DNA from: a virus
Length of the DNA stretch: 64,000 bases
Virus record (IMG/VR): IMGVR_UViG_3300006802_000094
Location: 1-64,000 of that record
Strand: one strand, 5' to 3'
Position numbers and translations under genes: made by a program. Shown in pieces: positions 1 through 64,000 of the stretch; within the stretch, counting starts at the first letter, position 1; each line of letters begins with the position of its first letter. The notes under the pieces were generated by a model. That model had not been told where the DNA came from. It saw only the letters and a list, made by a program, of their open reading frames with translations, and made no database searches.

Positions 1-134
1 ATATCTCTATAATTACTTATTGTAATTTCAGAGTTAGGATTTAAATTATGTTCTTCGAAAAATTTATTTTTTTTAAATTCATCATATAAACCACTTAACC
101 ATTTCTCTACTGTTTGGGGATAACTTGTACTCAT
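1..134 (-). CDS. Partial hypothetical protein (N-terminal part only)
   Basis: An ATG-initiated frame (starting MSTSYPQTVEKWLSG) runs open to the left edge of the window, so only the first 44 codons are visible. Its start lies 3 nt downstream of the stop codon of the neighbouring gene, which suggests translational coupling in one operon. No family is recognised. The visible peptide is soluble and rich in K and E. Confidence 0.6.
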   Translation of the reverse strand, partial: MSTSYPQTVEKWLSGLYDEFKKNKFFEEHNLNPNSEITISNYRD

Positions 135-137
135 CTA

Positions 138-677
138 CTAAACTCTTTTTGAATGTCCTACAATTTGATAAAAATCTTTTTTGTCATCACAATAATCCAA
201 CACTAATTGAAGAAGTGTTTTGAACATAAAAGCCCCCGAAGTCTGTTTCTCACATCGTGTAAATAACTCAATGAAGGTAGTCAACGTATCCATATTATAA
301 TACCCATGACCATTAAGTTCACCGTAAACATTATCCATTTCATTTTTGGATATTAATTCATAGTTGTTTCTCTCTTCTACCGTCTTAAATGGTTCCATTT
401 GGTCATAATTCTCTAACATTGTATGTACAAATTGTTGAACCATTTCTTTATTATATTCACACTTCACCAATAGGTCGACAATCCAATGGGTATGTGATGG
501 TGTTCGTAGTCGTTTACCTGGTTCACGGTATTTAACAATGAAATCAAGGTCAGGATTTTCACCACGAAATCCTTGATAAATTGCTATTACCGTACCATCA
601 CTCATAGTATAGTATTTTAGTGGTGGGTAATAATTATCCGTTCCTCTTTGTTTGTATGTTAACTGTTTAATGGTCAT
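138..677 (-). CDS. Hypothetical protein, 179 aa
   Basis: A complete frame beginning MTIKQLTYKQ. It overlaps the end of the upstream T5orf172 gene by 4 nt (ATGA-type coupling). The protein is soluble, with no signal peptide or membrane segment, and rich in Y, N and acidic residues. I do not recognise a family. Its position between a GIY-YIG-like gene and a truncated gene suggests an accessory early operon. The coding call rests on length, tight spacing and the absence of a competing frame. Confidence 0.75.
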   Translation of the reverse strand: MTIKQLTYKQRGTDNYYPPLKYYTMSDGTVIAIYQGFRGENPDLDFIVKYREPGKRLRTPSHTHWIVDLLVKCEYNKEMVQQFVHTMLENYDQMEPFKTVEERNNYELISKNEMDNVYGELNGHGYYNMDTLTTFIELFTRCEKQTSGAFMFKTLLQLVLDYCDDKKDFYQIVGHSKRV

Positions 678-1279
678 AGGTTTATTTTTTTTAAATCTTC
701 TTCTAAATTGTAATATCTGTTAATTCTAAGACTGTGTTTTGATTTATTATCCCAACAAATCATTTTTTCATTAAGGTGAACCAAATCTTTAATTCTATCT
801 TCCATAATAACTGAAGGTCTTGCATTTTCCCTAAAGTAACCAACTTTGTTTTTTATAATCAATTCTTCAATTATTGTTGTTGGTATTCCTTTATTTTGAT
901 AATCTTTAATCAAATCATTCACTTTTTGAAAATAATCAAAAAATTCATTTTCAATGTTACCGATATATCTATTTTCGAATTCTACTTCTACACAATCTTG
1001 AACAATATCATAAAAAATAGATAAGGATTCTGAATTGACTTCAAAAATCTCATCATGATTAGACTGTGTAATGTACTTTTTTAAATTATTTCTGAGTTTT
1101 GTTTCAACATCTCTTGCTTGATTGTAGGTTTCAAATTCATAAGTTTTTAAAAACTCAATTGGTCTAAGATGTTCTGTAGTGTTATATGAAATTAATCTAG
1201 TATTTAGACAATTAGTAATACCGAATTTATAAAAATCTTCTACACCATCTGATGCTAAATATAAATAACCTTTTTTCAT
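674..1279 (-). CDS. T5orf172 / MUG113-type GIY-YIG domain protein
   Basis: The N-terminus contains GYLYLASDG followed by YKFGIT and RLISYN, the pattern of the T5orf172/MUG113 branch of the GIY-YIG nuclease superfamily (residues about 3-75). The GYLYL and YKFGI strands correspond to the GIY and YIG motifs and are followed by an Arg-containing helix. The remaining ~125 residues are not recognised. Such phage proteins are often presumed DNA-processing nucleases, but no substrate can be inferred. A possible Bacteroidota -7 element and a hairpin leader lie upstream (1298-1382), so this may head its operon. Confidence 0.7.
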   Translation of the reverse strand: MKKGYLYLASDGVEDFYKFGITNCLNTRLISYNTTEHLRPIEFLKTYEFETYNQARDVETKLRNNLKKYITQSNHDEIFEVNSESLSIFYDIVQDCVEVEFENRYIGNIENEFFDYFQKVNDLIKDYQNKGIPTTIIEELIIKNKVGYFRENARPSVIMEDRIKDLVHLNEKMICWDNKSKHSLRINRYYNLEEDLKKINL

Positions 1280-1297
1280 AAATTAAGTCTGTGTAAA

Positions 1298-1320
1298 CCC
1301 ATAATTCTTTAGGTTATGGG
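1298..1320 (-). promoter_or_regulatory. Hairpin in the leader of the T5orf172 gene
   Basis: CCCATAA and TTATGGG form a perfect 7-bp stem around a 9-nt loop. A short AGTCT/AGACT pair just outside it (about 1286-1332) can extend it into a two-tier structure. It sits about 20-40 nt upstream of the start codon, in the presumed 5' leader. It lacks a T-run, so it is not an obvious terminator. No riboswitch class is recognised. Confidence 0.4.
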
Positions 1321-1374
1321 AGGAAATAGACTAGGTTTCCCTCTTTAAATTAACAATTAAATTTTAATATGTGA

Positions 1375-1382
1375 CAAATATA
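1375..1382 (-). promoter_or_regulatory. Possible Bacteroidota-type -7 box (TATATTTG)
   Basis: TATATTTG on the minus strand matches TAnnTTTG. There is no TTG at 19-20 nt upstream, so the -33 element is missing and this is weaker than the other promoters in the window. It lies about 95 nt upstream of the T5orf172 gene. Confidence 0.35.
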
Positions 1383-1466
1383 ATTAAATGTAGTGTTTTA
1401 TTTTTAAATTTTCAATTTTTTTTAAAAATAAATAAATACTATACGATGTGAACTACCCAATCATAC

Positions 1467-1556
1467 CTATTTTTTCCTTTTGTCCATTCTTTGTGTTATA
1501 TATAGTAATCCATTTACCACTATAAAAACTACAACGACACTAATTATTGTTCCCAT
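1467..1556 (-). CDS. Possible 29-aa membrane microprotein
   Basis: The frame MGTIISVVVVFIVVNG... encodes one hydrophobic helix followed by a basic tail (DKRKK). Its ATG lies inside the last codons of the upstream 64-aa gene, giving a 17-nt overlap. Single-helix microproteins translated by coupling are common in phages, but a frame this short could arise by chance in AT-rich DNA. Confidence 0.3.
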   Translation of the reverse strand: MGTIISVVVVFIVVNGLLYITQRMDKRKK

Positions 1557-1734
1557 TTTTCTTATTTTTTTTAATTACTTTATCATAAGCATATGACCAC
1601 TTATCTCTAATATCTTTGTGCTTATGTTTTTTTTTAGAATTCAATTTATCTAATTGTTTGTAAAATTTATCTTTTAACTTTTTTTCTTTCAAAGAAAAAT
1701 AAATTTCAGTAAATAAATCATCGTAATGTCCCAT
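1540..1734 (-). CDS. Small lysine-rich hypothetical protein, 64 aa
   Basis: A complete frame starting MGHYDDLFTEIYFSLKEKK. It is very basic (many K) with a Q/N-rich C-terminus and no recognised domain. It sits in a run of small same-strand genes. The composition would allow nucleic-acid binding, but nothing in the sequence proves it. Confidence 0.6.
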   Translation of the reverse strand: MGHYDDLFTEIYFSLKEKKLKDKFYKQLDKLNSKKKHKHKDIRDKWSYAYDKVIKKNKKNGNNN

Positions 1735-1770
1735 AACATTATATTTTTTTTAAATTAATCTTTTGGTTCA

Positions 1771-1995
1771 CTAATTTTTTTTAGTTTCTGATTTACCCTT
1801 TACCTCATGAGGATTACTTGATTGTATTTGTAAAAATCGATGTACAACTGCATCATTAAATGGTGTGACTTCATTTTTATTTAACTTTACTGTGTTAACA
1901 ACTTCAGTTATTTTTTGCCACACTTCTTTACTCGGTACACCATCAGTTGAGTCTACTATCCCTCTAATCCAATATAAAAATTCATTAGCGTTCAT
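1771..1995 (-). CDS. Hypothetical protein, 74 aa
   Basis: A complete frame starting MNANEFLYWIRGIVD. The opening resembles small phage proteins with an (E)FLYWLRG helix followed by a VW-containing helix, which are frequent but uncharacterised. It is predicted to be soluble and helical. Its first codons overlap the end of the upstream membrane-protein gene by 11 nt, which supports operon structure. Confidence 0.65.
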   Translation of the reverse strand: MNANEFLYWIRGIVDSTDGVPSKEVWQKITEVVNTVKLNKNEVTPFNDAVVHRFLQIQSSNPHEVKGKSETKKN

Positions 1996-2191
1996 TATTT
2001 ATACTTCTAATAAAGTTTGATTTTGACAATATTTTAATTTGATTTTTAACCATGTTACAAGTCTCTTGAATAAAAACTTTAATTGAAATTATTGGTAATG
2101 ATATTATCAGAATAAACGTACTTAAACTTACTAATATCAAAAATGATATAAATTGTAAATTTCTTTTTAAGGAAGGTAATTTGAGTGTCAT
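1985..2191 (-). CDS. Small membrane protein, 68 aa
   Basis: Residues about 13-38 (FISFLILVSLSTFILIISL...) form a strong hydrophobic segment, probably one long or two short membrane helices, after a basic N-terminus (KLPSLKRN). The C-terminal half is basic and soluble. The topology would place the N-terminus in the cytoplasm. No family recognised. It overlaps the downstream gene by 11 nt. Confidence 0.55.
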   Translation of the reverse strand: MTLKLPSLKRNLQFISFLILVSLSTFILIISLPIISIKVFIQETCNMVKNQIKILSKSNFIRSINNER

Positions 2192-2194
2192 ATA

Positions 2195-2410
2195 TTAAAG
2201 ATATTGTGTTATTCTACTAGCTTCTTGTTCTATTTTAAATAACATTTTTTTATAACCGTTAACTTTTTGTTGGTTCCCATAATCATACTCATTAATTTCA
2301 ACACTTTTAGCCTGTTCTTCTATTGGTAGTTTTGGAACTCTACTAAGTAACTCTGTAAATTTTTGGTGTTCTGACATTAACCAATTATAATAGTCTGCTT
2401 TTGATTTCAT
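2195..2410 (-). CDS. Hypothetical protein, 71 aa
   Basis: A complete frame (MKSKADYYNWLMSEHQKF...) encoding a small, soluble, helical protein. It overlaps the upstream ParB-like gene by 4 nt, so the two are probably translated in series. No domain recognised. Confidence 0.65.
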   Translation of the reverse strand: MKSKADYYNWLMSEHQKFTELLSRVPKLPIEEQAKSVEINEYDYGNQQKVNGYKKMLFKIEQEASRITQYL

Positions 2411-2910
2411 ATTTTATTTTTTAATATTTTATTTTTTAATATTTTATAATTTGGAGAATTTTTTATGCGTTTTAAATATTCTTCGTTAGATTTATTAATG
2501 TTTTCATTTAGTATTTTTTTTACTTCAAAATCTATATTTATATATTTTTTAACATTAATACTTGCGGATTTACTAACCCAAACTTTAATCGAATCATTTG
2601 GTTTTTTATTTTCAGATAATATAAATGTTCTATGAAAACCGTTTACTATTGAATATTCAGTTATTCTTTCTTTTGGCTCTATGTATTTAGAAACAATTAT
2701 TGATGGTATATAACCTATAGTATCTAAAGATTTTCTTAATTTTTCCCATTCATATTGTTTATCAAATAAAAAATAAGAATTTAAACCCTTTTCTTTCATC
2801 AAACTATATTGTTTAATATTTTCATATCTAATAGTAGTGAGATAATAGTTTGGATGTAAAAATTTTATTAAAAAACTTGAAATCTCTTTTATAAACGTAA
2901 AAAATAACAT
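2407..2910 (-). CDS. Possible ParB/Srx-like fold protein, 167 aa
   Basis: Residues about 95-110 read YSIVNGFHRTFIL, which resembles the (V/I)xGxHRxxA motif of ParB N-terminal/sulfiredoxin-like domains. The preceding strand (GYIPSIIVSKYI) also fits that fold. The N-terminal 25 residues are hydrophobic and may be a membrane anchor or mis-assigned. The C-terminus carries a small direct repeat (KILKNKILKNKI) encoded by an AT-rich tandem repeat, probably a slippage product. ParB-like phage proteins can be nucleases or CTPases; the assignment is tentative. Confidence 0.4.
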   Translation of the reverse strand: MLFFTFIKEISSFLIKFLHPNYYLTTIRYENIKQYSLMKEKGLNSYFLFDKQYEWEKLRKSLDTIGYIPSIIVSKYIEPKERITEYSIVNGFHRTFILSENKKPNDSIKVWVSKSASINVKKYINIDFEVKKILNENINKSNEEYLKRIKNSPNYKILKNKILKNKI

Positions 2911-2977
2911 AATATAATTTTAAAATAATCTACTAAAATGTAAATAATTCAATTAATAACTAGACTATAAGTATTTT

Positions 2978-4594
2978 TTAAAATGGTCTTTTTTGTAGTA
3001 TCCAAGTGTCTTCTGGTATCATATGTAAACCCCTTCTTCTTCCACCACCAACTATCATCTCTTCTGTCCTTTGTTCGTCAGTAATATCTAGTGGTTCTAA
3101 TTTATATATGCGTGTGTCAGTTTCTGGTCCTTCCCAATTTTCTCTTTGTCTATATGTAATTCCAAAAATTCTATAAGGTGTAAAAGTTTTTGGTTTTACT
3201 CGTTCACCTCTACTAGTACTAAATCCCTCACGACTCTTGTCTAAGTCTACAATTATAATTTCATCACCTTTATTAAGTGGTTGATTGGTTTGTGTAGACT
3301 CATTTAATTTACCTAAATTATTTTTTTTACTTTTAATAAGATTTTTTAATCTCCTACTTAAATTTATTTCTTTTAAGTTTTCTTTATGTAATTCATCAAT
3401 TTTTGGTCTTATGAAATCATACAATTCGTTACCTAATTTTTTACCAAATTCAATATCACTAGGATAATGTACTTTCGCCATGTTTCTACTGAAAGCAATT
3501 TCATCCCCTAATTTGGTAAAATCTTTTTTATATTTTGGGTATAAATCACTTAAATAACGTGAAATAAATATACCTTGTGTCGCATGACCAGAAGGATAGG
3601 ATGGTGTATTAGCCGATTTTAAATCTTCAGAACCTAATTCCATATTTTTAATCTTAGCTACTTGACTAGGTCTAGGTCTATTGTAATGATATTTTAATTT
3701 TAATATTATTGATTTAACATCATCCATTAATTTATTTATACCCAAATTAGGAAAGTCTAAGTCTTTAGTTTTTAAAAATTTTTTAAAGTGTCCATCAATA
3801 TCATCTGCACTTTTTACCATTTCTTTTTCTGTTGGAATGGTTTTTAAATATTCTATTTCTTTTTCTGTTTGTTGTGATTCGTTTTTTGGTGGTGGTGTAT
3901 TTTTAAATTTATCCAAAGGAAATTGTTTAAATAAATCTAAATTATTATTAATTTTTTTTTTGTGTTTTTTGGTTGGGGATTTTTTAAAAACCAAATCTTT
4001 TAGTTTTTTGTTTTTAGATTCATTTATTACTGAATTAAGGTAAACGCTTGTTGTCTGTCCATCTATGAACTCAGTATCACCGTAATCAATTACTTCTGTC
4101 GTGCCACCCCAATCATAAAATTCTTCATCACCCATATTTTCAGCACTATTTTTATCAAAAGCTACCACATCAACATCACCACCTCTATACACTATCCAAC
4201 TCTCAGTCTCATCTCTAGTAATTCTATATGATTTAGGTGGTACTTTTATTGGGTTTCTTATAGAAGCATAATCACCGTCTTCTGTCCAATTATCCAAAGC
4301 CCACTTTATGTATTTTTTAGAAGCCATTGTAGATTCATAAGTGTCTAAATTTAACCCAAATAACTTCGCAAAATCATACCATTCACGCTCATAACTCGTA
4401 CTTATACCACTAACTAATTCTTCCATTTGTTTTTTTGTAAATCTTTTATGAATAGATGTTAATAACTTCAATTCAAAAGGTGTGAATGGTTTACGGTCAG
4501 CATTATCTAAAGATTCTTCATCAGACCAAGAATCTCGATTACGGTCTTGTTCCTTAATACTTAAAATTTTTTTTATTTCTTTTAAAGTATACAT
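2978..4594 (-). CDS. Multi-domain protein with a PAP2-type phosphatase core, 538 aa
   Basis: Residues about 290-385 carry the three PAP2 (acid phosphatase/haloperoxidase) signatures: K...RP in KLKYHYNRPRPSQ, PSGH in SYPSGHATQ, and SRx5HxxxD in SRNMAKVHYPSD. All catalytic residues are present (K, R, S, H, R, H, D). The domain lacks membrane helices, so a soluble phosphatase is likely; family substrates include lipid or nucleotide phosphates. It is flanked by a ~190-residue acidic N-terminal region and a basic C-terminal region. Probable processing motifs VINES (about 190) and KLNES (about 430) separate the three parts. The gene overlaps the upstream metalloprotease/transglycosylase gene by 1 nt. 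Confidence 0.8.
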   Translation of the reverse strand: MYTLKEIKKILSIKEQDRNRDSWSDEESLDNADRKPFTPFELKLLTSIHKRFTKKQMEELVSGISTSYEREWYDFAKLFGLNLDTYESTMASKKYIKWALDNWTEDGDYASIRNPIKVPPKSYRITRDETESWIVYRGGDVDVVAFDKNSAENMGDEEFYDWGGTTEVIDYGDTEFIDGQTTSVYLNSVINESKNKKLKDLVFKKSPTKKHKKKINNNLDLFKQFPLDKFKNTPPPKNESQQTEKEIEYLKTIPTEKEMVKSADDIDGHFKKFLKTKDLDFPNLGINKLMDDVKSIILKLKYHYNRPRPSQVAKIKNMELGSEDLKSANTPSYPSGHATQGIFISRYLSDLYPKYKKDFTKLGDEIAFSRNMAKVHYPSDIEFGKKLGNELYDFIRPKIDELHKENLKEINLSRRLKNLIKSKKNNLGKLNESTQTNQPLNKGDEIIIVDLDKSREGFSTSRGERVKPKTFTPYRIFGITYRQRENWEGPETDTRIYKLEPLDITDEQRTEEMIVGGGRRRGLHMIPEDTWILQKRPF

Positions 4595-5922
4595 TAACTA
4601 TAATTTATTTTTTTATTGTCATATTTTTCAGTCCACAACTCCATAAATTGGCATGGATGGGTTCCGTTATTTGCTTTCATATTTTTAAATATTCCTTTAC
4701 CGTAATTTCTACCATACCCAAGTTTGTTTGAAGCCTGTTCTAATGATTCTTTACCACCTAAATTACCAAAATTTTGACACGCTGTATAAATAATTTCAAA
4801 TCCTCTAGTTCCTTGATTATGTGCCATGTAAATTTCTGCATTTGTAGGTCTTCTACCAGTTATATAACTTAAAGAACGAATTTTTTCTTTTAATTTTTTT
4901 CCAGCTGCTTTAGCATTTTCATATGGGTCCCACACTGTCAGATTTGTAACACCATAATCATCAAAATATTTAGGCATTATTTGATATAACCCAGAAGCTC
5001 CACTATTTTTATTTTTAGCTGATGGGTCACCACCAGATTCTATATTCGCTATAGTAAACATTAATTCCTTACTTAACCCATTTTCATCACTAGATACATT
5101 AATAGCGTCCACAACCACAGGACTAAAAGATTTTACATTACCTTTTGTAAACTGTGTTTTAATTTGTTTAGGGTCATTAATTTTTGGATTTTTGTTTATG
5201 TTTTTGAGGTTTTTCATCGCTCTTAGTGTTTCCTCATCTACCTTATCACTAACTTCAAATCCATGGTCAGCTTGAAAAGCATTCACAGCTTTTAAAGTTT
5301 CGGAACCAAACTTACCATCAACACCAAACCTTGGTAGTACATAATTAAGTGAAATTAAATCTTCTTGCATTTCCCTTACTTTGGACCTCATGTCTTTCCT
5401 GCCTTTATCCATACCATCGTATAAAGATAATGTAGTTTCTCTATCAAATTTTTTACTTTCTAATATTCTGTGTAGTTGTTGTTCTGTAATTACAATATTC
5501 ATTTTGGGAAGTTTAATTTTTTTATTGGTATTTTCGTAAATGTTAATACCAGTGTACCCAAAACCTTTTACTAATTGTCCTGCAATTGCATTAGCTTCAT
5601 CCTCAATTACTCCACCAATATCTTGTGGTGGATTATTGATGTCTATCCTGCCATCTTCTAATTGTTTATGATGTACCAACTCATGAGCTATACTCCTTAA
5701 AATATCAGCTGTAGCTCTGTTTTTAGAATAAACATTTACAGTATTATCATTTAAATTATAAGAAGCTAAAGTCATTAATTTACTTCTATCAGTAACTAAT
5801 TTTACAGTAACTGGTACTTTATAACCTAAGATATCTTGACAAAATTGTAAAAACTTATCTACAATTTCTTTTTGAGATAAACTTCCACTTTGTTCTTTAA
5901 TAACATTTTTACGTGTCTCCAT
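4594..5922 (-). CDS. Metalloprotease-like + peptidoglycan-binding + lytic transglycosylase protein, 442 aa
   Basis: Three modules are visible. Residues about 20-120 are a zincin-like domain with HELVHHKQ and a downstream EDEANA acidic residue. Residues about 144-153 contain the ITEQQLHRILES helix. Residues about 160-225 are a PG_binding_1 repeat (LQ.DL..LNY...VDGKFGSETLKAVNAFQ). Residues about 275-420 are an SLT domain with catalytic Glu in NIESGG, then SGASGLYQIMPK and YMAHNQG. The role is presumably local peptidoglycan degradation during entry or release. The VIKEQ and ILES motifs suggest maturation cleavage that would free the hydrolase. A TATTTATA box lies 4 nt upstream of the ATG. Confidence 0.85.
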   Translation of the reverse strand: METRKNVIKEQSGSLSQKEIVDKFLQFCQDILGYKVPVTVKLVTDRSKLMTLASYNLNDNTVNVYSKNRATADILRSIAHELVHHKQLEDGRIDINNPPQDIGGVIEDEANAIAGQLVKGFGYTGINIYENTNKKIKLPKMNIVITEQQLHRILESKKFDRETTLSLYDGMDKGRKDMRSKVREMQEDLISLNYVLPRFGVDGKFGSETLKAVNAFQADHGFEVSDKVDEETLRAMKNLKNINKNPKINDPKQIKTQFTKGNVKSFSPVVVDAINVSSDENGLSKELMFTIANIESGGDPSAKNKNSGASGLYQIMPKYFDDYGVTNLTVWDPYENAKAAGKKLKEKIRSLSYITGRRPTNAEIYMAHNQGTRGFEIIYTACQNFGNLGGKESLEQASNKLGYGRNYGKGIFKNMKANNGTHPCQFMELWTEKYDNKKINYS

Positions 5923-5926
5923 TAAC

Positions 5927-5934
5927 TATAAATA
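5927..5934 (-). promoter_or_regulatory. TATTTATA element close to start codon
   Basis: TATTTATA on the minus strand ends 4 nt before the ATG of the 442-aa gene. The same octamer, or a one-base variant, recurs immediately upstream of many large genes in the window (see findings). It could be a phage promoter box with a near-leaderless transcript or a translation-initiation element. Confidence 0.4.
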
Positions 5935-5957
5935 CTTCCTATTAATGGAATTTATGT

Positions 5958-6140
5958 TTATTTGTTATTTAAATCATATGGGTTAGGTGGTGGTGTTACC
6001 CCAGAAACCTCTTGTTCTTCCTGTACTTTTTTTAACATCTCCATGTACTGTTCAAATGCTTTTTTTTGTTGACTTTTAACACGTAGAGTTTTTTGTTTTG
6101 CTTTCTGCTTTTGATTTTTTCTATGTTTACTTTTTGGCAT
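5958..6140 (-). CDS. Small basic protein, 60 aa
   Basis: The chosen start gives MPKSKHRKNQKQKAKQK. A longer frame to 6173 exists but begins with an atypical MCFINTF extension. The first 30 residues are extremely basic (K/R/Q); a short coiled-coil-like middle (QYMEMLKKVQEEQ) and a proline-rich tail follow. It lies downstream of the terminator at 6192-6215, so it needs its own promoter or read-through. Nucleic-acid binding is plausible from composition only. Confidence 0.6.
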   Translation of the reverse strand: MPKSKHRKNQKQKAKQKTLRVKSQQKKAFEQYMEMLKKVQEEQEVSGVTPPPNPYDLNNK

Positions 6141-6183
6141 ATTTTTTTTCTTAAATGTATTAATGAAACACAATCTTGTAAAT

Positions 6184-6215
6184 AAAAAAAAAGCCAGAGT
6201 TTTAAAACTCTGGCT
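6184..6215 (-). terminator. Rho-independent terminator of the ncRNA unit
   Basis: A perfect inverted repeat (AGCCAGAG...CTCTGGCT with a TTTTAAAA centre, 6192-6215) is followed on the minus strand by nine T residues. It ends the non-coding transcription unit that starts near 6776. Confidence 0.85.
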
Positions 6216-6633
6216 TTAGGGCTGAATTCGGTATTCAGACATCCACCACCCTTAAAAGGGAAATAAAAAAATTACAGTAGGATGTTGGGGATACCCTACA
6301 TGATTATCTACTTCCCTTATAGTAGTCATTGTAACTTTGTGATTACAACATTAACTTTGTTAGCCATTTCTTATAGTTACCAACAATTAGATTATGCCTC
6401 TAATTAATCCCTTACTTTATAGACTATAACACCTTTTAACAAAGTATCAAAATTTTAGTGTAACGTATTGTGTGACCAATAGCTTCATCTGTAAAGATTA
6501 TTATTAGTTAAACTTGGTTAGAGTTTTTCTAACAACACAGGTTATTTTAAAAAAGATTTTTTGATATTAGGTAACCTTAAACCTAAACGTAATCTCTCAT
6601 TTTATAGTGTGAGTTTACGTAGTGAACACTTTG
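6216..6633 (-). ncRNA. Candidate structured non-coding RNA downstream of tRNA-Gly-like gene
   Basis: No credible frame exists over ~420 nt. On the minus strand the segment is a chain of about ten hairpins with perfect stems of five or more bp, for example ACGTAA/TTACGT with inner CTCA/TGAG, TTAGGT/ACCTAA, GTTAGA/TCTAAC, ATTAGA/TCTAAT, TTGTAA/TTACAA, CTACT/AGTAG, GTAGG/CCTAC and CTGAA/TTCAG. It is bounded by a Bacteroidota-type promoter (6783-6813) and a strong terminator (6184-6215) and contains the tRNA-like domain at its 5' side. No conserved tmRNA, RNase P or group I intron core is seen. Large phage RNAs found near tRNAs (GOLLD, ROOL) are the families to test. Confidence 0.55.
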
Positions 6634-6705
6634 AGCGGATGGGTGAGACTTGAACTCCCAACTCCTAACTGGATGTTAGGTATTTTACTATTAAACTACA
6701 CCCGC
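6634..6705 (-). tRNA. tRNA-Gly(TCC)-like gene with atypical features
   Basis: The 72-nt cloverleaf has acceptor GCGGGTG/CATCCGC, D-stem GTTT/AAAT, anticodon stem CCTAA/TTAGG, T-loop TTCAAGT and discriminator T; the acceptor and discriminator match tRNA-Gly identity. The anticodon loop is CATCCAG, placing TCC at 34-36 but A instead of the near-universal U at position 33. The T-stem (GGGAG/CTCACC) needs a bulged A or a mismatch. No CCA is encoded. It may be a functional tRNA, a decaying tRNA or a tRNA mimic within the longer ncRNA. Confidence 0.65.
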
Positions 6706-6715
6706 TTGTAAAAAA

Positions 6716-6770
6716 GGAAGGTTATTTTTTAAAGTTACATAGTTCCAATATATATTGTGTAACTCCTTCC
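6716..6770 (-). ncRNA. Nested-stem 5' element of the ncRNA transcript
   Basis: On the minus strand GGAAGG pairs with CCTTCC, directly continued by AGTTACA/TGTAACT, with a self-complementary CAATATATATTG inside. It begins almost at the predicted transcription start of the promoter at 6783-6790 and ends about 10 nt before the tRNA-like domain. A T-run follows, so an attenuator or terminator is an alternative reading. A second GGAAGGT/ACCTTCC stem occurs at 17170-17228. Confidence 0.5.
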
Positions 6771-6782
6771 TTTTGTGTATAA

Positions 6783-6813
6783 CAAATATATAAAAAGTAT
6801 TTTAAAAAGACAA
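6783..6813 (-). promoter_or_regulatory. Bacteroidota-type promoter for the tRNA/ncRNA unit
   Basis: TTG (6811-6813), 20-nt spacer, TATATTTG (6783-6790) on the minus strand, matching TTTG-N19/20-TAnnTTTG. It lies 3' of the PPK2 gene and directly upstream of the non-coding unit. Confidence 0.7.
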
Positions 6814-6861
6814 CTTATTTAAACATTTATTGTAAAGTTTTTTTTTAGTTGTAATTTACAA

Positions 6862-9800
6862 CTATCTATTCGAAGAATTAATTTGCCAAAGTTTTACTAC
6901 TCTTTCGGCTTCTGAAAGTAAATTTCTTTTTTTATCTAAAAAAGAATTATTATTTAGTTTTGTATTAGTCTCATTATATATAATATCTCTAACTTTATTA
7001 GAATTTTCATTTATACTATCTAAGTTAGATGATGTAACAACACTAAATTTATCAACCCAATCTTTTCCACTTATCAAAAAGTGTGAAAAATTTTCTCTAT
7101 TAATTTTTTTAATATTATTTAATTTATCTAGGTACTCAAAAATAAATTTTCTATTTTCAACAACATCACCATTCACTTTTTCGATTTCATTTTCTTTTAA
7201 TTTTTCTATGGATTCTATAAAATATTTTTTTAAAATAAAATCTTTTTGTATATCAACAATTTCTTCTGAAACTGTATTCATGTTTATATCATTATCATAC
7301 ATAAAATCAGTATCAGATTCGTTAATAGTTTCTTTGTCTTTTTCATTAGTTAACTTTTGGTAATACTCATCTCCCATCCTATCTTTAAACCATGGATTAA
7401 TATCATAATCTGGGTAATAATAGGAATAGTCATTAAGTTCTAGACAATCCCCCTTTTTACCATAACAATCATCAAAGGAATATTCTTCCTCCATAAAAAT
7501 ATTAAATATATTATTTAAATTTTCTGTATCAAAATCATAAAGTATGTCTTCTAGATGATGGTCAGCGTAATCTGGATGATATTCGAATCGATTTATATTA
7601 TCCCAAGCATCATCATCTTGTACCCAATTTTTTAAATCATCTTCTATTACATAATATAGTTTACCATTACGATATTCTAGTTTACCATCATAATCAAAGT
7701 GTTCTTCTATATTATTTTTAATATCTTTTGTAATATCACTATAAAACTTATCGTGTGCCGCATCTGAATTTGCCCACCTAATATAATGTTTTATGTTATC
7801 AATATCTTCTTCATATTTATAAATTAATTCTTCTTCTTCCTCATCTAATGGTTTATTATATAATAATCTTTCCGCTGTTTCTTTGTCGACATCTAAAACT
7901 TTGATTATTAAATCCCAACTAGCATCATCTAAGTCATCTAAAAAATTACTATGTAATTCATCGAATCCATATAAATCATCACCAAAAAAATCCTCGCTAC
8001 ATAAATATTTATCTACCAATTGCCTATCATCTTTTACAAATAATTTTTGTAAATCGTCACAATCAAAAAACTTAGTTACTGGAAGTGGTTTTTTTGTATT
8101 CTGTAAATAACGTACCAATAATGGTATAAAATAACTTATGTGTTTTGGAGCACCAACTAACTTTAACATATTACGATTTATATTGTTTTTAGGGTCTTTA
8201 TCCCAATATTCAAATATTTTTTTTACTAAACTTTCTGGAAATGTAGTGGTTATTACATCTTTTTCTTCATCAGAAGTCCCAGTTGGGAAATTCCATACTC
8301 CCCACGGATATAACGATAATTGTTCCTCATTAAGTTTTCTTCTAATTGTAGTAACCGCTTCTGGATATTTAGATTTCACAATTTCACTATTTTTATCGTC
8401 ATAATCAACTTGGTCTAAAACATGTCTCATAGCATTTAAAGCTGACATTCTTTTATCATTTGAATCTAAAATTACCCATGGTGCACCACTGTGTGACGTA
8501 TCTTTAAACACTCTTTCTTTATAGTCTGTATATTCATCCCATTTTTCTCTAGAAGCTTCATCGTTGGGTGAGTATTTCCAGTATTTTAGTGGTGATTGTT
8601 GTCTAATAGTAAATCTTTGTTCTTGTTTTCCTTGTGTGATTGATAACCAAAATTTAATCAATATTACCCCTTTACCTAATAAACTTTTTTCAAAGGGAAC
8701 AACGTCTCTCATAAATTCTTCATATTCTTCTTTAGAAGAATATCCCATAACTGGTTCTACTATACCTCTGTTATACCAACTTCTATCAAAAAAAGTTATT
8801 TTACCAGGTTCTATATATTTTTCATATCTCTGAAACCAATTTTTCTTTTCTTCGTCTGTTGGGATTCCTAATGCAATAACATTAAAATACTTTGGGTCTA
8901 AATATTCTGTCATCTTTCCAATAGTGGAACCTTTTCCAGCTGTATCTCTTCCTTCAAAAATTATAACTAAAGGTATATTATTCTTTTTAACCCATTCTTG
9001 TAATTTTAATAACTCTATCTGTAATAACTCTTTTTCTGTTTTAAATATTTTCCTAGGTATTTTAGATTTTTCTTCTTCTACCTCATCATAATAATCAACA
9101 CCCTGTGGTGTTTCCCCCTGTAATAATTTTTTTTCGTATTTAGCTCTTTTAGGTAATGAAGTGTTTAAACGACTAAGGTAATCTATAACTATTTCTGTTT
9201 TATCACCACTTTTTAAAAGTTTATTTTCCAAACCTCTCAACATAGTGGGGAAATCAATTAAATCTATGTAATCAGAATCTTTTAGTTGGTCAACCAATTT
9301 AGATACTTCTTCATCATATATCTCATTTTCATCTAATGTATCTTGTAATTGTTGTAAATATTGGTTTAGTTCATCTGGTGTATCACTTTTTTGTTCTGGT
9401 TTTTTAAATAAATTACTTAAAATATCAAAAAAACCTTCATTAATTATTTTTTGATGTTCATTAAGTTTTTTATTTTTGTCTGGAAACATTTGATTTATAT
9501 CAAATATAAGGTCATTTGGGTGGTATTCATCCACATAAACATCATTATAAGAATCAAACTCATATTTTTTATCATATGCATATTCAAAATCTCTGTCTGA
9601 TTCACCTACCTCTTCACTATGTATAATTTCAGCCAAACCGTATTCAGGTCCTTCCAAACACATAATATAATGATGCAAATTGTATTCTTCAACACAACCA
9701 AGTTCAATTGGATTTGTAGTACTATATATTGTTTCTTCTATTATAGGGTGGTAATATTGTTCTAATTCAAGTTCTTCCCATTCATTACATTCACAATCTC

Positions 9801-10212
9801 CCATACCTCCACCAAAAACATCTTCAAGTTCATCTTCTGAACAAGCTCTATATTCATCACCGTGTTCATCCCAAATAATACCATCTACACACGCACAAGA
9901 ATCACCAGATTCCTCACCCACACCATCTACACAATCATCATAAAACCATTCACTTTCTATGTCACCATAAACACGAACTCTACTAAGATATACTTTTGGT
10001 AAAACCCATTCTTCAACATTATCACGGTTACCAATTAAATAGTTGTATTCATATATGAAATTCATTTCACTACTTAAATAAGAAGGTAGTTTAAAATATC
10101 TCATTAATGTTTCTCCAAATTTATTAATAGATGGTTGTTTAATTAATGCAAGAGTAGTTTGCATAATTCTTTTAGCGTTAGTAGTTAAATTTAATTTTTG
10201 AGGTGACATCAT
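6862..10212 (-). CDS. Giant fusion protein with a polyphosphate kinase 2 (PPK2) core, 1116 aa
   Basis: Residues about 375-605 form a PPK2 domain: IIFEGRDTAGKGS (Walker A, about 421-429), FFDRSWYNRG (Walker B/lid, about 472-481), then KFWLSI and a W-rich C-terminal part. PPK2 enzymes transfer phosphate between polyphosphate and nucleotides. Stand-alone PPK2 is ~250-300 aa, so ~375 N-terminal and ~510 C-terminal residues are extra. Both flanks are very acidic and Y/D/E-rich; the N-terminal one has a Cys-rich patch (CDCECNEWEE-like). Candidate processing motifs KIINEG (about 256-262, before PPK2), KLNEE (after PPK2), TINES and LLSEA could release the kinase. The start is MMSPQKLN, with TATTTATTTATG directly upstream. 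Confidence 0.85.
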   Translation of the reverse strand: MMSPQKLNLTTNAKRIMQTTLALIKQPSINKFGETLMRYFKLPSYLSSEMNFIYEYNYLIGNRDNVEEWVLPKVYLSRVRVYGDIESEWFYDDCVDGVGEESGDSCACVDGIIWDEHGDEYRACSEDELEDVFGGGMGDCECNEWEELELEQYYHPIIEETIYSTTNPIELGCVEEYNLHHYIMCLEGPEYGLAEIIHSEEVGESDRDFEYAYDKKYEFDSYNDVYVDEYHPNDLIFDINQMFPDKNKKLNEHQKIINEGFFDILSNLFKKPEQKSDTPDELNQYLQQLQDTLDENEIYDEEVSKLVDQLKDSDYIDLIDFPTMLRGLENKLLKSGDKTEIVIDYLSRLNTSLPKRAKYEKKLLQGETPQGVDYYDEVEEEKSKIPRKIFKTEKELLQIELLKLQEWVKKNNIPLVIIFEGRDTAGKGSTIGKMTEYLDPKYFNVIALGIPTDEEKKNWFQRYEKYIEPGKITFFDRSWYNRGIVEPVMGYSSKEEYEEFMRDVVPFEKSLLGKGVILIKFWLSITQGKQEQRFTIRQQSPLKYWKYSPNDEASREKWDEYTDYKERVFKDTSHSGAPWVILDSNDKRMSALNAMRHVLDQVDYDDKNSEIVKSKYPEAVTTIRRKLNEEQLSLYPWGVWNFPTGTSDEEKDVITTTFPESLVKKIFEYWDKDPKNNINRNMLKLVGAPKHISYFIPLLVRYLQNTKKPLPVTKFFDCDDLQKLFVKDDRQLVDKYLCSEDFFGDDLYGFDELHSNFLDDLDDASWDLIIKVLDVDKETAERLLYNKPLDEEEEELIYKYEEDIDNIKHYIRWANSDAAHDKFYSDITKDIKNNIEEHFDYDGKLEYRNGKLYYVIEDDLKNWVQDDDAWDNINRFEYHPDYADHHLEDILYDFDTENLNNIFNIFMEEEYSFDDCYGKKGDCLELNDYSYYYPDYDINPWFKDRMGDEYYQKLTNEKDKETINESDTDFMYDNDINMNTVSEEIVDIQKDFILKKYFIESIEKLKENEIEKVNGDVVENRKFIFEYLDKLNNIKKINRENFSHFLISGKDWVDKFSVVTSSNLDSINENSNKVRDIIYNETNTKLNNNSFLDKKRNLLSEAERVVKLWQINSSNR

Positions 10213-10228
10213 AAATAAATATATGATA

Positions 10229-10450
10229 CTATAGAAGATTCAACTTGTGAAATTTGTTAATTAGTTTGTGTTTTTCTTTTTTGTCTTCTGTAGTAGCTAC
10301 TTTTTGTTCAAATAATTTCCATAATACTTCTTTTTGTAGTTTTGGTTCTACAATACCAAATAATTTAAGGTCATTTTTATTTTTTATTTGGTTATTTAGT
10401 ATGGATTCAAGTATTTTATTTAATAGCTGTTCGTAATTAGTTTCCTTCAT
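10229..10450 (-). CDS. Hypothetical protein, 73 aa
   Basis: MKETNYEQLLNKILESIL... is a small, helical, lysine-rich protein. The N-terminal helix contains NKILES, resembling the [I/L]LES motifs found in the larger virion-like proteins. It lies 11 nt downstream of the glutaredoxin-like gene and 16 nt upstream of the PPK2 gene, so all three are probably co-transcribed. No family recognised. Confidence 0.6.
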   Translation of the reverse strand: MKETNYEQLLNKILESILNNQIKNKNDLKLFGIVEPKLQKEVLWKLFEQKVATTEDKKEKHKLINKFHKLNLL

Positions 10451-10461
10451 AATCTTAAAAA

Positions 10462-10983
10462 CTAAACATTTGTGGGTTTTTCGGTGGAATTATATAAATC
10501 TTTGGTTTGATTTCTTTTATTCTGTATTTCTTCGGCTAGTTTTTTATTTCTATTCACCACTTCTTTTCTTCTTCTTTCTAATTCTTCTAAGTGATTTTTT
10601 TTATCTTCTTCTTCTTGTAACTTTTTACTTATAACATCTATTCTATCTAAAGCCATTTTAGTCATATACATATTGTTTTTAAGTAATTCTACAATGTCTT
10701 CCATAGTTGGTTCCCTATGTGTAACTGTTTGATAATATAGTAAAGACTGAATAGCTTCTTGTGGGTTACTAAAATCTCTATTAGGTATTAAATATTCTTT
10801 ACCTATTACAAAGGTAGGAAACACAGCACTCCTAGTGAGAGATTTAACATATTCCCATTCTTTTTTAAACTCTTTAAAATTTCTTTCAGTATACTCAACA
10901 TTAGCTGCTTCTAATTCTTGTTTCATTTTTGCACAATACCCACAAGTAGGCATTGTATACATTATAATTTCTAATTTTTCCAT
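10462..10983 (-). CDS. Glutaredoxin-like protein with coiled-coil tail, 173 aa
   Basis: Residues 1-85 form a glutaredoxin/thioredoxin fold: a start strand EIIMYTMPTCGYCAKM with the redox CGYC pair, then a cis-Pro-type AVFPTFVIG. The C-terminal half (about 90-173) is a charged coiled coil rich in E, K and R, which is unusual for glutaredoxins and suggests oligomerisation or binding to another component. It probably reduces disulfides, for instance on ribonucleotide reductase, though no RNR gene is in this window. It precedes the PPK2 operon. Confidence 0.75.
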   Translation of the reverse strand: MEKLEIIMYTMPTCGYCAKMKQELEAANVEYTERNFKEFKKEWEYVKSLTRSAVFPTFVIGKEYLIPNRDFSNPQEAIQSLLYYQTVTHREPTMEDIVELLKNNMYMTKMALDRIDVISKKLQEEEDKKNHLEELERRRKEVVNRNKKLAEEIQNKRNQTKDLYNSTEKPTNV

Positions 10984-10989
10984 AATTTA

Positions 10990-11403
10990 TTATTTTACAA
11001 TACTAAATTTATCACCTTGTTTAATTTTGTCAAGTATTTCTAGACCACTTACAACATTGCCGAAACATGTGTGGTTACCGTCTAAATGTTCTGTATTATG
11101 TCTATTTAAACATATAAAAAACTGTGAACCACCCGTGTCCCTTCCTCTATGTGCCATAGACAACACACCTTTCTCATGATATTGTTTTTCATTATTTACC
11201 TCACATTTAATAGTGTAACCAGGTCCACCAGTACCGTCTCCATTAGGACAACCACCTTGTACTACAAAACCTGGAATTACTCTGTGGAATGTAAGATTTT
11301 GATAAAATCCGTCATTTACTAAATTTTCAAAATTTTTTTTAGTTAATGGTGTTTCATCATATAATGAAATAACCATGTCACCGTAATTTGTAATTATTTT
11401 CAT
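10990..11403 (-). CDS. Cyclophilin-type peptidyl-prolyl cis-trans isomerase
   Basis: The 137-aa protein shows cyclophilin hallmarks: [27 protein letters not shown] (active-site FHR and Q), [26 protein letters not shown] (M.A/SQFF) and [10 protein letters not shown] (the position usually W or F in HLDG.H..FG). It matches the compact single-domain bacterial type without a signal peptide, so it acts in the cytoplasm as a proline isomerase or folding helper. It overlaps the upstream membrane protein gene by 4 nt and neighbours two clpP genes. Confidence 0.9.
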
Positions 11404-11867
11404 TTTTTAATTTTATTAATTTGTTTTAAAACATTATTACTATTTTCATTTATCTTTTTACTTATCATAGCACCTAAATTTCTTAAAACCATAGTAGATA
11501 TTCTATACGCAACGTAGGTAACAGAAATTGTTATGAAAACAACAATTAAATTAAGAATTAAAGGTAACCACAAATTCATAAGATAAGTTTTAATATCTGT
11601 ATAGGGCACGTATATTAATTGTTGGTTACTATATTCTATAAATTTTTGAACGTCACCATCAAATTGTTCTATTTGTTGTTTTGTTAACTTGTCACAATTT
11701 ATACAATGTCCTGTGTCATAAACAGAGTACATAGTTCCCAAAGCTTGAATAAATAAAAATGATATTATTATCTTCCATTTATATGTCTTTAAAAAAGACA
11801 TTATTTTTTCTGTGGTATCGAATTTCTCAACAATACCATCTAAAAATTTTATATATTTTTTGAACAT
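11400..11867 (-). CDS. Two-helix membrane protein, 155 aa
   Basis: Hydrophobic segments at about residues 30-48 ([18 protein letters not shown]) and 95-120 ([19 protein letters not shown]) bracket a ~45-residue loop with a CINC cysteine pair. The termini are basic and presumably cytoplasmic. No family recognised. It sits between cyclophilin and clpP genes, so a membrane-linked folding or lysis role is possible but unproven. Confidence 0.65.
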
Positions 11868-11877
11868 AATATAATTT

Positions 11878-12480
11878 TTATTCTAGTATTTTATCTACCA
11901 ATCCGTATTCTAAACATTTTTTAGCGTCCCACCATAAATCATGCTTTAATATTTCATCCAATTCTTTTTGTGGTACTTTAGTATACTCTTGATATAAATT
12001 TTTTATCATATCCATCAATTTAGTATTATTTTCCATATCGTCAAGTAAATCGGAATATTTTCCCCAACTAGTAGCACTTAATTGATGGATTAACATATAA
12101 GCGTGTTTGTGAATATATCTTTCTTTACCAACTACACTAATCATTGTGCCAGCACTAGCAGCACACCCTTCTATAATTGTAATTACATCACATTTAGTAT
12201 TTCTAATTGTATCTAAAGTTGATAAACCAGCAAAAATACTACCTCCGTAAGAATTGATGTGTAAATAAATTTTTGGTAACTCTACTCCTAATTTTAAACT
12301 ACTAATTTGTAATTCTTTATCTAATTCATTTATTTGTTTATTCAACTCTAACATCTTACTCCTTTCTACCTCAGAATAAAAATAAATGTGATTGTTTACC
12401 GTTGTAATTTCGTTATTACTATCACTAGATGAATTTGATTTATCATCTTGTTTTACACCCCAAATTGGTTCTTTATTCAT
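11878..12480 (-). CDS. clpP: ClpP-family serine protease, paralogue 1 (200 aa)
   Basis: The ClpP/crotonase-like core starts after a ~25-residue Ser/Asn-rich N-terminus. Visible landmarks are LHINSYGGSIFAGL (oxyanion strand), GCAASAGTM (catalytic Ser), MLIHQLS (catalytic His) and HDLWWDAKKCLEYGLVD (Asp region). All triad positions are present, so it is expected to be active. Length and features match cytoplasmic ClpP more than phage prohead proteases. It lies 1 nt downstream of a second clpP. No ClpX/ClpA gene is visible, so it may use host unfoldases or mix with host ClpP. Confidence 0.85.
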   Translation of the reverse strand: MNKEPIWGVKQDDKSNSSSDSNNEITTVNNHIYFYSEVERSKMLELNKQINELDKELQISSLKLGVELPKIYLHINSYGGSIFAGLSTLDTIRNTKCDVITIIEGCAASAGTMISVVGKERYIHKHAYMLIHQLSATSWGKYSDLLDDMENNTKLMDMIKNLYQEYTKVPQKELDEILKHDLWWDAKKCLEYGLVDKILE

Positions 12481-12481
12481 T

Positions 12482-13150
12482 TTAATTTCTTTTTTGTATT
12501 ATCTCATCAATTATTCCATATTCTAAAGCTTGGTCTGCATCTAACCATAAATCTCTTTGTGCATCCTTTTCAACTCTTTTGGTTGTTTTACCACAAGCTT
12601 TCGCCAATATATCAAATAAAATTTTATTGGTTTTTTCCCATTCATCCATAGTAATTCGAGCGTCTTGGATGTTACCAACAGCACCACCACTAGATTGATG
12701 CAACATTGTTTTACTATATCTCAAAGAGTTTCTTTTACCTTTTGTCCCTACTGCTAATAATACTGAACCCATAGAAGCTGCCATACCAGTATTTAATGTC
12801 CTAATATCACATTTAACATATTCCATAACATCAACAATCCCCAAACCAGCTTTTACCGAACCACCAGGTGAATCTATATGTAATGTAATATCATCGTCAT
12901 TAATCGTATCTAAATACATTATTTGTGCTTGAAGAATTTGTGCAGTTATATCCATTATTGGTCCAGATAACCATATTATTCTTTCCATCATAAGTCTAGA
13001 AAATATATCAATTTGTGTGGCTCTCATTTCTCTTTCCTCTAAAATATAGGGTGTAAGTGAATTTTGATAGTCCCATAAAGTGGTAGACGAAATTGGGTTC
13101 TTCATACTTCTACTATATAAACTAAAATCTTTGATTAGGTCATTTTTCAT
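12482..13150 (-). CDS. clpP: ClpP-family serine protease, paralogue 2 (222 aa)
   Basis: ClpP core with LHIDSPGGSVKAGLGI, GMAASMGSVLL (catalytic Ser), MLHQSSGG (catalytic His) and RDLWLDADQALEYGIID (Asp region). The N-terminus includes EEREMRATQIDIFSRLMMERIIWLSGPI, the usual ClpP axial/handle start. The ATG at 13150 is chosen; a TTG 33 nt upstream would add MTVKQKNNNLN. It and the adjacent divergent paralogue could form a mixed two-ring protease, as ClpP1P2 do in other bacteria (inference). Confidence 0.88.
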   Translation of the reverse strand: MKNDLIKDFSLYSRSMKNPISSTTLWDYQNSLTPYILEEREMRATQIDIFSRLMMERIIWLSGPIMDITAQILQAQIMYLDTINDDDITLHIDSPGGSVKAGLGIVDVMEYVKCDIRTLNTGMAASMGSVLLAVGTKGKRNSLRYSKTMLHQSSGGAVGNIQDARITMDEWEKTNKILFDILAKACGKTTKRVEKDAQRDLWLDADQALEYGIIDEIIQKRN

Positions 13151-13194
13151 ATTTAAATTATTATTTTTTTGTTTTACTGTCAATTTTATAATCT

Positions 13195-13773
13195 TTAACC
13201 TTGATAACTATCAATAGGTTCACCGTCAGAATAAACTAAATCACGACATTCACGTAACATTTCTTGTTGACGTTCATAAATTGACTCCATAAACTCCATT
13301 TGAACTCTGTCATAATCTTCATCATCCCAATCCATATCTTCTGTAGGGTTATCCATATCATCTTCTTCAACCCAAATACAAGGTGTTCCGTCCAAATCTT
13401 TTTTGATTACGAGAGCACCAATAGGACTATACCCTTCATCCTCATACTGAACTTCAATAGAAACTTCAGGGTCCTTATCCACTAACATATTATAAAGGTG
13501 TATGAAGAATTTAATAGGTGGATACCAAGCTGAAGTTAATGTAAAATTACCATAATCAATAATATCATCAAGATATGTCCACTTAGAACCAACATTATCT
13601 AACGACCATGAATTCATAACACCACCGCTTTCCGCAACTTCTACATCATTGTAAAAGGTTTGTGCGAATGTGGTAACTTCACCATCGTTCGCTCTTTCTA
13701 ATAACTCATCAAGGTATTTGATGGTTTCTTCATTTGCATGGACTTCAACCATGCTCTTTAAGTGATTTGCCAT
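13195..13773 (-). CDS. Hypothetical acidic protein, possibly YubB/Api92-like ferredoxin fold
   Basis: A 192-aa acidic protein. The stretch WTYLDDIIDYGNFTLTSAWYPPIKFF resembles the motif of the YubB/Api92 ferredoxin-like domain proteins found on plasmids and phages (an aromatic strand then W.PP). A DM/DDED-rich segment follows at about 130-160. No catalytic residues are evident. It lies directly upstream of clpP paralogue 2 and may be co-transcribed with it. Confidence 0.45.
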   Translation of the reverse strand: MANHLKSMVEVHANEETIKYLDELLERANDGEVTTFAQTFYNDVEVAESGGVMNSWSLDNVGSKWTYLDDIIDYGNFTLTSAWYPPIKFFIHLYNMLVDKDPEVSIEVQYEDEGYSPIGALVIKKDLDGTPCIWVEEDDMDNPTEDMDWDDEDYDRVQMEFMESIYERQQEMLRECRDLVYSDGEPIDSYQG

Positions 13774-13792
13774 TTTTTAATTTTTTAATTTT

Positions 13793-14176
13793 TTATTTAT
13801 TTTCTGTTTTCCATTCTTCACCAAAATCACCAATTTTTGCTCTATGTTCATCGGTTGGGTCATATTTTCTAGTGACGTAATAAACTAATATTGTTCCTGG
13901 TTCTAAAGCTTTATACCCATGATAAACCCCTGGTGGAATTTCTAGTACTTGTGGGTTTTTGTCTGATAGATACTTGAATTCACAACCATCTTCTTCAGTT
14001 GCCCAACCAACTTTTAAACTACCTTTTAAACAAATCCAATAATCAGTTTGTTTCTCATGTTTATGCCAAGCTACTATGTGTTCTGTTGAATTGATATAAC
14101 TAACATTTATTTGTCCTTCTTTGAGTGGGAATACATCCAGTAATCTTTGTGCTCTGTCATCTTCATGGTAATTCAT
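13793..14176 (-). CDS. RmlC-like cupin, dTDP-sugar 3,5-epimerase-related
   Basis: The 127-aa protein has a jelly-roll pattern typical of RmlC/dTDP-4-dehydrorhamnose 3,5-epimerase relatives: HIVAWHKHEKQTDYWICLKGSL, EIPPGVYHGYKAL, and YYVTRKYDPTDEHR. The H of WHKH and the Y/D near the C-terminus correspond to conserved positions. The full epimerase is ~180 aa, so this is a short version and may isomerise a nucleotide sugar or only bind sugar. In a phage it may alter host surface polysaccharide or decorate a product. Terminator 14228-14247 separates it from the upstream gene. Confidence 0.6.
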   Translation of the reverse strand: MNYHEDDRAQRLLDVFPLKEGQINVSYINSTEHIVAWHKHEKQTDYWICLKGSLKVGWATEEDGCEFKYLSDKNPQVLEIPPGVYHGYKALEPGTILVYYVTRKYDPTDEHRAKIGDFGEEWKTENK

Positions 14177-14227
14177 GTTTTAATTATACTAAATAAAAAT
14201 ATTTAAGAAAAGTCTAGAGCATAAAAA

Positions 14228-14247
14228 AATGGGACCTATGTCCCATT
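14228..14247 (-). terminator. Rho-independent terminator after the zinc-binding protein gene
   Basis: AATGGGAC/GTCCCATT stem with a 4-nt loop, followed on the minus strand by a run of seven T. It closes the 14252-14821 unit, which also has its own promoter. Confidence 0.85.
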
Positions 14248-14251
14248 ATTT

Positions 14252-14821
14252 TTAACACTCCAAAATATACTTTAAACTACCCATAGCGTTTTTGATGTGT
14301 GATTTTGGAATCCAGAATTCTAACTCACCAATCTCATCGATTTTCTCCTTTAAATTCTTATTGAATTCTTTTATCTCAGATTGGGTAGTTGGTCTTTTTA
14401 ATCCCATGTATTTTGCACATGTAGGACCGATTCCAGAAGCTTTTGATACCCAATCAGTCAAATCTCTACCACAACAACGACAACATCCAACATCAGTAAA
14501 AGTCATTTTTCCTTTGACTCTAACTGCTTTATTTGTCAACGCATTTATTTCTGAAACAGTTACTGTGATAGGTGTAATTTTACCCAAATTGTATTCTTCT
14601 GAAATTTCTCTAGCAACATATCTTTTTAAAACCAAGTCTACATTTATTTTAATTGGTTTGATACTGCCTTTAGGTTTTTTTGGTGCGAAGAATTTTTTAA
14701 CCGCCTCCATTTGTTTTGGGGTTAACTTACCCCAACGATTATATCCATTAAGTACGGATTTAACAAATCCATTATTACCTTCGTAGTTTATTAGTTTTTG
14801 TATTGTGTCTTGGTCAGTCAT
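14252..14821 (-). CDS. Zinc-binding DUF6011-like protein, 189 aa
   Basis: A cluster GCCRCCGRDLTD...SKASGIGPTCAKYMG (about residues 113-142) has four or more Cys spaced as in the DUF6011 family of small phage and plasmid zinc proteins, whose function is unknown. The N-terminus (FVKSVLNGYNRWGKLTPKQMEAV) is also typical of that group. It forms a monocistronic unit, with a promoter at 14859-14889 and a terminator at 14228-14247, pointing to early or constitutive expression by host polymerase. Confidence 0.65.
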   Translation of the reverse strand: MTDQDTIQKLINYEGNNGFVKSVLNGYNRWGKLTPKQMEAVKKFFAPKKPKGSIKPIKINVDLVLKRYVAREISEEYNLGKITPITVTVSEINALTNKAVRVKGKMTFTDVGCCRCCGRDLTDWVSKASGIGPTCAKYMGLKRPTTQSEIKEFNKNLKEKIDEIGELEFWIPKSHIKNAMGSLKYILEC

Positions 14822-14858
14822 ACTTTATTTTTTTTAAGTGGTTATCAATTCAACAATA

Positions 14859-14889
14859 CAAAGATAATTAAATTATATTAAACTACAAA
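14859..14889 (-). promoter_or_regulatory. Bacteroidota-type promoter
   Basis: On the minus strand TTTG (14886-14889), 19-nt spacer, TATCTTTG (14859-14866): an exact match to TTTG-N19-TAnnTTTG, 38 nt upstream of the ATG at 14821. Confidence 0.8.
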
Positions 14890-14890
14890 C

Positions 14891-15796
14891 TTAATTTATC
14901 AAAATTAATTTTTTTGTACAATTAGGACATGTAAATTTTTCTTCAAATCGCTTATCAAAAACAACTTCATTTTCACAAACACATTCTTTTATTTCAAAGT
15001 CTTCTTTATTTGGTGATTCTTGTGGTGTGTAATTACAAACCAAAGTTTTATCCATTATGTAAGCATATCTGTGTTTTTGTGTTCTAGGTAACCAAACTCC
15101 TTTAGCATCCTTAGTCGTACCTCTATAATTTTTTTTGAAAGTGCCATCACCAATATAAAGAAAAAAGTCACTTTTTGGTGTGGATAATCCATAATAAGTG
15201 AAATTACACACCTGATAGATACTACCACTATGTCTAGAATTATCAGCTAAAGTAATTACCGCTCTAACATTTTCTTTCTTCAATAATCTAATTGATGTAC
15301 CTAACAAAAATGATGTCGCATTAGTTCCATTTAAGTTTGGTAAAACACATAGTCTAGATAATTCTAAAACTGTTTGGTCAGTATTGGGTAATCCAAACCA
15401 ACCTTTCAGTGCAACATTACCTTGTGGATTTGAGAATGTTGTCACACCTAAAATTTCTTCATCTCCTTTTTTAAATAATCCAAAAGAAAACTTAGCAAAG
15501 AACTTTGCGTCAGCCAAATAATGATATTTTTTTATAAATTCGTAAGCCTGACTTTTATCTATTCTTTTAATTAAATAATCTTTTTTCTTAAAATTATTAT
15601 TATGTCTAGGTTTTTCTTTAAATACGGGAAAATTACCATGTGGTACGACATATTCTTTATCTGTTGAATTATTTTTAATTTTATAACCACCGTCTACCTT
15701 TCCTAAATATATCCCAACATTATTAGAATTGGTTATAAATAAGTCACCATCTTTTAATTTAGATAATGTGGTAGATTCTTTGCTAAAATTTGTCAT
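14891..15796 (-). CDS. Mom-like GNAT family protein (putative DNA-base modification) with zinc ribbon, 301 aa
   Basis: Residues about 75-215 match the Mom/GNAT pattern: IKKYHYL, FSFGLFK...LGVTTFSNP, ELSRLCVLP, a helix FLLGTSIRLLKK, ITLADNSRHSGSIYQVCNFTYYG. In phage Mu, Mom carbamoylmethylates adenine in DNA, protecting it from restriction. The same ELxRL...ADxxxHxGxIYQ..NF.Y.G layout suggests a related acyl-transfer fold. The C-terminus has a CxC...CPNC zinc ribbon. Whether this protein really modifies DNA is inference. Confidence 0.6.
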   Translation of the reverse strand: MTNFSKESTTLSKLKDGDLFITNSNNVGIYLGKVDGGYKIKNNSTDKEYVVPHGNFPVFKEKPRHNNNFKKKDYLIKRIDKSQAYEFIKKYHYLADAKFFAKFSFGLFKKGDEEILGVTTFSNPQGNVALKGWFGLPNTDQTVLELSRLCVLPNLNGTNATSFLLGTSIRLLKKENVRAVITLADNSRHSGSIYQVCNFTYYGLSTPKSDFFLYIGDGTFKKNYRGTTKDAKGVWLPRTQKHRYAYIMDKTLVCNYTPQESPNKEDFEIKECVCENEVVFDKRFEEKFTCPNCTKKLILIN

Positions 15797-15834
15797 AATT
15801 TTATAATTTAATTAAAAATAAATAAAAAAAATAA

Positions 15835-16749
15835 TTAAATCAATAAAGTATTAGTACTCTGATATTTTATTAGAGCGAGTTCTTTTTTCTTGGCCTCTAA
15901 CATCACATCAACGTCTACACCATAGGTATTAATATATTCAGAGATATAATCTGAATGTGCTTGTGGTTTAATAGTATCATTATTCTCATGTAATGATTTA
16001 CTCTCAGAGTAGTGAACTACAGGTTTGATATCACCCCAAGTGCTTGCAGCAAGTTTAAGTGCTTCTTCTTCCGTCAGACCACCTGTATTAAATTTATGGT
16101 GGTGATAATCAAACACTATTGGTATGCCTATCCTTTCGTGTATGTACATCAAATCCTTAACTGAATACATTGACTCTTTATCATCATTTTCTACAGTCAA
16201 ACGTGTTTGTACGGATTTAGGTAATCTTTCAAAGTTCTTACAGAACCTATCCATAGCAGAAATCTTATCACCATACACACCATTACAATGTATATTAATT
16301 TTATTATATGGTGTTCTAGATAAACCAATTAAATCAAATATTTCACCGTGGTTTGATAAATCTTTTATTGTGTTTTCAACAACATTATCGTTGGGTGATA
16401 CTAAAACATTAAATGGACCTGGATGGAATGTAATTCTATGTCCATATTTTTTAACCAAATGACCCAAACCACTTAACAAGTGTTTAATCCTAATGTAGTG
16501 AGGTAAATCAGATAATTTATATTCTGATGCCCAAGGAAAAATATCCGAACTCATTCTAAAAAATTTAATACCATTATTTTCATTCCATTGTATAATTTTT
16601 ATTAAATCTCTGACATTTAAAATTGATAACTCAGAAGCATAATCGATACCTTTACTAATAAATGTTCGTTTAATCATAGACCTATTGGTTGTGACTTTGG
16701 GTTTTTCTTTAGATAAAGACATATTAATACAAGCGTATCCTAAATTCAT
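15835..16749 (-). CDS. uvsE: UV DNA damage endonuclease (UvdE/UvsE family)
   Basis: With ATG at 16749 the protein begins MNLGYACINMSLSKEKPK, the classic UvdE N-terminus (LGY.C.N..L); a TTG frame adds 14 residues. TIM-barrel metal ligands are visible in MSSDIFPWAS, ITFHPGPFNVL, INIHCNGVYGDK, LTVENDD, IVFDYHHHKFN and VVHYSES. The enzyme nicks 5' of UV photoproducts in a light-independent excision pathway. A Bacteroidota-type promoter lies directly upstream. A pathway gene with its own promoter fits early DNA-repair use. Confidence 0.88.
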   Translation of the reverse strand: MNLGYACINMSLSKEKPKVTTNRSMIKRTFISKGIDYASELSILNVRDLIKIIQWNENNGIKFFRMSSDIFPWASEYKLSDLPHYIRIKHLLSGLGHLVKKYGHRITFHPGPFNVLVSPNDNVVENTIKDLSNHGEIFDLIGLSRTPYNKINIHCNGVYGDKISAMDRFCKNFERLPKSVQTRLTVENDDKESMYSVKDLMYIHERIGIPIVFDYHHHKFNTGGLTEEEALKLAASTWGDIKPVVHYSESKSLHENNDTIKPQAHSDYISEYINTYGVDVDVMLEAKKKELALIKYQSTNTLLI

Positions 16750-16817
16750 ATCGAAATAATTAAATTTTAAGTTTTGAACTACCCAAACCAATAGTATTGG
16801 TTAGGTATTTGAGATTT

Positions 16818-16849
16818 CAAATATAAAGAATATTTATTTAAAAAACAAA
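16818..16849 (-). promoter_or_regulatory. Bacteroidota-type promoter for the UvdE gene
   Basis: On the minus strand TTTG (16846-16849), 20-nt spacer, TATATTTG (16818-16825). The -33 box overlaps the start codon of the divergent plus-strand gene at 16849, so the two genes may interfere with each other. Confidence 0.75.
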
Positions 16850-17103
16850 TGAAAGATAGAATAAAAAAATTATTAAGAGAATTTAGTATTGACGAACTAG
16901 ATAGAAAAACATATAAAGATGGTCAATTATCTTTAGAATATGTAGATGCTTACGATTACCCAAAATATGTTATTTATTATGATACAGAAGAACTAGTAGA
17001 TGGTTATGGTGATGAAACAAATATAGTAGTCGCTGAATTAGATTCTAGATTTTTTGATGAAAGAATGGCTAGAATAATATTACAATACCTAATAACTAGG
17101 TAA
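16849..17103 (+). CDS. Hypothetical protein, 84 aa, with targeting-like N-terminus
   Basis: MKDRIKKLLREFSIDEL is an amphipathic start resembling the N-terminal helices of the larger virion-like proteins (KLLRE). The rest is acidic with many Y/D (DAYDYPKYVIYYDTEELVDG). No family known. It is an isolated plus-strand gene ending before a bidirectional terminator. A TATTTATT box lies about 12 nt upstream of the ATG. Confidence 0.6.
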   Translation: MKDRIKKLLREFSIDELDRKTYKDGQLSLEYVDAYDYPKYVIYYDTEELVDGYGDETNIVVAELDSRFFDERMARIILQYLITR

Positions 17104-17131
17104 ACTATTCAACTAAAATTTAGATATGTTC

Positions 17132-17161
17132 AAAAAAAAAACCCCAATATGGGGTTTTTTT
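17132..17161. terminator. Bidirectional rho-independent terminator
   Basis: AAACCCC/GGGGTTT stem with an AATAT loop (17139-17157), flanked by A-run and T-run on the two sides so that it can act in both directions. It ends the plus gene at 17103 and the structured 3' region of the minus-strand Ro-like transcript. Confidence 0.85.
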
Positions 17162-17430
17162 ACATTGTCAGGAAGGTATTGATTGTTGCGTTATCATTTA
17201 ATTTAAAGTAGATTGCTGAAACCTTCCTTATTTATATAAACGTGAACTTATCACGGAATTTTTAAAATCTGATGAGTAGTCAGAATATGGGTGAACTCTT
17301 TTTTAATTTAGGACTTCTGAGACTAAAAATCCCTTTTTTATTTTTTCAACAAGGTGGGGGAATATTTCCACCTCTCTCTTTCATAGTTATATTTAACTTT
17401 TGCTGAAAGTATTCTTTGGTCTACTCATCA
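17158..17430 (-). ncRNA. Structured 3' RNA of the Ro/DUF2828-like gene (candidate Y-RNA-like)
   Basis: Starting at the stop codon, the minus strand shows an 11-bp long-range stem CTGATGAGTAG (17421-17431) with CTACTCATCAG (17269-17279) closing ~140 nt. Inside are hairpins ACTTT/AAAGT, AGTTA/TAACT and GGTGG/CCACC. Then come CGTGA/TCACG and an 8-bp AGGAAGGT/ACCTTCCT stem (17170-17228), and the terminator. No frame of note exists. The position next to a Ro-like protein gene suggests a Y RNA analogue. That is inference, because no bacterial YrlA consensus was recognised. Confidence 0.5.
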
Positions 17431-18843
17431 GACCGTTATTGGTTCGTATCGAAGTGAATCGACAGTCTCCATCATCATGTTATAAGGTGTGAAGTTATCA
17501 CAAGTTAAAACATTTTTCATGATTGAAGGTGAGAATCCAGATACTAGTACTGTCCCCATTTCATTAAATGAAGTTGGGAAATTATCGTTTCTAGCATTTA
17601 TGTTCCAGTAAACGATATCTGGTGTTTTATACCCAGCATTCTCAAACATCTCTTTAATCATTTGTTGTGCGGTTGGGTTCCATTTACCTAACACATTAGC
17701 TGAATCGAATTCCATGTCTGAAAGAATCAGAACTTTAGTTGGCATCTCATGTTGAGACACTTGATGCTTGACTGCTTGTTCTAAAATTAATTCAAAAGTA
17801 GATGCTAAGTTTGTATTCATACCCCAATCAGCTCTTTTTAGTTGTTGATATCTATCTTTTAAATCACCATTAAGTACTTGAAATGTTGGTCTCTCTGAGA
17901 ACGTAATAAACGTATCTTTGAACTGACCTACATTTCTTTCCGAAATATATAGACCTAGTGATATTGCAACATCCATACAAGAAACATTAGGATTGTTACC
18001 CGCTGAACATACCATAGAACCCGAAACATCTACAACTGGTAGTATTCTTTCTTCAGAACCTTCCATATAGTTAGGTAAAGCTTTCCACTGTTCACTCGCA
18101 ATTTCGGAGTCCCCAAACTTAAGTGATTTAGTGATATCATAAGGATATACCGCTCCAGCGTTAATTTTCACAGTACCCTTTTTAAGAGAATTAATATATT
18201 CTCTATATCTTTCACCGTCATTTTTGTGGAAAGCTTTTTGGTATCTAGATGCGGCTAAGGATGGTAATTTAGAATAATCGATATTCTCCCATTTTTTAGA
18301 ACACATACTAGTTTCAACCACATTAGTCAAACTAACTAATAATTTACGATACTCTTTAGGTGTCATATTCAAATACTTTCTAATTGTATTTGCCTTAACA
18401 CCTTTTCTTGGCATCCACTTTGCACATAAACCATCTTTGTTGTTTAAAGCTGATTTAATTAATTCAAGTGGTTCCAACCAACAGTTGTCTGTACCTACAA
18501 GAGTTAGGACATCGTCCCATCTTCCATATTCACTAATTAAGTGAACATTTTTTTTAAGTACTTCACTGTGGTTTTTACATAACCAACCTAAAATATCTCT
18601 AAAAATTTGTCTTTCACCAGCACCTTCTCTCACATCTCTTGCCCAGAATAAAATTTTCATAGCAATTAGAGCGTCTTCATTATATGCTTTTGAGAACTTT
18701 GAAATAAGTTTTTTCTTATTTATCCCTCTCATCGCACCTATCTGAAAAAATAGGTTCACACAGTGGTTCAAAGAAGATGAATTAGTTGCCATCCCATTTT
18801 CGGTTACCGTGTCTTGTGTCTGAAGTGCGTCTCTCAAATTCAT
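17428..18843 (-). CDS. Ro/TROVE-like vWA protein (DUF2828 family), 471 aa
   Basis: The N-terminal half is a helical repeat domain with ILFWARDVREGAGERQIF and ISEYGRWDDVLTL, signatures shared by DUF2828 and TROVE (Ro60) proteins. The C-terminal half is a von Willebrand A domain with a MIDAS motif PVVDVSGSMVC (about 269-279), NTNLAST and ILSDMEF. Ro proteins are ring-shaped RNA binders that hold Y RNAs and assist RNA quality control; DUF2828 function is unproven. The gene has a strong promoter (18918-18948) and a structured RNA follows its stop codon. A TATTTATC box abuts the ATG. Confidence 0.75.
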   Translation of the reverse strand: MNLRDALQTQDTVTENGMATNSSSLNHCVNLFFQIGAMRGINKKKLISKFSKAYNEDALIAMKILFWARDVREGAGERQIFRDILGWLCKNHSEVLKKNVHLISEYGRWDDVLTLVGTDNCWLEPLELIKSALNNKDGLCAKWMPRKGVKANTIRKYLNMTPKEYRKLLVSLTNVVETSMCSKKWENIDYSKLPSLAASRYQKAFHKNDGERYREYINSLKKGTVKINAGAVYPYDITKSLKFGDSEIASEQWKALPNYMEGSEERILPVVDVSGSMVCSAGNNPNVSCMDVAISLGLYISERNVGQFKDTFITFSERPTFQVLNGDLKDRYQQLKRADWGMNTNLASTFELILEQAVKHQVSQHEMPTKVLILSDMEFDSANVLGKWNPTAQQMIKEMFENAGYKTPDIVYWNINARNDNFPTSFNEMGTVLVSGFSPSIMKNVLTCDNFTPYNMMMETVDSLRYEPITV

Positions 18844-18917
18844 GATAAATAGGTTAATTTAATTTTTGGTTAGTATTATAAATATTAAATAAATTAGTAA
18901 AAGTGACTAACGTTGTT

Positions 18918-18948
18918 CAAGTATATTAAAAAAAATCACTCCTGTCAA
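18918..18948 (-). promoter_or_regulatory. Promoter with sigma70-like TTGACA-17-TATACT
   Basis: On the minus strand TTGACA (18943-18948), 17-nt spacer, TATACT (18920-18925). The same bases also read TTG-N20-TATACTTG, one mismatch from the Bacteroidota consensus. The start of transcription would be ~70 nt upstream of the Ro-like gene. Confidence 0.7.
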
Positions 18949-18977
18949 GCCCCAAGACGTAATTTTTTTATTTTTTT

Positions 18978-19196
18978 TTAATTTCCAATTTTTTCCATAA
19001 ATAAATTAAGGTTTTCCAACTTGTCGTTGGCCGAAGCTAACTTATCTAAAGCTATCATCGCCTCCTCTACTTGTTGTGGATGTTCACCAATACCAACACT
19101 ATTACACATGTAATTGTTTAGTGTAAATTCTGCTTCTGCTTTTTCAGCTTCACATTGTGCTTTTAAAGCTAAGTACATTAAATCTTTCCCTTTCAT
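18978..19196 (-). CDS. Small hypothetical protein, 72 aa
   Basis: MKGKDLMYLALKAQCEAEKAEAEFTLNNYM... is alanine/glutamate-rich and predicted to be almost wholly helical. It resembles small phage proteins of unknown role in having short paired helices separated by a Gly/Pro loop (GIGEHPQQ). It lies upstream of the Ro-like gene's promoter and downstream of the 200-aa gene. Confidence 0.6.
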   Translation of the reverse strand: MKGKDLMYLALKAQCEAEKAEAEFTLNNYMCNSVGIGEHPQQVEEAMIALDKLASANDKLENLNLFMEKIGN

Positions 19197-19240
19197 TTTT
19201 TTTAATTTGTTTTTAATTGTGAATTTTTAATATGTTGTAA

Positions 19241-19843
19241 TTAGTGAAATGAAACAAAACCATTTTCTGATGCAACTTTAAAAGCTTCTTTCCAATCATC
19301 ATATTTTGCAAAAAACCATTCCATATCTCTAATATCATATTCTTTGTATGGGTGTACTTTTAAAAACCACATATCTATGTTTTCTTTGATTTTACCTTCA
19401 TTATTTATAAAATCATTATATAGTTTTTTACTTAACTTAGGTCCTATTATACCATCTGAATCTGAAAAATTAATTAATTCTGAAAATGGTGGACTTTCTG
19501 GTTTACCAATTATTGATTCATCTTCTAATGACCAAACTTCTTGAGCTCCACCTGAGAAACCAGCAGCTAAAGCTAAATCATCTCTCCATTCATTATACCC
19601 ACTATAACTACCAGCCCTAAATGAATTTTCACCCAAATTACGTGGTACCAAATACCAACCATTTTCTAAACCTTCTAAATGTTTTGGCCAATTACTATTT
19701 TTTTTGTCTATGTAATAAAGATAGTTATTTGGATATTGTTTATCCCATTCATCAAATTCCTTATTAAAAGGTTTAACACCTTTTGGTACTTTATTGGGTG
19801 GTATATGTTCTACGTTTGAATAATATGATATATCTAATCCCAT
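19241..19843 (-). CDS. Hypothetical protein, 200 aa (phage-type, GSYSGYN motif)
   Basis: MGLDISYYSNVEHI and FRAGSYSGYNEWRDDLALAAGF are features of an uncharacterised phage/bacterial family. The protein is soluble with no obvious catalytic motif. It overlaps the upstream glutaredoxin gene by 1 nt, placing it at the end of the glutamine synthetase/redoxin operon. Confidence 0.6.
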   Translation of the reverse strand: MGLDISYYSNVEHIPPNKVPKGVKPFNKEFDEWDKQYPNNYLYYIDKKNSNWPKHLEGLENGWYLVPRNLGENSFRAGSYSGYNEWRDDLALAAGFSGGAQEVWSLEDESIIGKPESPPFSELINFSDSDGIIGPKLSKKLYNDFINNEGKIKENIDMWFLKVHPYKEYDIRDMEWFFAKYDDWKEAFKVASENGFVSFH

Positions 19844-20115
19844 TATAACATTAATTTTTTAATCTTTTCTACACCCTCTTCAATTTCATCAAAATCATTA
19901 TCTGGTGCCAAATAAATTTTACTTTTTTCGTCATGATTCACGATACAAGCTGTTGGTATATATTGTGTGTTAGCTTCTTTACTAACTTTATCCCACTCTT
20001 TATCAAATCTTTCAATATCTCTGACTAAAAATTTAATGCCTTCTTTTTCTAATAAATTTTTCATTTTAGTACACCAAGGACACCCTTCTTCTGAATATAT
20101 TAATAATGTTTTCAT
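19843..20115 (-). CDS. Glutaredoxin-like protein, 90 aa
   Basis: LLIYSEEGCPWCTKMKNLLEKEGIKF is a glutaredoxin active site with CPWC. A TACIV segment near residue 55 replaces the usual TVP cis-Pro region, since QYIPTACIV provides the Pro-Thr. It is the third thioredoxin-fold gene in the glutamine synthetase operon. Probably a cytoplasmic dithiol donor. Confidence 0.8.
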   Translation of the reverse strand: MKTLLIYSEEGCPWCTKMKNLLEKEGIKFLVRDIERFDKEWDKVSKEANTQYIPTACIVNHDEKSKIYLAPDNDFDEIEEGVEKIKKLML

Positions 20116-20121
20116 ATAATA

Positions 20122-20433
20122 TTAATTTAAATAGTAGTTAATTTTATCTTTGTAAAAACTTTTTTCTCGCAAACCAACAATTCTTTCTACTTCAACACCT
20201 TCTTTGTATATTATAATAGTTGGTATACTCCTTACTTGATGTTGAGACGAAGCTTCTGCATTATCAGTAACATTAACTTTACCTATTATTGCTTTATCAG
20301 CGAAATCATTTTCCAATTCTTCTATAGTTGGTGTTAACATCCTACATGGTCCGCACCATTCAGCCCAAAAATCAACTAGAACAACACGATTTTCTTTAAT
20401 TGTGCTTTCTAATGTGTTATCGTTTAATTCCAT
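20122..20433 (-). CDS. trxA: Thioredoxin, 103 aa
   Basis: A full-length classic thioredoxin: VLVDFWAEWCGPCRMLTPTIEEL with the WCGPC active site, then KVNVTDNAEASSQHQVRSIPTIIIYKEG including the cis-Pro loop SIPT. The expected role is general disulfide reduction; in T7 a host thioredoxin is the polymerase processivity factor, but no link is visible here. It is sandwiched between two glutaredoxin-like genes with 2-6 nt gaps. Confidence 0.92.
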   Translation of the reverse strand: MELNDNTLESTIKENRVVLVDFWAEWCGPCRMLTPTIEELENDFADKAIIGKVNVTDNAEASSQHQVRSIPTIIIYKEGVEVERIVGLREKSFYKDKINYYLN

Positions 20434-20435
20434 AA

Positions 20436-20711
20436 TTATAAATATTGTTTTAATTCTAACAAAGCCTCATCTGGTGTATTAAAATCTCTACCAGCAGCTA
20501 TATAAATTCTATTTTTTTTATCTTCTACCAAAATAGTAGGTGTATACATAATGTTAGAATTAGTTTTTAATTCTTCTTTTCTTATTTCTTCCCAAAGTTC
20601 TTTGTTTTTTAATACTTCAATAACTTTGTATTTTATATTTTCTTGTGTCAGTAGGTCTTTTAAAGCGACACAAGTTTTACATTCCCATTGACTAAATAAT
20701 GTTATTCTCAT
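20436..20711 (-). CDS. Thioredoxin-fold protein with CKTC motif, 91 aa
   Basis: RITLFSQWECKTCVALKDLL has a CxxC (CKTC) redox site at residues about 10-13 and a MYTPTILVE cis-Pro loop. It is the size of a glutaredoxin but lacks the CPYC sequence, so substrate preference is unclear. It sits 3 nt downstream of the glutamine synthetase gene. Confidence 0.75.
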   Translation of the reverse strand: MRITLFSQWECKTCVALKDLLTQENIKYKVIEVLKNKELWEEIRKEELKTNSNIMYTPTILVEDKKNRIYIAAGRDFNTPDEALLELKQYL

Positions 20712-20714
20712 ATT

Positions 20715-21794
20715 TTAAACTTCAATTGTTCTAAATTTATTTTCTGCTTTTAATAAAGTATCATAAATAATACCACATAATAAGTATGGATTAGCATTAC
20801 TAGCTGGTCTTCTATCTTCCAAATAACCCTTCCAACCATTTTCTATTGTGCTTATAGGTATTCTTATACTAGCACCTCTATCACTTACACCATAACTAAA
20901 TTTATCAATGTGTTGGGTTTCATGTAATCCAGTTAATCTTTTTTCATTCCCATCACCATATAATTTAATATGGTTTTTATGGTTTTTACCAAACTCTTCA
21001 CAAATAGATTCAAACATTTCTTTTCCACCAACTTCTCTAGTTAAATCACTAGAAAAATTAACATGCAACCCAGAACCATTCCAGTCTCCTTTAATTGGTT
21101 TTGGATTAAAATTAACTTTTAAATCATATTTTTCTGTTAATCTTATTAACAAAAATCTAGATAACCATAATTCATCACTAGCTTTTTTAGCTCCTTCTGA
21201 AAATACTTGGTACTCCCACTGTCCTACCATCACTTCAGCATTAACACCAGTAATATTAAGATTAGCTTCCAAACAAACTTGTAAATGTTCTTCTATAATA
21301 TCACGACCTACAACATTTTCAGAACCCACACCACAATAATATTGTCCTTGTGGTTTAGGATAACCTTCACTTGGGAAACCCAAAGGTTTGTTATTTTTTA
21401 TTGTTAAAGTATATTCTTGTTCAAAACCAAACCAATATTGTTCATCATCAATTAAATTATGTCTATAATTTGTTTCATGTGGTGAACCATCAGCATTTAA
21501 AACTTCACACATAACTAAATAACCATCTAATCGTTGTGGGTCCATTATAACATGAACTGGTTTTAATAAACAATCTGAATTATTACCATCAGCTTGTTTA
21601 GTTGATGAACCGTCAAATGACCATTGAGGTAATTCTTCGGGACAAGGAATTACTCTTCCATTATAAGCCAATGTTCTCTTAGTTTGCATTTTGGGGTCAC
21701 TCATTGGGTCATAATCCCATATTTTGGTTTTACTCCTTAATTTTTGTGTTGGTTGGTAACCATCTAACCAAATATACTCTAGTTTTACTTTCAT
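20715..21794 (-). CDS. glnA: Glutamine synthetase, GSII (eukaryotic-type), 359 aa
   Basis: Complete GSII: LPQWSFDGSST near the N-terminus (beta-grasp loop), FGFEQEYTL (catalytic Glu), CGVGSENVVGRDI, GVNAEVMVGQWEYQV, NGSGLHVNFS, KRLTGLHET, and GVSDRGASIRIP with GYLEDRRPASNANPY. All conserved catalytic segments are present, so it should make glutamine from glutamate, ammonia and ATP in the cytoplasm. GSII of this length occurs in Bacteroidota and eukaryotes, fitting acquisition from a flavobacterial host. It heads an operon of three redoxins. Confidence 0.93.
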   Translation of the reverse strand: MKVKLEYIWLDGYQPTQKLRSKTKIWDYDPMSDPKMQTKRTLAYNGRVIPCPEELPQWSFDGSSTKQADGNNSDCLLKPVHVIMDPQRLDGYLVMCEVLNADGSPHETNYRHNLIDDEQYWFGFEQEYTLTIKNNKPLGFPSEGYPKPQGQYYCGVGSENVVGRDIIEEHLQVCLEANLNITGVNAEVMVGQWEYQVFSEGAKKASDELWLSRFLLIRLTEKYDLKVNFNPKPIKGDWNGSGLHVNFSSDLTREVGGKEMFESICEEFGKNHKNHIKLYGDGNEKRLTGLHETQHIDKFSYGVSDRGASIRIPISTIENGWKGYLEDRRPASNANPYLLCGIIYDTLLKAENKFRTIEV

Positions 21795-21843
21795 CTTAAT
21801 AATGTATCGTATTTTTATTTATATTTAAACATAATAACTAATT

Positions 21844-23631
21844 TTAAAAAGGTAAATCTATTAACTCATGAATTTCTTCACCTGACACAAACCCAGCATA
21901 TTCTTTACTGTATTTTAAAATTTTTCTTTCATTAGTAATTTTGTCATATATATTAATTGTAGGCATTACTTCACTTTTTGGTTTACACACATAATCCAAA
22001 AATTCTTTCCTAAGTAATTTTTTAACAATTTCCCATTCATTATCTGGAATAGCATTGTACTTCATTCTAGCTTGAACCAATTTAGGTTCACCTATATTGT
22101 TCATTTTAAATTCACAAGTCATTCTATTCGTATTGCTAGGATAATCCTTTCTTACCGATATAATAATACTATCGTATCTGTCTAAATAAGTTCTAACACA
22201 ATGATGTTGTATTTGTCCTTCATTGAAATATTCAAAATCATTATCCAACACTTTTACAAAATATTTTGTGTCATCAACAATTATTGGTTTTTCTATATGT
22301 TCCAAAAATTTAGATGGGTATATGTAACTAACTTCTTTATTTCTTTCTAATTGGTTTATTAAAGATGCCCATTCAATATGTTCTTGTTCAAAATCTAAAA
22401 TAGTTTTTGCCTTTATTTTTTTAACCACACCATATGACTTTAACTTTTCTCTCATACTAATATGGTCATATAATTCATTTATAAACCACTTTATCCTATC
22501 ACAATCAAGTGACGTATTATATATGTTAATTATATTTTTCTTTTCATGTTTATTGAGTTCACCTTCCAATTTTAAAGTTTTAGCATAACTTACCCACTTA
22601 TTATCTGTAAAATTATTACTTTTAATTAAAATATTTGGTTTGATTTGTTTTATATTATCATCACCTAAATAATCCCTTAAATGTGTTAAGTCGGTAATGT
22701 TACATTTTGGATTTAAATTCAATAATCGATTATAAAATTTACCATTTAATCCATTTTCTTTCAATATAGATTGAAGTAAATTCATATTATTTTTTTTCAA
22801 TATTTTTATTCCAGGATAATGATTTATTAAATAATATTTGTAATCGTTTGGTACTTTAATACTTCTAACCTTAACAAACCATTCCATGATTATATTACCT
22901 AAAATCTCCGATTGGTCGCCAACAAATATATTTTTTTTAAAACTATTAGTGGTATTTCCTAAACCTAATTCATCATATAATGCCGTTAATAAAGGAGTAA
23001 CATTTATTGTATTTATTTTTCTTTTGTTTAATGAAGAATTTAACTGCACACCTTTTAATACACTTAAATTGTTCTGAAATTTCAATGACTTTATTCTTGT
23101 GTCAATCTTACTAAAGTCATTTTTACTTGTAAAAGTGTGTCTTCTTCTGTTACTAAATGTGCTTGTTGTAATATAAAAATTATTAGTTTTTATGTTAAAG
23201 GTGATATGTATATCATTACTTTCTTTTTTAAAATATCTGTAACCAACTACTCTTGATTTAGTAAAATTAAAAATGGATACCTTAATCTTATCTTCATTTT
23301 TTTCTAATACAATTGTAACTCTATCAACTAACGCACTATAAAAAATATTAGTGGATTTATCCAACCATTCTTTTTCTTCCACATGTAACACATTATTGTG
23401 TTTAGGTGTAAAATAACCCATCTCGACATGTTTAATTGGACCGAAAGAATTTGAATTAGATTTTTTAATATATGGTGTGACTGTTTTATTGGAATAATTT
23501 TCAATAACTAAATCATCATTAAAGTCAGTTTTATTTTCAAGTAATTCATTATAATCATAATGTCCTAATAATTGAAATTTTTCATCAACTACCTTAAAAA
23601 TATTAACCCAACTAGTATTTTTTTTAGCCAT
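21844..23631 (-). CDS. PcfJ-like protein, 595 aa
   Basis: The C-terminal ~170 residues contain QIQHHCVRTYLDRYDSIIISV, then TCEFKM and VQARMKYN, the HCV..Y...S motif order of PcfJ-like proteins carried on plasmids and phages. The biochemical role of that family is not established. The N-terminal two thirds (a Lys-rich beta-strand part, then a helical part) are not recognised. It starts just downstream of tRNA-CAT. A domain with a related WCTA...YY..GPLYMI layout occurs in the 451-aa LRR protein of this window. Confidence 0.55.
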   Translation of the reverse strand: MAKKNTSWVNIFKVVDEKFQLLGHYDYNELLENKTDFNDDLVIENYSNKTVTPYIKKSNSNSFGPIKHVEMGYFTPKHNNVLHVEEKEWLDKSTNIFYSALVDRVTIVLEKNEDKIKVSIFNFTKSRVVGYRYFKKESNDIHITFNIKTNNFYITTSTFSNRRRHTFTSKNDFSKIDTRIKSLKFQNNLSVLKGVQLNSSLNKRKINTINVTPLLTALYDELGLGNTTNSFKKNIFVGDQSEILGNIIMEWFVKVRSIKVPNDYKYYLINHYPGIKILKKNNMNLLQSILKENGLNGKFYNRLLNLNPKCNITDLTHLRDYLGDDNIKQIKPNILIKSNNFTDNKWVSYAKTLKLEGELNKHEKKNIINIYNTSLDCDRIKWFINELYDHISMREKLKSYGVVKKIKAKTILDFEQEHIEWASLINQLERNKEVSYIYPSKFLEHIEKPIIVDDTKYFVKVLDNDFEYFNEGQIQHHCVRTYLDRYDSIIISVRKDYPSNTNRMTCEFKMNNIGEPKLVQARMKYNAIPDNEWEIVKKLLRKEFLDYVCKPKSEVMPTINIYDKITNERKILKYSKEYAGFVSGEEIHELIDLPF

Positions 23632-23666
23632 TTTATAATTTTTTGTAAAATTAATTCAACTTTTAG

Positions 23667-23740
23667 TGGTCTTGGTAGGGCTCGAACCTACGACCTGCGG
23701 ATTATGAGTCCGATGCTCTAACCAACTGAGCTACAAGACC
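23667..23740 (-). tRNA. tRNA with CAT anticodon (Met or, if lysidinylated, Ile)
   Basis: A 74-nt cloverleaf: acceptor GGTCTTG/CAAGACC, D-arm GCTC/GAGC, anticodon stem TCGGA/TCCGC (one terminal T-C mismatch), loop CTCATAA, T-arm GTAGG-TTCGAGC-CCTAC, discriminator A, no encoded CCA. Elongator tRNA-Met is the first choice; tRNA-Ile2 (k2C) also reads CAT and cannot be excluded. Phage tRNAs usually compensate for codon bias. Confidence 0.92.
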
Positions 23741-23775
23741 TTTTAAATTCAGATAAGAATCTTATATAAAAAATT

Positions 23776-23817
23776 AAAAGAACTCCAACTAACTTGAGAG
23801 GAGTTCTTTTTTTAATA
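23776..23817. terminator. Terminator between DUF932 gene and tRNA-CAT
   Basis: AAAAGAACTCC/GGAGTTCTTTT stem (23776-23810) with an A/T-run on both sides. It ends the minus-strand DUF932 unit, and could act in either direction. Confidence 0.85.
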
Positions 23818-23828
23818 ACACCAACCAT

Positions 23829-24596
23829 TTATGAAACATACTCTTCAGCTAATGTCCATAGGTCTTTATTAATTTTCAACCTTTGGTCAATATTAGTCAG
23901 TTCTCTAACAGTTTGTTGTCTCCCAGATGATAAAAAGTAAGTAATTCCACCTCTAATAATTTTTTCTTGAACAATATTAAAGACTTCCCAAAGTTTATCT
24001 CCCTGGTCCTCACTTCTAGTTGGTTTAAGGATGTCTGAAATTGGAATATAGTCTTGTCCATCCTTCCAACGAGTTAGAATCGCTTTTTTAGCAAAATCTT
24101 TTTTAGCGACCTCACTCATAGTGGTATTTTTAAAGCTATCGACACATCCCATAATTTTAGGAATTGAAGTGACAATCTTATCCGTTATTTTTTGAACATC
24201 TTCAAGTTTATACCACTGATGTTTGATTTTAACTTTTTCGAAAGTTTGGTCAGCGATAACTAACCCATTTAAACAAGCGAATCGAAAAAGTCCCGCGTGT
24301 AGATTAAATGCATGTCTACCATCATGTGAATTAGTTAAAACAATTTCTGGTACAATACCATCTACGATAGGTACCTCATTGTTTCTAAATCTCAACATAT
24401 GTTTGGTGAACATTCCTTGACCAGTTCTAGAATTTCTTTGACTAGCTGAATAAACCTGCCAACCTTCTTGACCTAAATCATCCATAATTTGTGTTGTTGG
24501 GATAAAACTATATTTATCTGACACGTTAGTTGATGGTTGTTTAGCGTAAACTGAAGGTGCTATAGTTTCAATAAAAGACTGTGTTAATGGTTCCAT
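23829..24596 (-). CDS. DUF932 (TIGR03299-like) phage/plasmid protein, 255 aa
   Basis: Features of the DUF932 family: KYSFIPTTQIMDDLGQEGW near the start, a FRNNE/PEIVLTNSHDGRHAFNLHAGLFRFACLNGLV core, and a C-terminal helical segment. The family is widespread in phages and plasmids and has no proven activity. It is a single-gene unit with its own promoter (24653-24683) and terminator, consistent with early expression. Confidence 0.7.
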   Translation of the reverse strand: MEPLTQSFIETIAPSVYAKQPSTNVSDKYSFIPTTQIMDDLGQEGWQVYSASQRNSRTGQGMFTKHMLRFRNNEVPIVDGIVPEIVLTNSHDGRHAFNLHAGLFRFACLNGLVIADQTFEKVKIKHQWYKLEDVQKITDKIVTSIPKIMGCVDSFKNTTMSEVAKKDFAKKAILTRWKDGQDYIPISDILKPTRSEDQGDKLWEVFNIVQEKIIRGGITYFLSSGRQQTVRELTNIDQRLKINKDLWTLAEEYVS

Positions 24597-24652
24597 AAAT
24601 TTTTCTATTATTTTTATTTATTTTATTATTCTTTATTTATATGATTGTAGTA

Positions 24653-24683
24653 CAAATATAATAAATTATTTTGGTAATACAAA
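24653..24683 (-). promoter_or_regulatory. Bacteroidota-type promoter for DUF932 gene
   Basis: On the minus strand TTTG (24680-24683), 19-nt spacer, TATATTTG (24653-24660), 57 nt upstream of the ATG. Exact consensus match. Confidence 0.8.
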
Positions 24684-24699
24684 CAGAAAATAAAAAAAT

Positions 24700-24945
24700 A
24701 TGTCATTCCACAAAAAAAGATTTGATAAAGAAAATATTATTAGAATATATGACAATGAAGGTTTATTAGGTTTGGAAAAATATATTGGTGATACAAACAC
24801 TATAATAACTTCCAATGAGTTCTCTTACAACATTGTCAACACACTAATAGATGAAAAATTAAATTTACCACAAAAATGGAATAAAATATTAAAAATAATA
24901 AAAAAAGAAAAATACACAAATGAAAGAAAAAGAATTACTGTCTAA
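24700..24945 (+). CDS. Hypothetical protein, 81 aa
   Basis: MSFHKKRFDKENIIRIYDNEGLLGLEKYI... is a small basic soluble protein without recognised domain. It starts the plus-strand operon of 24.7-28.2 kb. It overlaps the next gene by 26 nt in another frame, which is large but compatible with translational coupling. Confidence 0.6.
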   Translation: MSFHKKRFDKENIIRIYDNEGLLGLEKYIGDTNTIITSNEFSYNIVNTLIDEKLNLPQKWNKILKIIKKEKYTNERKRITV

Positions 24946-25240
24946 ACTAGAAAATTTAGTAAATGAAAAATATGAACCTATATTGGTTATTCAATTATTG
25001 AGGGTTCCACCACAAGAAGAATTGCAGGCTTTCGCTAAAGGATTATCAGAGCAATTTGGTTATAAAGTTTTAGTATTACCTGGTGACATAGAAACCAAAG
25101 TAGAACTTATTAGTGTTTTAAAAACGGATGTCAAAAAAGTAGAAGATTTGACTAATAGGGTATTGACCTTAATAGGAGATTTAGAAAAAGAATATAAAGA
25201 TGTTTTAACACCAGTTGCTAACGATGGGGAAGAAAAGTAA
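24920..25240 (+). CDS. Hypothetical protein, 106 aa
   Basis: MKEKELLSKLENLVNEKYEPILVIQLLRVPPQEELQAF... consists of two long helices around a beta strand (YKVLVLPGD). No catalytic motif seen. It overlaps both neighbours, which ties it to the operon. Confidence 0.65.
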   Translation: MKEKELLSKLENLVNEKYEPILVIQLLRVPPQEELQAFAKGLSEQFGYKVLVLPGDIETKVELISVLKTDVKKVEDLTNRVLTLIGDLEKEYKDVLTPVANDGEEK

Positions 25241-25472
25241 AACTAACTTAGTTAATCACCCAAAACATTATGGTGGTGAAGAAAGTACTTATGAAGTAGT
25301 TAAAGTAGCTGAGGCTTGGGGTTTAGATATGGACGCTTATCTGTTCAATGTATTAAAATATATTGGTAGAAATGGAAAAAAGACAGATAACCCACCAATT
25401 CAAGATTTGGAGAAAGCTGCATGGTATCTCAATCGTAAAATTAACAATTTAAAACAAACAAAGTCTAATTAA
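25224..25472 (+). CDS. DUF3310 protein, 82 aa
   Basis: With the ATG at 25224 the protein starts MGKKSKTNLVNHPKHYGG; a TTG would add three residues. It shows the DUF3310 pattern: NHPKHYGG, YEVVKVAEAWGLD, NVLKYIGRNGKK, LEKAAWYLNRKI. The family is common in phages and resembles the T7/T4 nucleotide kinase-adjacent proteins; its function is unknown. It overlaps the preceding gene by 17 nt. Confidence 0.8.
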   Translation: MGKKSKTNLVNHPKHYGGEESTYEVVKVAEAWGLDMDAYLFNVLKYIGRNGKKTDNPPIQDLEKAAWYLNRKINNLKQTKSN

Positions 25473-25483
25473 TTTTAGTAAAG

Positions 25484-25491
25484 TATTTATA
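25484..25491 (+). promoter_or_regulatory. TATTTATA element 3 nt before start codon
   Basis: TATTTATA directly precedes the ATG of the SleB-like gene. It is one of the best-conserved copies of the repeated upstream octamer described in the findings. Confidence 0.4.
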
Positions 25492-25494
25492 AGT

Positions 25495-26307
25495 ATGAAA
25501 CTTATAAATGAACTTACATCATTAATTGAAATTTATTCTAAAGAATCTACTGAAGAGGAATGTTTACCTAAACCAGTTGAAAAGTGGAATGAAGTAAATT
25601 ATTCAGTTAAAGATATAAAAGAAGGTAAAATACTTAATTACGGTGATAGGGACACTAAAAATACTAATGCCCTTAAAAAAATCCAAGATAAATTAGGTGT
25701 TGTTATTGATGGTGAATATGGTGTCGGCACTTTAAAAGCTTTAGCTAAAGAATTAGATATAGATTTATGTGAACAAACTAATTACAATATACCAATAGGT
25801 CCGAACGCTATTAAAAATTTAGGTATTAAAGAAAGTTTAATAATAACTAAAGAAAATAGAGAAGACTACATATTAGCTTCTACCTTAGCAATTGAAAATC
25901 AAAATGCTGGTAAAAAAGAATTATACGCAATACTATCCACTATAAAAAATAGAGCTGATAAATGTAATAAAAGTATGGAATACATGGTTTTATTACCCCA
26001 ACAATATAGTACTTGGAATTATTACAACGGATTAAGTGCTGAAGAAAAAAAGAAAGAGTTAAAAAATAGATTAGAAAACCACATAGAAAATAAAAATCTA
26101 AATAATTTTTTAAAGGTAGTTAAAGACTTTAAAAAAGGTGGTGTTATTTCCAATTACAACCATTATTTTACTAATGAATTAGCTGATGAAGCCGATAACG
26201 GTGAATTAACAAACTCAATTGCTCAATCATACTTAGATAATAAAGATAACTCTAAAGTAATTGGTGACCACACATTTTGGTGGGATAAAAATCACAAATG
26301 TTCCTAA
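25495..26307 (+). CDS. SleB/CwlJ-type cell-wall hydrolase with PG-binding domain, 270 aa
   Basis: Residues about 50-85 form a short peptidoglycan-binding repeat (LKKIQDKLGVVIDGEYGVGTLKAL). The C-terminal half matches Hydrolase_2 (SleB-like): LASTLAIENQ (likely catalytic Glu), AILSTIKNRADKC, LPQQYSTWNYY, NYNHYFTNE, DHTFWWDK. SleB enzymes cleave peptidoglycan glycan strands. The N-terminus MKLINELTSLIE resembles the virion-targeting-type helices of this phage, so a virion-associated lysin is possible. Confidence 0.65.
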   Translation: MKLINELTSLIEIYSKESTEEECLPKPVEKWNEVNYSVKDIKEGKILNYGDRDTKNTNALKKIQDKLGVVIDGEYGVGTLKALAKELDIDLCEQTNYNIPIGPNAIKNLGIKESLIITKENREDYILASTLAIENQNAGKKELYAILSTIKNRADKCNKSMEYMVLLPQQYSTWNYYNGLSAEEKKKELKNRLENHIENKNLNNFLKVVKDFKKGGVISNYNHYFTNELADEADNGELTNSIAQSYLDNKDNSKVIGDHTFWWDKNHKCS

Positions 26308-26333
26308 TGTTGAATTAAAGATATTTATCTTAT

Positions 26334-28247
26334 ATGAAAAGGTTAATCAAAGAAAGTGGTATTCAAGACATTAATAAAATAGCTAAAAGATATCCCAAAG
26401 CTGAAATTTATTTTCATCAAGATTTAGACGGTGTTGTATCTGCAATCGCAATGAAAGAATACTTAGAGAAGTACGGAATAGATGTTGTTGACACTCACGT
26501 TATTCAATACGGTGATAGAGAATTTTCTGTATCTAAACCTAAAGCTGAAGGAGACACAATGCAGGTATTGGTAGATTTTGCCCATGGTAAACCTATGTTC
26601 ACTATTCACACTGACCACCACGATAGTCAATCGGGTGTAGAAGGTGATACTTCCACTCAATTTAGAGGAGCTCGGTCAAATGTTGAGACCATTTCTCAAA
26701 TTGTTAGTCCTCAAGATATTTTTACTAGTGATGATATATTAAGAATATCAACAATTGATAGTGCTGATTACGCAAAACATGGTTTGACACCAGATGATGT
26801 AATGAACTACATTAAAAAATTTGACTTTAATGGTACAGTTCCCGAAAATAAATGGATGTTAGCTTTATTAACCAATAAATTACTTTTAGCATATAAAAAC
26901 AAACCAGGATTCTTAGAAAAATTGGTAGCTAGGTCTTCACCTTCATTAATGAATATTTTTCACAATATTAACTCAATAGCTGGAGACGAGAATTTTGCTT
27001 CACCAGAACAAATGGCAATAAATCAAGAAAAATATGTTAAATCACAAGAAGAAAGTGAAAATCTAAAATTAGAGGACAATATTATTATACAATACGGTGG
27101 TGGTAGTCTTTATAAACCAGGTTCTTATGATAGATACACACCATTTAAAATATACCCAAATGCTGATTTTCTAGTAATAGCTTGGCCAATGGGATTGGTT
27201 CAAGCCTCATGTAATCCATTTAAAAAAGAAAGAGCATTAAAAGGAATTAATTTAGCTGACATAGCTCAAGAAGTGTTAAGTAAAATTGAACCTCAACTTA
27301 GAAATCATCAAGTTCCTGTTTCTGTTATAAAAAGAATTGGTGAAACAAAAGCTGATGAAAGTAGTATTGGTTTTAAAACTTCTGATTTGTTTGCACTCTA
27401 TAAAGATTATTTAGTTAATTTACCTCCAGTTAACTCACCTTATTATAATGAAATTGTTAGGATAATAGACACTCCTTGGAACAATTTAAGTGAAGAAGAA
27501 AAACAAGTTCTAGACAATATTACTGTACCAGCTTGGGATGTGATACAAGCAAATAGTGGTGGCCACAAATGTATAACTAATGTAAGTGGACTTAACTTTT
27601 TTGCTAGAGCAACACGTAATCCAGAAGGTAATTATCGTAAAAAGGACGCTAAACCAACAAGGTATGTAGAATTTGTTAAATGGGTCCAAAATGAAATGGT
27701 TAAAACACTTAAAGAAAAAATAAGTCAAGAATCTATTAATGAAATAAAAAGAAATATTAAAAAAACATTAATAGAATCTTCTTTTATTTCTGATGCCTTA
27801 GGTGATTTAGCTTCAGCAGCTATAGGTGCAACTGGTTTTGTTGGAATGCCAGTAATGGTAGCTTTAATAGGTAAAAACATATACGAGATTAAAAAAAATA
27901 ATACTGATTTAGAAATAGCTTTGGACAAATTTAAGAATAACCCAACAGCTGAAGATTTAAAAGTTATTGAAGAAGAAATGTATAATGTAAGTCAAGATTT
28001 GGTAGATTTAACATCTAGGGTAATTCAACTGATTCCAGACCCAACAGCGGCAAGTGACATAGCAGCTTTTGTGGGAGAACAAACTTTAGGTGCTTTAGCT
28101 TTACATAAAATACCAGCAATTCTTGATAATTTAAAACCTTTAATCGATAAAATTCCAATTATCGGTAAGACTGAAGTAACAGACGCAATGAATAATGTTG
28201 GACTAGCACATAAATTATTGGATGAAATAGGTGATAAACTTAATTAA
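26334..28247 (+). CDS. DHH-family phosphoesterase fused to a hydrophobic C-terminal domain, 637 aa
   Basis: The N-terminus MKRLIKESGIQDI carries a processing-like LIKES motif. DHH landmarks are FHQDLDGVVSAIAM (about 27-40), VDFAHGKPMFTIHTDHHDS (about 80-98), a STIDSADYAKHG motif, and DHHA1-like GGHKC (about 409). The family includes nanoRNases, RecJ and c-di-AMP phosphodiesterases, and the exact substrate is unknown. The C-terminal ~130 residues after KTLIESSF contain Ala/Gly-rich hydrophobic helices. A TATTTATC element is 4 nt upstream of the ATG. Confidence 0.75.
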   Translation: MKRLIKESGIQDINKIAKRYPKAEIYFHQDLDGVVSAIAMKEYLEKYGIDVVDTHVIQYGDREFSVSKPKAEGDTMQVLVDFAHGKPMFTIHTDHHDSQSGVEGDTSTQFRGARSNVETISQIVSPQDIFTSDDILRISTIDSADYAKHGLTPDDVMNYIKKFDFNGTVPENKWMLALLTNKLLLAYKNKPGFLEKLVARSSPSLMNIFHNINSIAGDENFASPEQMAINQEKYVKSQEESENLKLEDNIIIQYGGGSLYKPGSYDRYTPFKIYPNADFLVIAWPMGLVQASCNPFKKERALKGINLADIAQEVLSKIEPQLRNHQVPVSVIKRIGETKADESSIGFKTSDLFALYKDYLVNLPPVNSPYYNEIVRIIDTPWNNLSEEEKQVLDNITVPAWDVIQANSGGHKCITNVSGLNFFARATRNPEGNYRKKDAKPTRYVEFVKWVQNEMVKTLKEKISQESINEIKRNIKKTLIESSFISDALGDLASAAIGATGFVGMPVMVALIGKNIYEIKKNNTDLEIALDKFKNNPTAEDLKVIEEEMYNVSQDLVDLTSRVIQLIPDPTAASDIAAFVGEQTLGALALHKIPAILDNLKPLIDKIPIIGKTEVTDAMNNVGLAHKLLDEIGDKLN

Positions 28248-28581
28248 ATTGTAATTCCATTCCTTTTTTTATACCTAACTTGTTTGTTTCACCACCATTT
28301 AATTCTAACACTTGATTACCAATACCTTGATATAATTCACACTTATTCGTTTGACAAGGTAAACAATTTTTATGAATTTGAGTTACTTTATTATCAACTA
28401 ACATTATAATATCTAATGGGATTTTACAATTTTTCATCCAAAATGATTGTTCTTGTACATTTGGAAATAAAAACAACATTCCACCATCAAGTTTTTCTCT
28501 ACCCATCATGCCTATTTTTCGTTTAGATGGTGTATCCATAACTTCTATGGGCAATATATCTTTATTTATTGACAATCTCAT
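28240..28581 (-). CDS. DUF192 protein, 113 aa
   Basis: The DUF192 pattern is clear: RKIGMMGREKLDGGMLFLFPNVQEQSFWMKNCKIPLDIIMLVDN and VLELNGGETNKLGIKKGM. The small beta-barrel-like family has unknown function and is usually exported in bacteria; here no signal peptide is present. The gene overlaps the plus-strand DHH gene tail by 8 nt (convergent). TATTTATA (28585-28592) lies 3 nt upstream of the ATG. Confidence 0.8.
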   Translation of the reverse strand: MRLSINKDILPIEVMDTPSKRKIGMMGREKLDGGMLFLFPNVQEQSFWMKNCKIPLDIIMLVDNKVTQIHKNCLPCQTNKCELYQGIGNQVLELNGGETNKLGIKKGMELQFN

Positions 28582-28584
28582 ACA

Positions 28585-28592
28585 TATAAATA
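28585..28592 (-). promoter_or_regulatory. TATTTATA element before DUF192 gene
   Basis: TATTTATA on the minus strand, 3 nt before the ATG at 28581. Same context as the copies at 5927, 25484, 26322 and 43290. Confidence 0.4.
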
Positions 28593-28628
28593 GTTTTAAG
28601 ATTATATTTATTAATAAAATGATTTCAA

Positions 28629-31376
28629 ATGAATGTTAACCTAATTAACTATAGTACACAAAAAGGTCTAATATTAGAAAAAATAGAAGAAAAAGATTCT
28701 ATCGTAAAAAAAACATTACTTGATTTAGGTGGTATAATAGATGGGACTTTTACTTTCGGTACTGGTATCACAGCTATGTTACCCGCAGTTAAGCAACTAA
28801 TGTCTGGTTCAACACCTCAACTAACAGAACAAGATATAATTATTTTATATATTACCGCTATGTGGATATTAGTTGGTAAACATAAAGAAAAAGTAACTAA
28901 ATTACTTGAAATTATAAAAGAAAAAGGATTAACCGAATCATTAAATACAGTTTTTAATTTTTTAGAATCTTTAGAAGATGTAGTTTTAAAAATTGGTAAA
29001 TCATTAGGTTATACAGCAAATTCATTAACTGATATAGTCGCATTTACTTTTCTTGCATTTCCAATATTAGACGGCATTTTATTTTTAATGAATCAAGGTT
29101 TTATAGATTATGGTTCACCAACTGGTTACTTAAAGAGTATTTTATTTGGTGTGGGTATATTAGGATTTAAAAACATTTTTAATCATATTATAAAAAAATT
29201 AGGTGGTAAATTAGAAAAGCTGGATGAAACTAATTATCTGAATGAAGGTGTTGAATTTTATGATGAAACATTATTAATGGTCAATGATGTGATGTCTATA
29301 GTTAAAAGTACTATGACGGACAAAAATGAAAAAACATATTATTTACCAGAAGATTTAAGAAATGAAGAATTAATATATGATATAGAAAATTATATTTTTA
29401 CAATAGAATTAACTATATCTAGAGATGAAACTATTGAGGATGAATTTAATATCGAAGCTTACTATGTTGGTGGTGAGGATACAATAGAAATATATCTAAC
29501 AATAAACCCTTTATTCGAACCTGAAAGTTACGAACATATAGAAAATTATTTAGCTGAATATATAAGACATGAAATTAGACATGCTGAACAAGAAGTTATG
29601 GGTGTTAAACCAAAAAAAAGAGACAATAAGTTAAGTAGTTTAGAATATTATACTCAACCACATGAGATAGACGCTCAAACCTCTGGTTTAAATATTAGAA
29701 GAATAAAACAAAATCGTTCTTTTGAAGAGGTTGTTCGTAATTCTATAGAGAATAGTAAAAAAAGATATGGATTAAGTGATGAAGAAGGTGAAGAACTTTA
29801 CGACATACTATTAAACGATATTATTGAAAGATATGGTAAAGAGTCTCTACAAGAAGTAAATTTATATGAACAAACAGAGCCTTCAAAAGAAATACCCAAA
29901 AAAATAGTTTTGGATAATGAAAAATATAAAATATATGTACCACTTAAAACATCAGACATATGTAATATACCAAACACCAAGTATTGTTATACAAACACAA
30001 CCATAAAAAATCAAGCATCTAATGGAACACCTTATATAATTGAATTCAAAAAATCTGAAGCTAAAGATAATGACAATTTATTAGTTATAGATAGTGGGAA
30101 AATACCTTTTTTAAGAGAACCAAAATCAACTAAACTAGCTTACGATATTAATGGTTATCCAGTTAACATTTTAAAATCATTAAGTCAAGAAAAAGAACTT
30201 CAAGATTTTTTTCATTTAAATTATTCATTAAAAGATAGAATAAAATACAATGTTGATTTTGATGAATCCGATATGTTAAAAGGAAAAAACCATAGTAAAT
30301 TAGGTGAACTTTTATATTACATTAATAATAATAAAAAAGATTCTAAGGAACTAATTGATTTTTTTGGTTCTTTTGATGAATTTAATTCGCGTTATCATAG
30401 TTGGGCTGATGAAAATGAAATAGAATTAGTACCTAATGGTATTAATGTTTTTCTAAGTGAAGATGATTTTAAATACAATGTCTTAGGTTTAAGTAATGAC
30501 GATAACTATTATTATAATTTAATTATGGGTAATTACCATGATTCACCTTATGACGAATTACCTGATGATGAATTGGATTATGCATCTTGTTGGTTTAATA
30601 ATGAACAACGAGTTAAATTAATTGAAATTATGAATGTGATGCAAGGTACTGATATTCCTTTGAACAGACCATGTCATCAGTTTAATGATGGTGAAATAAA
30701 TGACTTTTTCAATTTATATTTTCCGAATGAATGGGATAGATATGGTTCTGATATGTTATATACTTTAGGTTACGGTATAGCTAAAAATAGAGTTGATAAA
30801 TTAAAAAAAGAGTTTGATGATGAAGTAATTTTTGATTATGAAGAAGTTTCAAATGATGTGGTAATGATTCATATTGGATGGCAATCTTTACTTTACTTAG
30901 TCACAAATTATTTAGATGAAGATAGTACTTTAGATGATTTATTTAATCAACCGATTAGTGAAATTGGTTTTGGTTTAAGTGAAGCTTATTATGATGAATA
31001 TGGTTGGGGTGAGGAAACTGAAAATGAGATACGTCAAACTATAGATAAGTTACTAGAAACTATCGATGAAAATGAAAATATATCTGATAGAAGAGAATTT
31101 GTAGATAAATTTACTAAATTTATCAAAGATGAAGGTTTTACCAAACCATCATACGGTAATTATATTTTTAGTAAAGAAACACCAATAGAAGGTAATGATG
31201 GTAAAAATTATAAAAGAACTATAGTAGTAGATAAATTAATTCCTTCTGAAGAAAAAATTGATTTTACAATAACTATTAGTGGACCTCTTAAATATGATAG
31301 AGAAAGTTATGTGTTACCTTTCGAAGATTTTGTTACGAAAGTTAAAAGTCTTTCTTTATTTGAAATTCCTCAGTAG
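28629..31376 (+). CDS. Membrane-domain plus metalloprotease fusion, 915 aa
   Basis: The first ~190 residues are hydrophobic with several probable helices (GIIDGTFTFGTGITAML, IIILYITAMWILVG, IVAFTFLAFPILDGILFLM). A YLNEG motif (about 208-213) follows. Residues about 230-360 contain a zincin motif RHEIRHAEQ (about 313-322) and a further acidic residue in PHEIDAQ. The remaining ~550 residues are very acidic and Tyr-rich, as in the PPK2 and 372-aa proteins. It could be a virion component that crosses or inserts into the envelope during injection (inference). The 3' end overlaps the bS21 gene by 7 nt. Confidence 0.6.
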   Translation: MNVNLINYSTQKGLILEKIEEKDSIVKKTLLDLGGIIDGTFTFGTGITAMLPAVKQLMSGSTPQLTEQDIIILYITAMWILVGKHKEKVTKLLEIIKEKGLTESLNTVFNFLESLEDVVLKIGKSLGYTANSLTDIVAFTFLAFPILDGILFLMNQGFIDYGSPTGYLKSILFGVGILGFKNIFNHIIKKLGGKLEKLDETNYLNEGVEFYDETLLMVNDVMSIVKSTMTDKNEKTYYLPEDLRNEELIYDIENYIFTIELTISRDETIEDEFNIEAYYVGGEDTIEIYLTINPLFEPESYEHIENYLAEYIRHEIRHAEQEVMGVKPKKRDNKLSSLEYYTQPHEIDAQTSGLNIRRIKQNRSFEEVVRNSIENSKKRYGLSDEEGEELYDILLNDIIERYGKESLQEVNLYEQTEPSKEIPKKIVLDNEKYKIYVPLKTSDICNIPNTKYCYTNTTIKNQASNGTPYIIEFKKSEAKDNDNLLVIDSGKIPFLREPKSTKLAYDINGYPVNILKSLSQEKELQDFFHLNYSLKDRIKYNVDFDESDMLKGKNHSKLGELLYYINNNKKDSKELIDFFGSFDEFNSRYHSWADENEIELVPNGINVFLSEDDFKYNVLGLSNDDNYYYNLIMGNYHDSPYDELPDDELDYASCWFNNEQRVKLIEIMNVMQGTDIPLNRPCHQFNDGEINDFFNLYFPNEWDRYGSDMLYTLGYGIAKNRVDKLKKEFDDEVIFDYEEVSNDVVMIHIGWQSLLYLVTNYLDEDSTLDDLFNQPISEIGFGLSEAYYDEYGWGEETENEIRQTIDKLLETIDENENISDRREFVDKFTKFIKDEGFTKPSYGNYIFSKETPIEGNDGKNYKRTIVVDKLIPSEEKIDFTITISGPLKYDRESYVLPFEDFVTKVKSLSLFEIPQ

Positions 31377-31558
31377 TTCTCCCCATATTTTTTTTGTTTA
31401 TAGGATGCCTTTTGTATTTCTTGTCTCCTTTCAACTGAAGGTTTGGTGTATTCTCTTCTATCCATACATTGTTTAATTAGTTGGGTTTGAATAACTTTTT
31501 TTCTCAGTTCTTTAATCGCTCTTTCTAAATTATTTTTTTTTACTTCTACTTTTAACAT
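31370..31558 (-). CDS. rpsU: Ribosomal protein bS21-like, 62 aa
   Basis: MLKVEVKKNNLERAIKELRKKV...REYTKPSVERRQ follows the bS21 layout: an N-terminal strand, a basic helix, (R)RRE(F/Y).KP(S/T).(K/E)R, and a lysine-rich tail. Bacteroidota bS21 has a similar length (~64 aa). Phage-encoded bS21 is known to be able to enter host ribosomes. In Bacteroidia bS21 helps hide the anti-Shine-Dalgarno tail, so a phage version may change initiation choice. No Shine-Dalgarno is visible upstream. Confidence 0.75.
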   Translation of the reverse strand: MLKVEVKKNNLERAIKELRKKVIQTQLIKQCMDRREYTKPSVERRQEIQKASYKQKKYGENY

Positions 31559-31567
31559 ATATTTTTA

Positions 31568-31786
31568 TTATTTTAACCAGTTATCTAATTCATTTTGTGT
31601 AGGTATATTTAAAATTTTTTCACATTTTTTACAAGTCCACATTGCTTTTGAAGTACTACCTTTATATTCAAAAATAAATTTAATGTGTTTGTCTTCATGT
31701 TCACATTCTTTTTGAATTTCTTCAATCTGTTTTACAATTTCTTCTTTTTGTGAAACCAAGTCTTGTACTTTTTTTATATTTTCCAT
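31568..31786 (-). CDS. Small coiled-coil/zinc-binding protein, 72 aa
   Basis: Residues 1-28 are a coiled coil (MENIKKVQDLVSQKEEIVKQIEEIQ). Residues about 28-57 have a C-x-H and a CKKC pair around a strand-rich segment, suggesting one zinc site. It is a neighbour of the bS21 gene, 9 nt upstream on the same strand. Confidence 0.65.
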   Translation of the reverse strand: MENIKKVQDLVSQKEEIVKQIEEIQKECEHEDKHIKFIFEYKGSTSKAMWTCKKCEKILNIPTQNELDNWLK

Positions 31787-31799
31787 TTTAAATTAATTT

Positions 31800-31976
31800 T
31801 TAAACATCGAACCCATCTTTACGTGCATATTTTTTCATTTCTACACTAACTTCTTCCCATAGATTATTTAATTCTTTTAAATATTTTTCTATAGATTTTT
31901 CATCTTTTTCAGACTGTGAGATTCTTAGTTTATCTATAACTTTTTCTATTTTTTTATTTAGTAGTTCTTGTGCCAT
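31800..31976 (-). CDS. Small helical protein, 58 aa
   Basis: MAQELLNKKIEKVIDKLRISQSEK... through KYARKDGFDV. The ATG at 31976 overlaps the stop codon of the upstream 66-aa gene by 1 nt, which strongly supports the reading frame. The composition is lysine- and glutamate-rich and fully helical. No family recognised. Confidence 0.6.
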   Translation of the reverse strand: MAQELLNKKIEKVIDKLRISQSEKDEKSIEKYLKELNNLWEEVSVEMKKYARKDGFDV

Positions 31977-32176
31977 TATGTAATTATTGAAAATCCTGAA
32001 TTATGTAAACCATTTTTAATTTTATGTTTTGTAGCTAAATTACTAGCTAATATATTACGTTCTTCTTTATTTTTAGCTATTATACTTTCTAATGGGTGAC
32101 CCGTAAAGTCAATTAAATTAATTAAATATTTTATTTTGTTATTTGATTCTTTAAATTTATGTGTAATTATTTTCAT
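31976..32176 (-). CDS. Hypothetical protein, 66 aa
   Basis: MKIITHKFKESNNKIKYLINLIDFTG... is a small basic protein with no recognisable domain. It ends one nucleotide into the start of the 58-aa gene, so the pair is probably translated in series. Confidence 0.55.
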   Translation of the reverse strand: MKIITHKFKESNNKIKYLINLIDFTGHPLESIIAKNKEERNILASNLATKHKIKNGLHNSGFSIIT

Positions 32177-32210
32177 ATTCTATTTTTATAGAAATATATG
32201 AAATTAAAAA

Positions 32211-33329
32211 TTAATCGTAAATGTGTTCGTCAAAATATTCATTATAATAATCCAACACATCATCGTCTGGTGCATCAACATAGGGACAATTTACACCCAC
32301 TTCTCTTCTGTAAATATTAATAAAATTACCACTATAGATATCTGTGTTATATAAAGCCATATCTATAAATAAATTATAAACTAAATTAGTGACATCATAT
32401 ATTTCAGCATCAACAGTTTTTTTTAAATTTTTATAAAAACTATCTACTTTTTCAACTGATGTCCTAGATACTGTGATATTATCTATAGGTTTACCAAACG
32501 CTTCTTCTATCTCATTGTTGTATTCTCTTATATATTCTTTATTAAGTGCAGTCTTATAAGCTTTTAAGTAACTTTTCTCTAAAAATTTAGTAAGTTGTTT
32601 TAGTTCATCCGCACAACCAAGAAGTACTGTGAAATTATATCTATCTGTATTAGTATCTAAGAAATAATTAAATCTATTAATGTCAACATAAAATTCATCT
32701 TCACCAATATTATCTTCTTCTACCCAATTTTCGAATTCTTCTCTAAAACAAGTTAAAGTTTCAAATTTTTCTAATACAGTTTTTACAAGTTTTTCATAAT
32801 TTTTTTCTGATAATGAATCAACTAAATATTCTAAATCAGGTACCCACATATCATTCTCCCAATTATTCACTATTCCATCGTTAAAAACCATCTCTGCAAT
32901 TTTTTTACAATTTTCCCCCATATAATACTTTTTTTCATCAAATAGTTCTACTTTGTCTTCATTAGTTAAAGTTAAATATATTCTACCTTCTTTAGTTATT
33001 TTTAGATTATCAACATCACCAATCATATCATTTAATACATACTTATATAAGATTGTCTTGTCTATTGATTTATTTAGAATATTCTTACTACCTAATGCAT
33101 TGATAATATGATATCTATTACTTGGATATATCCAATTACGGTATATGTTATCTAAAAATTGTACACCTAAACCTAATTTTTCTAATTCTAGGTAAAGTGT
33201 ATGTATGTCACCGAATAATTTTATATAATCACTAATTTCTTCATATCCCCTACTATTAATCATTTTAATAGCCCATTCGGGAATTGTTTTTTCCTCTATA
33301 ATAGTGTTTATAGTTTTAATCAAGTTCAT
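32211..33329 (-). CDS. Acidic, Tyr-rich hypothetical protein, 372 aa
   Basis: The N-terminus MNLIKTINTIIEEKTIPEW is an amphipathic helix ending in an IIE-E site like the other virion-type proteins. The rest is acidic and rich in N, Y and D (for instance DDDVLDYYNEYFDEHIYD at the C-terminus). The composition and repeated short helices resemble the flanking regions of the PPK2 and 915-aa proteins, so they may share a fold or packaging role. No enzyme motif seen. A TATTTATT box is 4 nt upstream. Confidence 0.65.
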   Translation of the reverse strand: MNLIKTINTIIEEKTIPEWAIKMINSRGYEEISDYIKLFGDIHTLYLELEKLGLGVQFLDNIYRNWIYPSNRYHIINALGSKNILNKSIDKTILYKYVLNDMIGDVDNLKITKEGRIYLTLTNEDKVELFDEKKYYMGENCKKIAEMVFNDGIVNNWENDMWVPDLEYLVDSLSEKNYEKLVKTVLEKFETLTCFREEFENWVEEDNIGEDEFYVDINRFNYFLDTNTDRYNFTVLLGCADELKQLTKFLEKSYLKAYKTALNKEYIREYNNEIEEAFGKPIDNITVSRTSVEKVDSFYKNLKKTVDAEIYDVTNLVYNLFIDMALYNTDIYSGNFINIYRREVGVNCPYVDAPDDDVLDYYNEYFDEHIYD

Positions 33330-33355
33330 AACAATAAATAGATTAATATAAACAA

Positions 33356-33378
33356 AAAAGGAGGATTTACTCCTCCTT
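33356..33378 (-). terminator. Terminator overlapping the 3' end of the MGCGC gene
   Basis: AAGGAGGA/TCCTCCTT 8-bp stem with a 5-nt loop, followed on the minus strand by TTTTTTG. The stop codon of the 44-aa gene lies in the loop. One arm reads as a perfect Shine-Dalgarno-like sequence. Confidence 0.7.
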
Positions 33379-33501
33379 AATTAATTTTTCATTTTTGTCT
33401 AACTGTTCTTGAATTTTAGACCTAATCATTTTTTGCATGTCATCTAAAAACTTTTTAGGGTCTTTATCCTTTGACTTATTACTTTTACATCCACAACCCA
33501 T
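33367..33501 (-). CDS. Small Cys-rich-start protein, 44 aa
   Basis: MGCGCKSNKSKDKDPKKFLDDMQKMIRSKIQ... Its Gly-Cys-Gly-Cys start is unusual and could bind metal or be modified. The rest is a charged helix. It ends inside a terminator hairpin and starts 3 nt from the stop of the 71-aa gene, consistent with a real operon member. Confidence 0.55.
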   Translation of the reverse strand: MGCGCKSNKSKDKDPKKFLDDMQKMIRSKIQEQLDKNEKLIKEE

Positions 33502-33503
33502 AA

Positions 33504-33719
33504 TTATTTAATGAATTTGTCAAACCTACCGTTTTTAACTTCATTAACTAAAAGTTCAAACTGTTCTTTAGTGAATGTGGTGAATCCTTCTTCCTTTCCA
33601 CCAATAATAACATCATCACGGTCTAAATGAATGTCAACAGCTGGACATTTACAACTTCCTTTACCACATAATGTGATTTCTAATGAATTTTTTGTTTCTT
33701 TAATTGGTAATTCGTTCAT
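33504..33719 (-). CDS. Hypothetical protein, 71 aa
   Basis: MNELPIKETKNSLEITLCGKGSCKCPAVDIHLDRDDVIIGG is a small beta-rich protein with a CGKGSCKC cysteine cluster (about 18-25). It resembles uncharacterised phage proteins with a CxxxxCxC cluster. Co-directional with the 44-aa gene. Confidence 0.6.
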   Translation of the reverse strand: MNELPIKETKNSLEITLCGKGSCKCPAVDIHLDRDDVIIGGKEEGFTTFTKEQFELLVNEVKNGRFDKFIK

Positions 33720-33907
33720 AATTTATTTTTTTATTTAGTTATTTTATTATAATATATAAATATTACGACTTTTTTATTAATTGTAAATTAATGTCTATTA
33801 AAAGTATTTATAAATAAAACTAAATTGTGTTCTTAATTGAAAATATATTTTACCTGCAAGTATTTTTCATGTAATGGTATATAGTAAATTAAGTTAATGG
33901 TATATAT
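33720..33907. other. Intergenic divergent region with direct repeats
   Basis: 188 nt without a gene between the minus gene at 33719 and the plus gene at 33908. It is very AT-rich. TAATGGTATATA occurs twice (33872-33883 and 33895-33906) just before the ATG at 33908; a TATTTATA copy lies near 33810. No clear promoter of the Bacteroidota type. Confidence 0.45.
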
Positions 33908-35035
33908 ATGTCTGAATTTTTTGATAAATATTTTGCTTGTAATGGTCCCTGTGAAGAAATTAATAGATTAATTTCAGCTCCAAACCCTTTTTCTGCTTTA
34001 ACACAACAGGTTATAAATTGTTTACCAGAACCAGCACCATTTCCTTGTGAATTGATATCATACTGTCTAACGGGAATTAGTGGTTCGGATATCTATGTAA
34101 CAGGATTCACATATAATAACGCTAATACATTTACATTATTTAGAAACGATGGAGTTGATTTATCAACCACCATAAATACAATGTCTGGTTTAACTGTCAC
34201 TGGTAATACTTATTTACTTAACGTTACAGGTACATCATTTTATACAGATTATATTGATTTTAACAATAATTTATCACCATTACCTAGTGACTTAGAAGGT
34301 AGAATGTATTGGGACGAAGATAACGGTACAGTGACATTAGGAATGCACGGAGGACAAGTTCTCCAACAAATAGGTTTAGAACAATATTACTATGTAAAAA
34401 ATCAAAGTGGTACCACAATAGAAAATGGTAAAGTTGTTAGAGCTGCAGGTACTTTAGGTGCTTCAGGTAGAATATTAGGTGAATATATGATTGCGGATGG
34501 TACTATACCAGCTAAATATACTTTAGGTATTACAACTGAAGATATTATTAATGGTGATGATGGGTATGTTACTGAATTTGGTTTAGTAAGGGGTATTGAC
34601 ACCACAGGAACATTATATGGTGAGAGTTGGAGTGGTGGTACGATTCTATATGTTTCACCAACAGTTCCAGGTGGTTTAACTAAAGAAGAACCACAAGCTC
34701 CCGATTTAAAAATAGAAATGGCAATTGTAATTGATGCCAAAAATAATGGTTCTATTTTTGTTAGACCTAACAGATATCCTTACATATATGATTTACAACA
34801 AGTAAATTATTCAGCAGGAACTGAAAATAATTTAGATATTCTACAATGGAATAGTTCTAACCTAACTTGGGATAAAACTAACACCCCTTCGTTCAATAGT
34901 TTAACTGTTAATGGTACGATATCCGCTACAACATTAGATGCTACATATATATTAAGTGGTGGTACTAATTTATCAACATTAATAGAAAGTACTGACCAAT
35001 TGCAAATAGTCTTAAATTCACAGGTATTTAGTTAA
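33908..35035 (+). CDS. Putative tail-fibre/structural protein, 375 aa
   Basis: A Ser/Thr/Gly-rich protein with beta-repeat character (YVTGFTYNNANTFTLFRNDG, LTVTGNTYLLNVTGTSFYT). Its middle part GTTIENGKVVRAAGTLGASGRI resembles phage virion surface proteins. The N-terminus contains a Cys-rich motif (CNGPCEEI). It starts the plus-strand structural island with three further genes. No homologue can be named. Confidence 0.6.
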   Translation: MSEFFDKYFACNGPCEEINRLISAPNPFSALTQQVINCLPEPAPFPCELISYCLTGISGSDIYVTGFTYNNANTFTLFRNDGVDLSTTINTMSGLTVTGNTYLLNVTGTSFYTDYIDFNNNLSPLPSDLEGRMYWDEDNGTVTLGMHGGQVLQQIGLEQYYYVKNQSGTTIENGKVVRAAGTLGASGRILGEYMIADGTIPAKYTLGITTEDIINGDDGYVTEFGLVRGIDTTGTLYGESWSGGTILYVSPTVPGGLTKEEPQAPDLKIEMAIVIDAKNNGSIFVRPNRYPYIYDLQQVNYSAGTENNLDILQWNSSNLTWDKTNTPSFNSLTVNGTISATTLDATYILSGGTNLSTLIESTDQLQIVLNSQVFS

Positions 35036-35046
35036 AAAAGAAAAAT

Positions 35047-35409
35047 ATGGGAACAATTAGTAAAGAAATATTAAGTGGGAGTCTTCAGGGTAAGCCAATC
35101 CAAATCACAGCAACTGGTTCAACTGGAACTACTATTCATACAACATTAGCGTCATCAACCATAATAGATGAAGTGTGGTTATACGCTACAAATAGTTCTG
35201 CAAGTGATGTGGAATTGACAATTGAATATGGGGCAACTGGTTCACCATATGAAATATCAGCAGATATACCTACAAAATCAGGATTAAGTTTAATTTTAGC
35301 AGGAACAATATTAACTGGAGATGGTTCTACAGGTTCAACAATAACCTCATACGCAGCATCCCCCAATTCAGTTAATTTAATAGGTTATGTAAATAGAATA
35401 ACACCATGA
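35047..35409 (+). CDS. Putative small structural protein, 120 aa
   Basis: Thr/Ser/Gly-rich beta protein (ISKEILSGSLQGKPIQITATGSTGTTIHT) of the type found in head-decoration or fibre-associated phage proteins. It lies 11 nt after the 375-aa gene and overlaps the next by 4 nt, so the four genes form one operon. Confidence 0.55.
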   Translation: MGTISKEILSGSLQGKPIQITATGSTGTTIHTTLASSTIIDEVWLYATNSSASDVELTIEYGATGSPYEISADIPTKSGLSLILAGTILTGDGSTGSTITSYAASPNSVNLIGYVNRITP

Positions 35410-36068
35410 GTAATAATAAATTTGGTTTAAGAACGAGACTTGGTTTAATTAAAGAAATATCACAAGCAACCCAATCAGGTTCATCACCAGTATCTCCTAA
35501 AGGTGCAATGCCCATACAAAGTGGACAAATTACAAGTTATGCGACTAATGATGATGGTGACTTACAACGTGGTAGATTAATAGATTTTTTTACTTTACCC
35601 TATAATAACGGATTCAGTAATACAAATAGATTTACGGATGAATTAGGTACTCAAACATTTGCAAATAACATCGTAATAGATTGGTCTACTTGGGATGGTG
35701 GAACAGATGTATTAGGATATATTTTGAGTTTAAACAGTGATTCAAATAATACCACCCAAAATTGGGCAACGTGGATAAGTGGTCAACCTTATACTACTGA
35801 TGGCTTTGGAGATTGGTATGTAGTAAATGTAGCCGAGTTAAATACTTTACTGAATTGGAGTTATACAACTGGTTTGAATGGGACCCCATTTAATAACCCA
35901 ACTGGTGGAGCTGGAAACTTTTGGACATCAACAACATATGCAGGTAATACTCTTAATGCATTTTATAAAAACAGAAATAACTGGGAGATAAGACAAGCAG
36001 CTAAAACTACTTTACTCAATTCAATGTGGGTAAGAACATTTACTTGGAATGGTAGTTCATTAACTTAA
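35406..36068 (+). CDS. Structural protein with DUF1566-like (C-type-lectin-like) fold, 220 aa
   Basis: The C-terminal half has GDWYVVNVAELNTLLNW, FWTSTTYAGNT and SMWVRTFTW, resembling the DUF1566/FGE-like C-type-lectin fold in which conserved W, T and N residues pack a loop. Lectin-like folds at phage fibre tips bind host receptors and can be diversified. No retroelement was seen nearby, so ordinary receptor binding is the more likely role (inference). Confidence 0.5.
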   Translation: MSNNKFGLRTRLGLIKEISQATQSGSSPVSPKGAMPIQSGQITSYATNDDGDLQRGRLIDFFTLPYNNGFSNTNRFTDELGTQTFANNIVIDWSTWDGGTDVLGYILSLNSDSNNTTQNWATWISGQPYTTDGFGDWYVVNVAELNTLLNWSYTTGLNGTPFNNPTGGAGNFWTSTTYAGNTLNAFYKNRNNWEIRQAAKTTLLNSMWVRTFTWNGSSLT

Positions 36069-36083
36069 AATAAATATAAAAAT

Positions 36084-36329
36084 ATGGCAACTTATAGATT
36101 CGAACAATTTAATTTAGATATAGTAAACCCAACTCTATTAGTAGATGAAGATACTATACACTTACAAGTATCTCAAAATACTATTAGTGTAAATATAGTA
36201 TTAGAAACTCCTACAACTAGATTTGGTGTATTATTAGAAAATATTCCAGTTGAGAATTTAAACTATGAGGGATATGAAAATCTAATATCTAGAGTAAATG
36301 AAAGACTAAGAGATTTTGAAGTGGTTTAA
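36084..36329 (+). CDS. Hypothetical structural-associated protein, 81 aa
   Basis: MATYRFEQFNLDIVNPTLLVDED... is a small acidic beta-rich protein, last in the plus-strand operon. It could be a fibre chaperone or a minor virion protein; sequence alone does not decide. Confidence 0.5.
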   Translation: MATYRFEQFNLDIVNPTLLVDEDTIHLQVSQNTISVNIVLETPTTRFGVLLENIPVENLNYEGYENLISRVNERLRDFEVV

Positions 36330-36368
36330 TAATAATTAAAGATGATAGTAATTTGTTCATATTTTAAA

Positions 36369-36692
36369 TTAATTTAACCCTACCATAAATCCTTTTATGT
36401 TTTGGAAAATTTTATTTTCCTCATCTAACAAACCTGCTGTTTTTGCGACATCCTTATGATGTTCTTTCAAATAATTTTCATATAGTTCTTTTAATATACC
36501 TAAAATTTGTTTTCGAGTTAACACTGGGTCACCAAAATTACTAAAATTATCAATGGATGTCTCAGTTAATTTTAACATAAAACTTTCAAAGGTAACACCT
36601 GGTACTATAGACAACAATTCTTCTTTACTTTCTGGATTGTTATTAAAAAAATTTTGTATATTTTTACAATAAATTTCTACGTCTACATTCAT
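36369..36692 (-). CDS. Hypothetical protein, 107 aa
   Basis: MNVDVEIYCKNIQNFFNNNPES..., a soluble helical protein. It is convergent with the plus-strand structural island and follows the LRR-protein gene on its strand. No family recognised. Confidence 0.6.
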   Translation of the reverse strand: MNVDVEIYCKNIQNFFNNNPESKEELLSIVPGVTFESFMLKLTETSIDNFSNFGDPVLTRKQILGILKELYENYLKEHHKDVAKTAGLLDEENKIFQNIKGFMVGLN

Positions 36693-36767
36693 TATTTTTA
36701 AATATTTTAAGTGTTAAAATAATAATACGTTATTTTATTTTAATTAACAACGATACGTAAAAAAAAA

Positions 36768-38123
36768 TTACATAACTGCAGTTAATTCACCACTATCAAT
36801 TTTTTCTTTTAATCTAGGACCTAATTCTACTTTTGGATTATTTCTAATATTCAATACTTGTAAATTATTTAAGTCAGCTATACTTTCTGGTAAACTTGTA
36901 AGTTCGGGATTATTAGGTATTGAAATAAAAGTTAAATTAGATAAATTACCTATTTCTTCTGGAATACTATTCAAAATACCTTCGATGTGTAAAATTTCTA
37001 AATTAGGGAAACTTAATATTTTTGGATGTAAGGGTTGAGATGCAACATCCATCCCATTAATTTTACCACTAACCTCAAAGTCAAATCTTTTTAAACTTTT
37101 TGGTAGTTTATCGAAAAATTCATCAAATCCATATAAACTAATAAATTTAGATACTTTATCGTTAGGATAACTTACTTTTACTTCGTCACCATAATCTTTA
37201 TTTAAAAATTTTGCAAACTCATCTTTAAAAAATTCTCTTAATTCACTTAATTCTCCTCCCACAGATAACAGTTTTTGTAAGTCAACACTCCTATCGTCTA
37301 CATCCATAAATTGATTTGATGGAAAATGGAATTGGTATTTTGGTCTTGGTTCACCTTCACCTTTTCCACCACTAGTTACAATATCATTCTTATCTCTAAT
37401 CATATATAATGGCCCATCTTTGGAATATCTTTCATAGTAATTCCAATTAGATGAAGCTGTACACCATCTAGTTAAAGGTGCTCCAGCCATGTCACAACTA
37501 ACTGCTTTTGTTTTAGGTACTACTACTTCCCATCTATCACCATCATAAAGGTAATCAACTTCCTCACGTTTTCTTTTTTCTTTTTGTTCTGCTTTCGTAG
37601 TAGTAGCTTTTTCTAAAGAAAAATCTTTAGTTAGGTCATATAGTTCATCTACTGAATTTATTTTATTAATATCTCTTTTTTGTAAATCAATTTGATTTTT
37701 AAATCTATCAAATTTAATTAAGTCTTCCGTAGTTTTATATAAATCTTCTAAAAATAAATCTTGTAACGCTTTTAATTTCTTTTGGTAATCTGAATTTTTA
37801 TCTGAACTATAATCAAAATATTCTTGTGCTTTTTGTTGTAAACCTAACCACTGTTTTATAATCCATTGTGAATATTTACCAACCTTTTCTACGTTTAATT
37901 CATCTAAAACATTAGGGTCAATATTCTCATTATCACCTTCATATCTACTTAAAGGGTCAGCGATAACTAGTTTATCTAGTATTTCTTTGGGTATTTTAGG
38001 TGGTATAACTTTACCATTAGCTTTTTTCTTTGGTTTAGTATACCTATCCACTAAAACATCGTAACGTGACATTTCTTGTTCTAGTAACTCTCTTACTTCA
38101 TTTAATAAATTTGTAAAACTCAT
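36768..38123 (-). CDS. WCTA-domain protein with leucine-rich repeats, 451 aa
   Basis: Three parts: an N-terminal helix LLNEVRELLEQEMSR (virion-type targeting/processing motif); a central part (about 200-290) WEVVVPKTKAV...TRWCTASSNWNYYERYSKDGPLYMIRD, a Trp-Cys-Thr layout seen in phage proteins and reminiscent of the PcfJ motif; and a C-terminal leucine-rich repeat array (about 355-450; FPNLEILHI, LSNLTFISIPNNPELTSLPESI, LNNLQVLNIRNNP). LRRs normally bind proteins and are rare in phages. Role unknown; perhaps a host-binding or packaged effector. Confidence 0.6.
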   Translation of the reverse strand: MSFTNLLNEVRELLEQEMSRYDVLVDRYTKPKKKANGKVIPPKIPKEILDKLVIADPLSRYEGDNENIDPNVLDELNVEKVGKYSQWIIKQWLGLQQKAQEYFDYSSDKNSDYQKKLKALQDLFLEDLYKTTEDLIKFDRFKNQIDLQKRDINKINSVDELYDLTKDFSLEKATTTKAEQKEKRKREEVDYLYDGDRWEVVVPKTKAVSCDMAGAPLTRWCTASSNWNYYERYSKDGPLYMIRDKNDIVTSGGKGEGEPRPKYQFHFPSNQFMDVDDRSVDLQKLLSVGGELSELREFFKDEFAKFLNKDYGDEVKVSYPNDKVSKFISLYGFDEFFDKLPKSLKRFDFEVSGKINGMDVASQPLHPKILSFPNLEILHIEGILNSIPEEIGNLSNLTFISIPNNPELTSLPESIADLNNLQVLNIRNNPKVELGPRLKEKIDSGELTAVM

Positions 38124-38176
38124 TTTTAAATCTTTTATTTAATTATAAATATTCTATTTATATAATAAATATAAAA

Positions 38177-38198
38177 AAAGGGAGTTATAACTCCCTTT
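38177..38198 (-). terminator. Rho-independent terminator of the 95-aa gene
   Basis: AAAGGGAGTTATAACTCCCTTT palindrome with a TTTTTTT run on the minus strand. It closes the monocistronic 38221-38508 unit. Confidence 0.85.
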
Positions 38199-38220
38199 AG
38201 TTTAAAACAAATTACTTGTT

Positions 38221-38508
38221 TTACTCACACACAAGATTGTATCTTTTGATTAGTGTTTTAGAGACTTGGTGTTCATTACCTTCTTCACAAGTTAATAAAA
38301 AAGCTTTTTTGATTGCTTCATAACTACCTTTAAGATTAGATTCTACCAATTTTTTACCAATGTAAACTCTACCCTCACAACTGCCTTTTTTTGTGGTAGT
38401 ACTAGAAAATCTTCTTTCAACGCTCCCACGTTTAACGACTTCTCTAATATCATATTTACCAATCTTACAAATGTGGTTTCCCATTTTTTCTTTTTTAGTA
38501 GCTCTCAT
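38221..38508 (-). CDS. Small basic hypothetical protein, 95 aa
   Basis: MRATKKEKMGNHICKIGKYDIREVVKRGS... is basic with a beta-rich N-terminus (YDIREVVKRGSVERRFSSTTTKKGSCEGRVY) and a helical C-terminus. The unit has an exact Bacteroidota promoter upstream and a terminator downstream, so it is expressed alone, probably early. Function unknown. Confidence 0.65.
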   Translation of the reverse strand: MRATKKEKMGNHICKIGKYDIREVVKRGSVERRFSSTTTKKGSCEGRVYIGKKLVESNLKGSYEAIKKAFLLTCEEGNEHQVSKTLIKRYNLVCE

Positions 38509-38544
38509 TTAAATTTTATTTTTTATGGTTATTAATCTCTCTTA

Positions 38545-38576
38545 CAAATATAACTATTACTTTTCGATAAAACAAA
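38545..38576 (-). promoter_or_regulatory. Bacteroidota-type promoter
   Basis: On the minus strand TTTG (38573-38576), 20-nt spacer, TATATTTG (38545-38552), 37 nt upstream of the ATG of the 95-aa gene. Confidence 0.75.
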
Positions 38577-38599
38577 ATATTTTATATTGTTTTTTTAAT

Positions 38600-39769
38600 T
38601 TACCTACCAACATCTTTTAAATATTTTATTTTCATATTATCCCAAGATATTCCTATAGCGTCCCAATAAAATAATGTTTCTGGTTTTAATCTATTTTGTT
38701 TGTGTAAAGTTTCGTACCTCCTAACTGCTTTTTTCTTCCACCACTTTTCAGTATATGGAATATCTTCTTCAAACTTTAACTTTAATTTAAGTTCATCCTC
38801 ACTTATTTCTCCTCTAAGAAACTCATTTCCATTTTCATACATCATAGCCAGATAAACACCTCTTTTAAATCCGTGGTCATAATCAGAAGCTTTAATACCA
38901 CAATGTTTAAACACTTTATTTATGATATTTTGTTTTGGTCCTGTAGCTTTTATAGCTTTTTTATGTTCATCTGGATAATTTTCTTTTAACCATTGGTTCC
39001 AAGGTAAATAAACACTATCATCTGGTTTTAATCTTACTTTACCTGTAGTTTCACCCATAGTTTTAAAATGTGGTATCCCATTATACATTGAGTTTATACC
39101 ATATAAAGAAGTTGTACCAACAGCTATTAATTTGTTACCATATTTACTTTCCCAAGATTCTCTAATCGTTTTACAAGTTGTTAAAGAGGCAACTAACTTT
39201 CCCATTAACATATTAAACCCACCTGGTTGTGTACTACATATTGTAGTTGCTATAGCAGTACAATTTAATTTACCTTGGTCAAATTTATTTACTTTATCCC
39301 AACCAATGTATTCATCTCTTACTTTTATACTAGTAACATCAGAACCTAAACATATTAATCCTAAGACTTTTTCTGTTTTTTTGTCTTTAACCCAAAATTT
39401 CATGTTTCTACCTGGATTTGCGACCCATTCCATAGTATGTATTAACTTTCTATAGTTAACCCATTCAGTAACACCTTTACCTTCAGTTGCCATAACAACA
39501 TAAGGTTCTAAATCCATTATCTCTTTAATAGTTAGGTCTAAATCATTTATGTCTGTAGGCTCCCATAAATTATTTTTATAAGTTAATAATTTTTTTTTAA
39601 TTTTTGACATCTTATCACCCTTATTCATTTCTTGCCACTTTTTATATAAGGTTTGTTCTTCGACTGTCATATCCTTCAACATATCAAGATTTTCAATTAA
39701 TTTTTCTTTCATTAATTCAAAATCAAAAACTTCTTTTTCCTCACCAAATAAATTTAATTGTTCTTCCAT
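38600..39769 (-). CDS. DUF4338 / DruA-like protein, 389 aa
   Basis: The segment GRNMKFWVKDKKTEKVLGLICLG, RDEYIGW, LNCTAIATTIC, and a C-terminal KTMGETTG follows the DUF4338 layout (G.FG....RD.YIGW...LN.I...LASK.L...W...YG..LV..ETF), the family of Druantia DruA. Whether the phage protein acts on DNA is not known; DUF4338 folds may be related to GNAT-type Mom proteins (inference). An N-terminal EEQLNLFGEEKEV motif resembles a sliding-clamp-binding QxxLxxF peptide, though this is only a resemblance. It overlaps a tiny membrane-protein gene by 1 nt. Confidence 0.5.
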   Translation of the reverse strand: MEEQLNLFGEEKEVFDFELMKEKLIENLDMLKDMTVEEQTLYKKWQEMNKGDKMSKIKKKLLTYKNNLWEPTDINDLDLTIKEIMDLEPYVVMATEGKGVTEWVNYRKLIHTMEWVANPGRNMKFWVKDKKTEKVLGLICLGSDVTSIKVRDEYIGWDKVNKFDQGKLNCTAIATTICSTQPGGFNMLMGKLVASLTTCKTIRESWESKYGNKLIAVGTTSLYGINSMYNGIPHFKTMGETTGKVRLKPDDSVYLPWNQWLKENYPDEHKKAIKATGPKQNIINKVFKHCGIKASDYDHGFKRGVYLAMMYENGNEFLRGEISEDELKLKLKFEEDIPYTEKWWKKKAVRRYETLHKQNRLKPETLFYWDAIGISWDNMKIKYLKDVGR

Positions 39770-39954
39770 TAAAATATACTTTCTACTAATTTTTTTAAAT
39801 CCATAACTAATCTTATACTACCATACACTGCTAAAATTGTATACAAAACTATCACTAATTTAACTATTGTAGGCATATTTTCGTCTTCTAATTTTAAATT
39901 ATTTAAATCATTTATTGGTTTCTTTTTACAACCACTACATTTCTTTTTTTCCAT
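39769..39954 (-). CDS. Small membrane protein with CxxC, 61 aa
   Basis: [13 protein letters not shown] carries a CSGC pair and lysines; residues about 29-50 (IVKLVIVLYTILAVYGSIRLV) form one membrane helix. The N-terminus would be cytoplasmic. It overlaps neighbours by 1 nt on both sides, between dnaJ and the DUF4338 gene. No function assigned. Confidence 0.6.
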   Translation of the reverse strand: MEKKKCSGCKKKPINDLNNLKLEDENMPTIVKLVIVLYTILAVYGSIRLVMDLKKLVESIF

Positions 39955-40907
39955 TAACTAAAATTTTTTTCTTTTTTTAACTCACCCAATAATTCTTTTT
40001 CTTTATCAGTTAATTTTTTAGGATTTATTGGATTTAAGAATACAAATAAATCACCTTTAAAACCTTGTGAGTCATAAAACCCTTTTTCTTTAACTCTTAG
40101 TGGTTTTTTAAAATCTGAATTTTCTGGTACGTTTATTTTTATCGGACCATCAAAATGGTTTACGACTATCTCTTTACCTAAACAAATATCTACAAAGTTA
40201 ATGTCTTCAGTATAATGTAATTGTTCTGCTGCACGTTTAAACAATTTATGTGGTAATATTGTAATTTTTATTAATAAATCACCATCAATTCCTCCCCATA
40301 CAGCATTTCCCTTACCTCTTAATTTCATTAATAATCCATCATCAATACCTCTAGGTATTTTAAATTTAACTTCTTCTTTTTTATGAAAACCACCACCTTC
40401 AAAACCATTACCACCACAACTACTACAAACAGTACTAATCATTTGTTTGAATGGACCTTGTTGTATCATTTGATTAATAGACCCATTACCTTGGCATGTT
40501 ACACACATTTTATTATTGGTACTAACTCGGTTAAAACTAATAGTTTTTTCATTACCAAAATAAGAATCTTCTAGTGTTATATTTAAATTATAATTTAAAT
40601 CCCTACCTCTTTTTGTCCTCGTAGTTGAACCAAATCCACCTCTTCCACCAAACATGTTACTAAACGCACTAAAAGGGTCGTAACCACCACCAAATAAATC
40701 TTCTAAGTTTATCCCACCATTATCATATTCCCTTCTTTTCTGTTCATCACTTAAAATACTGTAAGCTTCAGAAATTTCTTTAAATTTTTCTTCACCATCT
40801 GGATTTTTATCTGGATGATACTTTAATGAAAGTTTACGATAACTTTTTTTTATTTCTTCTTGTGTTGCCTCTTTACTTACACCTAATATTTCATAATAAT
40901 TTTTCAT
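39954..40907 (-). CDS. dnaJ: DnaJ-type co-chaperone with a shortened zinc domain, 317 aa
   Basis: Starting at ATG 40907 the protein opens [23 protein letters not shown] with HPD in YHPDKNPDG, the full J domain. A G/F-rich linker follows ([21 protein letters not shown]). The zinc domain has only two of the usual four motifs, CVTCQGNG and CSSCGGNG. The C-terminal domains are present ([16 protein letters not shown].. GDLLIKI). A TTG 21 nt further upstream gives a longer frame that would overlap the divergent plus gene. It should stimulate host DnaK. Confidence 0.9.
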
Positions 40908-41540
40908 ATGAGTGGTACTAAATATCAAATAGTTTTATTTAACAACAAATCTAAAAAAAGAATTGTTGCAACTTCTAATGTCTTTGGTAATATTAATAAA
41001 AAATACAAAGAAATACATAAAAAATCAAATGTTATATTCCCATTAAAATATACCAATAAAATAGAATGTAAATTTGAATTAGCTTTAGTCTGTGTGGGTA
41101 AATGTAAAAACACCACAATTCATCGTAGGGATGAACTTGGTAGATTAACTAAGGTCACCATGAAAGATGAAAATTATCAGATAATTAAAATTCAACCTTT
41201 CGATATTGAAGAAAAAATATATGACCACCAATTGGAGAAACGTATAGAATTTATGGAATTGTATGAAAGATACTTAAACGTTAAAAATATTATTCAAATA
41301 TTTTCATTAAACAATAAAATAGTAATACAAAATAATGATTTGTTTTACTTGTTTAGTTTAAAAAATGTTAGTGAATCTTCTAGATTTTTATCTTGTATAA
41401 AAAAATTCTTTATGGAAAATGGTAAGTATAATTATTTAATTAGTAGAGATTTATCTACAATACAAAGAAAAGAATTATATACATTGTTAGAAGGTAAAGG
41501 TTTCTCAAAAAAATTATTGTATAAACATTATACTTATTAA
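40908..41540 (+). CDS. Hypothetical protein, 210 aa
   Basis: [36 protein letters not shown]... is a basic soluble protein with a beta-rich start, and no family is recognised. Its ATG abuts the start codon of dnaJ on the other strand in a shared CATATG, so the two genes are transcribed divergently with no intergenic DNA; their promoters must lie inside each other's coding regions. Confidence 0.65.
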
Positions 41541-41962
41541 TCGTTATCTTCTAATGTAAAGGTCACTTTAATCTCATTGATTTCAACATCAAAAGAGGGT
41601 GGGATATCTATAATTTCAGCTTCTTCACCCAATTTAATTCTTTCTACTTCTTTTAAAACTTTAACATATGTGTTAGTCGTTAAAGTAAAATTCATTTCAG
41701 CTTTTGTTGGTTGAAAAGGTAAGTTGTCAGAAAGATTTAGGAGAGACGCTAAATATCCCTCCATAATCTTAGGTTTGTTTTCTTCAGCCTTTTCTTTTAA
41801 ATATCTTTCACTAAATTGTGGCATATTTAATTTTTGTTTATCAAATACAGGTAATTCTTTTTTAATTTTCTGTATTGTTTTATTTTTGTGGTTCAATATT
41901 TGGCTATCGTCATTTTTTATCTGTTTCTGTAACCACTGCAGACTCTTCGTTATGTTTCCCAT
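41537..41962 (-). CDS. Hypothetical protein, 141 aa
   Basis: MGNITKSLQWLQKQIKNDDSQ... acidic, soluble, helical then beta-rich. It overlaps the upstream gene by 53 nt when the first ATG is used. A later ATG (MPQFSERY) would remove the overlap, so the true start is uncertain. Convergent with the 210-aa plus gene (4-nt overlap). Confidence 0.55.
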   Translation of the reverse strand: MGNITKSLQWLQKQIKNDDSQILNHKNKTIQKIKKELPVFDKQKLNMPQFSERYLKEKAEENKPKIMEGYLASLLNLSDNLPFQPTKAEMNFTLTTNTYVKVLKEVERIKLGEEAEIIDIPPSFDVEINEIKVTFTLEDND

Positions 41963-42365
41963 CAGATTTTGTTTCTTTTAATTCAGGTAAGTCAACATAT
42001 TCTTTATGGTTAAAGGTAATGCTTTTTAACTCTTCCAAATTTTTAGACATGAACAACCTTTCTAGTTCTTCTTTTTTCTGAATTAATAGTTTTTGTTTTT
42101 CTTCTTCATCTTGGTTTATTTTAATTATCTTTAAAACCTCACTTTCCAAAAAACTAACTTCATCTTTGGTATTTAAACAAAATAAAGATATTACGAAGCT
42201 TTCGTTAGAATTTTTATTAATTTTGATAGCTATCTTCTCTTTATCATATAAACCTTCATATCTCCAATTGTGTGGAAACATTAAATCCAAAATAAAGTAT
42301 TTTTCGTGTGTACGTATACTATAAAAGCTTTTACCTAACTTTTGTATGTTTTCAAATAAATTCAT
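41910..42365 (-). CDS. Hypothetical protein, 151 aa
   Basis: MNLFENIQKLGKSFYSIRTHEKYFILDLMFPHNW... The last ~50 residues are a lysine/glutamate coiled coil (EEEKQKLLIQKKEELERLF). The N-terminal half is beta-rich. It is one of four small co-directional genes from 42.8 to 41.5 kb. No function can be assigned. Confidence 0.6.
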   Translation of the reverse strand: MNLFENIQKLGKSFYSIRTHEKYFILDLMFPHNWRYEGLYDKEKIAIKINKNSNESFVISLFCLNTKDEVSFLESEVLKIIKINQDEEEKQKLLIQKKEELERLFMSKNLEELKSITFNHKEYVDLPELKETKSDGKHNEESAVVTETDKK

Positions 42366-42557
42366 TTAAAAAAATATATATGTAAAAAAATAAGATACCA
42401 TAAAATAAATTATTATTTCATCCACAGCAATATCTTTATAATATCTCATTTTCATTTTTTTAGGTGGATTACTAAAAAGATTAAGTATAAATGTAGTTAT
42501 ATATCTTATTATTAATACTATAGATAATAAAAATAAAAACCCAGTTAACATTCCCAT
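42366..42557 (-). CDS. Small membrane protein, 63 aa
   Basis: MGMLTGFLFLLSIVLIIRYITTFILNLF contains one long or two adjacent helices; a basic loop (PPKKMKMRYYKD) follows, then a final hydrophobic segment (IIIYFMVSYFFTYIFF). A two-helix protein with a cytoplasmic loop is a plausible holin-like topology, but this is a guess. Confidence 0.5.
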   Translation of the reverse strand: MGMLTGFLFLLSIVLIIRYITTFILNLFSNPPKKMKMRYYKDIAVDEIIIYFMVSYFFTYIFF

Positions 42558-42561
42558 ATTA

Positions 42562-42735
42562 CTACTCTTTATTAGCTTCCAAAATTTGTTTTCTTAAATC
42601 TTGGCATAAAGTTTTGATTTCTTGAGATATTTTTCTTGCTCTGATACCAGCACTTTTGTTTTTATTTTCAAAAAATTTAGTGCTGTCTACTGACAAACTT
42701 TCTACTAATTCTTTAATTCTTGATAAAGTTTCCAT
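42562..42735 (-). CDS. Histone H1 / Hc1-like DNA-binding protein, 57 aa
   Basis: METLSRIKELVESLSVDSTKFFENKNKSAGIRARKISQEIKTL... shows the Hc1-type signature (FFENKNKSAGIRARKISQEIKTLCQDLRKQI), very like the short histone H1-like proteins of Bacteroidota (..KGNKAAGTRARKA..EIKKL...). It probably coats or condenses DNA. The size (57 aa) is normal for this group. Confidence 0.65.
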   Translation of the reverse strand: METLSRIKELVESLSVDSTKFFENKNKSAGIRARKISQEIKTLCQDLRKQILEANKE

Positions 42736-42818
42736 TATATTTTAATTTTAATCTTATTAATATATACGATTTACGTATATGAAAAAAAAAATACTCATGG
42801 AATACTGATAAGTCAACT

Positions 42819-43286
42819 TTATTTGATGAGATTATTATCTAAAGTTTTGTATAAATCAGTATAAATGTCTAGTTCTGACTTAGTTTTTGGGTCGTTGATT
42901 ATAAATAATGTACTAAAAAACTTATCTACTTTATCAATAATTAGTTCACTATCGTTGGTATAAAATGATTCTAAAAAGAAATTCCAAAAATATTCAAAAT
43001 GACTTCCTTTATCGTTAAAGTTAATGTTTTCTTTTTTTAGGTCATTTATGACTTTTGTCCAGCACCAAGAAAAATGATTTTTAATTTCCTCATCTTTTAT
43101 TATGTCAGAACCTAAATAAGTTTTATCTACCAAAACATAAAGTGATTTTATAAAATAAAAAAATAGTTCAGATTTTTCTTGTAAAATATCATTAGCTTTA
43201 AACCAAATATCTAAATCTTTTTTAGGTATAGGTTCACTAACATATCTATAAAATTCTATAGGTGAAAATTTTCTTTTATCTTCCAT
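42819..43286 (-). CDS. Hypothetical protein, 155 aa
   Basis: MEDKRKFSPIEFYRYVSEPIPKKDLDIWFKAND... is a soluble helical protein rich in F, W and K. TATTTATA lies 3 nt before the ATG. It is flanked upstream by a strong terminator, so it starts a new unit. No family recognised. Confidence 0.6.
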   Translation of the reverse strand: MEDKRKFSPIEFYRYVSEPIPKKDLDIWFKANDILQEKSELFFYFIKSLYVLVDKTYLGSDIIKDEEIKNHFSWCWTKVINDLKKENINFNDKGSHFEYFWNFFLESFYTNDSELIIDKVDKFFSTLFIINDPKTKSELDIYTDLYKTLDNNLIK

Positions 43287-43289
43287 ACC

Positions 43290-43297
43290 TATAAATA
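43290..43297 (-). promoter_or_regulatory. TATTTATA element before the 155-aa gene
   Basis: TATTTATA on the minus strand, 3 nt before ATG. Because a terminator lies immediately upstream at 43347-43372, an initiation site in the ~50-nt gap is needed, which makes this copy especially informative. Confidence 0.45.
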
Positions 43298-43346
43298 TAT
43301 GTTCTAACGTGTGTTTAATAAAGATTACTTTATTATTAAGACAAAA

Positions 43347-43372
43347 AAAATCCGATATTATATCGGATTTTT
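43347..43372 (-). terminator. Rho-independent terminator
   Basis: AAAATCCGATA/TATCGGATTTT stem (a near-continuous palindrome) with A-run and T-run on both sides. It ends the gene at 43389-44135 on the minus strand. Confidence 0.85.
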
Positions 43373-43388
43373 TATGTGAGTGAGATGT

Positions 43389-44135
43389 TTATCTTCTTCT
43401 TCTAAGTTCTTTTTTAACTTCTTCTAAAATAAAATTTTTCTGATTTTTATTTTTAATTCCTTCTTTTAAAACATTAGTGGTTAATTCATTTATAGCTTCA
43501 GCTACCATATAATTAGGGTTTTGTTTTCTGTCACCATACTTATTAGGTATCGCTTTAGCCCATTTATCACTACTTAATTTTCTATATTTTCTTTTAGTTT
43601 GTTTTTGAATTTTGTCACCCAATCTAGAAGGTACTACATTACCTACTTGTTGGTTTGTGGTATCCATACCAGTGTTATTTCCAGTTCTAGTAGACCCATT
43701 TATATAATCATTAACTTGGTCTTCGAATTGTTTATTAGGTTTGTTCTGATATTGTATATTATTTAATCCCATTCCTCTCCAATCTTCAATATATTCTTCT
43801 TGGTCAGTACTATTTCTATACATTGGTGAATTATAGTCTGTTCTTGAATTATTTTGGTGTGGGAATTCTGGTTTTGAATTATTTTTAAAATCTAAGTACT
43901 TTTGAATTTTATCTGAAACCAAATCCATAGCATAATCATTGGAAGCTTTAGAATCTTTTAAAGCTCTATTAGTGATTGTATAACCTGGAAAATTGTAAGT
44001 ATCCTTAGCTTGTTCTTGGATACGTTTTTTCATTTTATTTTTAAATATCTCTCTTTCCACAATTGGTTTGAGTTCATTTTCAAAAATCTTTTGGATTTCT
44101 GGTCTTAGTTTTTTATTCACTTTAATTCTAGACAT
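43389..44135 (-). CDS. Putative virion/scaffold-like protein, 248 aa
   Basis: Highly charged, Q/N-rich and low-complexity in the middle (EDQVNDYINGSTRTGNNTGMD). Processing-like NVLKEG and FILEEV motifs occur near the C-terminus, which ends in KKELRRRR. The overall pattern fits internal or scaffold-type virion proteins; function is unproven. Same strand and spacing as the adjacent repeat-containing protein. Confidence 0.5.
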   Translation of the reverse strand: MSRIKVNKKLRPEIQKIFENELKPIVEREIFKNKMKKRIQEQAKDTYNFPGYTITNRALKDSKASNDYAMDLVSDKIQKYLDFKNNSKPEFPHQNNSRTDYNSPMYRNSTDQEEYIEDWRGMGLNNIQYQNKPNKQFEDQVNDYINGSTRTGNNTGMDTTNQQVGNVVPSRLGDKIQKQTKRKYRKLSSDKWAKAIPNKYGDRKQNPNYMVAEAINELTTNVLKEGIKNKNQKNFILEEVKKELRRRR

Positions 44136-44174
44136 AATCTTACTATTTTATATTATATAAATATATCTTAATTT

Positions 44175-45044
44175 TCATTCATACTTAGGTTTGTTACCTT
44201 TAGTTGAATAAATTTGACCTATTGGTTTATTCATCTTTGTATTTCCAACTAATGATGTTATAGGGGACTGATAAAACCCTCTTCTAATCATTTCTTCAAT
44301 TTCTTCTTTAGTATATTTTTTTTTATTTTTTTTGTAGGGTTCCATTTTTTTATCTTGATACTTTTTCATATCTCGTCTAAATATACTCTCCATTTCCTGT
44401 AACATTATACTTTTTAAATAATTTACAGATTTATTAGTTTTATTAGAAACCCTTTTTAATATTTCATTTAAACTTTTATCCTCATAAAATTCTAAAGCAC
44501 TTGTACTACCTTGGTCACAGTATGGGAATTTTCTACATTTTTCTTTTACTCTAACATATTTTGCTCCAGGTCCACCATATCGTGGAAAATTTGGGTCTTG
44601 AACTGCTTTCCAATTTTTATAATCTTTTGCCCATATAGCTGGTTGTGAATAAGCTCCAACGTTAATTTCATCTAACTCTGATTCATTATTAAGTTGTTTA
44701 CACATACCTTGTTGTGGTTCCCACCCCATAGGAGCTACGAAAGCTCCAGCTGAAGATGCACCAGTAACTTCATCAATTTCCTCGTCATTATCAAATTCCT
44801 CATTATTAAGTTGTCTGCACATGCCTTGTTGTGGTTCCCATCCCATGGGAGCTACGAAAGCTCCAGCTGAAGATGCACCAGTAACTTCATCAATTTCCTC
44901 ATCTTTATTAAGTGCTTCATTCGCAACTCTCATTAATTCATTTCTAGCTTTTACAGCTTCAGCACCAGTACGAGGACCTAATTTCTGACTAACATCTGAA
45001 ATCATACTTTCCATATTATTTTTATATTTTTTTAAAGCGTCCAT
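44175..45044 (-). CDS. Virion protein with tandem GAFVAPMGWEPQQ repeat, 289 aa
   Basis: Two near-identical ~40-residue repeats (EIDEVTGASSAGAFVAPMGW...MC.QLNN) at about residues 48-130, followed by a third related GAYSQPAIWAKDY element, then a Cys motif KCRKFPYCDQG. The (A/S)SxGAF/YxxPxxW pattern is a recurring element in phage internal/scaffold-type proteins. The C-terminus is lysine-rich. Probably an internal or head protein; no enzyme motif. Confidence 0.65.
   Translation of the reverse strand: MDALKKYKNNMESMISDVSQKLGPRTGAEAVKARNELMRVANEALNKDEEIDEVTGASSAGAFVAPMGWEPQQGMCRQLNNEEFDNDEEIDEVTGASSAGAFVAPMGWEPQQGMCKQLNNESELDEINVGAYSQPAIWAKDYKNWKAVQDPNFPRYGGPGAKYVRVKEKCRKFPYCDQGSTSALEFYEDKSLNEILKRVSNKTNKSVNYLKSIMLQEMESIFRRDMKKYQDKKMEPYKKNKKKYTKEEIEEMIRRGFYQSPITSLVGNTKMNKPIGQIYSTKGNKPKYE
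44682..44902 (-). repeat. Tandem coding repeat, two copies
   Basis: Two ~110-nt copies (about 44682-44790 and 44800-44902) differ by only a few bases, mostly synonymous (Lys/Arg and silent changes). They encode the duplicated EIDEVTGASSAGAFVAPMGW unit of the 289-aa protein. Confidence 0.9.
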
Positions 45045-45046
45045 AT

Positions 45047-45304
45047 CTACTTAACATTTTTAATTTGGCTGTCCCAAAAATTTCTTCTTAACCAAAAAGT
45101 TTTATATAATTCTATGAGTACCTTAGTACTAACATCAACCACTTCTGAACGGTGAGTTTTGGATAAATTACTATTTTTCTTTTTTAATTCTTTTTCAACA
45201 ACGTCCACAACATCTTTTTCAAAACTGGCTGACTTAAGAAAATCTTTAATTTCTTTTTTAGCTATTCTTTCTATTTCTTTTTTATCTGTTTTAGTGAGTG
45301 CCAT
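45047..45304 (-). CDS. Small virion-associated type protein, 85 aa
   Basis: MALTKTDKKEIERIAKKEIKDFL...VLIELYKTFWLRRNFW is a charged helical protein of a kind common next to head genes in large phages (ELYK.LW.RR.FW ending). It is predicted to be helical and basic/acidic alternating. TATTTATA lies 20 nt upstream of the ATG. Function not established. Confidence 0.6.
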   Translation of the reverse strand: MALTKTDKKEIERIAKKEIKDFLKSASFEKDVVDVVEKELKKKNSNLSKTHRSEVVDVSTKVLIELYKTFWLRRNFWDSQIKNVK

Positions 45305-45356
45305 TATGTGATATTATATAATATAAATACTACGAACATTCATATTATTCTATATA

Positions 45357-45770
45357 TTATTGTACTAGATTTAGAACAACTGCACTAGTGGTGACTGTGA
45401 TAGCTCCTAATAAAAAATGTAGGGCTGGTTTTTTATACCATTTTGGTCTTAACTCTTTATTTAAATCCACATAAAGATTTACCCTATCATTTAATAAATT
45501 AACATTTTGATTAAGGAAAGTTATATGTAAACTATCCTGTTCTTGTAATAATTTATAATTATTTATTTGAGATTCTAGTAATTCTATTTTTTGATTTTGT
45601 ATTTTAATTGTTTGTTCTTGGAATTGCATTATTGAATCCAACTGAATTACTTCTTCTTCTGTAAAAGTGAAAAGACTATCTGTAGTTTCCTGTGCTTTTA
45701 CACTAAAACTACAGATTGTTAAAAATATTATAAAAATAATTTTGTTAAAAAATAAATTTGTATTTATCAT
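45357..45770 (-). CDS. Exported coiled-coil protein, spanin-like, 137 aa
   Basis: An N-terminal signal peptide (IIFIIFLTICSFSVKAQ, cleavage after KA|Q) is followed by a long coiled coil (about 40-105, with repeated Q, N and L) and a C-terminal hydrophobic helix (about 116-135). It is adjacent to a one-helix coiled-coil protein, and the pair resembles a two-component spanin. The absence of a lipobox Cys argues against a classical o-spanin lipoprotein. Confidence 0.55.
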   Translation of the reverse strand: MINTNLFFNKIIFIIFLTICSFSVKAQETTDSLFTFTEEEVIQLDSIMQFQEQTIKIQNQKIELLESQINNYKLLQEQDSLHITFLNQNVNLLNDRVNLYVDLNKELRPKWYKKPALHFLLGAITVTTSAVVLNLVQ

Positions 45771-46081
45771 TTACCTAATCTTTTTTTAATGTCTTTAGTT
45801 GCTTCACTCCCACTTTTCTTTTTTACTTTTGGGTTTTCCCTAGAAACATTTTTTAATTTTTCTTTTGTTGAATCAATTTCTTTTTTTATATTTTCCTTTT
45901 TCTTTACTGTTTCTTCTATTTCTTTCTCTACTTCTTTAGTTTCGTTTTCGTTGTCTTTGATTTGTTTTTTTATTTTTTTGATGTCAAGATTAGATGTAGA
46001 ATTTAATACCCAAAATAAACCAAGTAAAAAACCAATAGCCCCTAATATAAATTTCCAAGTTTTTTTTAAAAAAGTTATCAT
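45767..46081 (-). CDS. Membrane-anchored coiled-coil protein, i-spanin-like, 104 aa
   Basis: The start at ATG 46081 gives MITFLKKTWKFILGAIGFLLGLFWVLN; a GTG frame 51 nt upstream overlaps the neighbouring gene. One membrane helix (about 10-27) is followed by a charged coiled coil (KKIKKQIKDNENETKEVEKEIEETV) and a lysine-rich tail. Typical i-spanin topology. It overlaps the signal-peptide protein gene by 4 nt. Together with the amidase nearby it suggests a lysis cassette. Confidence 0.55.
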   Translation of the reverse strand: MITFLKKTWKFILGAIGFLLGLFWVLNSTSNLDIKKIKKQIKDNENETKEVEKEIEETVKKKENIKKEIDSTKEKLKNVSRENPKVKKKSGSEATKDIKKRLGK

Positions 46082-46082
46082 A

Positions 46083-46706
46083 TTATTCAACTCCACTGTC
46101 CATTTCCACTTCATTGGAAAGGTTATCACCACCCAAACCTTCTCCAGTTTCTATATTGGTAGTTCTTCTATCTGATAATATTTTTGCCCATTTAGACTGA
46201 AAGGTTGCATAGTAATCTTTCACATCTTTTAATACCTCCATGAATTTATCATTAACTTTAATCATATTAGCATTACCTATGTAAGTACCCTCGACCTCAG
46301 CTATTGAATAATAAAACCTAACATCAAATTGTAATAAATCACCAGACCATTCCACATTTTCTTTATAAATGTTAAGTGGATGATATTGTGCCATATCACT
46401 AACTTCCTCATTAAATTGTTCCATAGTTTCTTGAAAAGCTGATTTTTCTTCTTCTGTTAACACTAAATCTTTTTCTGTAGCACCGTGAACAATTATTTTA
46501 CCACCACTTACTGAATATTCTTTAGTTAATTCTTCTTCAACAGTTTTACGTTTAAATTCATCTGTCTCATCATCTTCAACTTCTATTTCATTTTCAACCT
46601 GTTCATTTAATGAACGAACAATATTTAACATGTTTTTCATGTCATCATATTTGTTATCTATAAATTGTTTATTTACAGTTTTTCTATTATAAATTGTTTT
46701 ATTCAT
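46083..46706 (-). CDS. Putative virion protein, 207 aa
   Basis: NMLNIVRSLNEQVENEIEVEDDETDEF carries the SLNE-Q processing-like motif at about residue 35. A folded beta-rich part (EWSGDLLQFDVRFYYSIAEV) follows, then an acidic tail. The amidase gene overlaps it by 8 nt. The motif and acidic composition suggest an internal virion protein. Confidence 0.55.
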   Translation of the reverse strand: MNKTIYNRKTVNKQFIDNKYDDMKNMLNIVRSLNEQVENEIEVEDDETDEFKRKTVEEELTKEYSVSGGKIIVHGATEKDLVLTEEEKSAFQETMEQFNEEVSDMAQYHPLNIYKENVEWSGDLLQFDVRFYYSIAEVEGTYIGNANMIKVNDKFMEVLKDVKDYYATFQSKWAKILSDRRTTNIETGEGLGGDNLSNEVEMDSGVE

Positions 46707-47295
46707 CTATATATGTTTTTAACTTTTCAAAATCAAATGAAGGACTAATGTCTGTCCAATATTCACTATAATTACTTCTAGCTGTTATACCAGAAAAACT
46801 AACTACACCGTCAATTTTAACATTATGTCCAACCATTTTAAGAGGTATATTATGTTTAGAACACAATTCTACTATTAATTTTGCACATGTTCTTAACTGT
46901 TTATCTGGATAAATAGACCAAAAGCTCTTATCTCTCCATCTTTTTTGATATACTTCTCCTTTATAAATATCACCAATCCAATTGACGTACTTATTATTTA
47001 ATGTATTATATTTTAACCAACCTAAATTTTCTAAACATATTATAATAGAATTCCTATCAATTTCTTTTATTCCAAAAAAATCTGAATGGTAATTAGAATT
47101 AAAATTTTCAATTATTTTCCCATCTTTAGATATAGTATACGTAGGTATTTTATTATATTCACCATCTAATCTATATTTAAGACTATTATTAAAATACATT
47201 AATGGTCTAGATGTGTGACATAATATAATTTGAGTTTTATTATGTTTATCATCATAATGAAATAAGTTTTTTTTATTTTTTATCTTCGTCTCCAA
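46699..47295 (-). CDS. N-acetylmuramoyl-L-alanine amidase-like (Amidase_2/PGRP fold), 198 aa
   Basis: Amidase_2 landmarks are IILCHTSRPL (first zinc His in CHT), SKDGKIIENF, DRNSIIICLENLGW, QLRTCAKLIVELC and MVGHNVKIDGVVSFSG. The second zinc His is in VGHN and the Cys in VVSFSG is replaced by Ser, so zinc ligation is probably altered. The start is TTG at 47295; no ATG is available before the first core strand. It overlaps the upstream membrane-protein gene by 23 nt. Likely the lysin, or a substrate-modified relative. Confidence 0.65.
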   Translation of the reverse strand: METKIKNKKNLFHYDDKHNKTQIILCHTSRPLMYFNNSLKYRLDGEYNKIPTYTISKDGKIIENFNSNYHSDFFGIKEIDRNSIIICLENLGWLKYNTLNNKYVNWIGDIYKGEVYQKRWRDKSFWSIYPDKQLRTCAKLIVELCSKHNIPLKMVGHNVKIDGVVSFSGITARSNYSEYWTDISPSFDFEKLKTYIDE

Positions 47296-48400
47296 CTCTT
47301 TTACTATATTTTAATACTTTTTTAGGTTCATCAACTACTTTATTTGCATATAAATCTAAGGTTTCTTCTAATTTTTTCAAGTCTTCTTCAGTTGGTTTTA
47401 TAGGTTGTGATAATTTTTCTTCTTTCCCAACTATTGTACTCAATTCTTTAATTACCTCTTCATCTATATAAGGTGGTGTAAAATCCAAATTTGTAGATTC
47501 ATCTTTATCTATTTTATCTTCTTCAGATAATTTATGAACCATTTTCGTAAGTTTTTTTTCATTTGGTTCGTCATTTAAACTATCTTCTGATTTAGTTTTT
47601 TTAATTAATTGTGAGAATGCAAAATTTGCAGCAATAACCATAGCTATCGCAAGTGGGTCAAAAACAAAAATAATAAGTAATAAAAACCAATTAACTACTT
47701 TACTCATGGGATATCCACTTACTTCTGAAAGGTATTTTAAAGGACCCAACTCTCTTTGGTCTTCATTAGATATTTCTAAATTTAATATCTCTTGGTCAAG
47801 TTTAAGTAAAGTATCTTGTATTGACCCTAATTTATCATTTAATTTATCTCTATCTATAATGGCTTTCTCCAACTCTTTTTCTAATGTTTTTCTAGTTGAA
47901 GAAGAAGTGGTGGTAATTAATTGTCCAGAATTTTTATCTATATATTGAACTTGAGCTGGATTAGAAAGTGAAGACCTTAAATCAGAAATTGATGTGTTCA
48001 ATTGTTCTTTTTCAATACTTAAATCTGTTTTTTCTTCTTCAAATCTAGTTTGTTTCAATTCTATTACTTTAAGTCCCTTATCTAATAATTCTGATTTAGT
48101 TGCAGTTTCTTGATAAGCACCAGATAAAAATCCGTATATCCCACCACTAGTGATAAGAATTAATACGAATACAGCTAATGACAAATATAAACGTAACCAT
48201 TTGTTGATTGTTGACCAGTATTGGTATAATAGTGACGCTACTACTAATTTAGCAAACTCTAAAGAAGTAGCCATAACCATCACTTGATAACTAGCTCCAG
48301 CAAATAATTTACTTAATCCAAAGACTGAATAAAATGCAGCTGAAGCTGAAACACTAAGAGCTGAAAGTGCTATTAAAAATGGAAATATTCTTTTTTTCAT
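47273..48400 (-). CDS. Polytopic membrane protein with central coiled coil, 375 aa
   Basis: Four probable membrane helices (about 5-22, 38-60, 68-92 and 228-252) surround a long coiled coil (about 105-215; SLSIEKEQLNTSISDLRSSL...). The C-terminal ~110 residues are acidic and soluble. It lies between the sigma factor and the amidase. Similar four-helix coiled-coil proteins occur next to lysis genes in large phages, but no function is established. Confidence 0.6.
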   Translation of the reverse strand: MKKRIFPFLIALSALSVSASAAFYSVFGLSKLFAGASYQVMVMATSLEFAKLVVASLLYQYWSTINKWLRLYLSLAVFVLILITSGGIYGFLSGAYQETATKSELLDKGLKVIELKQTRFEEEKTDLSIEKEQLNTSISDLRSSLSNPAQVQYIDKNSGQLITTTSSSTRKTLEKELEKAIIDRDKLNDKLGSIQDTLLKLDQEILNLEISNEDQRELGPLKYLSEVSGYPMSKVVNWFLLLIIFVFDPLAIAMVIAANFAFSQLIKKTKSEDSLNDEPNEKKLTKMVHKLSEEDKIDKDESTNLDFTPPYIDEEVIKELSTIVGKEEKLSQPIKPTEEDLKKLEETLDLYANKVVDEPKKVLKYSKRVGDEDKK

Positions 48401-48430
48401 AATTCATACTTTATATCATATAAATATAAA

Positions 48431-49225
48431 TTACAAGATATAATCCAACAAACCACCACTTTCATTTCTTAATTTACGAAGTGCTTTTTCTTTAATTTGT
48501 CTAACTCTTTCTTTTGTTAAGTTAAAATCTTCACCAATGTCTGATAGAGTTCTTGGTGTACCACTTAATCCAAAATAATCAGCAATTATTGACATTTCTC
48601 TATCATCTAAAACATCCATTATTTTTTTAAGTTCAGTTTTTAACTGGTCTTCAGTGTTGAAAACTTCTTCTGGATTTTGAGCATCGTCATTTTCAATCAC
48701 AGTTAAAAGTGTGTCACCTTCGTCATTTATTGGACTGTCTATATTAGTAGTATATGGTAAGTTTTGTAACTTACTTTCCATAACATATCCAACTTTCTCA
48801 GTCATTTTTTTAGCCTTTTGTACTTCTTGTACAATATTAGCTGGTAGACGAATTGTTCTAGCGTGTTCATTTAAACACTGAAATATTGATTGTTTAACCC
48901 ACCATACAGCGTAAGAAATAAATCTATTACCCTTACTCCAATCAAAATTTCTAATCGCTTTTAATAACCCATGATTACCTTCAGCAATTAAGTCTGGTAA
49001 ATCAACTCCTTGATTTTGGTAGTCTCTAGCTACACTTATAACAAATCTTAAGTTACCTAACATAAGTTCTTTTTCTATTTGTTCTTTTTGTTCGTTAGTT
49101 GGGTTATTTAACATTATCTCAGATAACATTTTTTCTCTGTTAACTGTCAAAACGTCAATTTTTCTAACATCTTTCAAGTAATGAGAAATTTCATCCTGAT
49201 TAATATAAGGTCCTGTTTTTTTCAT
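48431..49225 (-). CDS. Sigma-70 family RNA polymerase sigma factor, 264 aa
   Basis: Regions 1.2-4 are all visible: ISHYLKDVRKI; region 2 NLRFVISVARDYQNQGVDLPDLIAEGNHGLLKAI...FISYAVWWVKQSI; region 3; and region 4 LDDREMSIIADYFGLSGTPRTLSDIGEDFNLTKERVRQIKEKALRKL. It resembles the primary sigma factor of Bacteroidota, so promoter preference may be close to the host's. It probably redirects host polymerase to phage genes, for instance the TATTTATA class (inference). A perfect 17-bp palindrome lies in the upstream gap. Confidence 0.92.
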   Translation of the reverse strand: MKKTGPYINQDEISHYLKDVRKIDVLTVNREKMLSEIMLNNPTNEQKEQIEKELMLGNLRFVISVARDYQNQGVDLPDLIAEGNHGLLKAIRNFDWSKGNRFISYAVWWVKQSIFQCLNEHARTIRLPANIVQEVQKAKKMTEKVGYVMESKLQNLPYTTNIDSPINDEGDTLLTVIENDDAQNPEEVFNTEDQLKTELKKIMDVLDDREMSIIADYFGLSGTPRTLSDIGEDFNLTKERVRQIKEKALRKLRNESGGLLDYIL

Positions 49226-49275
49226 TTGTATATTTTAATAAAATTAATAATCAACTTGTATACCATTGTAATATC

Positions 49276-49292
49276 TATGACAAATTGTCATA
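49276..49292. promoter_or_regulatory. Perfect 17-bp palindrome upstream of sigma factor gene
   Basis: TATGACAA-A-TTGTCATA, a perfect inverted repeat with an odd centre, lies in the 71-nt gap between the 196-aa gene and the sigma gene. It is of the size and symmetry of dimeric repressor operators. No T-run, so not a terminator. Confidence 0.45.
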
Positions 49293-49296
49293 AAAA

Positions 49297-49887
49297 CTAT
49301 CGTTTTTTACTTTGGTCATCTAAAAATTTTTTTTCTTCTTCCGTTATTGATTCAATACCTTTATCACTTATTTTATCTAGGATATCATCAACGTTATGCT
49401 CAATATTTTTTTTAGGATAATCTTCACTTAATAAAGAAAAATGTGGTTCTTCAAAAGGGTATTTTATATTTTCTGAGTTCAATTCTTTATCAAAAAATGA
49501 AGATAATATTTCACCTATATTTTTAAAATTATCTGATGTGTTTTTATTTTTACTTGAATCTTTTTTATTTTTTGATTTTAAATTCATTAGATGTTCTTTT
49601 AAAGTATCATCCAATTTAATTCTTAAATTTCTAGGTTTATTCATTAAAAAATAAGCGAAAATACTTTCATCTAAACTGCAATTTAAAATAAAATCTAACT
49701 CATCTAGTGTGTCAATACTCTGAAAATGACAAATCATTAAATTATCATGATGGATGTATCTTAATTTATCTCCACCTAATAAAATAGTTAACGAATTTAT
49801 TAGGTCAGTTATTGTAACTTCATTATTATCATTATCTGTAAATTCACCAACCATGAATAAAAGATAATTTTTTTTATTTTTAGTCAT
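49297..49887 (-). CDS. Hypothetical protein, 196 aa
   Basis: ATG at 49887 gives MTKNKKNYLLFMVGEFTDNDNNEVTITDLINSLTILLGGDKLRY; a TTG frame adds 8 residues. The N-terminal half is beta-rich (Asn/Asp-rich), the C-terminal half is acidic and helical. It looks like a family of small phage proteins carrying a YIHHDNLMICHFQS motif, unassigned. Upstream of the sigma gene, same strand. Confidence 0.6.
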   Translation of the reverse strand: MTKNKKNYLLFMVGEFTDNDNNEVTITDLINSLTILLGGDKLRYIHHDNLMICHFQSIDTLDELDFILNCSLDESIFAYFLMNKPRNLRIKLDDTLKEHLMNLKSKNKKDSSKNKNTSDNFKNIGEILSSFFDKELNSENIKYPFEEPHFSLLSEDYPKKNIEHNVDDILDKISDKGIESITEEEKKFLDDQSKKR

Positions 49888-49946
49888 ACCTATATCTATT
49901 TGATTTAACAAATTTAATGATATTTATTTAAAAAAACAAAAATAAA

Positions 49947-52579
49947 ATGAAAAAAAGAAGTAATTCTATAGAATATCAAAAATCATTACACACATCACCT
50001 GGTGTACACCCAGATGCTAACCGTGATGATTCTAAAAAAGAATGGGCTATAGGTGTTAAAAAAAATAAATTTACTAAAGACAGAATTTTTCCTACCAACA
50101 CCCCAACAACAGACCCATCAAAAGGTTTACCAAAAGAAGGTATTGGTAAGGGCATCTACAGAATAAAGGCTGATAATCCTTCATTCGAAGGAAGTTATTG
50201 GTTTCATAGTGATAATTTTAATGATGATGAAACCAATAAAAGACCAATACACCCAGAACCCGATTATCTTAACCCAAATGATTTGCACACTGGTGATGAT
50301 TATGTTGAAATTCATGGTGTTATTCACCCATCAGAAAGAATAGATTATAACATTAATAATAATACTGATAATGAGAATTATGATGAATTTGGGAACCCCT
50401 ATCTTGATAAGAAAAATGCTAGTCATTTAATAGGTATTTCTAATATATCAACCAACTTAAATGTACAAGAATCTAAAATATCAAAAAATAACGATATTTA
50501 TACTATTAAAGAACAATATAAACATATTTATAAAGAAAACAAAAAAAATATGAAACCAAATGTAAAAGAACAAATAAACAGAATCAATCAAATGATTATG
50601 TTTAAAGAAGGGATGTCATATAATGACGTTAAACTATTAACTGAAGAAAATATTGAAAGTGGTGACGGTGGTACTGTCACACTTGGTGCTGCTGGTGTTG
50701 CTGATGGTGGTGATATTGCAGCTGTTGATGGTGGTGATATTGCAGCTGTTAGTGTTGGTGATATTACAGCTAAAACTCTTGATGGTGAAACTGTTAGAGC
50801 TACTGTTGATGGTGGAACAACTGAAATGGTTAGTGGTCCAATACCTGCAGAAAAAGGAGACACACTTTATACATTTACTGATACAAAATTAGACGGAGAC
50901 AGTGTTAATAATGTATACGATATGACTAAAGCACAATCGTTATCGTTAATGTATTCATCACAACCTCAATATGAAGGACAACAACCTATGTATCAAGTGC
51001 CAACACAAGATGGTAGTATTCAGTATTCATCAGAACCTCAATTTGAAGGACAACAACCTATGTATCAAGTAATGACACAAGTTCCTGTTTATGACCCTAA
51101 CCTAGATTATACTGAAGAAGTAAGACAAACAATTCAACAGTATTCATCAGAACCTCAATTTGAAGGACAACAACCTGTGTATCCAGTAACGAATGAGTTT
51201 GGTAAAATTCAGTATTATAGTGATACTCCTCAATTTGAAGGACAACAACCTGTGTATCCAGTAATGTCATATGAACCTCTTCCTGACCCTTTAGAACCAC
51301 CTACTAATCCTTATGATGGTTTGACTCTTGACCAAGCAAATTCTCAGTTATCCGAAAAGAAACTTACTTTACAAAAATATGAATCTGACGTTAAAAATTA
51401 TGAAGAATTCTATGGGGTAGATTCAGAGGAAGTCAAGTCTACTAAATCTTTAATAAGTAAAGTGCAATCAGATATATCTTATTTAGAACAATTAATAGCT
51501 GAATTAGAAAAAGGAGACGGTGGTCCTGATGGTCCTGATGGTCCTGATGGTCCTGATGGTCCTGATGGTCCTGATGGTCCTGGTGGTGATGTTGTAAATT
51601 TAGAAGATGTAATAGATGACCCAATAACATTTAGTGTTGAAGAAGATGGTAAACCTGCAGCTATTTTCTTAGCAACACCTGAACAAGAACTAGAATTATA
51701 CACTGGAGATGATAGTTTTTATGAATTTAAAGGTGGTGATGAAGAATTGAGTGTCATTGCTTTTAACGATAAAGCTTCACCTGTACCTATTTTAGGAATT
51801 AATAGTAAATATCAAGATGTTTTTGAGAAGGTTTTAGCGAACTCTGATATAGATGATTATAGTAAAGTTTCTTTTGAGAATAAAGAGTCCGAAATTAGAG
51901 GTCAAAAAATTAAAGGAGATGGTTTAAAATATACACTATATAGTATTAGTAATATACAAAACTTAAACCCAGAAAGTATAAATGGTATATTAAAAGGTAT
52001 TAGTGATGGTAAAAAAGAAACTGCTAGAGTAACAAAATCATTTGTGAAAGGTGGTGCTAGTAAACGAGGTTCATATACCGCACCTTCTTACGGACCAACT
52101 TCTCTTGGTGCTAATTCATTAGCCTTTGGTACTGCTAAATCTGCTTACAATCCTTTCGGTGGTTCAGAAACTGGTAAATTTTCCGCTGGTAAAACAGCTA
52201 ACCTTTCTAGAGGAGTTAGAGGCCAATTAAAAGATATGAGTAAAGCTGAATTACTTAACGTTATTAATCAATTAAGTGATAATCAAGAAAGTGATAATCA
52301 AGAAAAAGAAGAGTTAAATGAGTCTAGAAAATCAAACAAAAAAATGATTAGACTTACAGAAGCTGACTTGTACAAAATTGTAGATAGAGTTATTCGTGAA
52401 AAAAAAAAGTTCTAAAAGAATCTGACGGAAAAGGATGTGCTAATTCCAAACAAGGTTGTATTAGAAAAAGAAAAAATGGTTGGGTAATACTTAACAATAA
52501 GAAAGGTGGTGTATGGAGAGAATGTGATAGTCGTAATGACTGTGAAGAACAATTAAAAGCATTTCACGCTAATAAGTAA
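49947..52579 (+). CDS. Repeat-rich structural protein, 822 aa with probable -1 frameshift to ~877 aa
   Basis: The zero frame ends at 52415. N-terminal part: SPGVHPDANRDDSKKEWAIGVKKNKFT and an IHGVIHPSERID motif. Then VKLLTEE (processing-like), a GGDIAAV repeat, four PQ(F/Y)EGQQP(M/V)Y(Q/P)V repeats (about 335-440) and a collagen-like (GPD)6GPG block. The C-terminus has MIRLTEADLYKIVDRVIRE, a virion-targeting-type helix. At A AAA AAG (52403-52409) a -1 shift would continue through VLKES into a Cys-rich basic domain ending at 52579. A homopolymer sequencing error is the alternative. Confidence 0.65.
50950..51270 (+). repeat. Four copies of a PQFEGQQPxY coding repeat
   Basis: Copies begin near 50952, 51023, 51141 and 51212; each contains tcaatttgaaggacaacaa or a close variant. 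Recombination between copies could change copy number. Confidence 0.85.
51522..51584 (+). repeat. Collagen-like GGTCCTGAT microsatellite, six units plus one variant
   Basis: Six perfect 9-nt GGTCCTGAT units followed by GGTCCTGGT, encoding (Gly-Pro-Asp)6-Gly-Pro-Gly. Collagen-like stalks occur in phage fibres and structural proteins. Confidence 0.9.
52403..52409 (+). promoter_or_regulatory. Slippery heptamer A AAA AAG (candidate -1 frameshift site)
   Basis: The zero-frame codons AAA AAG in context A AAA AAG match the strongest known bacterial -1 slippery heptamer (as in dnaX). The zero frame terminates 6 nt later (TTC TAA), while the -1 frame stays open for 56 codons and encodes VLKES followed by a Cys-containing domain. 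Confidence 0.6.
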
Positions 52580-52634
52580 ATTATAAATAACTTGAGTTTT
52601 TAATTTATTATTAGTAACATTTATATTAAAAAAA

Positions 52635-52997
52635 ATGATGAGTAAAATTAGAATAACAGAAAACGATATTAAAAGAGCCTTAAGTAAAATAATTTACGAA
52701 CAAGAGGAAGATAATATGGTAAACGAATATCCTTTGGATGATTCAAGTTTTGAACTATCAGATAGTGAATACGAAGATATAATGTCATATCGTGGACCAT
52801 CTAGAGTTTTTAGAGGTTCAATATATTATGATAGTATTGTTCCCCAAACTGACGATAAAGAATATGATAGAAAATTAGCGATGGCTATTTTAGATTACGA
52901 AAGAAAAAAAATGAACAATAGAGAAACTTATGTTGGTGGTATTGGTTTTAAAAACCGTGGTAATCTAATTGAACCTTTCGACAATATGGACTTCTAA
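52635..52997 (+). CDS. Small virion-type protein, 120 aa
   Basis: MMSKIRITENDIKRALSKIIYEQEEDNMVNEYPLDD begins with the same amphipathic motif ([I/L]TExDLxxxLxxII) as the end of the preceding protein and the 442-aa protein. The rest is acidic with many Y/D. Probably packaged with the capsid (inference). It is followed by a terminator. Confidence 0.65.
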   Translation: MMSKIRITENDIKRALSKIIYEQEEDNMVNEYPLDDSSFELSDSEYEDIMSYRGPSRVFRGSIYYDSIVPQTDDKEYDRKLAMAILDYERKKMNNRETYVGGIGFKNRGNLIEPFDNMDF

Positions 52998-53020
52998 CCA
53001 AACTAATTTAAAAATAAACT

Positions 53021-53046
53021 ACCCACCATTACGGTGGGTTTTTTTA
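53021..53046 (+). terminator. Rho-independent terminator of the plus-strand unit
   Basis: ACCCACC/GGTGGGT stem with an ATTAC loop followed by seven T on the plus strand. It may also stop the convergent minus gene at 53044. Confidence 0.9.
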
Positions 53047-53604
53047 TTTGCACTGAATGACATAATGAACTTCTCTACGAAAACCATTATACTGTTCATT
53101 AAAATTACCATACAATACACCATCAACCAAAGCTAACGCATGTCCCTTAACAATTATGAAGTAACGACCAATAGGATGTTGTTCCATAAAAGACTTAACA
53201 GTATAACCAGTCTCTTTCTTATACTTAGGATTTACCAACTTATTACGTCTACCAAAGGCATATTTTGGGTGAAAACCCATTAAAGTCATTTTATACCCAT
53301 TCTTCTGACGATTTAAGACGTTAGTCATATATAACCTAGTTAGGACACCTTTACCGTTAACTCTTTTGAATTTATCCGCAACGAACTTATGTGCTTTATC
53401 ATAAGGAAGGTCTAATGCCATCATAAATGCTCTAACAACACAATCATTGGTCTCTCTCTTTGCAATCTCACTCTGAGACTCAGAGATAACATTTGAATCA
53501 CCGAAGAACTGGTCTTTAATTTTTTTACGTGTGATAGTACGTCCATAAAAATTAATTTCAGTTGTAGTTTCGATGATGTTGTGTTTTTTTGCCATATCTT
53601 TCAT
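53044..53604 (-). CDS. Putative cysteine-protease-fold protein, 186 aa
   Basis: The pattern ETNDCVVRAFMMALDLPYDKAHKFV provides a likely nucleophile Cys at the start of a helix; KGHALALVDGVLYGNF supplies a GHALALV His and a nearby D/N. This is the arrangement of papain-like/C39-type proteins found in phages. A catalytic role is inferred, not proven. It has its own promoter (53621-53651), suggesting separate early control. Confidence 0.55.
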   Translation of the reverse strand: MKDMAKKHNIIETTTEINFYGRTITRKKIKDQFFGDSNVISESQSEIAKRETNDCVVRAFMMALDLPYDKAHKFVADKFKRVNGKGVLTRLYMTNVLNRQKNGYKMTLMGFHPKYAFGRRNKLVNPKYKKETGYTVKSFMEQHPIGRYFIIVKGHALALVDGVLYGNFNEQYNGFRREVHYVIQCK

Positions 53605-53620
53605 TTACTTTTCAGTAATA

Positions 53621-53651
53621 CAAAGATAAGTAAAAACATAAATTTTACAAA
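53621..53651 (-). promoter_or_regulatory. Bacteroidota-type promoter
   Basis: On the minus strand TTTG (53648-53651), 19-nt spacer, TATCTTTG (53621-53628), with the -33 box inside the 3' end of the SbcC gene. Exact consensus. Confidence 0.8.
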
Positions 53652-55966
53652 ATTTTAGATAAATTATTTTCTTTTTTAACCGTAATAGTTTGGTCACACC
53701 ATTCTTTAACTAATGGATTATGTGATATAACAAAAATACGTTCAAAGTAATCTTTTATCTTAGTAAAAAATCTACCAACCAATTCTAAATTCTCATCACT
53801 AACTTTTCCAAAAGCTTCATCAAAACAAACTATGTTTGGTTTCGGTAAAGCACATACTTTCGATAATACTGAACGTAAAGCTAAAGAAGCTATTGTTTTT
53901 TCATAACCACTACCTGTCGACATTAATTTTTCTATCCCAGTACCATTATCTATCATCCAAAATTCTAGTTCATTTTTATCGTTAATTCTTAGTTGTAAAG
54001 TAAATTCACAACTATCAGAAAGTAATCTATTTAATTCACTATTCAAATATGGTATGGTATTTTTTAATATAATTTTAGATATACCATTTTTACCATAAGC
54101 TATCAAATAAGCCTTGAATATTTTATCTACTTCTTCTTCTTTTTTTATTTCAACGATTTTATTTTCTTTATCTATAATTTCTTGTTGTTTTTGTTTTATG
54201 TTTGATAAATTCTGAGTTATATTATTTTTGAGTTGGTCTCTTTCTGCTGTCAAAGTTTCAATTAAAGTTCTAGCTGAAATCAATTTTTTCTCAATTTCCA
54301 TATTTTCCTCTAATTTATTTTTATTAGAATGCCAATCATTTAATAAAACAGTTTTTTCTTTTAGTGTAATTTCATTTTCTTTAATGTCCAACTCTACTTT
54401 TATCTTTCTTAACGATTCTTTTTCGTAAACCTCCCAAGAATTTTTTATTGTATCATATTGAGATATTGTAGTTTCATTTTCATTTAATTTAATCTCAATA
54501 TTATTTAGTTCAGATTCTGTTGAATCTAATTTAACTTTGTTAATCTTTATTTCTTCAGTATGGTCGACATCCTTTAATGGTTGTTTACACATAGAACATA
54601 TCTCACCATCTTCTAAGTTTTTAATCAGTTTAGTTAAATTTTTAATTTCAGTATTGTATTCTAATTGTTCTTTAATTAAATTTTTATTTTCAATTAAAAG
54701 AACTTTGTGTTCTGATTCTTGATATTCTGAACTTGGTTTAACCAATTCAATTGAATTTAATTTAGTTTTTAAAATAGAACCTTCTGTTTTAACTTTATCA
54801 ATGTCTTCTTGTAAATTCTGTGGATTAACTTTAACTAAATCTGGGTTAATATCATTATGTTTTGATGATATTAATTTTTCTTTATATTCTATTCCAGCTT
54901 TATTTCTATTTTCTAATGATATTATCTCTAACTCAGCTTTTTTATTTGTTTCTTTTAATTCACTAATTTCTTCTTTAAGTGTAGAAATTTTATTAGTTAA
55001 ATCATTTATGTTATAATGGTTAGATATAATCTTTTTACTCCACTGTGAATAAATTTCTTTACAGTTTTCTTCTTTCTTTTTTAACTTTTCTAAACCTATA
55101 AATCTAGTCAATATTTGACCTCTTTGTGTTGGTTTCGCTTCTAATAAATTTTCTAAATTATTTGCTGTAGTTAAAATTGTTAGTAAGAAATCATCCATAG
55201 TTCCTATGGAATTTTTAAGAAATTCTTCAGTTTCTCTTCTTTGTTCACCTTGCAGATTTTGTAATGAACCATCACTTAATCTTTTACTTAAATTTAATTC
55301 TGTTTTTACTGACCAATCACCTTTTTTAGTTAATCTTCTAATAATACCTCTTTCAATTATAAAACTATCACCATCTATTTCTACTTCACCACAAACCAAA
55401 ACTCTATTCTTGTTTGTGAATCTATTAAACACTTCAATAGCTTTAGAAGATTTGGTTGTTAGATTAAAAAATAAAAATAATAGTAAATCTACAGTCAAAG
55501 TAGTTTTACCTCCAAAATTAGGTGGATTAGAATCAATAGCTGTTATCCCTGGATACTTAGTAAAATCTATTTTGTTGTCTTCACCAAAAGATAAAAAATT
55601 ACTAAATTCAATCCATTTAACAAACCATTTTTTGTTAGAAGTATTTTCTTCTTCTTTGATGTTTTCCTCAACTCTATTATCTAATCTAACAAACTTATCC
55701 CAATCAACGTTAACATTTTGGTCTTTTAAAAAATCTTTTACTATTTTTTTCTGATATTCCTTGTCTATGATGTTTTCCGTGACTTCTTGGGGACTATTAG
55801 GCGAGTTTATACCATTCACCTTAGTTATAACATTTACCCTCTCAGAATTGTATTTTTTCTTAAAATAACTTTTTAACCTTTTTATTTTTTCTTGGGTAAA
55901 GTTTTCTGGTGTATCCTCCCAAGTTACTTTTATAAAAGGATTTTTTAAATTATCTTTATTCAACAT
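53645..55966 (-). CDS. SbcC/Rad50-like (gp46-type) recombination nuclease ATPase, 773 aa
   Basis: The N-terminal FSNFLSFGEDN and AIDSNPPNFGGKTTL (Walker A position, about 149-156, lacking the usual first Gly) are followed by long coiled coils. A CSMC zinc hook (about 456-459) marks the middle. The C-terminus has STGSGYEKTIASLAL (ABC signature) and NIVCFDEAFGKVS (Walker B) with VISHNP. With SbcD-like gp47 it forms an end-resection complex in T4-like replication. Part of an operon that continues to the SbcD and primase genes. Confidence 0.9.
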   Translation of the reverse strand: MLNKDNLKNPFIKVTWEDTPENFTQEKIKRLKSYFKKKYNSERVNVITKVNGINSPNSPQEVTENIIDKEYQKKIVKDFLKDQNVNVDWDKFVRLDNRVEENIKEEENTSNKKWFVKWIEFSNFLSFGEDNKIDFTKYPGITAIDSNPPNFGGKTTLTVDLLLFLFFNLTTKSSKAIEVFNRFTNKNRVLVCGEVEIDGDSFIIERGIIRRLTKKGDWSVKTELNLSKRLSDGSLQNLQGEQRRETEEFLKNSIGTMDDFLLTILTTANNLENLLEAKPTQRGQILTRFIGLEKLKKKEENCKEIYSQWSKKIISNHYNINDLTNKISTLKEEISELKETNKKAELEIISLENRNKAGIEYKEKLISSKHNDINPDLVKVNPQNLQEDIDKVKTEGSILKTKLNSIELVKPSSEYQESEHKVLLIENKNLIKEQLEYNTEIKNLTKLIKNLEDGEICSMCKQPLKDVDHTEEIKINKVKLDSTESELNNIEIKLNENETTISQYDTIKNSWEVYEKESLRKIKVELDIKENEITLKEKTVLLNDWHSNKNKLEENMEIEKKLISARTLIETLTAERDQLKNNITQNLSNIKQKQQEIIDKENKIVEIKKEEEVDKIFKAYLIAYGKNGISKIILKNTIPYLNSELNRLLSDSCEFTLQLRINDKNELEFWMIDNGTGIEKLMSTGSGYEKTIASLALRSVLSKVCALPKPNIVCFDEAFGKVSDENLELVGRFFTKIKDYFERIFVISHNPLVKEWCDQTITVKKENNLSKIL

Positions 55967-55968
55967 AT

Positions 55969-56286
55969 TTAATCTTCTTTTACTGGTCTATTTTGTTCAA
56001 ACCATTCGATTATAGCATTTATTCCCCAAACACCACCACTAGCTAACATCCCATCAAAAAAAATGTTACTATAAGGTAATAATAAACCAAGTTCATTCGT
56101 AGGTGACCAAACCACTAACGAAAAGAAAAATCCTACCCATGTAGATGTACACATCATACACCCTAATAGGTCACCAAAAAATTTAGATTTTTTACCAATC
56201 CATTCACGTTGTTTATCAAAAATACTACCATAAACTAATATTTGTGACATACCATAAGCTGCTATTAACCAAACTAATACTTCCAT
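55969..56286 (-). CDS. DUF1360-like membrane protein, 105 aa
   Basis: With the ATG at 56286 the protein begins MEVLVWLIAAYGMSQILVYG. LLGCMMCTSTWVGFFFSLVV and FDGMLASGGVWGINAII match the DUF1360 family (GCPMCTSFWVG..L.SGG). It probably has three or four membrane helices. Role unknown. It lies between SbcC and the 212-aa coiled-coil gene, as accessory genes often do in T4-like operons. An alternative start at 56313 would overlap the upstream gene. Confidence 0.7.
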   Translation of the reverse strand: MEVLVWLIAAYGMSQILVYGSIFDKQREWIGKKSKFFGDLLGCMMCTSTWVGFFFSLVVWSPTNELGLLLPYSNIFFDGMLASGGVWGINAIIEWFEQNRPVKED

Positions 56287-56290
56287 AATT

Positions 56291-56929
56291 TTAATCTTTA
56301 TATAAATCGTCATTTAATCTCGAAGATTTCAAATGTGTCGCCTTACTACCACTAAACCTACTAAAATGGTTTAACACATCTTCATATTCTTCTATTTTAT
56401 CTTTTAAGGTTTTTATTTCATTTTGTAAAGAAGTTATTTTAGTTTTATCCTCTTTAATTACTTCTTTTGGACTTTCTTTAATAATACCTTCCAAAGTTTT
56501 AATTTTGCCTTTTAACAACAAGTTGTTATTTTGTGCCTTTACAATTTCTTTGTTTTTTATATCAATGTCTTTTTCCAACTGTCTCTTTTTTTGAGACAGT
56601 TCATTTATTTCGATATCATCCGTAACATAAACTTCTTTTTCAATTATTTTTTCTACTGGAACTTCTTTAATTACATTAACTATTTTTTCTACAGGTACCT
56701 CTTTAATAACTTCCACAATTTTTTCTACTTCCTTTATCACTTCTTTTTCTACTACTTCCTTACCTGCCTTTATTGGTGTTATTCCAAATTTTTCAATAGC
56801 GAAGCCACCTTTTAAACAATTCATAATAAATGAATCTATATCTTCTATTTTGTTTAACTCACAAAACATTTTGATTTCATTATCCAATGTTTTTGGTAAA
56901 TTAAAAATTTGTGAGTTCTTCTTTTCCAT
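56291..56929 (-). CDS. RHH-like/coiled-coil protein with VIKEVPVEK repeats, 212 aa
   Basis: The N-terminus QIFNLPKTLDNEIKMFCELN resembles ribbon-helix-helix-type starts. Three imperfect V(E)KIV.VIKEVPVEK repeats (about 65-105) precede a long coiled coil. ATG at 56929 chosen; TTG at 56935 adds two residues. Its place between the two gp46/47-like nuclease genes suggests a role with that complex, but no enzymatic motif is present. Confidence 0.6.
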   Translation of the reverse strand: MEKKNSQIFNLPKTLDNEIKMFCELNKIEDIDSFIMNCLKGGFAIEKFGITPIKAGKEVVEKEVIKEVEKIVEVIKEVPVEKIVNVIKEVPVEKIIEKEVYVTDDIEINELSQKKRQLEKDIDIKNKEIVKAQNNNLLLKGKIKTLEGIIKESPKEVIKEDKTKITSLQNEIKTLKDKIEEYEDVLNHFSRFSGSKATHLKSSRLNDDLYKD

Positions 56930-57683
56930 TTTCAATATCTGTAATATCTTTTATTTTAAAATTTAAATAAGGTGAATTATTTTCAACCTCAATAAAATCA
57001 TACTTATCTTCTTCAACATAATAAACACCATAACCATGTTTACGAACATTTTCCCCAAAGTTTTGTTGTACGAGTGAACCGACCATATAAGCTTTTTTAC
57101 CATTAGGTATGTTTAAAACTTGATGTTTATGTATGTCACCTGCCAAAACTAAATCACAACCAACAAATTCATTGGTGTTATAACCATCGTCAAAAGCAAA
57201 CCCCATATCAGTAACTAACCCTTGAATAGGTCCGTGAAATAAACCAACATTTAATTTATTATTGTCTGGTGTGAAATCTGGTCTTTTATTATGATTCATT
57301 AAAGAATATACAATCCAATTTATATTCTCATCTTCAACAACACCTGGATTTTTAAAATACATTATATTTTCATTATCCATCGTATCTATTATTGGTGTTA
57401 AAGCATCTACCCTATCCAAGTTATTTTCTAAAAAATCATGATTGCCAATTAATACTATTGTTGGACAAATTTTAGCACAATTTGAAAGTGTCCACGTAAC
57501 CATGTGTATTAATTCTGGAGTCATTTGATTTTTTGAATGTACCAAATCACCAGTAAAAACTATCCTATCTGGTTTTATCTCTGACCATTCTTTAAAACAC
57601 CCACTTAATATATCTTTATACTGTTGGTGGTCTTTATATAATTTAATATGTAAATCTGAAAAATGTATTAACTTATTTATCAT
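56901..57683 (-). CDS. SbcD/Mre11-like (gp47-type) nuclease, 260 aa
   Basis: Calcineurin-like motifs in order: HFSDLHIK, VFTGDLVHSK, VLIGNHDF, LNVGLFHGP, VLAGDIHKHQ. These are the metal ligands of Mre11/SbcD nucleases. Partner of the SbcC-like protein in DNA end processing and replication restart. Overlaps the upstream PD-(D/E)XK gene by 4 nt. Confidence 0.92.
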   Translation of the reverse strand: MINKLIHFSDLHIKLYKDHQQYKDILSGCFKEWSEIKPDRIVFTGDLVHSKNQMTPELIHMVTWTLSNCAKICPTIVLIGNHDFLENNLDRVDALTPIIDTMDNENIMYFKNPGVVEDENINWIVYSLMNHNKRPDFTPDNNKLNVGLFHGPIQGLVTDMGFAFDDGYNTNEFVGCDLVLAGDIHKHQVLNIPNGKKAYMVGSLVQQNFGENVRKHGYGVYYVEEDKYDFIEVENNSPYLNFKIKDITDIENGKEELTNF

Positions 57684-58456
57684 AATGTTTTTTTAAATTC
57701 TTGTAATAAATTTATTACTTCTTCTCTATAATCTCTACACTTAATAGGTTCATATTTATCATTTTTTTCATTAAACCAAACAATATATGAATCACCCAAT
57801 TTTAAATTTGTATTTTTTTCTATAAGATACTTATATAAAGATAATTGTAATGAATATGTATTATATTCACAAATGTCTAAATGTTCTAGAGGATACTGAA
57901 ACTGCTGCCATTTATTATTTCTTTTAATTTCTTTATTAGTCTTCCAATCCCAAATTTGTAACTCATCAACTTTATTATTCCAAAATAATTGGTCGACCAT
58001 CCCACATACTTCCAATTCTTCATCACCAACAATTACCTCAGATTTAATTGGGATTAATTTACCGTAGGAATCATCATAAAACTTATGAAATAAATTTTTT
58101 AGTTTATCAAAATCTTTTTTAACATCCTCTTCACCTTCACCCAACATTTTTTTAATTCTTGTATTATCATATGGAAATACTTTGTTATTCAAATAATTTT
58201 CAGCATATTCGTGAAATAAAGTTCCTTTTTCACAAGAATAATCTGATTTATATTTCCATTCAGCTAATACTTCTTCTTTGGTTATTCCTCTGTCCTTAGC
58301 TTTTTTTTCTGACCAATAATCAGTATCAAATTTTTGTTTAAATGTACCTATAACTTTTGTTACAGAATTCATTTCCTTACCATCTATATAATATTTGTGT
58401 GGTTCATCCCAATATTTTATGTTATTAAAAACACTTAATTCTACGCTTATATCCAT
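57680..58456 (-). CDS. PD-(D/E)XK nuclease, RecB/Cas4-like, 258 aa
   Basis: Typical RecB-family nuclease order: KGTLFHEYAENYL (motif I), GMVDQLFW, LQIWDWKTNKEI (D and K of PD-(D/E)XK), YSLQLSLYKYLIE (QxxxY motif). No helicase domain or iron-sulfur Cys cluster, so a stand-alone nuclease; the role is probably DNA end processing in the same recombination operon. Confidence 0.85.
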   Translation of the reverse strand: MDISVELSVFNNIKYWDEPHKYYIDGKEMNSVTKVIGTFKQKFDTDYWSEKKAKDRGITKEEVLAEWKYKSDYSCEKGTLFHEYAENYLNNKVFPYDNTRIKKMLGEGEEDVKKDFDKLKNLFHKFYDDSYGKLIPIKSEVIVGDEELEVCGMVDQLFWNNKVDELQIWDWKTNKEIKRNNKWQQFQYPLEHLDICEYNTYSLQLSLYKYLIEKNTNLKLGDSYIVWFNEKNDKYEPIKCRDYREEVINLLQEFKKTL

Positions 58457-59379
58457 TATTTATGTAATTCTAATATTTGTTCTGGTTTTATTTCTCCATT
58501 TAAATCAGCAATGTCTTTGTTGTTTGGTAATTTCACTAATTTAACTCTTCCTCTCAATTTACCACCATTTATTTTTTCATATAACTTAACAGCATCATCC
58601 CAAGCATCACCATCTAAACAAATTATAATATTTGACTTAGAGTTTTCATATAACTTTTGCCATAAATTATCTGATATAACTTTACCTAACAATGGTATTG
58701 AATTTTCAACAAAAAACATATCAAATACACCCTCAACCAAATAAATGTCAGATTCCCAATCAATGTGTTGTTCATTGAATATTATGTTACTTTTTTCTTG
58801 TTGTGGATTTTTGTATTTTAATTTTGTGTTGATATAACTCCTAGCTACAAAAAACTGTAATTCATTATTTTTATTATAAGATGGCACAATTATTCTAAAT
58901 TTATATTCACCTTGAGTGGTAAAACCTATCTTATATTTATCAATAATCTCTTTTGTGATATTTCTCTTTTTTAAATAATTCCAAACTTGTTTTGCTGTTA
59001 AATCGTGTTCAGAAACTTCCGTAAGTTTTGTATAACCTATAGGTAACTTTAAATTTTCATTATATTTGTTTTTGGAATATTCTAAATCTTCTGGATAAAG
59101 TAATTGATAATCTCTTATATGGGTTTTATTACCCCACTTTTTAATAAGATTACCAATTCTCCCTTTGGTGTAGTTGGTTTCTGAACAAGCCCAACATTTG
59201 TAAACACCCATCTTATAATTTATCTCTAAATTACCTTTACCATCTCCATGGTCCAAACCTTTTAAGTCATAAGAACAAACAGGACAATCAAAGGATATTT
59301 GTCCATTGTGTGGGTTATGTTTCTTAACCTCTCCAAATATATCTTCAAGTATTTCAATTATAAGAGTAAAGTCATCCAT
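58456..59379 (-). CDS. DNA primase with zinc and TOPRIM domains, 307 aa
   Basis: N-terminal zinc ribbon FDCPVCSYD...YKCWACSETNY (Cys pairs spaced as in DnaG-type ribbons). TOPRIM signature YLVEGVFDMFFVEN (EG..D) and IICLDGDAWDDAV (DxD) follow. It should synthesise RNA primers for lagging-strand synthesis. The length (307 aa) is typical of small phage primases without helicase domain. It forms an operon with nucleases downstream. Confidence 0.88.
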   Translation of the reverse strand: MDDFTLIIEILEDIFGEVKKHNPHNGQISFDCPVCSYDLKGLDHGDGKGNLEINYKMGVYKCWACSETNYTKGRIGNLIKKWGNKTHIRDYQLLYPEDLEYSKNKYNENLKLPIGYTKLTEVSEHDLTAKQVWNYLKKRNITKEIIDKYKIGFTTQGEYKFRIIVPSYNKNNELQFFVARSYINTKLKYKNPQQEKSNIIFNEQHIDWESDIYLVEGVFDMFFVENSIPLLGKVISDNLWQKLYENSKSNIIICLDGDAWDDAVKLYEKINGGKLRGRVKLVKLPNNKDIADLNGEIKPEQILELHK

Positions 59380-59413
59380 CTGTTAATTATAACATTTACA
59401 AATGAAATGTCAA

Positions 59414-60007
59414 TTACCAGATTTTGTTTTTATGCATATAACCTTTAACACATGTGTATGCGTCAGACATATCATAACACTCTTTTTTAAGATTACCAGT
59501 CCTAGCGTACGGCCAAACTATTTGTGGTTCTTGTTTTTTAACTAATTCCCATACTATATGTTTTTTATCACATCCTTTTGGATAACCTCCAAATAATACT
59601 TTTTTACCTTTATCATTAAGAGAATATAATGATGGGTGTGCAAACTTTCTGGAATCATAGGTGGAAATTAAATTAGGTGTGACACCTAATATATCGTAGA
59701 CTGTTTTAACAACCATTGTATTATATCTAAGTAATGTACCTACAGTATAAACATTATTAGAATTTAATAAGGGTTCCTCTATAATAACTTTAATTATATT
59801 ATAGTCTTTTACTTCTTTTAGTTTCTCTTCAAAAGCTACTGATTTTTTAAGTAACTCTTCTATCTTATCTTCTGGTCTTGGATTAACTCTAGGTGAGAAA
59901 TGTGTTAACTCTAAAAGATTTTTAGATTCCATTCCAAACAAAGCCCAACCAATTGTCTTGGTTGATATATCCAGCCCCAGTATTTTGGGTTCTTTTTTTA
60001 GTGTCAT
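59414..60007 (-). CDS. RuvC-like Holliday-junction resolvase/RNase H-fold protein, 197 aa
   Basis: RNase H-fold acidic motifs are KILGLDISTKTIGWALF (first Asp), KVIIEEPLLNSN (Glu) and YDMSDAYTCVKGY (C-terminal Asp), the pattern of RuvC-type resolvases of phages. The enzyme would resolve recombination or packaging intermediates. It sits directly after a structural gene (adjacent stop/start, no gap). Confidence 0.82.
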   Translation of the reverse strand: MTLKKEPKILGLDISTKTIGWALFGMESKNLLELTHFSPRVNPRPEDKIEELLKKSVAFEEKLKEVKDYNIIKVIIEEPLLNSNNVYTVGTLLRYNTMVVKTVYDILGVTPNLISTYDSRKFAHPSLYSLNDKGKKVLFGGYPKGCDKKHIVWELVKKQEPQIVWPYARTGNLKKECYDMSDAYTCVKGYMHKNKIW

Positions 60008-61099
60008 TTAAAATCTAAATTTCAAATTAAAGAAAGTAGGATTGTTATAATACTTTTCTATTGGTTTATCGGGTTTAGCTATCGCTAACATATCCCCATT
60101 AGTATCATACAACCCAACTTCACTAATGTAAACTGGTTTGTTAACAGAAAATAATTCATATTCCCCATCAGCATTTACTGTTGGGTTCAAATCCGCAGCT
60201 GTTGGATTTTTAGTTGCTCCAAATTCTCCAGACCCCGCTTCACATAAAACATTTAATACCCATTGTTTTTCAAAACTAAAATAAGTAACTGAAGAATCTG
60301 CTGTAAAACTAACTTGAGTTAAACCACTATATGTATACCCTGTACCAGCAGTTGATGCTGACCAGTTAATACTTTGTGTTGCAGCTGAATCAGTAATAAC
60401 AATAAATCCTTTATCTAAATAACATATTCCAATTGGTTGGTCTAAACCTATAGTTGCTCCAGATGAACTAAGTGCTACTTTTTTGTCTTGAGCAAAACTA
60501 AAAAACGTAGTAGCGTCTGGATATCCAGCTGGTGGAGATGATGTAGTATACCCATCTGCCCAACTTCCTCCTCCTGCTGGTGCACGAAATTTATCAGAAA
60601 ATAAAAAAGCTACATTAGTACTAGGAGTTTCAACATCTGGATTAGGATACCCTAAATTTAATGCTGATGTATGTCCGAAATATTCAGCTTCTTGACTAGG
60701 GTCACTAGATGCATCATAAGCTAAATAATAAGAACTATAACAATCAAATGTACCACCAGTAATGTAAGGTAAAGTTAATTTAATTGTTCTTCCATCTATA
60801 AGTTCACCATAACTATCTTTAGGTATTTCTATAACCACAACATTATCATCATTCTCAATATTTTCTAAAGCGTTAGAACTCCATTCTATATCCCAAGAAT
60901 TAACAATAAAGTTAGCTGCTGGTAAATTAAATGAAGAGTATAGATTAGAGAAAGGTCTACCATTATTTGGGTCTCTCTGAGCGACAGTAAATTTTAAATC
61001 ACTCCCATTTACTTCATTATATCCATTTACTGAAAATGAATTACCAAAAGGTACTATTTCACTATCTACTGTTTTACTTGATACTGGTTTAAAATCCAT
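60008..61099 (-). CDS. Putative tail-associated structural protein, 363 aa
   Basis: Gly/Ser/Thr-rich with many beta strands (SFSVNGYNEVNGSDLKFTVAQRDPNNG) and a SPPAGYPDATTFFSF motif. No coiled coil, signal peptide or enzyme motif. Position upstream of a resolvase and downstream of two structural genes suggests fibre/tail or baseplate protein. Function unproven. Confidence 0.55.
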   Translation of the reverse strand: MDFKPVSSKTVDSEIVPFGNSFSVNGYNEVNGSDLKFTVAQRDPNNGRPFSNLYSSFNLPAANFIVNSWDIEWSSNALENIENDDNVVVIEIPKDSYGELIDGRTIKLTLPYITGGTFDCYSSYYLAYDASSDPSQEAEYFGHTSALNLGYPNPDVETPSTNVAFLFSDKFRAPAGGGSWADGYTTSSPPAGYPDATTFFSFAQDKKVALSSSGATIGLDQPIGICYLDKGFIVITDSAATQSINWSASTAGTGYTYSGLTQVSFTADSSVTYFSFEKQWVLNVLCEAGSGEFGATKNPTAADLNPTVNADGEYELFSVNKPVYISEVGLYDTNGDMLAIAKPDKPIEKYYNNPTFFNLKFRF

Positions 61100-61139
61100 T
61101 TTTATATATTTTTTTAATCTTTTATATTAATTAACCCTA

Positions 61140-61571
61140 TTATGTAGTGGTTATTGGTCTTGGTCTACCATTAGTTGTTGTATTTCTTCTTAATGGCATT
61201 AATGTTTGACCATCTGATGATAAAGTTAAAAATTGTGCCCCTTGAAAATCTAACTTAATTACTAATCTTGGGTCAGTAATACCGTTTAAATTACTTTGGT
61301 ATTTAACTGCTGGTGTATAAGCGAGTAAATTAACTCCACCATTAACTTCATCACCTTTTTGATTTTCTACCGAAATAAATAAAGTTTTCACATGGTTAGC
61401 AGCTTCTACTTCACCAATAGTGTGTACATTATTTCCACTTATGGTCCCTTCTGAACTATTTGATGCGTCACTATAACTAGTACCAGCACCATACTGTAAT
61501 GGAGTAACCCCATTTGGTGTATTCCCAAATTGACCTATAAAATTATCTATTATTGTTTTAATTGTTGCCAT
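61140..61571 (-). CDS. Putative structural protein, 143 aa
   Basis: MATIKTIIDNFIGQFGNTPNGVTPLQYGAGTSYSDASNSSEGTISG... is a Ser/Gly/Thr-rich beta protein. Its N-terminal helix and following G/S-rich strand region are like tail-tip or head-decoration proteins. It directly follows the 557-aa gene (2-nt gap). Confidence 0.5.
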   Translation of the reverse strand: MATIKTIIDNFIGQFGNTPNGVTPLQYGAGTSYSDASNSSEGTISGNNVHTIGEVEAANHVKTLFISVENQKGDEVNGGVNLLAYTPAVKYQSNLNGITDPRLVIKLDFQGAQFLTLSSDGQTLMPLRRNTTTNGRPRPITTT

Positions 61572-61573
61572 TT

Positions 61574-63247
61574 TTATGTTATTGAACTACTATTAAATAT
61601 AGCGTAACCACCAGTGGTAGTAGAAGCTAATGGGTTTATTGTGTAATCTAAAACAGAAGCACCTGCTCCAAAGAATTTATTTTGTGTTTTAGTAGAATCC
61701 CAAACTAATATCTGAGCAGGAGATGTAGCTGTTGGTTGTAAATATGTAAAATTCTCAAATAATGCTTTTAAACTAAAATTAACATTTACCACTAACACAG
61801 CTGCCGCAACCTCTGGTCTATCACTATTAGTTATTTCAAATTTAAATGGAATGTTATATTCTTTTTGTAAACCAGTTCCACTCGTAGTGATAAAATTGCT
61901 AGTTGTTGGGTCTACAGTTAAAGCTTCAAAGAAATCTATGGTGTGTTCTATCAATAATGACAATCCAGTTTTTGGTTCTCTTAATTCACCAAAAGGTTTA
62001 CTAGGTGAGAATATTTTATCATAAGTTCTAGCTTCATTTTTTATTGTGTACATCGCAGTACCAGATAAAAACTTACTTAAAGTACTTATTGGTGCTGTGT
62101 TATCGGTTAAATTTCTACCTACAGCTGTACCAGATTCAGACTTAAAGTTTGTTGTATTATTACTATTAATTTGATTAGTTTGAAGTGGGAAATAAGCGTT
62201 TGTATTTGGGTCTCTTGGTAATACTATTCTACCCATAGGCACTAATGTATTTAAAGAACGACCTTTACCTTGTATAAACCTACTATTAAAACTAGGATTT
62301 TGTACATCAAATATGTTATACATACCACCAACTTCATTGTAAAAACCATATGAAGGATAATAAGTTACATTTTCAATCAACTGTCCAAACATATAACCAT
62401 AATCCATATAAGTACCTAAACTTAATGTCATCTCACCAGAACCAACAAAAGCCTGATTTTTAATATTCTTAAATGTGTTATTAGTTAAAGCAAATGGTGA
62501 ATATATTGTTGTAGCCTTTCTTCTTAATCCTCTTTGAGCACCTTTTTCTGTAACTTCTTGATTCTGTGAAGTAACATAAGCTCCTCCAAAAAATATAGGA
62601 AATAATCTAGAAGTTTCACCAACTAATTTAATTTCATTATTTGATGGATTATATGAATTTTTTTCTTGGGTAAAGAATTTATCACTTATTTTTAATCCAA
62701 TTCCTCTACCTTTATTTTCCATAGCGTCAAATAAACCACCAATGTTTAAAGACCAAGCTTTACCAGAAGGTTGGAATATAGTATCAAAATAACCAGTGAA
62801 ATCAGTTTTAGTTAAATTGCTCCAATTGTGACTTCCTATTTCTGAAAAAGCAGCAACTCGTAAAGCTGTAAACCAATCGTGTAAATATAAGTTAGTTGTA
62901 ACTCTACTTCCCCATACTGGTGTATTAGTGTCTGGGTCAATATAACTAATCATCATTTTAGACATTAGTTGTTGGTTACTTAATGAAGTACCCCCTTCAA
63001 CATAAGTTATTTTATTTCTTATTTCGTAACCATCATTAACACCAAAAATACAATTATTATGATTTCCAGTTACATCTGGGACATATCCAGAATCTAAATT
63101 TAGATAGTTTCGATAATCTTTATCAGTATCCCCTAAAGCAAATTTAACTATTTTGTCAGCTAAACTTCCTTGTAAAAGAAATTGTCTACCCTTTTCAGTC
63201 ATGTGAAGGTCTAAATACTGTGTAGTTGCACTTGTTATATATCCCAT
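61574..63247 (-). CDS. Putative structural protein (baseplate/fibre type), 557 aa
   Basis: MGYITSATTQYLDLHMTEKGRQFLLQGSLADKIVKFALGDTDKDY has the H/L.TEKGR..LL.GSL......ALGD.D.DY arrangement seen at the start of several phage virion proteins. The rest is beta-rich and Asn/Thr-rich, with no enzyme motif. Likely a tail, baseplate or fibre protein encoded with its smaller neighbours. Confidence 0.6.
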   Translation of the reverse strand: MGYITSATTQYLDLHMTEKGRQFLLQGSLADKIVKFALGDTDKDYRNYLNLDSGYVPDVTGNHNNCIFGVNDGYEIRNKITYVEGGTSLSNQQLMSKMMISYIDPDTNTPVWGSRVTTNLYLHDWFTALRVAAFSEIGSHNWSNLTKTDFTGYFDTIFQPSGKAWSLNIGGLFDAMENKGRGIGLKISDKFFTQEKNSYNPSNNEIKLVGETSRLFPIFFGGAYVTSQNQEVTEKGAQRGLRRKATTIYSPFALTNNTFKNIKNQAFVGSGEMTLSLGTYMDYGYMFGQLIENVTYYPSYGFYNEVGGMYNIFDVQNPSFNSRFIQGKGRSLNTLVPMGRIVLPRDPNTNAYFPLQTNQINSNNTTNFKSESGTAVGRNLTDNTAPISTLSKFLSGTAMYTIKNEARTYDKIFSPSKPFGELREPKTGLSLLIEHTIDFFEALTVDPTTSNFITTSGTGLQKEYNIPFKFEITNSDRPEVAAAVLVVNVNFSLKALFENFTYLQPTATSPAQILVWDSTKTQNKFFGAGASVLDYTINPLASTTTGGYAIFNSSSIT

Positions 63248-63302
63248 TTTATTGTTTCTTATTATATAATTATCTTAATTTTTATTTCTTGAATGTAAAT
63301 CT

Positions 63303-64000
63303 TTATGACTTAACATTTAATTTGTATCCATATTTATTACCAATCACACTAAATCTTTTAGTTTTTTTAAGTAATTTACTTTTATATGTGTATACCATAG
63401 TTACACAGAATTCATGTTTGATAATTGGGTCTTCATTAGCATTATCTACACTCGTATAATCTTCTTTTTCAGCTTGATTCCAATATCCTTTTAAATAAGC
63501 TATATTAATACCGGTTCTATTCATCTTATTAGAATTAATCGTAGACAACGAAGGACTAATACAAGCTTTTGTTTCTTTAGGGTTCAACCTTGATTTTTTA
63601 TAACCAGAACTAATAAACCAATAGAACTTTGAACCATCCCCTTCTTGTATTAAATGGTCACCATAACGAGAAGTACTTTCAAACTCAACATCCCAATTCA
63701 ATATATCTTTTTCATAATATTGTTTTAAATTTATATTAAAATCTATACTATAATATGAACTATAATTGTATACTTTAGAACTAGTATTAAGTGGTGGTCT
63801 ATTAATCCCTATTCCACTATCAACATCATTTAACCCACTTCTAAAATTAGTATAAGATTTAGGTTGATATAAGTCTGTAATTATTGGTATGGTTGGTCCT
63901 ATTGCTATACCAGACTGACCTATAACTTGTCTTCCACCACCGTCACCAGCACCACTAGATACTCTTGGTATTGGTCCACATATTCCTGTGGTTATTGGAT
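63303..64000 (-). CDS. Partial structural protein, C-terminal part, at least 232 aa
   Basis: The frame stays open to the right edge of the window, so the N-terminus is missing; an internal TTG should not be taken as its start. The visible upstream portion reads GDGGGRQVIGQSGIAIGP and PRVSSGAG, a Gly-rich region. The C-terminus is basic and beta-rich (WDVEFESTSRYGDHLIQEGD...). Probably a virion protein in the same cluster. Confidence 0.55.
   Translation of the reverse strand, partial: PITTGICGPIPRVSSGAGDGGGRQVIGQSGIAIGPTIPIITDLYQPKSYTNFRSGLNDVDSGIGINRPPLNTSSKVYNYSSYYSIDFNINLKQYYEKDILNWDVEFESTSRYGDHLIQEGDGSKFYWFISSGYKKSRLNPKETKACISPSLSTINSNKMNRTGINIAYLKGYWNQAEKEDYTSVDNANEDPIIKHEFCVTMVYTYKSKLLKKTKRFSVIGNKYGYKLNVKS

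Follow-up and report, generated by a model that had tools for sequence, protein, structure and literature searches.

The present analysis suggests that several large proteins encoded by the window (the whole 64,000-nucleotide stretch analyzed here, which is part of a 69,283-bp virus record) are probably head-cargo (internal) proteins of a marine T4-like phage that are trimmed by the prohead protease. The original prediction that enzymes of this phage carry T4-type packaging tags and prohead-protease sites is supported by the protease and capsid motif of its relatives, by homologues bearing a T4-like capsid-targeting sequence (CTS) and by a test on the virion proteins of a cyanophage, S-CREM2. 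Overall, the reading of these proteins as packaged and protease-trimmed cargo appears well supported by comparison.

The three ORFs on which the prediction was built are present, all on the minus strand. They had been described as three huge proteins in a row; this size does not apply to the 442-aa protein, which lies 0.7 kb from the 1116-aa protein, with a 71-aa ORF nearby. The PAP2, peptidoglycan-binding/SLT and PPK2 assignments are borne out by Pfam, and the metalloprotease is a zincin according to its homologues and its structural model. The six motifs named in the 538-, 442- and 1116-aa proteins were all found at the claimed places. The same pattern had been announced elsewhere and does occur in the 637-, 915-, 451-, 822-, 120- and 207-aa proteins, but the LRE|F of the 84-aa protein breaks the predicted P1′ rule (the bar marks the predicted cut). 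The features are:

2978–4594, minus strand: 538-aa polyprotein-like ORF, with N-terminal tag MYTLKEIKKILSIKE|Q, an uncharacterised module, a PAP2 phosphatase module and a GDEIxxVD module
4547–4558, minus strand (aa13–16): candidate site IKE|Q ending the N-terminal tag of the 538-aa ORF; IQE|Q in relative G002
4016–4027, minus strand (aa190–193): candidate site INE|S of the 538-aa ORF, ahead of the PAP2 module; Glu kept in the G002 alignment
3443–3700, minus strand: PAP2 phosphatase domain (Pfam E 5e-9), motifs KLKYHYNRP, PSGH and SRNMAKVHYPSD intact
3296–3307, minus strand (aa430–433): candidate site LNE|S of the 538-aa ORF, ahead of the GDEIxxVD module
4594–5922, minus strand: 442-aa ORF, a tagged zincin metallopeptidase fused to a tagged peptidoglycan-binding/transglycosylase protein
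5890–5901, minus strand (aa8–11): candidate site IKE|Q ending the N-terminal tag of the 442-aa ORF, in the disordered start of the zincin model (pLDDT <50)
5557–5874, minus strand: zincin (IrrE/minigluzincin-like) metallopeptidase module of the 442-aa ORF, HELVHH
5458–5502, minus strand: internal MNIVITEQQLHRILE|S of the 442-aa ORF (ILE|S, aa155), read as the downstream gene's N-terminal tag, left in place
5215–5385, minus strand: peptidoglycan-binding domain PF01471 (PG_binding_1) of the 442-aa ORF (Pfam)
4807–5103, minus strand: SLT transglycosylase domain PF01464 of the 442-aa ORF (Pfam, E about 1e-11), SLT Glu present
6862–10212, minus strand: 1116-aa polyprotein-like ORF, PPK2 central; relatives differ in module order
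9433–9444, minus strand (aa257–260): candidate site INE|G directly before the PPK2 module of the 1116-aa ORF; INE|G in G002, LKE|S in G003
8389–9045, minus strand: PPK2 (polyphosphate kinase 2) domain of the 1116-aa ORF (Pfam E 4e-72), GRDTAGKGS and FDRSWYNR present
8323–8334, minus strand (aa627–630): candidate site LNE|E past PPK2 in the 1116-aa ORF; LDE|Q in G002, IKE|S in G003
7315–7326, minus strand (aa963–966): candidate site INE|S of the 1116-aa ORF, corresponding to INE|Q at aa1223 in G002
26334–28247, plus strand: 637-aa protein resembling DHH phosphoesterases (weak match, E 7e-4), short tag MKRLIKE|S
28629–31376, plus strand: 915-aa polyprotein-like ORF with a hydrophobic module, an HExxH metallopeptidase-like module and further modules; sites LNE|G at aa206 and LYE|Q at aa414
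36768–38123, minus strand: 451-aa LRR protein, N-terminus MSFTNLLNEVRELLE|Q
46083–46706, minus strand: 207-aa protein, N-terminal SLNE|Q (aa35) kept in G002
49947–52415, plus strand: 822-aa protein, sites IKE|Q at aa189 and LNE|S at aa792, C-terminal tag-like helix RLTEADLYKIVDRVI
52635–52997, plus strand: 120-aa protein, tag MMSKIRITENDIKRALSKIIYE|Q; G002 counterpart KVINE|Q

Relatives were found at various distances. Among IMG/VR records, G002 (194 kb) is syntenic and its PPK2 is 86% identical to that of the window, the PPK2 domain of G003 (66 kb) is 71% identical, and the PPK2s of G004 and G005 are 44–48% identical. The nearest PPK2s among named records belong to the huge phages LR756501 (W01, 735 kb), LR756502 (W02, 642 kb) and LR745206 (W03, 635 kb). 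The window architecture is repeated in three near-identical contigs.

The zincin occupies the first 134 aa of the 442-aa protein, and its HELVHHKQ and E.EAN motifs are invariant across 32 viral homologues. An alignment-based model (pLDDT 85) resembles IrrE and minigluzincin peptidases, and a structure search matched viral predicted structures at E 1e-8. The first 12 residues of this model, which hold IKE|Q, have a pLDDT <50, and the C-terminal stretch near IYE|N has a low mean pLDDT. Many viral homologues of this module stand alone and carry no tag, which counts against the packaging reading.

Comparison with these relatives revealed that the candidate sites accompany the ends of exchangeable modules. 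The zincin and peptidoglycan-binding ORFs are separate, each with its own tag, in G002/L136, L137 and L138; they are fused in the window and in the three near-identical contigs, with MNIVITEQQLHRILES left at the junction. The internal MNIVITEQQLHRILE|S of the 442-aa ORF corresponds to the MKIVITEEQLQKIL.. found at the start of the separate ORF in relatives, and the junction tag is clearly a leftover N-terminus. In G002, the tag is separated from the peptidoglycan-binding domain by an M23 peptidase, and the module of aa 3–254 of the 1116-aa protein is placed past PPK2, flanked by LDE|Q and LNE|Q. The 1014-aa protein of G002 has an extra GDEIxxI module between SLQE| and LYE|Q, two sites that match the window 915-aa ORF. 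The 538-aa ORF is homologous to a 2007-aa protein of G002 in which at least five GDxIxVxD modules were counted, every one of them beginning past an LNE|Q, LNE|S or LHE|S; the GDxIxVxD modules of the window polyproteins likewise begin directly after a site, and the LNE|S at aa430–433 of the 538-aa ORF is the same LNE|S as at aa1097 of the G002 protein. Over 31 module breakpoints, of which those common to protein pairs are not fully independent, the median distance to [IL]xE[ASGQN] is 10 aa compared to 55 at random positions (p<5e-5). With the controls [IL]xD, reversed motif and [IL]xK, the effect is absent or much weaker.

The motif enrichment expected by the original prediction was found for specific forms of the motif and not for others. 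[IL][NKYQ]E[SGAQ] occurs six times in the 538-, 442- and 1116-aa proteins compared to 1.2 expected, 17 times compared to 3.9 in the originally predicted protein set and three more, and five times compared to 8.7 in the remaining window proteins. As this protein set was partly picked by the motif itself, we place the weight on independent tests. Broad [IL]xE is frequent by chance and, in the window alone, is not enriched at N-termini (38/78 versus 32.9 expected). Furthermore, between the window phage and G002, the Glu of the sites is no better conserved than other Glu (22/34 versus 986/1465), and a T4-wide count of [ILVM]xE[ASGQN] by position gave a weak and non-specific signal.

A prohead protease gene had been expected outside the window. 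It was not found on the incomplete 69-kb window contig, nor was a capsid gene, but S77 (gp21) prohead proteases with the catalytic His and Ser are encoded by the relatives G003, W01 and G005. That of G003 (E 4e-26) could be matched to the structure of T4 gp21, 5jbl (E 2e-16), has conserved His and Ser boxes, and its gene lies a few genes upstream of that of a gp23-type capsid protein (E 6e-60). The propeptide of this capsid protein would end at HLINE|AS, the counterpart of FLTE|A in T4 gp23, and those of W01, G005 and the isolate Flavobacterium phage immuto at QMNE|N, SINE|N and QIVSE|A, respectively, all these ends being placed by position and motif. Therefore, one and the same motif would be found at the capsid cleavage site and between domains.

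The PPK2 of W01 starts with MISNYDNFMNES, and many of the neighbouring proteins have similar starts. PPK2 homologues bearing a T4-like CTS (such as MISNYDNFMNE|S) were found in all four of W01, W02, G004 and G005, and distant PPK2 homologues begin with a CTS at the place of the INE|G of the 1116-aa ORF (aa257–260). A tag matrix of 10 columns was trained on W01, with shuffled N-termini and internal segments as background. It detected 79 tagged ORFs among 980 in W01 (about five expected), 44 of 934 in W02, 20 of 158 in G004 and 10 of 132 in G005 compared to none of 98 in crAss001. In T4, it matches IPII and IPIII alone, two internal proteins known to be brought into the capsid by their N-terminal leader (PMC12373910; PMC3012670). 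The W02 homologue of the window 637-aa DHH protein starts with the CTS MLRKYGQFINE|E. A Pfam scan of 100 tagged proteins left the majority of them without a family; PPK2, methyltransferases, radical SAM, RNA ligase, phage lysozyme, DHH and aldolase are among those assigned.

The same matrix gave no match in the window phage, G002 or G003, where the canonical CTS (Y/F-x-x-F/Y-I/L-x-E) was not found; therefore, the tags of this lineage are of a different style. They are helical leaders of about 10–35 aa ending with [IL]xE, such as MKIVITEEQLQKIL..LNE|A, MxxLLxEIxRxxxIMGL..LxE|Q and MKKIIKE|S. Many tags of this style are also carried by immuto (host LMO8), whose capsid protein is one of the closest in the isolate collection. 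For modules of the window lineage with CTS-tagged distant relatives, an [ILV]xE[ASGQN] preferentially lies close to the corresponding position (Fisher p 3e-4, on few families that are not fully independent). Examples are the 637-aa DHH protein, PPK2, and MSKRIRQIIRE|QAG in G002 compared to MKNFTRFINE|N in W01. It is only by way of these homologues that the tags of the window lineage can be related to the CTS. Similarity between the N-termini of unrelated proteins, also considered as a tag signal, exceeds that of mid-protein controls in immuto (18 versus 2–4 pairs at score >=40) and in the window lineage; it was rejected, part of the excess coming from signal peptides, Rossmann folds and tail-protein families.

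The association of the tag with virions was examined in Synechococcus phage S-CREM2, for which 52 virion proteins have been detected by mass spectrometry (MS) (PMC10665884). In this blind test, the W01 matrix was applied unchanged. At score >=6, it recovered 5/28 MS-detected proteins outside the structural class, 0/24 structural proteins and 1/161 undetected ORFs (Fisher p 3e-4), this single undetected ORF not looking like a genuine tag; at score >=8, the counts were 3/28 of these MS-detected proteins outside the structural class versus 0/161 undetected ORFs. The matches are a SAM hydrolase (MKDFDSFLEE), an APH-like kinase (MKRFDAFLTEE), a cytidylyltransferase (MKNFSSFLTEA), a Cas9-like nuclease (RFASFMAEA) and gp13 (MKDLHSFLTEQ). 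Similar tags start the S-SZBM1 cytidylyltransferase (MRFRQFIIEA) and the S-CRM01 kinase (MISFDQFLSE), both reported from virions, contamination having been left possible by the authors as a source of cyanophage virion enzymes (PMC10665884). The CTS-like tag probably marks head cargo across T4-like phages.

We propose that a short amphipathic N-terminal tag would steer each protein into the scaffold core of the prohead, as suggested for the window phage by its tags and their CTS-tagged homologues. A T4 gp21-type (S77) protease, which would also trim the capsid protein at INE|A, would cut after the Glu of [IL]xE|[SQGAN] and free the mature enzymes inside the head during its maturation. Ejected with the DNA, PPK2, PAP2 phosphatase, metallopeptidase, DHH-type and murein-cutting activities would then be delivered as infection begins. 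For the window phage, cutting, release in the head and ejection are proposed by analogy with T4. In the window lineage, many tagged genes have been fused or have had their modules swapped, so that some cargo would be a string of domains split by retained tags and sites; we infer that the same S77 protease would separate these domains at the internal sites.

The main rival to this proposal is self-processing by zincins: multidomain "polyvalent" proteins would be injected intact, their own zincin domains, rather than a prohead protease, doing the cutting. Zincin domains are indeed present in the 442- and 915-aa proteins of the window, as well as in a 640-aa protein of G003, and the zincin MPTase is the commonest domain of the polyvalent protein survey, where it is proposed to separate units (PMC5512222). 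However, the inter-domain motif recurs at the capsid propeptide site within this phage group and, as an N-terminal CTS, on single-domain homologues, and zincin-free tagged proteins are common in W01; we consider this explanation improbable as a replacement for the prohead protease, although zincin self-processing may act additionally. Zincin cuts occurring later are compatible with both models. It is somewhat less doubtful, while still unlikely, that the N-terminal tag serves for targeting only and is removed, the internal copies being fusion scars and the domains staying joined. In the 442-aa protein, the junction tag is plainly such a leftover, and the part of the original prediction that concerns polyproteins cut between domains is supported in part, by motif-bounded mobile cassettes and by one junction made of two fused tagged genes, the cutting at internal sites being putative. 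Unselected scars are nevertheless expected to decay, whereas, in both the window phage and G002, internal junctions have kept the P3–P1′ motif (LNE|ST, INE|G, LNE|Q), and cassette ends follow the motif, not the adjacent sequence.

Two more trivial explanations bear on the sites and on the ORFs themselves. The sites could be ordinary linkers in which [IL]xE, frequent in Glu- and Leu-rich phage proteins, is meaningless, as the background level of the generic motif at window N-termini and the unremarkable Glu conservation would allow. Only specific motif forms are enriched, however, and chance is hard to square with the breakpoint test, the four CTS-tagged PPK2 homologues and the blind virion test, which makes this explanation very improbable. 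All the window-lineage data being metagenomic, the fused or permuted ORFs could also come from mis-joined contigs, but the same 442-aa fusion is found in three contigs with different IMG sample numbers and 99–100% identity, so that an assembly artefact is scarcely credible.

Among known systems, the closest is that of the T4 internal proteins IPI, IPII, IPIII and Alt, which carry a CTS and are processed by gp21 (S77). It shares with the window lineage a short N-terminal tag ending with (I/L)xE, and a gp21-type protease and a gp23-type capsid propeptide motif, here known from relatives. However, T4 packages a handful of cargo proteins compared to about 44–79 tagged ones in megaphages, and the window lineage differs from T4 by its tag sequences, its multi-domain proteins with internal sites and its cargo of metabolic and murein enzymes. 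The polyvalent proteins of phages and conjugative elements (Iyer et al. 2017, PMC5512222) are also multidomain, shuffled, zincin-containing and thought to be delivered with DNA. Several unrelated domains per polypeptide, a zincin peptidase and domain shuffling are likewise found here, but the module ends of the window lineage are marked by the prohead-protease motif and CTS, and Pfam and NCBIfam scans of the window proteins found none of the polyvalent set ArdC-N, DarB MTase-helicase and LPD. The main text of the survey does not include PPK2 and proposes zincin self-processing (PMC5512222). The ejection proteins of phiKZ and SPN3US are packaged in the head and lose their propeptides to the prohead protease; these propeptides are long (often >100 residues) and cleaved at another motif (AxE or SxE), most of the proteins having no propeptide as short as the T4 CTS (PMC5694885), and the window-lineage tags (about 10–35 aa, [IL]xE) are not of this kind. 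Cyanophage virion enzymes (SAM hydrolase, kinases, NMNAT-like) were found in particles by MS, and T4-like CTS starts were found on them here; the study gives no packaging signal, and fused multi-enzyme strings are outside its scope (PMC10665884). In the open-access papers searched, "huge phage" and "capsid targeting sequence" were not found together, and "capsid targeting sequence" and "cyanophage" were found together only in a general T4 review. Taken as a whole, our verdict is that the system predicted in the window would be a new form of T4-type internal-protein packaging.

A broader proposal, for which our confidence is evenly divided, is that many T4-related phages (up to 735-kb megaphages) load dozens of enzymes under a portable N-terminal tag, and that one lineage has made modular polyproteins split in the head by the capsid-maturation protease, PPK2-like enzymes acting from the onset of infection. 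The tag accounts for the cyanophage virion enzymes found by MS and flags about 40–80 candidates per megaphage. If this proposal is true, portable packaging tags and prohead proteases acting as polyprotein processors could be derived from this lead, a sequence tag would predict delivered proteins from genomes alone, and many phage "auxiliary metabolic genes" and hypothetical proteins would be injected cargo, active before phage gene expression.

Near-identical N-terminal tags (MENFDLKKFLVENKLT..LLKE and MKKQILSEQFRRMQKLAGIITES) were found in the isolate Flavobacterium phage immuto (NC_055915) among proteins without detected similarity elsewhere in their sequence; their carriers, exemplified at positions 1803, 25061, 103806, 111675 and 117631, include a putative cobalamin adenosyltransferase, plus others. 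The following proteins were also listed:

OR473000 (Synechococcus phage S-CREM2), 7704-10313: virion protein annotated as a Cas9-like nuclease
Window, 49947-52415: 822-aa protein, tag-like helix RLTEADLYKIVDRVIREKKKF at the C-terminus, not the N-terminus
Window, 44175-45044: 289-aa protein, segment of ~30-37 aa present as two near-perfect tandem copies (DEEIDEVTGASSAGAFVAPMGWEPQQGMC)
LR756501 (W01, a 735-kb huge phage), 73913-76336: prohead protease fused to a repeat region, 13 copies of Y.EY[ILV]AE
G005 (IMG/VR relative), 3586-5700: the same type of fusion, 10 copies

The N-terminus of the S-CREM2 protein, RFASFMAEA, is similar to a T4-like capsid-targeting sequence (CTS). The 822-aa protein also contains a GPDGPDG run. 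The metallopeptidase (zincin) module was also found within proteins of up to 1300 aa on IMG/VR contigs L165-L208; these proteins have a nucleotidyltransferase-like start, MKILAVYPGRFQPFHKGHAQVY, and the zincin module comes after LKE|EVTRKELAPML (the bar marks the candidate cleavage site).

The Y.EY[ILV]AE repeats of both prohead protease fusions resemble the CTS itself. These two ORFs may be protease-scaffold fusions, whose repeats the tags may mimic.
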